Positions 1 to 32,379 of a stretch of 32,379 nt of DNA are shown here, one piece after another; position 1 is the stretch's first letter, and the number at the start of each line of letters is the position of its first letter. Under the pieces are notes generated by a model. The model was not told the DNA's origin. It made no database searches and was given only the letters and a program-made list of their open reading frames with translations. The stretch comes from Geminocystis sp. GBBB08 (lineage in GTDB: Bacteria; Cyanobacteriota; Cyanobacteriia; Cyanobacteriales; Cyanobacteriaceae), in NCBI RefSeq assembly GCF_016743215.1, contig NZ_VRZC01000026.1:1-32379 (forward strand), written 5' to 3'. Position numbers and translations under genes: made by a program.

Positions 1-1216
1 TAGGAGTTATCCTAACTGGACGAACTACAACGCCCTCTATCCCTGAGTCAAAGACTGTTGGGATTACTTTTCTCATTATATTATAGGAACCATTTACGTC
101 TGCATTTATCCTCTTTTTTGAACCTTTTTGCTTGTACATTCCTCTGGTTTCACGATAACCACTAAACTGGTATTTTTCCTCTTTTTTTCCATATGTCGGA
201 ATATAATCTAAGGACAAAAAACTGGCACGGGATGTATAACTTTCTTCACTTACAATCACTTTTATTCCCGCCATTTCTCCTTTGTATTTTAACATTTCTA
301 CAAATCGAGCATGAGGGATATTTACAAATGATTGATTATTTTTTTTCCCATTATTTATCTCTTGTTTCCACAAAGGATTTTTGCCTATAATTAATTGTCC
401 TATTCCTCGTTTATCTAAATAGTTTATTATCCATCGACTACAGACATGAAGATAATTTTCTATTTGATTATTTCGTTTTGCTGTTAATCTTTGAATCCGA
501 GAAGATGTGGGAGATTTCCCTTTTAATTTACTCTGTAATTTTGCCTTAATTTTATTATAAAATTGGTTGATACTTTTTAGCACCCGCCCGTTAACCAGTA
601 TCGGTGTAAATCCTTTTTGGTTTGATGTTAACGCCGCTAAATTGTCCACTCCTATATCTATTGCCGCCGAGGAGTTGGGATTATTTACTGTACATTTATT
701 TACTCTTTCATAAACTACCTCTATTACATATTGTTTTAATCTGGGAATTATTCTCACACAAGCTATATTTTCGACTTTTGTGGGAAATTCTATTTCTGTT
801 TTTGACAGTTTTATTTTTCCTTTAGAGAAACTTGTTTTACTAATGGCTTGAATGGTATAAACTAATAAGTTTCTTCCTTTTATTTTATCTTTATAATTAG
901 GCAGTCTTGGCTTTCCTTTAAATAAGGTTGGATTTTCTGAGTAAGCTTTATTTGCCTCAAAAAAACTTTGCCAATTTTTATCTAATATCCTTAATACTTG
1001 TTGACTTACTTTACTCGGTAATCCTCGATAATCTGGACTATTTTTGACTTGATGATATATCTGATTATAGTTTAAATAAGTTTTTTGAAAAATCAAAGAT
1101 TGACGTACTAAATAATTAGCATAGTTATAGAGATTTTTGGAAAGAAAACATAATTTATCTATCTCTTTCCAATCTTTGTGACTTTCTTTAATTATATGTC
1201 TCTCAACTTGTCTCAT
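1..1216 (-). CDS. tnpB: TnpB, RNA-guided nuclease of IS607-type element (partial at window edge)
   Basis: An open frame starts at ATG 1216-1214 and runs without a stop through 405 codons to the window edge, so the C-terminus is missing. TnpB proteins are RuvC-like nucleases guided by an RNA from the element's 3' end. Visible features are the RuvC-I block AAIDIGVDNLAALTSN, the segment LIIGKNPLWKQE, and the late block INADVNGSYNIMRK carrying the last acidic residue. No CxxC zinc finger precedes that block; YTSRASFLSLDYIPTYG fills the place, as in a zinc-finger-less cyanobacterial subgroup I know. The usual RuvC-II Glu is absent from the IIGKN strand, and a Glu follows in WKQE. The start lies inside the end of tnpA, which suggests translational coupling. 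Frame intactness within the window is seen; activity is not known. Confidence 0.85.
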   Translation of the reverse strand, partial: MRQVERHIIKESHKDWKEIDKLCFLSKNLYNYANYLVRQSLIFQKTYLNYNQIYHQVKNSPDYRGLPSKVSQQVLRILDKNWQSFFEANKAYSENPTLFKGKPRLPNYKDKIKGRNLLVYTIQAISKTSFSKGKIKLSKTEIEFPTKVENIACVRIIPRLKQYVIEVVYERVNKCTVNNPNSSAAIDIGVDNLAALTSNQKGFTPILVNGRVLKSINQFYNKIKAKLQSKLKGKSPTSSRIQRLTAKRNNQIENYLHVCSRWIINYLDKRGIGQLIIGKNPLWKQEINNGKKNNQSFVNIPHARFVEMLKYKGEMAGIKVIVSEESYTSRASFLSLDYIPTYGKKEEKYQFSGYRETRGMYKQKGSKKRINADVNGSYNIMRKVIPTVFDSGIEGVVVRPVRITP

Positions 1217-1782
1217 TAGTTAACTGTTCAATTATTTTTTCCGTTTTTCTTTTACTTCTTCTTAACCCATAAAGTCGGGCACAAAACGATGTAATTATCG
1301 CCACTAAATCTTGGAGTAATTCATCTTTGTTATGGTCTGCTAAATTTACTATTTCTAGTTTTTTTCCTGTTTTTTCTAATAATAATGACAGGTAATTTGT
1401 GCCAAATCTAGCGAGACGGTCTTTATGTTCTACAATCAAGACATTATAGTTATCATCAACTAAAATTTGAGCTAATTGTTTTCGATTATCGTTTAATCCG
1501 CTACCCACCTCCTTAACTACTTTATCAACACGATAACCTCTTGCTATGGCATAATTGGTTAATCTCTGAGCTTGTGCTGAGAAGTTTTTTTTATTTTCAG
1601 CACTACTGACTCTCTCTGGCATAAATACAAGCAATTAAATCTACAGAACTAGACTCATCTTCTATTTTAACGACAATAGTGCCTGTAGGCAGTTGGTAAG
1701 CATTTAGCTGTCCACTTTTCCACATTCGCCATGCTGTTTGATAACTAATACCGGTTTTTTTTGCATACTCTGATAACTTCAT
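1203..1782 (-). pseudogene. tnpA: IS607-type serine recombinase TnpA, frameshifted
   Basis: The gene is in two frames. The upstream part (ATG 1782 to stop near 1603; a TTG at 1788 is also possible) begins MKLSEYAKKTGISYQTAWRM, the MerR-like DNA-binding helix-turn-helix of IS607 transposases, and runs to IACIYARESQ-stop. The downstream part (to 1203) continues with VSSAENKKNFSAQAQRLTNY and the catalytic-domain signature VEHKDRLARFG. The family motif at the junction is YARVSS. Here the DNA reads AGAGAGAGTC; removing four bases (two GA units) restores YARVSSAENK. The break falls on the nucleophile-serine motif, so no active enzyme is expected unless ribosomes slip on the GA run. Slippage mutation is the simpler reading. 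Confidence 0.85.
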
Positions 1783-1891
1783 CCCCAAATATTATACTAT
1801 ATATGAATATATTTGACTATATTTTTGTTTAATTTTTATTATACTGAAAATTTAACCGTATTGTCAAGATTTAATCAAAATATCGTCATTT

Positions 1892-3319
1892 TTAGTAACG
1901 ATGAGAATTTATCTCGATAATTACCTCTGGTATTATATCTTGACCAAAAACAGATCCTGCACTATGATGTTCGTAAATTTCTGGTGTTGGTAAATTATTC
2001 AGGTTATGGTGTATTTGTGGATCTTCATTGGGCAATAACTTAATTAAAAATAAAGGCAATAAACTAGATAAATTGGTGATTAACAATAACAGCCAAAGAT
2101 ACTCAAAGTTTGTTTCTGTTACTCCTAACCAATGGGTAAGTAATGCCCCTAATTCATGGGAAATTAACCCCGCTAAATTCCAGATTGACATTAATAAAGC
2201 AAAAAAACTGGCTTCGATACCTTCAGGGCAAAGACGAGCAGACAATACTAATACAGGCATAAAAGCAATTTGCCCCATCACAGTTAAAATTAGACTATCT
2301 CCCAAGCTAAACCAGTGATCATCAATGCCCAAAACACGGTTAAAATGGGTTACTAATATCAGACTTGTCATTCCTAACAAGGAAGATAACACTACACACC
2401 AACCTAACATAACTCGAAAGGAAATTTGTTTTAACCATTTTTGATAACAAAATATACCTATTAGAGCGGCTAAACTGGTTATTAACCTAATTCTACCTAA
2501 AAATTCGGGAGTGAATCCTAACTCATTGGTAGAAAAGAAGAAAAAAGCAGAATCTGCACAAGGAGTGCCTTGCCAAAGGGCAACAAAAATAACTGGGGCG
2601 AGAATCGATTTTTGGGTGATGGTTTGCCATAGTTGCTTAATTTGCCCTTTAAAAGGGTTAGATATAGCTTCTTTTTCTATGGGTTTTTCCCTGATTAATC
2701 CTGCTATACCAACTACTAATAAGGGAAAACAAGCAGTAATTAAAAATACTGTATTATTACTAAAGTGTTGTAATAATGAACCACTAAAATAGGCGGTAAT
2801 TAAACCTCCCAAAGCTGAACTTCCCCATGTAATAGATTGTAAAGAGCCTGATTTTGTTAGGGATTCATTTTTTGCCCTTTCGACTACCACCGAGTCAACA
2901 ATAACATCACTCATGGCTACCGAAAGAGAGGTAAATAAAATAGCAATAGTCGCACTCCAAAGATTATTTACTATCGTACCTAAACTTAGCCATGCCATCG
3001 CTCCTAAAATACCAGAAAGGAATAAATAACTACGACGACGATAACCAAATAGAGGTTTACCATCACTTAAAAAACCAATAATTGGCTTAGTCACCCAAGG
3101 AATCGCCGCTATTCCCATTAACGCAGAAACTTGTGCTGGAGAAAGCATTAATTCATCTTTGAGGAAAAAACTAACAGCGAGTCTAGCTAATCCTAAGATA
3201 CCCTGCACAAAATACACTGTCAGGATAGCGAATAATTCTGGAGTGAGTTTATTGCCAAATAACAGCTTATTTTCGATATATTGCTTAACTTTTGTTGGTT
3301 GATAAATATTAATAAACAT
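1892..3319 (-). CDS. BT1-family MFS transporter (folate/pteridine-type)
   Basis: A 475-residue multi-span membrane protein with about 12 hydrophobic segments. The N-terminal part holds LTPELFAILTVYFVQGILGL, then FFLKDELMLSPAQVSALMGI and PWVTKPIIGFLSDGKPLFGYRRRSYL, the loop after the second pair of helices typical of the BT1 (biopterin/folate) branch of the major facilitator superfamily. Members in cyanobacteria and chloroplasts move folates across the membrane; the substrate here is inferred from family only. The C-terminal ~45 residues (after LLPNEDPQ) are hydrophilic and probably cytoplasmic. It lies 60 bp downstream of the CruP-like gene on the same strand, so the two may be co-transcribed. 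The length is normal and I see no break. Confidence 0.85.
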   Translation of the reverse strand: MFINIYQPTKVKQYIENKLLFGNKLTPELFAILTVYFVQGILGLARLAVSFFLKDELMLSPAQVSALMGIAAIPWVTKPIIGFLSDGKPLFGYRRRSYLFLSGILGAMAWLSLGTIVNNLWSATIAILFTSLSVAMSDVIVDSVVVERAKNESLTKSGSLQSITWGSSALGGLITAYFSGSLLQHFSNNTVFLITACFPLLVVGIAGLIREKPIEKEAISNPFKGQIKQLWQTITQKSILAPVIFVALWQGTPCADSAFFFFSTNELGFTPEFLGRIRLITSLAALIGIFCYQKWLKQISFRVMLGWCVVLSSLLGMTSLILVTHFNRVLGIDDHWFSLGDSLILTVMGQIAFMPVLVLSARLCPEGIEASFFALLMSIWNLAGLISHELGALLTHWLGVTETNFEYLWLLLLITNLSSLLPLFLIKLLPNEDPQIHHNLNNLPTPEIYEHHSAGSVFGQDIIPEVIIEINSHRY

Positions 3320-3379
3320 TAACTATTATAAAGTTTTATTACTGAGTTTTGTTTATCTATATTAGCGTGACTTTTGTTT

Positions 3380-4894
3380 TTACTTAAATCCTGCTCCATA
3401 TTGCCATATATCTAACCATCGATGATAGTAATATTTTTGTTGGGGAGTAAGATTTTTGGTGAAGGGTTGTAAAGATTTAGCAAGGGGATATAAACCACTA
3501 TAAATACCTAAATTAGCATAATGTTTAAACCAATCGAGAAGAATAGGTAAGCCAACTTGAGGTAACAATGGTAAAACTAATTGAGGATTAACCAGAGGAA
3601 GGGTTTTGGTTAAGCCAGAAAATTGTACCACATCTTGTAAAAATGGTTTTAAGACATCATCTCCTAGTTTATCCATTACCTCAAACACACCACTCATTAA
3701 GTTATTGATTTGATTAGGATTTGCTTGAGTATTCATGTCAACACTCATAGTTTTTTGAAATAGCCATGTTACAGAAATGTTTGGTTGGTAAGGTTGAATT
3801 AAACCTAAATCTTTCGCCCTCAGACTATCACATTTTAAAGCAGAATCTATCGCATTAGTTAAGCGACTTAAATGACGCATCATTGCACCAAAACCACCAA
3901 AACTAACGGGTGATTGACTACCGCTACTATCTCCCACGGCTAAGATTCTATCCCAAGTCATTTTAATCGGGCTTTGACGATAAGCAGGAAAAAATCCAAA
4001 TAAAAATCGTTGAAAGTCAATAGATTCTAATTCTATTTGTTGATATTCCGGTAAAAGTCGTAGATATTCATTCATTAATTCTGTTAAACTGATTCTATCA
4101 GGGTGAGCATCAACATAAGTAAATAAATAAGTTGTACGCCCATCTTTAGCAGGAAAAGCTTCCCAAAAATATTGACATTGATTTTGAATTGGCGTAAAAG
4201 AAACAATTAAATCTCCTGTTTCATTATTTGTAAATCCCTTACCGCAACTACCAACAACTAAACAAACTCCTTCAGGTTTTTGAGCTTTTCTTAGTTGTTT
4301 AATGATAGGAGAAAAATGCCCCATACAATCAATTAATAATCTTGTTTTTAGCTCTTGTTTGTCAGTTTTAATAATGACACCATTTTCTTTGATAACTGCA
4401 TTCTTAAAATTTGTATTTTCTAAAATAATTCCTCCCCATTCTAAAAATTTTTTTTGAAGCTTAGCTATTAACAATTTTGGACTAATTCCTACATTTAAAA
4501 TATTTTTTACCCATAGTTCATAACCTTGATAAAAACTAACTCTTGCAGGATTATATTCAGTAAATATCATTGTTTCTAATTCTTCAAAAGTCACTAATTC
4601 TAATTCTAATAAACAGTTTAATTCGTGACGTGAAATATTCCATTCTTGATCTCTACCTTGTAAAATTCCTTTCTCAATAACTGCGATTTTATAACCTTTT
4701 TTTTGTAAAGTAGTCGCTAAAAATATACCTAAGTTTCCTCCGCAAATAATTAGATCAAAATCCCATTCAATAAGCATTTTTTGTTCAGAGCTAATTACTG
4801 ATTCAATTATAGGTTGATCATGACGTAAACTAAACCATCTTTTATCAGCGATAGATAATCTTTTTTGAACATCTTGATCTAAAGTAAAATTCAT
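3380..4894 (-). CDS. cruP: FAD-dependent oxidoreductase, lycopene-cyclase paralogue CruP-like
   Basis: A 504-residue flavoprotein. Residues 47-75 form a Rossmann beta-alpha-beta unit (FDLIICGGNLGIFLATTLQK ending in IAVIEKG), with GGNLG at 52-56 in place of the classic GxGxxG. GRDQEWNISRHEL (80-92) follows, a block I associate with the CruA/CruP lycopene cyclase family. A second flavin-contact motif, GDSSGSQSPVSFGGFG, lies at 321-336. The size fits CruP better than the longer CruA. CruP is widespread in cyanobacteria and plants; its role has been linked to carotenoid balance and oxidative stress, and cyclase activity is uncertain. The gene is divergent from ppx across a 268-bp space and precedes the BT1 transporter. 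The symbol is from memory of motifs; a generic geranylgeranyl-reductase-like flavoprotein is the alternative. Confidence 0.65.
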   Translation of the reverse strand: MNFTLDQDVQKRLSIADKRWFSLRHDQPIIESVISSEQKMLIEWDFDLIICGGNLGIFLATTLQKKGYKIAVIEKGILQGRDQEWNISRHELNCLLELELVTFEELETMIFTEYNPARVSFYQGYELWVKNILNVGISPKLLIAKLQKKFLEWGGIILENTNFKNAVIKENGVIIKTDKQELKTRLLIDCMGHFSPIIKQLRKAQKPEGVCLVVGSCGKGFTNNETGDLIVSFTPIQNQCQYFWEAFPAKDGRTTYLFTYVDAHPDRISLTELMNEYLRLLPEYQQIELESIDFQRFLFGFFPAYRQSPIKMTWDRILAVGDSSGSQSPVSFGGFGAMMRHLSRLTNAIDSALKCDSLRAKDLGLIQPYQPNISVTWLFQKTMSVDMNTQANPNQINNLMSGVFEVMDKLGDDVLKPFLQDVVQFSGLTKTLPLVNPQLVLPLLPQVGLPILLDWFKHYANLGIYSGLYPLAKSLQPFTKNLTPQQKYYYHRWLDIWQYGAGFK

Positions 4895-5162
4895 AAATCA
4901 CACTCTTATTAATTTTGGTAACTATAGTTATTCATATTATTAACTAATTTTTCTTAACTTAAATGTCTTAACCTTTCCTTCGACTACTATAACAATCCTA
5001 TAGGATGAGAATAGAAACAAGAGGCTTAAGCCTATTGCCAAAGAAAGCAATTATACCCCTTGCCAAAGTAATTATTTGATAACCTGAAAATTCTCACAAA
5101 TAATTTAGGAATGCTATCTATCAATTAAAATTTTTACATCACAAAAAATGAGTAACTGATTT
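4895..5162. promoter_or_regulatory. Divergent intergenic region between the cruP-like gene and ppx
   Basis: This 268-bp AT-rich space should hold promoters for both divergent genes, but no convincing -35/-10 pair stands out. It contains a copy of the 20-nt palindromic repeat (5018-5037) and a short direct repeat TTGCCAAAG (near 5035 and 5060). Confidence 0.3.
5018..5037. repeat. 20-nt dispersed palindrome, copy 1
   Basis: CAAGAGGCTTAAGCCTATTG, nearly self-complementary, matching copies at 9665 and 16615. Confidence 0.7.
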
Positions 5163-6791
5163 ATGGTAACTATCACTCAAGTATCTGATGGATTGACAAA
5201 ACAAAAGGCATTAAAAGACTGCATTTTAGGTGCTATAGATATTGGCACAAATTCTATACATATGGTTGTCGTTCAAATTAATGCCCAAATTCCTTCTTTT
5301 AGTATTATTGCCAAAGAAAAAGATACTGTTAGACTTGGCGATCGCCATTTGGAAACTGGAAATCTTACAGAAGAAGCGATAAATCGTTCTTTAGCCGCCT
5401 TAAAACGATGTAAACATCTAGCAGAAAGTTTAAAAGCAGATCAAATTATTGCAGTAGCTACTAGTGCGACAAGAGAAGCCCCCAATGGGCAGGAATTTTT
5501 AAGGAGAATTGAAACAGAATTAGGTATCTTTGTAGATTTAATTTCTGGGCAGGAAGAAGCCCGAAGAATTTATTTAGGAGTCTTATCTGGTATGGATTTT
5601 GGTGGCAAAGTTCACGCTATGATTGATATTGGAGGAGGCTCAACAGAAATAGTGTTAGGAGATAGTAAAGAAGCGAGATTTTTAAGTAGCACAAAAATAG
5701 GAGCAGTTCGTCTTACGCAAGATTTTATTCATAGTGATCCCCTTAATGATCAGGAATTTATTGCTTTACAAGCCTATATCAGAGGTATGTTAGAGCGCCC
5801 TGTGGAAGAATTTAAAAATGCCCTTAATGAAGGAGAAAAACCAATTTTTGTAGGCACATCAGGTACAGCAGAAACTATTGCTTTAATTCATTATACCCAA
5901 CATCAACAAGTTGAACCTTTAACTTTAAATGGTTATCAAATACCACTAAAAGACATCGAAGCAATTTTAAATCAACTCATTACCATGAATTATGCCCAAC
6001 GTGCCACTTTAGCAGGAATGTCTGAGCGCAGAGCGGAAATTATCATTGCTGGGGTTATCATTTTGGTAGAAGCCATGAAAATGTTAAATATACAATACCT
6101 TACCATTTGTGAACGGGCTTTACGAGAAGGGGTAATTGTAGATTGGATGTTACAACATGGTTATATTGAAGATCGTCTTGCCTTTCAAGGAGAAGTACGT
6201 CCTCGTAACATTTATAAAATTGCCCACAAATATCAAGTTGACTTACCCCATGCCGAGAAAATTGCTGATTTTGCCCTGAATATTTTTGACTCAATTAAAA
6301 ATCAATTACATTTTTGGGGCGATATAGAACGAGAATATCTTTGGTCTGCTACTATTTTACATAATTCTGGTTTATATATCTCCCATTCTGCCCATCATAA
6401 ACACTCTTATTATTTAATCCGCAATGCAGAATTATTGGGTTTTAGTGAAATCGAAATCGAATTAATTGCTCAAATTGCTCGTTATCATCGTAAAAGTAAG
6501 CCAAAGCGTAAACATGAAACCTATGCTTGTTTATCAGATCATCATCGTCGAATGATTAAACAGTTAAGTGCTATTCTCAGATTAGCGATCGCATTAGATC
6601 GTCGTCAAATAGGAGCAATAAAAAGCCTAGAATGTAAATATGACAATGAGTATAGGCAATTGCATTTACATTTAACACCAACTCAACCTAATGATGATTG
6701 TGCCTTAGAGTTATGGAATTTAGACTATAAAAAACCAATTTTCGAGCAAGAATTTCAAGTCAAAGTTTTAACCACATTACATAAACCATGA
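5163..6791 (+). CDS. ppx: Exopolyphosphatase / Ppx-GppA family phosphatase
   Basis: A 542-residue protein of the Ppx/GppA family (ASKHA fold), which releases phosphate from polyphosphate or hydrolyses pppGpp. The phosphate-1 motif AIDIGTNSIHMVVVQI is at 24-39, the catalytic-Glu region SGQEEARRIYLG at 128-139, and the phosphate-2 motif MIDIGGGSTEIVLG at 153-166. The C-terminal ~200 residues form the HD-like domain found in long Ppx proteins, with LHNSGLYIS and the HHKHSYYLI block; the HD pair reads HN, and these domains are often degenerate. The length matches the long form. The start at 5163 gives a good N-terminus, though no clear Shine-Dalgarno sequence precedes it. It stands alone, divergent from the cruP-like gene. 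Whether it prefers polyphosphate or pppGpp cannot be decided here. Confidence 0.9.
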   Translation: MVTITQVSDGLTKQKALKDCILGAIDIGTNSIHMVVVQINAQIPSFSIIAKEKDTVRLGDRHLETGNLTEEAINRSLAALKRCKHLAESLKADQIIAVATSATREAPNGQEFLRRIETELGIFVDLISGQEEARRIYLGVLSGMDFGGKVHAMIDIGGGSTEIVLGDSKEARFLSSTKIGAVRLTQDFIHSDPLNDQEFIALQAYIRGMLERPVEEFKNALNEGEKPIFVGTSGTAETIALIHYTQHQQVEPLTLNGYQIPLKDIEAILNQLITMNYAQRATLAGMSERRAEIIIAGVIILVEAMKMLNIQYLTICERALREGVIVDWMLQHGYIEDRLAFQGEVRPRNIYKIAHKYQVDLPHAEKIADFALNIFDSIKNQLHFWGDIEREYLWSATILHNSGLYISHSAHHKHSYYLIRNAELLGFSEIEIELIAQIARYHRKSKPKRKHETYACLSDHHRRMIKQLSAILRLAIALDRRQIGAIKSLECKYDNEYRQLHLHLTPTQPNDDCALELWNLDYKKPIFEQEFQVKVLTTLHKP

Positions 6792-7046
6792 GGAAAAGGT
6801 GTTAGTTATCAGCTTTCAGTGGTCAGCTTTAAAGTATAGTAAGATTTACAGATTTATTTTTTAATCTTTAATTCTTCACGAATGATTTAGGATTGTTATA
6901 TTTATTTAAGTTATTTATACATGAGGAAATTTTTAGTTTTGATAAAATTTTTGAGTATGACTTTTTAACACAAATCGTTTAAGATTGCTATACTTATTTT
7001 TCACTATTTATTAATCCATAACTATTGATTATTCACTATACTAGAT

Positions 7047-8276
7047 ATGTTAAGAAAAATCCGCAGTTTGATTGATTTATTTTTTATCAAATCAAGAAAT
7101 ATTAATAATGAGCCAATAAATAAAGTAAGTTTAATCGTTATTATTATTATTGACTTATTTATTCTGGTTAACGTTTTTTCTGGTTTAGATGATATTAGTA
7201 AATGGTATTTAACTCCATCTCAAGCCTATCCTTGTTATGAGCAATGGCAAAATTATAAAGAAGATATAAGAGATAATCGAGATTTTCAAATAATAAGTAA
7301 TGCTTTAAATAAAGTCTCCAATTTACCTCAAAGTTATCAAGAGTCTTCTAGGCAATATTTAGGAAAAGTATCGCCAATTTGTCTTAATTTTACCAGTCTT
7401 GCAAATAACATCAATCAACCGAATAATAAGCTAATTTTTACCACGATAGAAGAAAAACAAAAACAAGTAACTTCCCTTGAAGAAAAAAATCGCACAATTC
7501 GTAGTCAGTATGATTCTAGCTTATTAGAAAAAATAGCAGGTCAACCTCAAAATTTATCGATAAATGAAATTGAAGCCCAAAAAGCAAAACAAGAATTAGA
7601 TAAAAATAAGGCTAATATAACTAATCTTCAAAGAGAAATTCAGGAATTAAAACAACAATTATTAGCTACAGAGCAAAGTATTGAATTTCTTTCATTTTTA
7701 AAATCAGAAGTTAAATTTAGTGAAGTTAAACAAGGATATGAAAAAGCTGTATTTTGGTATCCAAGTATTGTCATTATCTTTCAACTTTTATTTTTATTAC
7801 CTTTAATATTTATCAGTTTATTTATCCATAAATTAGCTATAGAAAAAGCCTATGGATTAATTTCCTTAATGAGTTGGCATTTATTAGTTATATTTTTTAT
7901 CCCTTTACTAATCAAAATATTTGAGTTTTTACAAGTTGGGGCAATTTTTGCTTTTCTGTTGGATATTATTACCGTTATTTTTGGTGGATTAATTTTTTTA
8001 ATCAATTATTTATATATCTTGATAATTCCCGTCATCGGTTTTGGAATCATCAAATTTTTTCAGCAAATTGTTTTTAATCCGAAAAATCAAGCCAGTAAAA
8101 GAGTTGAAAAATCTCGTTGTTTAAGTTGCGGTAAAAAAATTCATCATGATCATTTACATTGTCCCCATTGTGGTTATAATCAACATCAAGAATGTAATAA
8201 TTGCCATAATTTAACCTATAAATTAATGCCCTATTGCCTTCACTGTGGTACACCTCAAAACACAGATCTTCTTTAG
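7047..8276 (+). CDS. Unknown membrane protein with coiled coil and double zinc ribbon
   Basis: I do not recognise this 409-residue protein. Its order is: short cytoplasmic N-terminus; one membrane helix (about 27-46); a ~180-residue soluble region with a coiled coil at about 137-215 rich in E, K and Q; a hydrophobic block of roughly four helices (about 232-345); and a Cys-rich tail. The tail has eight cysteines in four CxxC pairs (358/361, 372/375, 383/386, 397/400), giving two zinc-ribbon-like units. If the tail is cytoplasmic, the coiled coil could lie on either side depending on helix number. Asn, Lys and Ile usage matches the neighbours, so no sign of transfer. The gene stands alone with 255 bp upstream. 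A membrane scaffold or a zinc-dependent tether is possible; this is inference only. Confidence 0.75.
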   Translation: MLRKIRSLIDLFFIKSRNINNEPINKVSLIVIIIIDLFILVNVFSGLDDISKWYLTPSQAYPCYEQWQNYKEDIRDNRDFQIISNALNKVSNLPQSYQESSRQYLGKVSPICLNFTSLANNINQPNNKLIFTTIEEKQKQVTSLEEKNRTIRSQYDSSLLEKIAGQPQNLSINEIEAQKAKQELDKNKANITNLQREIQELKQQLLATEQSIEFLSFLKSEVKFSEVKQGYEKAVFWYPSIVIIFQLLFLLPLIFISLFIHKLAIEKAYGLISLMSWHLLVIFFIPLLIKIFEFLQVGAIFAFLLDIITVIFGGLIFLINYLYILIIPVIGFGIIKFFQQIVFNPKNQASKRVEKSRCLSCGKKIHHDHLHCPHCGYNQHQECNNCHNLTYKLMPYCLHCGTPQNTDLL

Positions 8277-8402
8277 AGTTTTTGCAAAATTCAGTAGGGC
8301 GATGGATACCTCACAATTTTGAGGATGATTTACTTATTTTAAAAATACTGTAATAAATACGAGTACAAAATAAAAACTAAAATCTATTTAAGGTGAGAAA
8401 TT

Positions 8403-8453
8403 ATGAATTTTAATAACCATTACCTTGTGCATCGTTGCCTGACTTTAGCTTGA
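8403..8453 (+). CDS. Possible 16-residue leader peptide upstream of raf1
   Basis: A mini-ORF of 16 residues (MNFNNHYLVHRCLTLA) starts at an ATG preceded by a strong Shine-Dalgarno-like AAGGTGAG six bases upstream. The raf1 gene itself has no such site. It lies upstream of the putative raf1 -10 box at 8501, so it would be on the raf1 messenger only if an earlier promoter is used. There is no codon evidence at this length; it may be chance. Confidence 0.2.
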   Translation: MNFNNHYLVHRCLTLA

Positions 8454-8500
8454 TGTCTAATGAATTTTTTAATGAGGTCAACTTGAAGAGGATAAAGTAG

Positions 8501-8506
8501 TATAAT
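8501..8506 (+). promoter_or_regulatory. Putative -10 box (TATAAT) for raf1
   Basis: A perfect TATAAT 43 bp before the raf1 start codon. No matching -35 hexamer is found at 16-18 bp; TTGAAG lies only 12 bp upstream. The 5' leader would be about 35 nt. Confidence 0.4.
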
Positions 8507-8548
8507 GACTTTAGATTCATTAATATCAATCTCAATTATAATCAAACG

Positions 8549-9634
8549 ATGACAGAAAATAAGACCAATAATAATCCTTTAACCTCAGAAGAAAAAGAAA
8601 ATATTATAACATCTTTGTTACATAAAGAAGGATGTTGGGTAGATTGGGGAAAAGCCTGTCAAATATTGCAACAAGGTGGAGTTAACAGTCAAGAAATTTT
8701 TGAAGGCACAGGATTACAAACCAGTCAACAAAATTTGGTCATCGTTGCCTCTCAAGTATATGATAGTTTAATCAAGGGTGACGCAGAAGAAGATTTACTA
8801 AATTATTATCGTGGTCCTCGAAGTGATGTATTATATGAATTGAGAATTTTAAATCATCAAGAAAGACTTTCTGCCGCTATTTTAGCAAAAGAAAAACAAT
8901 TAGACGTAGATGGTGCCAAAGAAATTGCCAAAGCCATCAAACATTTTTCTCATCTTTCCCAACCACCCACTGGTTTCACCCTTCATTCGGGAGATGCTGT
9001 TGCTTATCAATATTGGAAAAATGCTCGTCAGAAAAAGACTTTAGCCGATAAAGCACGTTTGATTGCCGAAGGCTTAAAATTTGCTCATTCTTCTACTGCC
9101 AGACAACAAATTGAGCAATTATTAACAGAAGCTGCTACGGCAACATCTACCTCGAAAAAAAATGCGCCTTTATTACCCATATATCGCTTAGAAACAGAAG
9201 AACAATTACCCTGTATTTTACCAGTAGTGGGAACATTTCCTTTAACGGCTAAAGATTTGGAAAATGTGCCAATTTTTGAAAGTATAGAGCCTTTTGGTCA
9301 AATTAATATTAAGCAAAATACTCAAATTGTTTCTATTCCCCATTGGCAAGTAATTTTAACAGCAAAACATCCTGCGGTTATTTTTTGTCGTAGTGAAGAT
9401 TTGCCGAAACAAACTAGCACTAAATCTGAGGAATTATTAGTTGTAGTTGACTTAAGTATTAAAGATTGGAATAGTAATAATTATTGGCTAATAGAAGAAG
9501 ATCAAAAACTAAAATTTAACTGGTTTGAATCTGCCCCTAACTATAACATTTTAGGTCAATTATTAATAATTGTAAAACCGAAAAAAATTCTTGATGAAGA
9601 TAATTTAGCTCAACCTTGGCAAATGGATGACTAA
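8549..9634 (+). CDS. raf1: Rubisco accumulation factor 1 (Raf1), Rubisco assembly chaperone
   Basis: A 361-residue protein matching cyanobacterial Raf1, a dimeric chaperone that holds folded RbcL subunits and assembles the L8 core before RbcS binds. The N-terminal alpha-helical domain (about 10-190) contains the HKEGCWVDWGKACQILQQGG and NYYRGPRSDVLYELRILNH blocks, and the helical RLIAEGLKFAHSS follows. A flexible linker around 195-205 (TSTSKKN) leads to the beta-sheet dimerisation domain (about 205-350), starting PLLPIYRLETEEQLPCILPV. The length is normal. No Shine-Dalgarno site precedes the ATG, common in cyanobacteria; a TATAAT lies 43 bp upstream. It stands alone with 279 bp downstream. 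The call rests on overall resemblance and is strong. Confidence 0.9.
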   Translation: MTENKTNNNPLTSEEKENIITSLLHKEGCWVDWGKACQILQQGGVNSQEIFEGTGLQTSQQNLVIVASQVYDSLIKGDAEEDLLNYYRGPRSDVLYELRILNHQERLSAAILAKEKQLDVDGAKEIAKAIKHFSHLSQPPTGFTLHSGDAVAYQYWKNARQKKTLADKARLIAEGLKFAHSSTARQQIEQLLTEAATATSTSKKNAPLLPIYRLETEEQLPCILPVVGTFPLTAKDLENVPIFESIEPFGQINIKQNTQIVSIPHWQVILTAKHPAVIFCRSEDLPKQTSTKSEELLVVVDLSIKDWNSNNYWLIEEDQKLKFNWFESAPNYNILGQLLIIVKPKKILDEDNLAQPWQMDD

Positions 9635-9664
9635 AATAATGAGGAATGAGAAATTAGAAATTAG

Positions 9665-9684
9665 CAAGAGGTTTAAACCCCTTG
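9665..9684. repeat. 20-nt dispersed palindrome, copy 2
   Basis: CAAGAGGTTTAAACCCCTTG, self-complementary except one position pair, in the space after raf1. Confidence 0.75.
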
Positions 9685-9859
9685 TTAGGAATGAGAATTT
9701 TAATTATCTTTAGATAAAATCAGCTATTAGCTTTGCAATTTATTTCACAATCAGATAATTACTTATAAAATTTTTCAAACTTAACACTATCACCTAAAAC
9801 CTAAAACCGATTATTTTTCTTCATCAATAATTTGATCATTCATTCAGGTAAACTAAGGT

Positions 9860-9865
9860 TATAAT
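9860..9865 (+). promoter_or_regulatory. Putative -10 box (TATAAT) for the ABC1-family gene
   Basis: A perfect TATAAT 49 bp before the GTG start. An alternative pair, TTGACT (9865-9870) with TTTATA (9889-9894, 18-bp spacer), would give a very short leader. Confidence 0.35.
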
Positions 9866-9913
9866 TGACTCTGACTATTTAAAATACTTTTATATAAAAC
9901 CTGATTAGAAAAC

Positions 9914-11605
9914 GTGAATTATTCTTCATCAGATGTACAAAAACGAGATACTGAACCATTAAGACGTTATTCAGCAGAAGATATAGCTCAATATTATCGT
10001 TATCGCCCTTGGTTAGCTTTATTTCGTAGTTTAAAAATAATTTTTTATTTTGTAGTTTTTATTGTTCAATTAACTTTAGATAAATGGTTTAAACAAAAAG
10101 AAAATAATCGACAAAAAAGAGCAGAACAATTAAGAAAAATATTAACAAAATTGGGACCGACATTTATAAAAGTTGGTCAAGCACTTTCCACCCGCCCTGA
10201 TTTAATTCGTAAAGATTTTTTAGAAGAACTAATTAAGTTACAAGATCAATTACCACCTTTTGATAGTAAAATTGCTTTTGAGATTATCGAGAGAGAATTA
10301 GATTTAGAAATAATAGAAGCCTATAAAGAAATTTCTGCTATTCCTATCGCTGCCGCTAGTTTAGGGCAAGTTTATAAAGCTGTTTTACATACTGGAGAAG
10401 AAGTTGCAGTAAAAGTTCAACGCCCTCATTTATTACCTGTTATTCGTTTAGATTTATATTTAATGCGTTTAGCTTCTAAGTGGGTTGCTCCTTTTTTACC
10501 TCTTAATTTAGGTCATGATTTAGGGTTAATTGTTGATGAATTTGGTACTAAATTATTTGAAGAAATTGACTATATTAATGAGGGAAGAAATGCAGAAAAA
10601 TTTGCTACTAATTTTTTAGGAGATGATGAAGTAAAAGTTCCTTCAATTTATTGGCGTTATAGTAGTCATAATGTCTTAACTTTAGAATGGATTAATGGTT
10701 ATAAATTAAACGATTTAGACAGTATTCGTGCTGCCGGTTTAGATTTGAATGAAATCATTAGAATTGGTGTTACTTCAGGTTTAAGGCAGTTATTAGAACA
10801 TGGTTTCTTTCATGCCGATCCACATCCGGGTAATTTATTCGTCATGGCTGATGGTAAAATGGCTTACATTGATTTTGGCATGATGGATCAATTAACAGAA
10901 GATACAAAAGAGACGATCGCATCTTCTGTCGTGCAATTGATAAACCGTGATTATCAGGCTTTAGCGAAAGATTTTGTCAATTTGGGCTTTTTAACCCCAG
11001 AAACGGATATAAAACCGATAATTCCTGCCTTAGAGAAAGTTTTAGGTAATGCCATCGGGCAAAGTGTGGGAGATTTTAACTTTAAAACTATCACTGATGA
11101 TTTTTCAGAGTTAATGTATGATTATCCTTTTAGAGTACCAGCAAAATTTGCTTTAATCATTCGCTCTTTAGTGACTCAAGAGGGTTTAGCCTTAAGTCTT
11201 AATCCTGATTTTCGCATTGTAGAAGTCTCTTTTCCTTATATTTCTCGCCGTTTATTAACGGAAGAATCTCCGGCTATGCGTAAACGTCTCATTGAGGTTT
11301 TATTTAAAAATGGTAAATTTCAATGGGAAAGATTAGAAAATATGATTGCGATCGCACAATCTGATCGTCAATTTGATTTATTACCAACAGCTAGTTTAGG
11401 ATTACAATTTTTAGTATCTGAGGAAGGAGATTATTTACGCCGTCAGTTAATCACGGCTTTAATTGAAGATGATCGACTACATACAGAAGAAGTATATCGC
11501 TTATGGACATTAATCCAACCAGAATTAAAACCTAAAAAACTCTTTGATGTGGCATTACAAGCCATTCGACAATTTTCTCAAGAAGAATTAGGAATTAGGA
11601 ATTAG
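9914..11605 (+). CDS. ABC1/UbiB-family atypical protein kinase
   Basis: A 563-residue ABC1 (AarF/UbiB/COQ8) family protein, members of which support prenylquinone metabolism. The signature KxGQ is at 86-89 within LTKLGPTFIKVGQALSTRPD. The Ala-rich nucleotide loop AAASLGQVYKA is at 146-156, followed by EEVAVKVQRP with the family lysine. The catalytic block HGFFHADPHPGNLF and the metal-binding YIDFGMMDQ lie in the middle third. A hydrophobic segment at about 41-55 could touch the membrane. The start is GTG at 9914; the first in-frame residues (MNYSSSDVQKR) look like a normal head. The last codons (LGIRN-stop) are made from an AATTAGG heptamer repeat, so the C-terminus has been shaped by repeat insertion. 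A TATAAT at 9860-9865 may drive it. Substrate unknown. Confidence 0.9.
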   Translation: MNYSSSDVQKRDTEPLRRYSAEDIAQYYRYRPWLALFRSLKIIFYFVVFIVQLTLDKWFKQKENNRQKRAEQLRKILTKLGPTFIKVGQALSTRPDLIRKDFLEELIKLQDQLPPFDSKIAFEIIERELDLEIIEAYKEISAIPIAAASLGQVYKAVLHTGEEVAVKVQRPHLLPVIRLDLYLMRLASKWVAPFLPLNLGHDLGLIVDEFGTKLFEEIDYINEGRNAEKFATNFLGDDEVKVPSIYWRYSSHNVLTLEWINGYKLNDLDSIRAAGLDLNEIIRIGVTSGLRQLLEHGFFHADPHPGNLFVMADGKMAYIDFGMMDQLTEDTKETIASSVVQLINRDYQALAKDFVNLGFLTPETDIKPIIPALEKVLGNAIGQSVGDFNFKTITDDFSELMYDYPFRVPAKFALIIRSLVTQEGLALSLNPDFRIVEVSFPYISRRLLTEESPAMRKRLIEVLFKNGKFQWERLENMIAIAQSDRQFDLLPTASLGLQFLVSEEGDYLRRQLITALIEDDRLHTEEVYRLWTLIQPELKPKKLFDVALQAIRQFSQEELGIRN

Positions 11606-11606
11606 G
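11586..11606. repeat. AATTAGG heptamer triplet over a stop codon
   Basis: Three exact AATTAGG units. The stop codon TAG of the ABC1-kinase gene (11603-11605) lies in the third unit, and the final residues LGIRN are encoded by the array. Confidence 0.85.
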
Positions 11607-12003
11607 AATGAAGAAAATTTAGCCATTGCCCATTGCCCCGATGTCCTGCAGGGTTTTTTCATTCTCAAAAATCTCAATTTCTGAAACTAACTAGGAGACT
11701 GAAATATAGAAGTTTTTAACTACTAATTAATCAATTAATAGCAAAAAATCAATCTGTCCACTTGTCCACCTGTCTTCTTGTCCAAAACAAATGAATTTTG
11801 ATCCCGACTTTGAAAACGTTCTGGATGCCCCATTGCTTATCCTCATCAAAATACTTTTTGACGCACCCCTATTTACCATTTACCATTCACAATTCACAAT
11901 TCACAATTCACTCGTTTATATTTATTAACAATCAAAAAAGCAAATCAAGTTACAATAAAAATGGGGTAAAACAAGTTTCTCCGACTTACGGGGAGGTAAA
12001 GCC
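11606..12003. other. Repeat-rich intergenic region, no supported gene
   Basis: A 398-bp space without a credible gene. It holds the end of an AATTAGG heptamer run (11586-11606), a CCATTGC doublet near 11622, imperfect CTTGTCC repeats (11757-11785), and a heptamer array (ATTTACC then ATTCACA units, 11871-11911). A TACAAT near 11951 may be the -10 box of the next gene. A 69-codon frame crosses the arrays but has no family resemblance. Confidence 0.6.
11871..11911. repeat. Heptanucleotide tandem repeat array (STRR-like)
   Basis: Successive 7-bp units: ATTTACC twice, then ATTCACA three times, then a variant. Such short tandemly repeated sequences are common between cyanobacterial genes. Confidence 0.8.
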
Positions 12004-12216
12004 ATGACAACTTTAACTTTAAAAGAAGAAGACTATACCACATTCACAGCCGAACAAGTAGCAGAAATTGCCACTAGACTGGAATTAGATGACTATAAGT
12101 CACCTTTTGATGGTTTACAAGACTGGCATTTATTAAGAGCCCTTGCATTTCATCGTCAAGATTTAGTTGAACCTTATTTTTATTTACTTGATATTGAGGC
12201 TTATGACGAATCATGA
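12004..12216 (+). CDS. DUF2555 small cyanobacterial protein
   Basis: A 70-residue acidic protein, [20 protein letters not shown] at the N-terminus and [20 protein letters not shown] in the middle, matching the small DUF2555 family that I know only from cyanobacteria, with no assigned function. It has a strong Shine-Dalgarno GGGGAGG eight bases before the ATG. The same bases could pair with an upstream CTCC (CTCCGACTTACGGGGAG), which might hide the ribosome site. Its last 14 nt overlap the start of coaBC, so the two genes are very probably one operon with coupled translation. No catalytic motif is visible. Confidence 0.8.
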
Positions 12217-13441
12217 TCCTATATTACCATTTAAAGATAAAAATATTTTAATTTGTGTTGGGGGAGGTATCGCCGCTTATAAGGTGTGTGAAGTCGTCTC
12301 CCAATTATTTCAGCAAGGGGCAAATATTGAAGTTATTCTGACTAAATCTGCTGAAAAATTTATTACACCTTTAACTTTATCTACTTTAGCCCGAAAACCT
12401 GCTTATACAGATCAAGATTTTTGGCAACCAATTCATTCTCCCCCTCTACATATTCAACTAGGAGAATGGGCAGATTTAATCCTTATCGCACCTTTAACTG
12501 CTAATACTTTAGCTAAATTGGTTCATGGTTTAGCAGATAATCTTCTCACTAATACGATTTTAGCTTCTTTATGTCCTGTTATTGTTGCGCCAGCTATGAA
12601 TACGGAAATGTGGTTACAAAAATCAGTACAAGATAATTGGCAAGAGTTACGCTTACATAATCGTTATCATCTCTTACATACTAATACCGGTTTACTTGCT
12701 TGCGATCGCATAGGGAAAGGTAGAATGGTAGAGGCAAAGGAAATTCTAACAGCCATAGAATCTATTATCTATAGTGAAGGAAAACGAGATTTAACAGGAA
12801 AAAAAATCTTAATAAGCGGAGGAAATACGAGAGAATATCTTGATCCAGTACGCTTTATTGGTAATCCGGCTACGGGTAAAATGGGAATAGCCTTAGCCAA
12901 CGCCGGTTATTATCGAGGAGCGATGGTTACTCTGGTTGCAGGTAATATTAACCCTGAATTATTAAAATTATTACCCCCCATTCAGATAATTACTGTCACT
13001 ACAGCCCAAGAAATGGAAACCGCCATCAGAAGTAATTTTCCCCTAGCAGATATAATTTTTATGGCCGCCGCAGTGGCAGACGTAAAACCTAGTCAATATT
13101 CCCCTAGTAAATTAACTAAGCAATCTTTACCAAAAACTCTAGAATTAGAGCAAGTTAACGATATAGTGGCAAAATTAGGAGAAATTAAGCAACCATCCCA
13201 AAAATTAATCGGATTTGCCGCCCAAACTGGTGATATTATTACCCCTGCCAAGGAAAAATTACTACGCAAAAAATTAGATGCGATCGTAGCGAATCCTCTT
13301 GACAAAGATAACGCCGGTTTTGCAACTGATACCAATGAAGCCGTCTTCATCACTGCAAAAGGCAAAGAAATAATTATCAAACCTTGCACAAAATTATTCT
13401 TAGGAAATCAAATTCTTACACTTTGCCTTTCATGGGGTTGA
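12203..13441 (+). CDS. coaBC: Bifunctional phosphopantothenoylcysteine decarboxylase / phosphopantothenate-cysteine ligase
   Basis: A 412-residue CoaBC carrying out two steps from 4'-phosphopantothenate to phosphopantetheine in coenzyme A synthesis. CoaC half: flavoprotein head [13 protein letters not shown], the active-site His in [11 protein letters not shown], the substrate motif PAMNTEMW, and the redox Cys in [11 protein letters not shown]. CoaB half: [20 protein letters not shown] with [18 protein letters not shown], then a Lys-rich loop. I chose ATG 12203, 36 bp inside the longest frame, because TTGAGG precedes it and it starts just before the conserved flavin fold; it overlaps the DUF2555 stop by 14 nt. 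The final residues (about TLCLSWG) do not look like a normal CoaBC tail and lie in the end of a transposon relic, so the native terminus was probably replaced. Activity is likely kept. Confidence 0.9.
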
Positions 13442-13632
13442 CAACTCCCCGCCTTTTACGGCTAGGATTCTTCCTTCACTGAGTGATGCCTTGTAAAAGC
13501 AGTACCTTTACTCGGTCTTACTCTCTCTCCAGAAGGGATTGCGATGTGTCCCACCGCTTTTAAAATACGCAAACCTTCATCTCTGATAATAAAAATAGGC
13601 AGGTTATTAATCGCTAAAATTTTGGATAAATT
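13435..13632 (-). pseudogene. 3' relic of a second tnpB-type element (IS200/IS605 group)
   Basis: Minus-strand codons up to the stop at 13464-13462 read RDEGLRILKAVGHIAIPSGE then RVRPSKGTAFTRHHSVKEES-stop, with no internal stop back to the TAG of the neighbouring transporter. This matches the C-terminal end of cyanobacterial TnpB proteins of the IS200/IS605 group as I remember them. Beyond the stop, the strand continues GCCGTAAAAGGCGGGGAGTT, which resembles the structured right end/guide-RNA scaffold of such elements. All upstream tnpB domains are missing, so it is dead. The relic meets coaBC at about 13435. Confidence 0.65.
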
Positions 13633-14595
13633 CTAAATTCCTCGGGCAATGGATTGAACACCTCGCTCATCATTCATTTTACTAAACCATGATTGATCTT
13701 GAGTAAAAATAATATCAATTGTCATATTCGGATATTTTTGCATAATTGTCTCACTTAAGTGCGATCGCATTTTATCTATTTCCGTTAAGGTTATCTCACT
13801 CTCGGAAACAGGTAATAACCAATAAAAATGTAGATAAAGAGACTGTCCGACTTCTGTCATCCTTATTGCATATCTTTCCCAAGGAAGATTACTAATCGCT
13901 TCTTTAATTAAGCCTTTAACAGTATTTTGAATTTCCACAGAAGCAGAGCCTAACATCAACTGTTTAAGACTATCACCAATAATCATCACTGGAATGGGAA
14001 AAGCAATTAAGACTAAAATAGTTACAATAGTCGGATCAGCATAAGGTACAAGATTACTAAATGGAGTTTGTTTTAAAAAAGTAGCGATGGAAAAAGAAAC
14101 TCCCACAGCAACCGAAATCATCCCATTAATAAACCAATTTTTAACATGTACGGTAACAATGGGAGAATTTGTTTTTTGGGCTAAAATTTTCTGAATAAAA
14201 GCCACAATTAAACAAACAATGGATGCAACAATGGCATAAAGTACCGCTATACCTGTATTAGCTGGTCTTCCGCCATGAAATAAAGCACCAATAGCAGAAG
14301 TAAAAGCAAAAAGAGAAACTCCAAATACCAATAAACCTTTACAAAGATTTAGTAATGGCACAAATCCTGCATAGCCAAAATTGAATAATTTATTTTCCGA
14401 TTTACTGATTAGCCATGTAATCCATAAAGAAGCCCCAGCCATTAAAAAATTCACCAAATTGAAAAAACCATCAAGCATAACCGCATCGGATTGAATCCAA
14501 ATACCAAAACTAATGCCAAAAATAGACATACAAAAAGTTGTACCAATAGAAATATAAATTGATCTTTGTTCAAGAAGACGATAATTATTATTCAT
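13633..14595 (-). CDS. Cation diffusion facilitator-like membrane transporter
   Basis: A 320-residue protein with about six membrane helices in the first ~210 residues and a soluble C-terminal domain (about 215-320), as in CDF metal/proton antiporters. Helix 2 reads SDAVMLDGFFNLVNF, where D42 matches the first metal Asp and N46 takes the place of the second. Helix 5 reads HVKNWFINGMIS, with H150 and N153 where canonical members have a His and an Asp. The C-terminal domain resembles the CDF cytoplasmic ferredoxin-like fold. The Asp-to-Asn changes suggest altered metal choice or lost zinc transport. It is divergent from the EthD cluster across 470 bp. Family call is good; substrate unknown. Confidence 0.75.
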   Translation of the reverse strand: MNNNYRLLEQRSIYISIGTTFCMSIFGISFGIWIQSDAVMLDGFFNLVNFLMAGASLWITWLISKSENKLFNFGYAGFVPLLNLCKGLLVFGVSLFAFTSAIGALFHGGRPANTGIAVLYAIVASIVCLIVAFIQKILAQKTNSPIVTVHVKNWFINGMISVAVGVSFSIATFLKQTPFSNLVPYADPTIVTILVLIAFPIPVMIIGDSLKQLMLGSASVEIQNTVKGLIKEAISNLPWERYAIRMTEVGQSLYLHFYWLLPVSESEITLTEIDKMRSHLSETIMQKYPNMTIDIIFTQDQSWFSKMNDERGVQSIARGI

Positions 14596-15065
14596 AAACT
14601 TTTAAATTTTTATAATCTGTGAATTTAATATAGCAATCTTATTTTTCTCATGGTCAATAATTTTTTTTAAGATATTGATAATAGAGCAAAATTACATTGT
14701 GATAATTATTAGCAAATGAAAATTATTCTTTAATAATTACTAAATATCTATTAAGTGATTAATTAATTTTTGTGAATAATTAATTAGTAAATTGTTTAAT
14801 CATATAGTCAATTAGTTATTCCTGTAAAATTAATAACAGAATTAGGATAATAAAAGACCATTTTGTAAATAAATATTGAAGAATTGTAAAAAAATTGAAT
14901 CAAAATTAGAATATTAGGTTATAAGTAAGATCAAGTACTTAAATTTAGAACTCAAAATTCACTGAACAATTAAAGTAATAAACATTAAACTATTCTTGAG
15001 TAAATTATTAAGATATAGTTAAAATTTTTGAACAAAATATGAATTGATGATTTAAGGATGCCTTC
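14596..15065. promoter_or_regulatory. Long AT-rich divergent intergenic region upstream of the EthD cluster
   Basis: A 470-bp space without a gene, very AT-rich and full of TTAATT-type runs. A possible promoter toward the cluster is TTGAAT (14895-14900), an 18-bp spacer, then TTATAA (14919-14924). That would give a leader of about 135 nt. A Shine-Dalgarno AAGGATG sits at about 15053, well placed for the ATG at 15066. The long leader and AT-richness suggest regulated expression, but no operator is evident. Confidence 0.35.
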
Positions 15066-16592
15066 ATGTTTTCAACTATCAATCAATTAACTGAAACAGA
15101 TTACTCTACCAGAGATCAACAAGGACAAGTTGCTTTTTATGTCCTACTGTGGAAACGAGAGGGTATATCTTTAGAATTGTTCGATGAATATTGGAAAGAT
15201 GTTCATGGACCAGTTTGTGCTAGATTACCCGGACAGTATCAGTATTGGCAATTCCATGTCGCCCATAATGAAGGTGGTTTTTGTCCGCAAATTGAAGGTT
15301 TAGACTATCATCGAGTTGCCGAAGATAACTTTGACGGTATCGCCGAGTTAACTTTTAAGAGTGAAAATGATCGGAATATTTGGTTTACCGCCGCTGGTAT
15401 TCTTATGGATGATGAACATAATTTATTCAAGAAGGCGATCGGCTATACTACGAGTCAAGGTAATTCCATTACTTATATTGATCGCATTGCCAATGGCACT
15501 CCTAACGGAGAAACGGGAATTATCAAATTTCATGTAATGGTGAAAAAAAGCCCTCATATTAGTCGAGACGCATTTCGTAATTATTTTCGAGATACCTTTG
15601 CCCCAGCTATAATCAAAAGTCCTTCCCTATTAAAATTTCGGTTACATCTATTTGATGACATTGATAACTCTCGTCCTGATGCTGCGGGGGTTATTCATTC
15701 AGAAACTCCAGGAAAAGAATATGATGCTGCTTACGAAATTGCTTTTATTAATCATCTGGAAAGGGAAAAATTCTTTGCTTCCGTTGAATATAATCAAGCC
15801 ATAAAAAACGCCTCCCAATATATTCACAAAATTTCTCCTTTCCCAGAAAGAACCGCCTATACCTTTGTTTACGAAGGAACAATGACTCTAGCTGGGCAAC
15901 GAAGTTCATCGGTAGCGGAATTAATTACCGAAATTGGTGCGGTAAATCAAATCAAACCCGATATTACCGAATTAATGTTACATCAAAAATTAGAAAATCA
16001 AAGTACCACCAACTCTAATAAATCAATGAAAAAAAGAACCAATTACTATCAAGGATTATCGGCTGATTATTCTCGTCCGGGTTTAGTAAGCTCTTATGTT
16101 GCAAAAAAACTCATTGAGGATGCTGAAAGGATTGTCGCAATGAAAGAGTCAGTATTACCAGCTATTGCACCTAACTACACATTAGCACAAATTGAACAAG
16201 AAAATAAAGATTGGTGGCCCACTCATTGTGAAGCCTTAAGACAGGGTAGAGGTGACATTTTAACAGGGGAATATCGTGATGATTTGATTTATCTTTGTCA
16301 AGATGGTCCTTACTTTGGTTTAAACGAGCAAAGAGAAAGAGAAAAACATTGGTGGGCGTTGATTGCACAACCCGGAGTTACCATGTGTTGGCCCATTGTC
16401 ATGTTTTCAGGAGAACACACTTATTTTGAATGGAAGTGCGTTGACGATGAAACCAATGAAACCTTAGCTAAGGGTAACGTTACATGGGTAAGAAGAGGAC
16501 ATCGAGGTGCTTGTTATCTCAAAACTGAACAATTAACTTTCTATCGTGATGTATTTGCACCTAGCGAGTTAATTAGTTTAATTACTACTTAA
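15066..16592 (+). CDS. Tandem EthD-domain protein with C-terminal SnoaL-like domain
   Basis: A 508-residue soluble protein. Residues about 17-135 form an EthD-type dimeric alpha/beta-barrel unit (VAFYVLLWKREG, YWKDVHGPVCARLPG with the conserved HGP). Residues about 155-280 form a second, diverged copy (GIIKFHVMVKKSP, FAPAIIKSPSLLKFRLHLFD). A linker of about 60 residues leads to a C-terminal unit (about 345-500; WWPTHCEALRQGRGD, EREKHWWALIAQPGV) that looks NTF2/SnoaL-like. EthD folds serve in ether degradation and polyketide cyclisation; no fixed reaction is implied. The first ~300 residues closely match the start of the gene at 17049, so the two arose by duplication. AAGGATG gives a good ribosome site. 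It probably leads a three-gene operon. No signal peptide; function unknown. Confidence 0.75.
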   Translation: MFSTINQLTETDYSTRDQQGQVAFYVLLWKREGISLELFDEYWKDVHGPVCARLPGQYQYWQFHVAHNEGGFCPQIEGLDYHRVAEDNFDGIAELTFKSENDRNIWFTAAGILMDDEHNLFKKAIGYTTSQGNSITYIDRIANGTPNGETGIIKFHVMVKKSPHISRDAFRNYFRDTFAPAIIKSPSLLKFRLHLFDDIDNSRPDAAGVIHSETPGKEYDAAYEIAFINHLEREKFFASVEYNQAIKNASQYIHKISPFPERTAYTFVYEGTMTLAGQRSSSVAELITEIGAVNQIKPDITELMLHQKLENQSTTNSNKSMKKRTNYYQGLSADYSRPGLVSSYVAKKLIEDAERIVAMKESVLPAIAPNYTLAQIEQENKDWWPTHCEALRQGRGDILTGEYRDDLIYLCQDGPYFGLNEQREREKHWWALIAQPGVTMCWPIVMFSGEHTYFEWKCVDDETNETLAKGNVTWVRRGHRGACYLKTEQLTFYRDVFAPSELISLITT

Positions 16593-16614
16593 ATTTGACT
16601 AATTTGGTAACAAA

Positions 16615-16634
16615 CAAGGGGTTTAAACTCCTTG
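16615..16634. repeat. 20-nt dispersed palindrome, copy 3
   Basis: CAAGGGGTTTAAACTCCTTG, within the operon space between the EthD-SnoaL and CMD genes. Confidence 0.75.
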
Positions 16635-16653
16635 CTGAATGCCGAATGCCTAA

Positions 16654-16674
16654 CTAATTCCTAATTCCTAATTA
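16654..16674. repeat. CTAATTC heptamer triplet before the CMD start codon
   Basis: Units CTAATTC, CTAATTC, CTAATTA, the reverse complement of the family at 11586, ending three bases before the ATG at 16678 and occupying the ribosome-binding position. Confidence 0.85.
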
Positions 16675-16677
16675 AAA

Positions 16678-17037
16678 ATGACAGATACACCTTATTACAA
16701 AAATGCAGTTCTTGATGACTTGGAATTGCAAGAAGCATTAAAAAGTCTTAATCCTCAATTCGGTGATTTTGTCACTAGAGTGGCAGGAGAGGCATGGGGA
16801 TTACCCTTAATTGATCAAAAAACGAAGGCTTTAATTACCATTGCTCTTGATGTTGCTAATCAAAGTCAAAATGGTCCGGGTAGTCCCTTTGGAGCTCATG
16901 TGGTTATGGCAATTAAACAAGGTGCAACCAGAGAGGAAATTGAAGAATTACTAGTATTTCTTTGTCCTTATACTGGTTTTAATAAAGTTGCCGGTTGCTT
17001 TGGTGCTTTAAACAATTTTTTTTCTCAATCCCCTTAG
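16678..17037 (+). CDS. Carboxymuconolactone decarboxylase-family (AhpD-like fold) protein
   Basis: A 119-residue all-helical protein of the carboxymuconolactone decarboxylase family. It has GEAWGLPLIDQKTKALITIA, the helix-turn containing GAHVVMAIKQGATREEIEEL, and LCPYTGFNKVAGCFGAL. The redox CxxC pair of AhpD peroxidases is absent, so it is closer to the decarboxylase/lyase-like branch. In cyanobacterial or fungal clusters this fold often serves as an isomerase, decarboxylase or dehydratase. It starts 85 bp after the EthD-SnoaL gene and ends 11 bp before the fusion gene, implying an operon. Directly before its ATG lies a CTAATTC heptamer array (16654-16674) where a ribosome site would be, so initiation is unusual. 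Confidence 0.85.
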   Translation: MTDTPYYKNAVLDDLELQEALKSLNPQFGDFVTRVAGEAWGLPLIDQKTKALITIALDVANQSQNGPGSPFGAHVVMAIKQGATREEIEELLVFLCPYTGFNKVAGCFGALNNFFSQSP

Positions 17038-17048
17038 AGGATAAATCT

Positions 17049-20000
17049 ATGACTTTAACGATTACTCAAACCAATTACGCAGAAAGAGATGTAGAAGGTA
17101 AAGTTGCTTTTTATGTTCTTCTCTGGAAACGGGAAGGAATCCCCCTTGATTTATTCGATAACTACTGGAAGGATGTTCACGGACCAGTATGTGCCAGATT
17201 ACCGGGACAATATCAGTATTGGCAGTTTCATGTTGCCCATAGTGAAAATGGTTTATTTCCTGAAATTAATGGGGTAAATTCTAATTTTGACCTTCAAGAT
17301 AATTTCAATGGTATTGCTGAATTAACCTTTAAAAATGAGAGCGATCGCAATACTTGGTTTACGGCGGCAGGAATTTTGATGGATGATGAACGAAATTTAT
17401 TTAAAAAAGCCATCGGTTATACCACCAGTGTTGGAAATTCCATTACCTATGTGGATGGTATCCCTGATGGTAAACCTAACGGAGTTGTTGGGGCTGTTAA
17501 ATATCATATATTAGTAAAAAAACAACCCAATGTTACCGTAGAGAATTTCCGTAATTATTTACGCAATACTTTCGCCCCCGCCCTTAGTCAATCTTCATCA
17601 ATTCTAAAATTCCGTTTACATTTGTTTGATGCCATTGATAATTCTCGCCCTGATGCTCCCGGTGTTATCCATTCTGAAGCTCAAGGAAAGGAATATGATG
17701 CCGCCTTTGAAATTGCCTTTGCTAATCAATTAGAGCGAGAAAAATTCTTTGCTTCTACCGAATATCAACAAGCAATTCAACAAGCCCCTCAATATTTACA
17801 ATTGTTACGTCCTTTTCCTGAACGGACTGCTTATACTTTTGTTTATGAAGGTAAAATGACTTTAGCAGGGGAAAGAAGCGCCAAAGTATCGGAATTAATC
17901 GCCAGTATTGGTGCAACTAATCAACTACAACCAGACATTACTAATCTTATGTTAAGCGGTACTTATCAAAACGGTCAAGCCGTAGTCAATAATAACGGTA
18001 ATGGTACTCATAACGGTAACGGAAAAGTGCCTTTAGAAGTTATCACCCAAGCGCCCCAAAGAACGGTTGCTCAACATTTACAAGGAGTTCAACATTTTGG
18101 GATTACCGTTAATAATCTCGATGTCGCCCTCGAATTTTATCTTGAAGTTTTAGGAGGTAAATTAGCCATCGGCGGTGATGGTTTTATCGGTGATGAATTA
18201 CATAATCTTCTCTTTCAAAAAGAGGAAATAGAGGCGAAGGAAAAAGGTATTGATTTAAAATCTCTTGGAGTACCAAGTATTCGAGATGGTAATAAAGAAG
18301 CCTTAGACGTGCGTTTTATCTCCTTTGGTAATACTTGCGTAGAGTTAATTCACTTCCGTAATGCTCATCTTGATGCTCATGCCCCGAACGTGTTTGAGGC
18401 GATTCCTTCTGGTATTGGTCATGTTAACGCCCCTCATATCTCCTTTTTCGTTAAAGATGATGTGGATTTGAATGAATTTGCGAGAATGTTAGAAGAAGAA
18501 TGTCATCGCCGAGGCATGACTAATGTCATTGCTAATCGTACTATTGAATTAACTTCGGAACAAGCAAGGGCAAAAGCACCTCATATCTATGCTAAAACGG
18601 AATTCCCTGGAGATTTTGACGGTTGGGCATTATTCTACTGTAAAGGACCTAACGGCGAACAGTTAGAATTTAACCAAGTCAGACGCACAGCCAAAGCTAA
18701 TTTTCTCCGAGCCCAAAAAGAATATAACCTCGCTAATGATAACCACTATTGGGGTTTAAATGGTAAAGGATTAAGTTCTGCTAATCAAGAATTAAGTGCC
18801 TATTATAGTATCCCTGTTAATGCTAGTTCTGAATTAGTGTGGACAATTCTCTTAGATAAGATAGAGAATCCGGGCAATTATATGCCTTCTCCTGTGGAAT
18901 ATACCAAAACCTTAGAAAAATATAGTGACGGTATGTTGAGGGAAGTTAAAACCTCTCAAATGCTCGTCAGAGAAAGAATTACCATTGATGAAGCGAACTT
19001 GAAAATTACCTACGATATTCTCAATTATCCAATGTTTCAACCTCGTTTTATCAATCAGGTAGTGCAACCTAATGAGCCGGGTAAGAATTTATTACCTCAG
19101 CTTATTAATATTTTTCAATTAACACCTTTAGTGGAAGGGGCACTAGATACTCCTGAAGCTCAATTGTTTATTCATGCCGCTAATCCCGAATTTATCGAGA
19201 AGGCAACTTTACACATTAAAAACATCATTGAAAAACAAAACCCAGTAAATGCTATGACACAAGCTACTATCACAAGTCCAACGACGGCTACCAATGAAGG
19301 TCCTTTATGTCAAATTGTTCGTCAAATGTTCCTCGCCGGGGAATCCATGAATGTCCAAAACTTCGTTAAATTTTACACTGAAGATGCTCATTATCAATTT
19401 AGTAATTTTCCTGTAGCCTATGGTCCTCAAGGCATTATTGACTCATCCCAAGGATTTTTACAAACGGTAGCCAAAGTTTATCACCATATTATGAAAATGT
19501 GGGAATTTGGTAACACCGTAATCTGTGAAATGGAAGTTACTTATATCCGTCATGACGGTAAAGTTTTCCGTTTACCTTGTTGTGACACCATCGTTTTTAA
19601 AGGAGATAAAGTCCAAGAATTACGCATTTTTATGGACATTATGCCCGTATTCAATACCCCTCAAGTTGGTTCTGAAGAAAGTGACGAAAAAGTTTTGCCC
19701 CAAGGAACGATTAGTGGAATTTTAGGCAAAATGTATGAGGCTTTACACGCTAGTAATTGGGAATTATTTAAAACCTTCTTTACCGATGATGTTTTATATA
19801 AAATTGGTGCAAATGATCCTGTCATCGGTCCAGAGGCGATCGCCGGTTTATTACAACATATCTATAAAACCCTGAAACTTACCACTCATAACCAACGAGG
19901 ATTCTGGGAAGTCGGTAATACCATCATCTTAGAAATGGATGCTAACTATGTTAACAAAAAAGATAAAACCTTTGTGCAAGTTCCTTGTACGGATATTTAC

Positions 20001-20072
20001 CGTTTCGATGGCGAGAAAATTTACGAATGGCGTGTTTATCCTGATGCTTCTAAAACAGGAGTAGTACTTTAA
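17049..20072 (+). CDS. Five-fold fusion: EthD-EthD-VOC-SRPBCC-SnoaL-SnoaL protein
   Basis: A 1007-residue fusion; I do not know a described homologue with this order. Residues about 14-135 and 145-270 are two EthD units nearly matching the protein at 15066. An Asn/Gly linker (about 310-330) follows. Residues about 345-550 form a glyoxalase/VOC domain with plausible metal ligands: His in QHFGITV, Glu in CVELIHF, His in PHISFFV, Glu in EQLEFNQ. Residues about 584-730 resemble an SRPBCC domain of the DUF1857/AtaL kind (AYYSIPVNASSELVW). Two SnoaL-like domains end it (about 753-872 and 888-1004). I chose ATG 17049, preceded by AGAGGA, over an earlier in-frame ATG inside the CMD gene. Every module is a fold used to hold or rearrange small, often aromatic, molecules. 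The substrate is unknown. Confidence 0.75.
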   Translation: MTLTITQTNYAERDVEGKVAFYVLLWKREGIPLDLFDNYWKDVHGPVCARLPGQYQYWQFHVAHSENGLFPEINGVNSNFDLQDNFNGIAELTFKNESDRNTWFTAAGILMDDERNLFKKAIGYTTSVGNSITYVDGIPDGKPNGVVGAVKYHILVKKQPNVTVENFRNYLRNTFAPALSQSSSILKFRLHLFDAIDNSRPDAPGVIHSEAQGKEYDAAFEIAFANQLEREKFFASTEYQQAIQQAPQYLQLLRPFPERTAYTFVYEGKMTLAGERSAKVSELIASIGATNQLQPDITNLMLSGTYQNGQAVVNNNGNGTHNGNGKVPLEVITQAPQRTVAQHLQGVQHFGITVNNLDVALEFYLEVLGGKLAIGGDGFIGDELHNLLFQKEEIEAKEKGIDLKSLGVPSIRDGNKEALDVRFISFGNTCVELIHFRNAHLDAHAPNVFEAIPSGIGHVNAPHISFFVKDDVDLNEFARMLEEECHRRGMTNVIANRTIELTSEQARAKAPHIYAKTEFPGDFDGWALFYCKGPNGEQLEFNQVRRTAKANFLRAQKEYNLANDNHYWGLNGKGLSSANQELSAYYSIPVNASSELVWTILLDKIENPGNYMPSPVEYTKTLEKYSDGMLREVKTSQMLVRERITIDEANLKITYDILNYPMFQPRFINQVVQPNEPGKNLLPQLINIFQLTPLVEGALDTPEAQLFIHAANPEFIEKATLHIKNIIEKQNPVNAMTQATITSPTTATNEGPLCQIVRQMFLAGESMNVQNFVKFYTEDAHYQFSNFPVAYGPQGIIDSSQGFLQTVAKVYHHIMKMWEFGNTVICEMEVTYIRHDGKVFRLPCCDTIVFKGDKVQELRIFMDIMPVFNTPQVGSEESDEKVLPQGTISGILGKMYEALHASNWELFKTFFTDDVLYKIGANDPVIGPEAIAGLLQHIYKTLKLTTHNQRGFWEVGNTIILEMDANYVNKKDKTFVQVPCTDIYRFDGEKIYEWRVYPDASKTGVVL

Positions 20073-20117
20073 ATATTATAAGTATTAAGCAGGTCTTTCA
20101 GTCTGATTAAATTCCAT

Positions 20118-20180
20118 AGGGGTTGAAGCAAAAAAAATTTAAAAAATCCTCAAAAATTTTAACCTCAATCCCTTTTTTTT
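20118..20180 (+). terminator. Possible intrinsic terminator after the EthD cluster
   Basis: Arms GGGGTTGA (20119-20126) and TCAATCCC (20165-20172) pair with one G-T, followed directly by eight T. The loop is long (about 38 nt) but can fold on itself through A/T runs. Confidence 0.45.
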
Positions 20181-20261
20181 GAAGTCATCATTTTGATTTA
20201 TTAACAGATTCAAATTATTACTTAGATCTTGCATCTCTATCATCAATTCTCGATGAGGATA

Positions 20262-20290
20262 GGGAAAAGGGAAAAGGGAAGAGGGAAAAG
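20262..20290. repeat. GGGAAAA heptanucleotide tandem repeat
   Basis: About four successive units of GGGAAAA with one G variant, of the same short tandem type as the other intergenic arrays. Confidence 0.75.
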
Positions 20291-20377
20291 TAATCAGAAT
20301 TGATTTTAAAACTCCTAAAATTGATTTTTCCCGTTTTGTTTCATTGGTATTATTGTATAGGAGTGATAGCACTTATC

Positions 20378-20412
20378 TTGACAAAGAGAAAATTTTAGAA
20401 TACTATAAGTAT
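20378..20412 (+). promoter_or_regulatory. Methyltransferase promoter with palindrome over the -10 box
   Basis: TTGACA (20378-20383), a 17-bp spacer and TACTAT (20401-20406) form a near-consensus promoter 36 bp before the methyltransferase ATG. The -10 lies in a perfect inverted repeat ATACT-ATA-AGTAT (20400-20412), a likely operator, perhaps for the controller protein encoded at 21899-22108. Confidence 0.6.
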
Positions 20413-20441
20413 CATTATTATTCAACAAATAGTGAAATATT

Positions 20442-21401
20442 ATGTCACAAAAGCCTATTAATAAAATTTTTCAGGGAGACTGTCGGGAAATCATGAAAAA
20501 CTTACCAGACAATTATATATCTGCTTGTATAACAGATCCACCTTACAATTATGAATTTATTGGGCATAAATGGGATAACTCAGAAATTCAACGCAGAATG
20601 GAAAGAATAAAAGATAAAAATAATAAGACTTTAGTTAAGAATATTCCCTATGGCAGTGGTTTAGCAGGAGGAGTAAGAAATGAGCGATGGTATCAAAAAA
20701 ATAGAGAAAATATTTTAGAATATCAAAATTGGTGTTTTGAGTGGGGAAAAGAGCTTTTTCATATTTGTAAACCCGGTGCAAATATTTTAGTTTTTAATAG
20801 TACTAGAACTGTTGCTCATGTCCAAATAGCCTTAGAAAATGCTGGTTTTTATGCTAGAGATATAATAGTTTATCGTCGATCGAGTGGTATTCCTAAAGGT
20901 ATTAATATTGAAAAAAAATTGAGTCAAGAAAACTATCCTAATCCAGAAAAATGGCATGGTTGGCATAGTTGTTTACGCAATGAATGGGAAGCTATTTGTG
21001 TTTTGCAAAAACCATTAAAAAATAATTATTATGATACTTTAACAGAGTATGAAACTGGGTTATTTTATACTCACACTTTAGGAGGTGGTTTTCAATCAAA
21101 TATATTAGAAAATATACCTAAAGAAAAAACAGAAGATTTTAATATTCATTGTACAGTTAAGCCTCTTAATTTAATGGAAAAATTAGTCAAAATTTTTGTC
21201 CCCAGAACTGAAAATAGTATTTTAATTGATCCTTTTGCCGGTTCCGGTACAACATTATTAGCGGCAAAAAATTATGATATTTCTTATATTGGTATTGAGA
21301 TAGTTCCCGAATATATTGAGATAATCAATAAAAGACTTAATCAAGAAAATTTTAACGGACAACAGCAAATTTTGCCTTTATACTCATCAGAAATTGCTTA
21401 A
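20442..21401 (+). CDS. Type II DNA methyltransferase (N6-adenine or N4-cytosine, beta-class order)
   Basis: A 319-residue S-adenosylmethionine-dependent DNA amino-methyltransferase. The catalytic motif IV DPPY is at 32-35, and the SAM-binding motif I DPFAGSGTTLL is near 263-273, the motif IV-before-I order of beta-class enzymes. The middle ~230 residues hold the target-recognition part. DPPY does not distinguish adenine from N4-cytosine modification. Its 3' end overlaps the converging nuclease gene by 50 bp, and a controller gene lies beyond, so it should protect the host in a type II system. A consensus promoter with an operator-like palindrome precedes it. No Shine-Dalgarno site. Low GC like the surroundings. 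The recognised sequence cannot be read from the protein. Confidence 0.9.
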   Translation: MSQKPINKIFQGDCREIMKNLPDNYISACITDPPYNYEFIGHKWDNSEIQRRMERIKDKNNKTLVKNIPYGSGLAGGVRNERWYQKNRENILEYQNWCFEWGKELFHICKPGANILVFNSTRTVAHVQIALENAGFYARDIIVYRRSSGIPKGINIEKKLSQENYPNPEKWHGWHSCLRNEWEAICVLQKPLKNNYYDTLTEYETGLFYTHTLGGGFQSNILENIPKEKTEDFNIHCTVKPLNLMEKLVKIFVPRTENSILIDPFAGSGTTLLAAKNYDISYIGIEIVPEYIEIINKRLNQENFNGQQQILPLYSSEIA

Positions 21402-21906
21402 GATCAAAACCGCTTATTTTTTGAATAAATTTAAAAGTATCATCTCCAGTATAAACATTCCAATTTCCTGTTTGACAAGCAGTTATTGCGGCAGGTAAAT
21501 TGTCGCCTCTTAAAATTAAAATTACCGGAATATATCCTAAATTTTTTAATTTCTTTCCGTCTTGTTTAAATCCTTTTAATGTTTTTGAATCTCCAGAGCC
21601 AATCCTGTATTTAGTATCAATAGCATAAGAATTAACTACTAAATCACACGGTTCATCATTAGCTATTCTCAGAGCAGGTTGAAAATTTTGACAATGTATT
21701 TTACATATTTCTACCACTAATTTTTGCCAATAAGTACCTAATTCTCGACTCCAATATTGCCTATTTTCAGCTTTTAATTCAGCAGTTAAATTAAATACAT
21801 CCATTAATAAATCATGTTCGGAATTGCCATTATTAAAAACTTTTTCTTCAAAGGATTTTTGATATTCTTCTAAAATACTTTCTAGGTTTTGATTAATATT
21901 AGTCAT
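21352..21906 (-). CDS. Putative type II restriction endonuclease (PD-(D/E)XK-like)
   Basis: A 184-residue protein, assigned by position and a nuclease-like core. D88 in DEPCDLVVNSYAIDTKYR and the D97-x-K99 pair (DTK) have the spacing of a PD-(D/E)XK metal site; E68 in KLVVEICK could be the supporting acid. Its ATG overlaps the controller gene's stop by 8 nt (ATGACTAA), so C and R are translationally coupled, as in controller-type R-M systems. Its last 50 bp are shared, antiparallel, with the methyltransferase 3' end. I do not recognise a named family, so the cut site is unknown. The frame is intact and of normal length for a small type II enzyme. Confidence 0.75.
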   Translation of the reverse strand: MTNINQNLESILEEYQKSFEEKVFNNGNSEHDLLMDVFNLTAELKAENRQYWSRELGTYWQKLVVEICKIHCQNFQPALRIANDEPCDLVVNSYAIDTKYRIGSGDSKTLKGFKQDGKKLKNLGYIPVILILRGDNLPAAITACQTGNWNVYTGDDTFKFIQKISGFDLKQFLMSIKAKFAVVR

Positions 21907-22108
21907 CTTTTAATAATTCAAAAAGTTTAACAGATAATGCTTGAGCAATTTTTTCCGCATTTATTAGGGTAATATTTCGTTCTCCTCTTTCTACCGCTCC
22001 AATATAAGTACGATGCAAAGCAGATTTTTCAGCTAATTCATTTTGAGACATCTTTTGTTGTTTTCTAATTTGTCTTATTTTTTCTCCAAATTTTCTCGTT
22101 ATATTCAT
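21899..22108 (-). CDS. Restriction-modification controller (C) protein, HTH_XRE type
   Basis: A 69-residue single-domain Cro/CI-type helix-turn-helix protein, with IRKQQKMSQNELAEKSALHR as the turn region and TYIGAVERGERNITLINAEK after it, the size and pattern of type II R-M controller proteins. Such proteins activate their own gene and the downstream nuclease after a delay, and often repress the methyltransferase. It heads a C-R operon overlapping by 8 nt. No Shine-Dalgarno sequence precedes the ATG; a leaderless start is common in this family. TTGACA lies at 22152-22147 and an inverted repeat AAGAG-N9-CTCTT just inside it. Confidence 0.9.
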   Translation of the reverse strand: MNITRKFGEKIRQIRKQQKMSQNELAEKSALHRTYIGAVERGERNITLINAEKIAQALSVKLFELLKDD

Positions 22109-22128
22109 AAATTTCGATCATAAATGAA

Positions 22129-22152
22129 AAGAGGTAGGAAAACTCTTGTCAA
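22129..22152 (-). promoter_or_regulatory. Candidate controller-gene promoter and operator
   Basis: On the minus strand TTGACA (22152-22147) can act as a -35 box. The overlapping inverted repeat AAGAG-N9-CTCTT (22129-22147) is a possible operator. The -10 is weak (TTTCAT at 17 bp), which suits an activator-dependent promoter. Confidence 0.35.
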
Positions 22153-22235
22153 CTCCAAATTAATTTTACTGCAAAAAGTACGTGCGGCTTTGCCCTACCT
22201 TTGGCATCGAACTCCTCTCCACTAGACGATCTCAT

Positions 22236-22356
22236 TTACTTATAATGAAAACGACAAGCTAAAATTCTTATTTTGTGATCAAAAACCTGATAAACTAAAC
22301 GATGTTCTTGATCAATTCTTTTTGACCAACATCCCGACAAATCATGTTTTAATGGC
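22236..22356 (-). pseudogene. C-terminal relic of a YoeB/Txe-type toxin gene
   Basis: The minus strand, ending at the stop 22238-22236, reads PLKHDLSGCWSKRIDQEHR followed by LVYQVFDHKIRILACRFHYK, the characteristic end of YoeB/Txe ribosome-dependent mRNA interferases (normally about 85 residues). The first half is missing; before PLKH the reading no longer matches and has no start. No antitoxin (YefM-like) gene is nearby. It overlaps the start of the ORF at 22352 on the other strand. Confidence 0.75.
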
Positions 22357-22576
22357 TGCAGAACATTGCGAATGGGTACTCAACAAGACAAATCGTGAAG
22401 ATTGGTGGCGCTCAATTAGAAATGCAGCTATTAATGACGCAGGAAATACCAATAGTGACTACTACTATAAACGTGCTGGAGAAAATTGTTCATGGGTGCT
22501 TCATCAGAAAAAACTGCCTGAATTATGGAAACAAATTGAATTAGCCGCAAGAAGAGACGTTTTTAAGGAATTTTAA
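22352..22576 (+). CDS. Unknown 74-residue ORF with two internal repeats
   Basis: I do not recognise it. From ATG 22352 it gives 74 residues; a longer reading from TTG 22322 would run over the toxin relic and is less likely. Two similar halves are visible: EHCEWVLNKTNREDWWRSIR with NAA, and ENCSWVLHQKKLPELWKQIE with LAA, both sharing the pattern xxCxWVLxxxxxxxxWxxI-xxAA. That conserved internal repeat favours a real coding origin, but there is no Shine-Dalgarno site and it sits between two toxin relics, so it may be a fragment of a longer repeat protein. Confidence 0.45.
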   Translation: MAAEHCEWVLNKTNREDWWRSIRNAAINDAGNTNSDYYYKRAGENCSWVLHQKKLPELWKQIELAARRDVFKEF

Positions 22577-22700
22577 TCGGTAAAACTCCACTCTTTATCC
22601 GAAAAACGAGAGAAAACTTCCCATGTAGATAGCACATCGTCTTCTGTTAAATAATAAATTTGTGTTAATTTTCCTGAGAAAAAAGCCTCTCCCAAAAAGA
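22573..22700 (-). pseudogene. C-terminal relic of a PIN-domain (VapC-like) toxin gene
   Basis: The minus strand, ending at the stop 22575-22573, reads LGEAFFSGKLTQIYYLTEDD, then VLSTWEVFSRFSDKEWSFTD-stop. The DKEWSFTD block matches the C-terminal part of PIN-domain VapC-type RNases, where SFTD carries a catalytic Asp. The N-terminal part is absent and an in-frame stop lies just upstream of the conserved stretch. The stop directly after SFTD also truncates the last helices. Confidence 0.6.
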
Positions 22701-22770
22701 TCGATTAAATTAGACGGTTGATTCATCTAAAATTTATTGAAATGTGCGGAATATGGTTTAAGTACAAAGT

Positions 22771-22800
22771 TTGACTAATTTTTAGAAATGATGTTATTAT
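22771..22800 (+). promoter_or_regulatory. Putative promoter of the giant surface-protein gene
   Basis: TTGACT (22771-22776), an 18-bp spacer and TATTAT (22795-22800) lie about 60 bp before the ATG at 22861. A small tandem repeat AATACCCAT follows (about 22804-22822) in the leader. Confidence 0.45.
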
Positions 22801-22860
22801 TCTAATACCCATAATACCCATAATTTTTTTCCTTTTTATCTGCGAATAGGACATCACTCA

Positions 22861-25800
22861 ATGCTTAATGAACTTTTACCCCCCATCGTTGCTTCTGCAT
22901 TAGATCTCGTTAGTCAAAAGTTATTATCTTTCACCACCGATACTCAATTCAACGAAAAATTAATTTTAACTTTCGGTAACGCTATTAACACCGAATCTTA
23001 TCTACAGTTATGGACAAATGGTGAATATAATATTGAGCCAGTCATCGAAATTGTCAGTCGCAGTCAGTTACAAGGTGCTAACGGTGCTTTTTCCAAAGAT
23101 AACGGGAAAATTTATCTAGCAGAAGAATATTTAGCCACAAACATTAATAATCTTGAGTCGATCGCAAGTGTGATATTGGAAGAATATGGGCATTACTTAG
23201 ACTTTATCATCAATGGCGATAATGATAGTCCCGGAGATGAAGGAGAAATTTTTTCCGCCTTAGTGCGAGGTATCAATCTCAGTGCTGAAAATTTACAGCA
23301 ATTACAGACTCAAAACGACTTTTCCACGATTTTCATTGATGGGCAATATTTGCCCGTAGAAAATTCTAAACCGTTTATTTCCCTATATATGCACCGGGGA
23401 TATTCTTCATTTGTCGAAGAAGATACTCCAGACTACTCATTTGGGGCTGAAAATCTATACTTCATTTTTGATAGAGACGATGCCACTGTCAATACTCCTG
23501 TGAGTGTTAACTTTACTGTGGGAGGAACAGCATCATACGGTTACTCAGGTAATGGTGATTATAATCTTTTAAATATATACAACAATGGTGCAAGCGTGTT
23601 ATTTGGTTCTACCGGCGGAACGATATACTTTCCTGCGGGTGTGAAAACTGTTACGGTAGGATTTGATCTTATAGCCGACTCGATGATTGAGGAGCATGAA
23701 ACTATTATCCTCAGTCTTCTGCCCAACGACAATTATAACGTTTATAGCACAAACCCTGTCGTAGGAACGATCCTTAATGACGATAATCCCCCGGGTTTTA
23801 CTCTAACCAAAGTTCCTTCACTTTTAAATAACTTCCCCTTGAGGGTTCAAGAAGGCGGATTAACAGATGCTTATACAATAGTTTTAGACAGTCCCCCCAC
23901 TGCCAATGTTACCTTGACTATCAACGGAGGAACACAATTAAATACCAGCACCAACACTGTAACTTTCACTCGTAGCAACTGGTATAAACCTCAAACAATT
24001 ACGGTATCTGCCATTAATGACGGTATTGCCGAAGGCGCCCATCAAGGCACTATCACTACTACAGTTACAACAACTGATCTCAATTATAGAGCAATTACCA
24101 TTGATCCACTGGTGGTAATGATCGATGTCAATATTTCCCCCATTGCCATCACCCTAACCAATCAACAAACCTCATTCCCCGAAAATACCAATACAGCAAG
24201 TCCAATTAAAGTAGCGGATATTAACATTACTGATGATGGGTTAGGAATCAATGCCCTAAGAGTTGTCGGGAGCGATGCCAATTTCTTTGAAATTAAAAAT
24301 AACGCTTTATATCTTAAAGCCAATACCAATCTGGATTATGGACTTAAGCGCAGTTACAATGTTTCCGTTGAGGTAGATGATCCCACCGTAGGAAGTAACC
24401 CCGATTTAACAGCTAGTTTTACCCTAAATGTTACCGATGTGCCAGAAGGTAACTTAAATACAACTGAAGTTAGAAATATCTATGACAGTGGAGAGGGTAG
24501 TTTACGTCAGGCAATTCTCTTTGCCAATGCCAACCCGGGGGCAGATACCATTACCTTTGTTGGTTCTGTTTTTACTGATAACACTCCTGATACCATTTAT
24601 CTGTTATCGATGTTGCCTATCATCACCGATGATCTTACCATTATCGGTACAGGAATAGACAAACTCACTATTAGTGGCGATGCCAACAAAAATGGTATCA
24701 ACGATGCAGGGGATTCCCGTATTTTCTTTGTCAATCAAGGCAATATTTCTATCTCAAATCTTACCCTAGCTGAAGGACGAGCCAAAGGAGGAGATGGTGC
24801 TGACGGTGGTGGCGGTGGTGCTGGTATGGGAGGTGCATTGTTCATCAATGGGTTATACAATGGTGCATCTGTCACAACGAATGTCACCCTTACCAATGTG
24901 AATTTTACTAAAAATCAGGCGATCGGCGGTAGAGGTGGCACGATACTTTATGACGAAAGTTTTGAAGACCTAGGAGGTGGAGGCGGCGGAGGTGGCTTCT
25001 CTGGTAATGGAGGCAAGATTGAATTTGATGAGTATTATCGTACTCAGGGCTATTTTAGATTTTTTGGCGAAGGGGGAGGTGGCGGAGGTGGCTTCTCTGG
25101 TGATGGTGGGATAGGTAGTTACAAAGGTGGCGGAGGTGGCGGAGGCTACTCTGGTGATGGTGGAAACAGCGTTGATATACAGTTGGGTGTGGTTAACATT
25201 GGTGATGGTGGTGTTGGTGGCTCAGGCACTGGGACTCCCTTTGGTGGTTCTCCTGCTACCGCAGGGGGTGGGTTCGTCACTGCGCCCGGAAGCGGAGGTG
25301 GTGTCGGCGGAGGTAGCGGTGGTGCTTACCTTTGTAGTATTGACGGTTCTGCTTCCTCCGGTGGCACTGGCAGTATCGGTGGCGGTGGCGGTGGTGGTAG
25401 TAATAGTGATAATGAGAAAGTTGGTTCTAATGGTGGTCGTGGAGGCGATTTTGGCGGAGGCGGTGGTGCCGGTGCCGGTGACAACTTCTCTGGTACTGGC
25501 GGTAGTGGTGGCTTTGCCGGTGGCGGAGGCGGAGGCGGTAGTAGTGGCGGAGGCGGTGCTGGTGGCTTCGGCGGAGGCGGAGGTGGTACCCGAGGTGGTA
25601 GCTTCGGCGGTGCTGGTGGCTTCGGCGGTGGAACTGGTGTAGGCGGTACTTTCGGCAGTGGCAGTAGCTTCTCTTTCCCTTATTCCTTCGGTGGTGGTGG
25701 TGCTGGACTGGGAGGGGCTATCTTTGTTAGAACGGGCAACCTAAACCTTAACAACGTCAATTTTTCTAACAATAACGCCATCGGTGGTGCAAGTGATGGA

Positions 25801-28800
25801 AATCAAGGGCAAGGTATTGGTGGTGCTATTTTTGCCGTTGGCACAACTTTAGGCTCTCAAGCAGGTATTTCTACACCAGCGACAGTAACTTACAATAATA
25901 TTAGTTTTGATAATAATACAAGCAGTACCAGTAGTCCGAATACATACGGTCTTTTCTTTGCTACTAATGACACTACTAATGCCAGAGAGGCTGGAAACTT
26001 TAATAATAATAAATTTGGGATCAATCCTACGGGCAACGTTCTTGCTAATGATACCGATACCAATAACAGCTATGGTGATCTAAGAGTAATCTCTGTTAGA
26101 ACGGGAGAAATAGCAGGACAGGGTACGCAGAAAACTTTGGGAACTCCGATCATTGGTAATTATGGCACTTTCACTCTTAACAGTAATGGTTCTTATAGTT
26201 ATGTTGTCGATAATAACAATCCTGATGTACAAGCCTTAAACATAGGAGATACTCTTACAGAGAGTTTTAACTACACCGTTGAGAATGTTCCTGATGGGCG
26301 AACTGATATGGCAAAATTTGTCATAACGATCGATGGAGTCAATGATAAACCGATATTATCGTCGATCGCACCTATTGCTTTCAGCGAAACGAGTGCCTAT
26401 GACACTTTCAATCCCATTTCTGGTACTTTACTGGGAGTTGATCCTGATGGTGGGTTAACACAACTTACTTATGGTATTGCAGGGAAAACGGCATCTGGTG
26501 GCATGACTACCGTTAATGGAGCTTACGGGGTTTTGAACATCAATACTTCAACGGGAGATTATACTTATACCCCTAATGCTTCGGCAATTAATGCTCTTCA
26601 AAAAGATGCGATCGATTATTTCAACTTCACCGTTTCTGATGGAGATTTAAGTAAGGATTTTTCCAGCGATCTTTTGCTGTCAGAGAATTTTGAAATTTCT
26701 AGTTTCTTTTTTATTACAGATAGATATAATCCCAATTACAAACTATCTTCAGGAAGACAAAGTGGCCCTCTCGCTCTAACTAATTGGAGTAATTCAGGGG
26801 AGACTTATTCTGCAGGTGGTTATGTCACTGTTGGGAATGGGACAACAGCACTCGATCGCAACTTTAATAATGATATTTCCGAAGGGAATCTTCAAATTAG
26901 TTTTGATCTATCACCATTAATCAACAGTGAATTTGGTACTAGCTCTAGCGATTGGGGAGGTATTAGTCTAGGACTTTCTGCAACTGACAAAAACGCATTT
27001 ATTAATTCTGCCGTACCAAACTTTGGGATTCCCTTCAGAAAAAACGGTCAAATGCAGGTTTTCTATGGTAATAAGGACATAACGGCATTATTTCCCAATA
27101 GCACTTGGGGCATTCAGGGAGGTAATTTCAGTTTCTCTAACTTCACTCTGCAATTAAGTGATCCCACCGATGATAATCCTTTTAATGGCATTGGACAAAC
27201 TAATATTGATGTTTATGCAAATAATAATCTGATCTATCAGTACGTTAAGGGAGATGGTGGCTATAGCGACAACTATATTAACTTTGCTAGTAGTAGTCGT
27301 ACTGGATCGGGACTAGACAACGTAGTTATAAGCAAACCAAACACTATCATCACTAGACAAAATAGTCAACCCTTCATCGTTAATTTGCAGGGAGCTAATG
27401 ACTATCCCACAAACTTGTCCTTAAATTCAAGTGCAGTTAATGAAAACGTTGCGACCTTGGCTACTGTGGAAACGTTTAACACTGTTGATCCTGATAATAA
27501 TACCCTCTTTACTTATAGCCTAGTAGAAGGAGTTGGCTCAAACGATAACAGTTATTTTACTATTAGTGGCAATCAACTAAAGATTAATAGTTCTCCAAAC
27601 TTTGAAAGTAAATCTAGCTACCGTATTCGAGTCAAAACTACTGATCAAGGGGGTTTATCTTTTGAAAAAGAATTAACTATTACGATTAATGATCTTAATG
27701 AAACTCCTACAAACCTAGATATTAGTGTTAGTAACGTTGATGAAAATGTACTGGCAAATACGGTTGTTGGTAGTTTTACCACTGTAGATGAGGATGCAAA
27801 TAACACTTTTAGCTATAGCCTCGTAACAGGTACAGGATCAGATGACAATAATGCTTTTAGTATTATCAACGGCAATCAATTACAAATAAAAAATTCTCCT
27901 AACTTTGAAAGCAAATCTAGCTATAAAATTCGGGTTAAAACTACTGATCAAAATGGGTTATTTTATGAAAAAGTTCTGACGATTACCATTAATGATGTTA
28001 ATGAAGCACCGACAAATTTAGTTCTAAATCCTCTTACCGTTAATGAAAATGTACCAAATAGCACAGTAGTTGGTAGTTTTACTACTATAGATGAGGATGC
28101 AAATAATTCTTTTAACTATAGTCTGGTAAGCGGTACAGGTTCAGAGGATAATAGTGCTTTTACTATTAATGGTAATCAATTACAAATTAGTAATTCGCCA
28201 GATTTTGAATTGAAGTCTAGTTATAAGATTCGAGTTAAAACTAAAGATCAAGATGGATTGAGCTATGAGAAAGAATTAATTATTAGTATCAATAACCTAA
28301 ATGAGACTCCCACAGATTTAACTCTGAATGTCAGTAATATTGATGAAAATATTTCGGCAAATACTGTTATTGGCAACTTTGGCACGATCGATCAAGATAA
28401 TAACAATACTTTCACTTATCAAATTGTTAGCGATGATAGTGATGCAGAAATTCTATTTTCTGACAATTTTACTGCTCCTAGCAACCCCAATACCTACAAT
28501 ATAAACTATAATCTCAACCAAAGACAGGGGGGAACTTTTGCCGAAACTAATTGGGTAGGTAATGGCAATACTCAAGTAGGCAATGATACAGCTGGGATTG
28601 ACTTCGGAAATTATCTAATTACTGCGTTTAGCGGTACGGCGGCGATCGATCGCAACTTTAATAATGCTAATTCTCAGGGAGGACTTAGAATCGCCTTTAA
28701 TCTTGCCCCTAACTCAACAGGCAACGGAGATCAAAATGTTTGGGGAGGCATTAATCTAGGACTTTCAGCCACTGACAAAAATGCTAGTATCGATTCCGGT

Positions 28801-31800
28801 GTGGCACATTTTGGCATTCTCTTTCGAGGTAATGGTGGCATACAAGCCTTTAACGGAAATACAGATATAACAGGAATTTACAGCAACTGGGGTGGTACGG
28901 GTAATAATGGCACACTTCACCCTTTTACTATAGAATTAACCGATCCCACTGACAGCAATCCCTTTGATGGTGTTGGGCAAACCAATATTGATGTTTACGC
29001 TAACAATTCCCTGATTTATAGCTACATCAAAGGGAATGGTGGCTATAGCCAAAATTATCTCAACTTTACCAGTTCTTTTATTTCTGGTGTGGATAACCTC
29101 GTAATCAGCAGAATGAGTTTATTTAGCATCAGTGGAAATCAACTTAAAATTAATAGTTCTCCCAATTTTGAAGCCCAGTCTAGCTACAATATTCGAGTCA
29201 GAAGCACTGATCAAGGTGGTTTGTCCGCAGAAAAAGATTTTGTGATTAATATCAACGATCTCAATGAGAGTCCTACAGGCATAACTCTTAGTTCCACAAG
29301 GATTAATGAAAATGTCGCAGGAAGCGCGATCGTAGGTAACTTTAATTCGATCGATCCTGATAGTAATAACACCTTTAGCTATAGCTTAGTAACAGGTAAT
29401 GGTTCAAATGATAATAATGCTTTTAGTATCAATGGCAACCAGTTACAGATTAATTCTTCTCCCAACTTTGAAACTAAATCAAGTTATAGCATTCGAGTTA
29501 AAACTACAGATCAGAATGGTTTATTTACCGAGAAAGTGCTGACGATTAATGTTAATGATCTGAATGAAAGTGCTACAGACATTTCTCTTAGTTCTACAAC
29601 GATTAATGAAAACATCCCCTCCAATACAGTCATTGGTAGTTTAAGTAATAATGATCCTGATGCCAATAACACCTTTAGCTATAGTTTAGTGACGGGTGAT
29701 GGTTCAGAGGATAACGGTTTTTTCAGTATTATCAATGGCAATCAGTTAAAGATTAATCATTCTCCCGATTTTGAAACTAAACCTAGTTATAGCATTCGAG
29801 TTAAAACTACAGATCAGAATGGTTTATTTACCGAGAAAGTGCTAACTATTAATGTCAATAATCTTAGTGAACCCGCTTCAGATATAGCTCTTAGTTCGAC
29901 AAGGATTGATGAAAATGTCGCAGGAAGTGCGATCGTTGGAAGTCTTAATAGCATTGGTGGTGATACTAACGATACTTTTAGCTATAGCTTAGTAACAGGT
30001 ATAGGTTCAAATGATAACAATGTTTTTACCATTATTAATGGTAACCAGTTACAGATTAATACTTCTCCTAACTATGAAGCTAAATCAAGTTATAGCATTC
30101 GAGTTAAAACTACAGATCAGGATGGTTCATTTATCGAGAAAGTGCTGACGATTAATGTTAACGATCTGAATGAAAGTGCCACAAATATAACTCTTAGTTC
30201 CACAAGGGTTAATGAAAATATCCCCTCCAATACAGTCCTTGGTAGTTTGAGTAATAACGATCCTGATCGCAATAATACTTTCACCTATAGCTTAGTAACG
30301 GGTAATGGTTCAGATGATAATGATATTTTTAGTATTATCAATGGCAATCAGTTAAAGATTAATCATTCTCCCAACTTTGAGACTAAATCAAGTTATAGCA
30401 TTCGAGTTAAAACCGAAGATCAAAATGGACTGAGCTATGAGAAAGAATTTATTATTGGTATTAATGATCTTAACGATGCTCCAACCGATTTAAACCTGAG
30501 CGTCAGTAGTATTGATAAAAATATTCTACCGAATACAATTATTGGTGACTTGACTACCACCGATGAAGATAGCAACAATACCTTTACCTATAGCTTAGTT
30601 GCTGGTGGTGGATTGGAAACTCTTTTGAAGGATAATTTTTACGTTGCAGGAATCACTTTGTTTGAAACATCGAATCTCAATTACAATCTCCCTCAGAGAC
30701 AAAGCGGTTCTCTTACTCCCACCAGTTGGATTGGTTCTACAGGTTGGGCCGTCCCTTTTGTTGGGGATTATACCCTTTCTAATATTGATTCTTCTAATCA
30801 TCTTTTGCTCCTTTTAGGTGCTACGGCGGCAGTCGATCGCAACTTTAATGATAGTAATTCTGAAAGTGGGCTTCGCATCTTTTTTGATTTAGCACCCGCC
30901 TTAAATATACCAAGTGAATTTATAGAAAGAGACATCAATACAGGGGGGAGTATTAGCCTCGGACTTTCTGCTAACGATAAAAATGCTGGTATCGGTTCTG
31001 ATGTGGAACATTTTGGCATTCTCTTTAAAGGGGATGGTACTATTCAAGCCTTTGATGGTAGCACTGATCTTACTCTTAATGACGAACCTAAACCTACTTG
31101 GGGAGGGGTAGTTACGGAAAATCGACTTAACCCCATTACTTTAGAAATAACTGATCCCACCGATAATAACCCCTTTGACGGCGTAGGACAAACCAATATT
31201 GATGTTTATGTCAACAACTCATTGAAATATCAATACGTTAAGGGAAATGGTGGCTATAGCGAGAATTATTTTAATTTCAGCAGTTCCTATTTTTCCGTAG
31301 TGGATAACCTAGTGGTTGAAAGAATGGGTTTATTTGATATTACTGGAAATCAACTTAAAATTAATCGCTCTCTAGGTTCTGACGTAGCATCTAGCTACGA
31401 TATTCGAGTGAGAACCACAGATCAAAACGGTTTGTATTTTGAAAAAGACTTAACAATTAATGTTGATGGTATTAACAAAGCACCTACTAACTTGAGCCTC
31501 AGCAATAATCTCGTCATGGAAAACGTTGCTACGGGAAGTGTGATCGGTATTTTCTCGACGATCGATCCAAATGAGGATGACACCTTTACTTATGAACTAA
31601 TAAGCGGTGAGGGCGATACCGATAACGATAGTTTTAGCATTATCAACCATAACCAATTAAGCCTTAATATTTCTCCTAATTACGAAACTAAAAATCGCTA
31701 TAGCGTTCGAGTGCGGACAACGGATCAAGGTAACTTAAGCTATGAGCAAACCTTTGTAATTAACATTACCGATATTAACGAAGCTCCCTTGTTGATTAAT

Positions 31801-32379
31801 CCGATTGGGGTTCAAAATACCTTAGAGCAATTAGAATTTAATTTTACTGTTCCTGTCAATACTTTTAGCGATCCTGACGGTGATACTCTTACCTATAGTG
31901 CTACTTTAGCCGATGGAAGCAATTTTCCAACTTGGTTAAGTTTTAATACTAATACTTTTAGCGGTAAAACTCCTGCCAGTGGCACTATTTCTGTGAAGAT
32001 AACGGCAACGGATACAGATGGTTTATCAACAAACAATACCTTCGACATCGTGATTAAAAAGTTACAAACTCTGGTGGTAAATGGAACTGGTGGTAATGAT
32101 GTTATTTCTGGCGACATAGGATTTAATCTCCTTAATGGTATTGGTGGGAATGATTTCATTACAGGTAATGTGGTTGCAGATACCATCATGGGTGGTAGTG
32201 AAAATGATACTATCAAAGGCTTTGACGGTAACGATCTTCTCTATGGTGGTAGCGGGAATGATCTTCTCTATGGTGGCAATGGGAATGACAATCTCGATGG
32301 TGGTACCGATGCTGATTATCTCGAAGGCGGTGACGGGAATGATACCTATATCGTGGATAATCTGAACGACTTAATCAAA
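22861..32379 (+). CDS. Giant cadherin/RTX-type secreted surface protein (3' end beyond window)
   Basis: One frame stays open for 3173 codons to the window edge. Order (approximate residues): 1-165, N-terminal domain typical of cyanobacterial secreted giants, with zincin-like ILEEYGHYLD and GDEGEIFSALV; 170-425, Calx-beta-like domains; 427-530, cadherin-like; 532-960, a beta-helix (GSLRQAILFANAN, GGA and FxxN motifs) holding a ~300-residue glycine-rich insert; 1045-1265, VCBS-like repeats (NVLANDTDTNN, SYSYVVDN); 1270-1493, first copy of an inserted domain; 1515-2975, ten ~100-residue cadherin-like repeats, two split by further copies of that domain; 2976-3068, a dystroglycan-type cadherin fold; 3069 on, RTX nonapeptides (GGSGNDLLYGG). 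RTX ends and the lack of an N-terminal signal imply type I secretion and calcium-dependent folding. ATG 22861 follows AGG by 12 bases. Adhesion or biofilm role is inference. Confidence 0.85.
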   Translation, partial: MLNELLPPIVASALDLVSQKLLSFTTDTQFNEKLILTFGNAINTESYLQLWTNGEYNIEPVIEIVSRSQLQGANGAFSKDNGKIYLAEEYLATNINNLESIASVILEEYGHYLDFIINGDNDSPGDEGEIFSALVRGINLSAENLQQLQTQNDFSTIFIDGQYLPVENSKPFISLYMHRGYSSFVEEDTPDYSFGAENLYFIFDRDDATVNTPVSVNFTVGGTASYGYSGNGDYNLLNIYNNGASVLFGSTGGTIYFPAGVKTVTVGFDLIADSMIEEHETIILSLLPNDNYNVYSTNPVVGTILNDDNPPGFTLTKVPSLLNNFPLRVQEGGLTDAYTIVLDSPPTANVTLTINGGTQLNTSTNTVTFTRSNWYKPQTITVSAINDGIAEGAHQGTITTTVTTTDLNYRAITIDPLVVMIDVNISPIAITLTNQQTSFPENTNTASPIKVADINITDDGLGINALRVVGSDANFFEIKNNALYLKANTNLDYGLKRSYNVSVEVDDPTVGSNPDLTASFTLNVTDVPEGNLNTTEVRNIYDSGEGSLRQAILFANANPGADTITFVGSVFTDNTPDTIYLLSMLPIITDDLTIIGTGIDKLTISGDANKNGINDAGDSRIFFVNQGNISISNLTLAEGRAKGGDGADGGGGGAGMGGALFINGLYNGASVTTNVTLTNVNFTKNQAIGGRGGTILYDESFEDLGGGGGGGGFSGNGGKIEFDEYYRTQGYFRFFGEGGGGGGGFSGDGGIGSYKGGGGGGGYSGDGGNSVDIQLGVVNIGDGGVGGSGTGTPFGGSPATAGGGFVTAPGSGGGVGGGSGGAYLCSIDGSASSGGTGSIGGGGGGGSNSDNEKVGSNGGRGGDFGGGGGAGAGDNFSGTGGSGGFAGGGGGGGSSGGGGAGGFGGGGGGTRGGSFGGAGGFGGGTGVGGTFGSGSSFSFPYSFGGGGAGLGGAIFVRTGNLNLNNVNFSNNNAIGGASDGNQGQGIGGAIFAVGTTLGSQAGISTPATVTYNNISFDNNTSSTSSPNTYGLFFATNDTTNAREAGNFNNNKFGINPTGNVLANDTDTNNSYGDLRVISVRTGEIAGQGTQKTLGTPIIGNYGTFTLNSNGSYSYVVDNNNPDVQALNIGDTLTESFNYTVENVPDGRTDMAKFVITIDGVNDKPILSSIAPIAFSETSAYDTFNPISGTLLGVDPDGGLTQLTYGIAGKTASGGMTTVNGAYGVLNINTSTGDYTYTPNASAINALQKDAIDYFNFTVSDGDLSKDFSSDLLLSENFEISSFFFITDRYNPNYKLSSGRQSGPLALTNWSNSGETYSAGGYVTVGNGTTALDRNFNNDISEGNLQISFDLSPLINSEFGTSSSDWGGISLGLSATDKNAFINSAVPNFGIPFRKNGQMQVFYGNKDITALFPNSTWGIQGGNFSFSNFTLQLSDPTDDNPFNGIGQTNIDVYANNNLIYQYVKGDGGYSDNYINFASSSRTGSGLDNVVISKPNTIITRQNSQPFIVNLQGANDYPTNLSLNSSAVNENVATLATVETFNTVDPDNNTLFTYSLVEGVGSNDNSYFTISGNQLKINSSPNFESKSSYRIRVKTTDQGGLSFEKELTITINDLNETPTNLDISVSNVDENVLANTVVGSFTTVDEDANNTFSYSLVTGTGSDDNNAFSIINGNQLQIKNSPNFESKSSYKIRVKTTDQNGLFYEKVLTITINDVNEAPTNLVLNPLTVNENVPNSTVVGSFTTIDEDANNSFNYSLVSGTGSEDNSAFTINGNQLQISNSPDFELKSSYKIRVKTKDQDGLSYEKELIISINNLNETPTDLTLNVSNIDENISANTVIGNFGTIDQDNNNTFTYQIVSDDSDAEILFSDNFTAPSNPNTYNINYNLNQRQGGTFAETNWVGNGNTQVGNDTAGIDFGNYLITAFSGTAAIDRNFNNANSQGGLRIAFNLAPNSTGNGDQNVWGGINLGLSATDKNASIDSGVAHFGILFRGNGGIQAFNGNTDITGIYSNWGGTGNNGTLHPFTIELTDPTDSNPFDGVGQTNIDVYANNSLIYSYIKGNGGYSQNYLNFTSSFISGVDNLVISRMSLFSISGNQLKINSSPNFEAQSSYNIRVRSTDQGGLSAEKDFVININDLNESPTGITLSSTRINENVAGSAIVGNFNSIDPDSNNTFSYSLVTGNGSNDNNAFSINGNQLQINSSPNFETKSSYSIRVKTTDQNGLFTEKVLTINVNDLNESATDISLSSTTINENIPSNTVIGSLSNNDPDANNTFSYSLVTGDGSEDNGFFSIINGNQLKINHSPDFETKPSYSIRVKTTDQNGLFTEKVLTINVNNLSEPASDIALSSTRIDENVAGSAIVGSLNSIGGDTNDTFSYSLVTGIGSNDNNVFTIINGNQLQINTSPNYEAKSSYSIRVKTTDQDGSFIEKVLTINVNDLNESATNITLSSTRVNENIPSNTVLGSLSNNDPDRNNTFTYSLVTGNGSDDNDIFSIINGNQLKINHSPNFETKSSYSIRVKTEDQNGLSYEKEFIIGINDLNDAPTDLNLSVSSIDKNILPNTIIGDLTTTDEDSNNTFTYSLVAGGGLETLLKDNFYVAGITLFETSNLNYNLPQRQSGSLTPTSWIGSTGWAVPFVGDYTLSNIDSSNHLLLLLGATAAVDRNFNDSNSESGLRIFFDLAPALNIPSEFIERDINTGGSISLGLSANDKNAGIGSDVEHFGILFKGDGTIQAFDGSTDLTLNDEPKPTWGGVVTENRLNPITLEITDPTDNNPFDGVGQTNIDVYVNNSLKYQYVKGNGGYSENYFNFSSSYFSVVDNLVVERMGLFDITGNQLKINRSLGSDVASSYDIRVRTTDQNGLYFEKDLTINVDGINKAPTNLSLSNNLVMENVATGSVIGIFSTIDPNEDDTFTYELISGEGDTDNDSFSIINHNQLSLNISPNYETKNRYSVRVRTTDQGNLSYEQTFVINITDINEAPLLINPIGVQNTLEQLEFNFTVPVNTFSDPDGDTLTYSATLADGSNFPTWLSFNTNTFSGKTPASGTISVKITATDTDGLSTNNTFDIVIKKLQTLVVNGTGGNDVISGDIGFNLLNGIGGNDFITGNVVADTIMGGSENDTIKGFDGNDLLYGGSGNDLLYGGNGNDNLDGGTDADYLEGGDGNDTYIVDNLNDLIK
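24781..25725 (+). repeat. Glycine-rich low-complexity segment inside the beta-helix
   Basis: About 315 codons dominated by GGT/GGC/GGA, with runs of six to eight glycines separated by FSGNGG, YSGDGG or FGGAGG. It is flanked by the Pmp-like motifs GGALFING and GGAIFVRTGN, so it is a loop expansion in the helix. The V/A-rich frame at 25127-25642 is its out-of-frame shadow. Confidence 0.85.
26668..27339 (+). repeat. Inserted ~224-residue domain, copy 1
   Basis: Starts LLLSENFEIS, contains ALDRNFNN, WGGISLGLSATDKNA, LSDPTDDNPFNGIGQTNIDV and YVKGDGGYSDNYINF, ends LDNVVIS. Beta-rich and probably jelly-roll (lectin-like). It follows a VCBS-like repeat. Confidence 0.75.
28441..29118 (+). repeat. Inserted ~225-residue domain, copy 2, within cadherin repeat 4
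   Basis: Starts ILFSDNFTAPSN, contains AAIDRNFNNANS, WGGINLGLSATDKNA, TDPTDSNPFDGVGQTNIDV and YIKGNGGYSQNYLNF, ends VDNLVISRM. The cadherin unit resumes at FSISGNQLKI. Confidence 0.8.
30613..31329 (+). repeat. Inserted ~235-residue domain, copy 3, within cadherin repeat 9
   Basis: Starts LETLLKDNFYVAG, contains AAVDRNFNDSNS, GGSISLGLSANDKNA, TDPTDNNPFDGVGQTNIDV and YVKGNGGYSENYFNF, ends VDNLVVERM. The cadherin unit resumes at FDITGNQLKI, the same place as in copy 2. Confidence 0.8.
32068..32379 (+). repeat. RTX calcium-binding nonapeptide repeats
   Basis: About nine GGxGxDxxx-type units, e.g. GNDVISGD, GGSENDTIKGF, GGSGNDLLYGG, GGNGNDNLDGG and GGDGNDTYIVD, running to the window edge. Such arrays form calcium-bound beta-rolls near the C-terminus of type I secreted proteins. 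Confidence 0.9.

Follow-up and report, generated by a model that had tools for sequence, protein, structure and literature searches.

The closest described counterpart of the locus analyzed here is the icfG operon of Synechocystis sp. PCC 6803. In the accessible parts of the sources, slr1852-1862 is described as an operon (PMC8670252), the gene names slr1856, slr1857, slr1859, icfG (slr1860), and slr1861 match those of the loci discussed below (PMC12329169), slr1853 is a CMD gene (PMC3564720), and sll1783 and slr1852 are divergent neighbours (PMC5341163). The first genes of the locus are given in these parts as hypothetical (slr1852), CMD (slr1853), and unknown protein (slr1854).

The window, a stretch of 32,379 nucleotides from Geminocystis sp. 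GBBB08, carries three neighbouring genes on the forward strand. Gene 1 (15066..16592, +) starts with ATG and encodes 508 aa in the order EthD-EthD-G1C, G1C being the name given here to its C-terminal domain. Gene 2 (16678..17037, +; ATG, 119 aa) is an independent CMD gene, and gene 3 (17049..20072, +) encodes, from its ATG, a fusion of 1007 aa with the order EthD-EthD-VOC-SRPBCC-SnoaL-SnoaL; an alternative TTG start at 16995 would give 1025 aa. A Shine-Dalgarno-like AGAGGA, read by eye, is located 7 bases 5' of the gene 3 ATG (17036..17041, +). Divergent from gene 1, and possibly an extra part of the set, is a gene for a CDF-like membrane protein of 320 aa (13633..14595, −). In two of the 59 compared loci, those of Dolichospermum (L009) and Mastigocoleus (L007), relatives of it (52-55%) are located upstream of the cluster, and a search of five genomes of the family, made without a positive control, gave no match. 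No tRNA was found within the window, and padloc, run on the two fusion genes, returned nothing.

The initial annotation had named the folds of all modules, and most of these names stood: EthD, CMD, VOC, and the SnoaL domains of gene 3 exceeded the Pfam cut-offs, and SRPBCC was supported by structure model and Foldseek. The SnoaL label of gene 1 had weak support, from its fold. Pfam recognized in gene 1 only two EthD domains (54.3 bits, cut-off 22), at 15156..15422 (+; 35.6 bits) and 15552..15806 (+; 25.5 bits), both above the cut-off. Two more occur in gene 3 (PF07110, 59.3 bits, cut-off 22), at 17133..17402 (+), where HGP at residues 44-46 is invariant in the alignments, and at 17526..17780 (+; Pfam). 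They are followed by a double VOC module (18078..18686, +), of which residues 347-484 form the Pfam Glyoxalase/VOC match (30 bits, cut-off 20.6) and the right limit was set from conservation. Four of its positions, H349 (22/22 copies), E432 (22/22), H463 (21/22), and E540 (22/22), are kept and correspond to the glyoxalase I ligand pattern. The VOC part is probably metal-dependent. Its sequence matches in the PDB were FosB chains only, and its alphaproteobacterial relatives adjoin a gene annotated as a putative quinol monooxygenase.

The next domain (18792..19259, +) is AtaL-like and scored under the gathering value of the SRPBCC-type AtaL family (PF08982; 19.5 vs 27 bits). The structure model of gene 3, poor across EthD and VOC, reached a mean pLDDT of 63-90 per ten-residue block in the SRPBCC part (residues 581-730), and Foldseek matches to this part include PYL and ARO/CYC chains; both support an SRPBCC-type fold. 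SnoaL domains A (19299..19658, +) and B (19707..20048, +) were recognized by Pfam, model, and Foldseek alike, with gathering scores surpassed by SnoaL_2 (PF12680, 83.2 bits, 27 required) and SnoaL (PF07366, 35.3 bits, 28.4 required). Their invariant residues are others than the catalytic Arg-Asp-Asp set of limonene epoxide hydrolases. As the profile alignment showed no counterpart of the Arg and the second Asp, their chemistry cannot be deduced from the residues.

G1C (16056..16589, +; 178 aa) is without a Pfam model. It is the most conserved part of the set, 59-90% identical across 50 other sequences, and in 23 of the 27 matches that its search gave, it forms a short ORF by itself. The window copy matched no Pfam family at E ≤ 10, and a single one of the 51 members gave a SnoaL_2 match (E 0.087). 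Its structure model is of low confidence (pLDDT 46); NTF2/SnoaL-like chains made up the 50 matches listed, with Z values in VIA of at most 5.4, a level that the tool calls common. Based on this model, the fold of G1C is possibly NTF2/SnoaL-like. We rejected the reading that G1C simply belongs among the set's own SnoaL domains, the hhalign probability between them being 0.3%. Matches to Metallophos (3/51 members, best E 0.089) and C-glycoside deglycosidase beta (1/51, E 0.13) were taken as chance, and the one solved relative proposed by sequence, a T-cell receptor chain (E 1.1), was also rejected.

Gene 2 surpasses the cut-off of the CMD superfamily (PF02627, 45.3 vs 23 bits in Pfam) and is far below that of the 4-carboxymuconolactone decarboxylase PcaC (TIGR02425, 34.7 vs 155.7 bits). 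It lies one frame apart from gene 3 at a run of eight T near its stop (17016..17023, +), where one extra T would bring both into frame, and CMD is fused to EthD in 13 loci. A frameshifted fusion is nevertheless disfavoured by the CMD tree (112 columns, weak support), in which the window CMD does not group with the seven fused copies of the main clade, and the rows at the shortest path from it are CMDs that stand alone or in tandem; however, one fused copy (L010) belongs to the same loose group of four rows (80/87). From these sequences, a separate CMD gene is favoured.

The three-gene cluster is real and conserved, and it is less of an orphan than at first sight. Neighbours were counted at E ≤ 1e-5. 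Since STAS proteins, phosphatases, and kinases form large families, some of those counted may be functionally unrelated. Around G1C, 25 sampled cyanobacterial loci contained DJ-1/PfpI (22), CMD (20), an AGE-type epimerase (18), GlgX (16), STAS (16), relatives of the IcfG phosphatase (10) and of its kinase (10), and VOC (6). Whether the genes stay together, the check that the initial annotation had proposed, was answered positively in part: among the 31 loci found through the gene 3 fusion, CMD was present in 26, G1C in 24, the EthD-G1C fusion in 11, and an EthD..VOC fusion in 10. CMD, which was not the query, was present in 48 of the 59 compared loci; of the 16 further ORFs of the window that served as controls, 13 were in none of them, two in one each, and the CDF-like gene in two. 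The clustering is therefore not due to chance.

In a sample of 388 genomes of the same class, G1C was found in 26, all of which are within the 47 that encode an AGE-type epimerase (E ≤ 1e-50). A strong EthD pair (E 1e-60 or better, a threshold chosen after the table was seen) was present in 13 genomes, and 12 of these have G1C, at a distance from EthD of at most about 13.5 kb; G357 has the strong match without G1C. The hypergeometric values calculated for the co-occurrence are uncorrected for kinship. Six genomes with weaker EthD (G036, G294, G063, G158, G192, and G290) were excluded from this count, and with them the proportion becomes 13/19. The EthD, VOC, SRPBCC, and SnoaL modules are optional parts, which some genomes encode as fusions and others as separate genes. 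The same modules lie side by side as individual genes in Calothrix NIES-22, Tolypothrix FACHB-123, and one Dendronalium locus, an arrangement that supports a common task.

The initial annotation had presented the cluster as a candidate for an undescribed system. The cluster is not without partners: its relatives sit in an icfG-type locus with genes for GlgX, AGE epimerase, STAS, SpoIIE phosphatase, and an anti-sigma-type HATPase kinase. Three loci (L078-L080) have the order G1C-CMD-PfpI-AGE-STAS-GlgX-STAS-phosphatase-kinase plus a divergent operon, and this gene order is that published for the Synechocystis icfG operon slr1852-slr1861. The divergent operon of L079 includes ABM, a xylose-isomerase-like TIM barrel, an alpha/beta hydrolase, and a polysaccharide deacetylase; relatives of four divergent-operon genes occur in 5 to 8 of the 59 loci. 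Judged from gene order and divergence, G1C most likely belongs to the Slr1852 family and the window CMD to the Slr1853 family. We are confident that the cluster is linked to the icfG-type gene set. The PfpI, AGE, and GlgX genes of L066 are on the opposite strand, and five of 24 G1C loci (L011, L018, L020, L026, and L031, some of them on short contigs) have CMD and no other icfG-type gene.

In the window, no sugar, glycogen, or switch gene adjoins the cluster, the contiguous run PfpI-AGE-STAS-GlgX-STAS-phosphatase-kinase is absent, and upstream of gene 1 there is no sll1783-type divergent operon, with the CDF-like gene there instead. The same genome encodes PfpI-AGE-STAS on a separate contig of 3656 bases (C163), and its contig C2 carries genes resembling the phosphatase (49%) and the kinase (43%). 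As the icfG gene run is not contiguous with the cluster, we did not file the window cluster as an icfG operon. Two genus mates (G314 and G341) likewise have G1C-CMD apart from PfpI-AGE-STAS; an assembly break as the cause of the missing partners was rejected on this ground, and a natural split is favoured.

EthD, SnoaL, SRPBCC, VOC, and CMD folds are used for ring tailoring in other systems. The cluster had accordingly been read as acting on an aromatic or quinone-like natural product, with an EthD decarboxylase, SnoaL and SRPBCC cyclases, VOC, and CMD all working on the ring. This agrees with a 38% AtaL-like relative of the SRPBCC part that shares a Crinalium plasmid with a type I PKS gene, with matches of the fusion model to the ARO/CYC BexL and to polyether epoxide hydrolases (the TM-scores of the tandem being low), and with a Gloeothece PCC 7822 copy within 10 kb of ThDP, KAS III, HpaB, and halogenase genes. 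However, the distant Crinalium homologue is the sole link to a PKS, the CMD is far below the PcaC cut-off, and the recurring partners are genes for glycogen use, epimerases, and the partner switch, among them GlgX, AGE epimerase, and, in some loci, aldose 1-epimerase. The 19 non-overlapping window ORFs of at least 70 aa include no polyketide synthase family. We consider aromatic tailoring improbable.

Sugar turnover could also generate reactive, methylglyoxal-like carbonyls, and the cluster could detoxify them, with VOC resembling glyoxalase I and DJ-1/PfpI resembling glyoxalase III or a deglycase. The kept VOC positions and the frequency of DJ-1/PfpI in G1C loci are what this predicts, but it leaves EthD, CMD, and two or more SnoaL domains unexplained, VOC is in only 6 of the same 25 loci, and DJ-1/PfpI is not adjacent in the window genome; we regard it as unlikely. 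The linkage to STAS, phosphatase, and kinase genes, together with PYR/PYL receptors among the SRPBCC fold matches, would fit another role, in which NTF2, SRPBCC, and VOC pockets are ligand-binding sensors feeding the partner switch and not enzymes. Against such sensors, two of the phosphatases have candidate input domains of their own (GAF in L005; HAMP and a sub-cut-off Cache match in L079), and the VOC ligand positions and the EthD HGP are kept as they would be in enzymes. To this role we assign very little probability.

The linkage is observed in these loci; the chemistry is our inference. We lean toward a domain-stacked accessory enzyme set of an icfG-type carbon-control locus as the best explanation of the whole. 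The three genes would be a detached, enlarged form of the first two genes of this locus (slr1852-slr1853 in Synechocystis). The modules would be small enzymes without an organic cofactor, and it is plausible that, tethered by fusion, they act in successive steps on one small reactive metabolite. This may be a carbonyl or enol arising from glycogen debranching and sugar epimerisation, a sugar-derived substrate being possible though doubtful. CMD and G1C would carry out the core step, EthD, VOC, SRPBCC, and SnoaL would lengthen the pathway in lineages that need a further product, and the partner switch would set the timing. More speculatively still, icfG-type loci may carry an undescribed, lineage-swapped enzyme line (CMD, EthD pair, VOC, SRPBCC, and SnoaL repeats around a Slr1852-type G1C core) that turns glycogen-derived sugar into a small product. 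In some lineages this line would be condensed into one or two fusion proteins and would travel between chromosomes and plasmids. Besides GlgX and AGE, further carbohydrate-related company comes from aldose 1-epimerase and glucose 1-dehydrogenase annotations on a Nostoc NIES-3756 plasmid, with relatives in L074 and L075. OprB-type porins occur in 14 of the 59 loci, counting the query's own, and are no proof of sugar transport, since the Gloeothece one is annotated as an iron uptake porin.

As to origin, the window G1C is 78% identical to the G1C of its two genus mates and 83-90% identical to 15 copies (14 loci) with the EthD-G1C fusion in A1. Lateral transfer was considered on account of this closeness to the fused copies, but some unfused copies (L018, L026, L074, and L075) are also 83-86% identical to it, and old paralogues followed by loss are a possible alternative. 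G1C was not found in the 17-20 kb around coaBC in G314, G341, or G149. The two EthD copies are sisters in 6 of the 15 genomes having both in the tree (the window, with 99/99, and L005, L007, L010, L012, and L013); general homogenisation of EthD was rejected, the copies not being sisters in the other nine.

The icfG locus has been studied for its partner switch. That its first genes are fused to, or swapped with, small-molecule enzyme folds suggests that it makes or clears a specific metabolite besides regulating, and these genes now give a concrete substrate question in a genetically tractable organism.

Compared with known systems, the window shares parts with several families. Like the EthD family (PF07110), it has EthD domains, two in tandem in each of two proteins and over the cut-off, but here they are fused to other folds. 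The SnoaL domains share the fold of limonene epoxide hydrolases (single-domain TMt 0.7-0.87) and differ in lacking the Arg and second Asp. The same fold relates them to polyether epoxide hydrolases, namely MonBI/MonBII and Lsd19, with a TMt of about 0.4 for the tandem match. With glyoxalase I and FosB of the VOC superfamily, gene 3 shares a double VOC module in which four His/Glu positions are kept; in the window it is embedded in a fusion. The window block differs from the Synechocystis sp. PCC 6803 icfG operon (slr1852-slr1862) in standing alone, in having its G1C fused to tandem EthD, and in the addition of a six-domain fusion; as in that operon, a presumed Slr1852-type gene, here EthD-G1C, is followed by CMD.

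The three open reading frames described in the initial annotation were recovered as stated: gene 1 (15066–16592, 508 aa), the CMD gene (16678–17037, 119 aa), and the fusion (17049–20072, 1,007 aa). Pfam confirmed two EthD domains in gene 1, the CMD domain in gene 2, and two EthD, one VOC, and two SnoaL domains in the fusion. The AtaL (SRPBCC) match in the fusion was below the Pfam cut-off, and the same region gave a well-folded model. Four His/Glu positions of the VOC domain are kept in 21–22 of 22 copies. The initial annotation placed a SnoaL domain at the C-terminus of gene 1. No Pfam family was found for this 178-aa domain (16056–16589; here G1C), and hhalign of G1C against the SnoaL domains of the same gene set was negative. 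Because a low-confidence structure model points to NTF2/SnoaL folds (Z ≤ 5.4) while Pfam and hhalign give nothing, this fold is a possible one for G1C.

The three-gene cluster is real and conserved. A search with the fusion against one genome per species gave 31 loci, many of them cut by contig ends, and every title was cyanobacterial. EthD was present in 30 of these loci, CMD in 26, G1C in 24, PfpI in 19, AGE epimerase in 15, and GlgX and STAS in 14 each; EthD–G1C fusions occurred in 11/31 and EthD..VOC fusions in 10/31. That the genes stay together is thus borne out in part. A long multicopper oxidase lies close to the cluster in 12/31 loci; one example (L005, 1–4582) carries FG-GAP repeats.

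A search with G1C alone covered 388 cyanobacterial genomes and found it in 26, counting that of the window. Neighborhoods of about 11–20 kb around one G1C site in each of the 25 other genomes contained PfpI (22/25), CMD (20/25), AGE (18/25), GlgX and STAS (16/25 each), kinase, phosphatase, and EthD (10/25 each), VOC and SnoaL (6/25 each), and multicopper oxidase (5/25). None of the counted partner genes was found at one of the 25 (L070). A strong EthD match occurred in 13 genomes and had G1C nearby in 12, the exception being G357. The co-occurrence statistics (5.8e-28 and 5.9e-15) are too strong, because genomes were treated as independent. Five records carry G1C on a plasmid, including Nostoc NIES-3756, Gloeothece PCC 7822, and Gloeocapsopsis dulcis.

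The 16 remaining window ORFs served as a control and were compared with 59 loci: 13 were found in none, two in one locus each, and the CDF-like gene (13633–14595, minus strand) in two. This CDF-like protein, like its relatives in L007 and L009, has Asn at the expected metal-ligand sites. Since Asn replaces the TM2 and TM5 ligands, which we take to be Asp in CDF proteins, this protein may be something other than a typical metal exporter. Directly after the cluster, a type II DNA methyltransferase (20442–21401, plus strand) and a small convergent gene (21352–21906, minus strand) with a weak type II restriction enzyme match (E 1.4e-6) probably form a restriction–modification pair. An ORF at 22861–32379 (plus strand) is still open at the window end, where it has reached 3,173 aa. 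It contains cadherin and Ig-like domains, holds two 303-base repeat arrays, and encodes a large surface or secreted protein; inside it, positions 25001–26000 have G-rich short repeats and a GC content of 0.53, against about 0.33–0.43 around. At the contig end, an OrfB_IS605/TnpB-type gene and an adjoining resolvase N-terminal domain gene (1–1634, minus strand) probably make up an insertion element of the type that pairs a resolvase with TnpB.

In the window genome, PfpI (84%–85%), AGE (66%), and STAS (53%) are on a 3,656-base contig, a phosphatase-like domain (49%) and a kinase-like gene (43%) are on a further contig, and one CMD of the gene-2 kind was found. Two genomes of the same genus (G314 and G341) likewise have G1C–CMD separated from PfpI–AGE–STAS, and the cluster was absent from their fetched stretches flanking coaBC. 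Judged by sequence identity, lateral gain of the window G1C would fit its greater likeness to the fusion-locus copies (83%–90%) than to those of the two genus mates (78%). In a genus mate, a 1,155-aa cupin and double-ABM protein (L083, 5840–9307) adjoins G1C–CMD.

The EthD, VOC, SRPBCC, and SnoaL modules are fused in the window, Mojavia, Mastigocoleus, Nostoc 106C, and others, and are separate genes of one locus in Calothrix NIES-22, Tolypothrix FACHB-123, and Dendronalium. EthD–G1C is fused in 15/59 loci and EthD..VOC in 13/59. In the EthD tree, 6 of 15 genomes have their two copies as sisters, and the window pair is one of these cases (99/99); this suggests homogenization in part of the genomes only. 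Alphaproteobacterial VOC relatives (~42%) adjoin a gene annotated as a putative quinol monooxygenase in both annotated records inspected; a further two records carry no annotation. A 502-aa neighbor protein (L073, 12622–14130) begins with a Nif11 domain and also has SnoaL domains and an ABM domain that scores at its cut-off. Outside cyanobacteria, a 32% relative of the EthD pair (L095, 8977–9897) is plasmid-borne in Roseomonas, flanked by genes for an MFS transporter and a regulator.

The gene set shows linkage, modular fusion, and kept candidate active positions. Tethered small enzymes of this kind would act in succession on one substrate, perhaps a sugar-derived carbonyl or enol, and might be switched or fed by an icfG-type system (the Synechocystis slr1852–slr1862 operon and its look-alikes). 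The case for a carbohydrate substrate comes only from gene company: GlgX and AGE epimerase recur, and aldose 1-epimerase and glucose 1-dehydrogenase are annotated. OprB-type porins, in 14/59 loci, add little to it, since the annotation of one of them names an iron uptake porin. Literature searches of open-licence full texts found no paper describing this EthD–VOC–SRPBCC–SnoaL fusion.

Three loci (L078, L079, and L080) share the order G1C–CMD–PfpI–AGE–STAS–GlgX–STAS–SpoIIE phosphatase–HATPase kinase with a divergent operon alongside, whose first gene in L079 is ABM. We take Slr1854 to be DJ-1/PfpI-like. According to published sources, slr1852–1862 is a single operon in Synechocystis that includes the Slr1855 epimerase, Slr1856, GlgX1, and IcfG (PMC8670252); the icfG cluster includes slr1856, slr1857, slr1859, slr1860, and slr1861, and Slr1861 is a kinase and anti-SigC factor (PMC12329169). 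Elsewhere, slr1853 is a carboxymuconolactone decarboxylase and slr1854 is listed as an unknown protein (PMC3564720), and slr1852 and sll1783 are divergent neighbors, both annotated as hypothetical (PMC5341163). By the title of a 2024 paper (cited in PMC11368403 and PMC13421787), cyabrB1 knockdown induces the divergent icfG and sll1783 operons. As far as these sources go, the Synechocystis operon has the same gene order as L078–L080, and by this likeness of order the window cluster is most likely a new, fused version of the front end of this known kind of locus.
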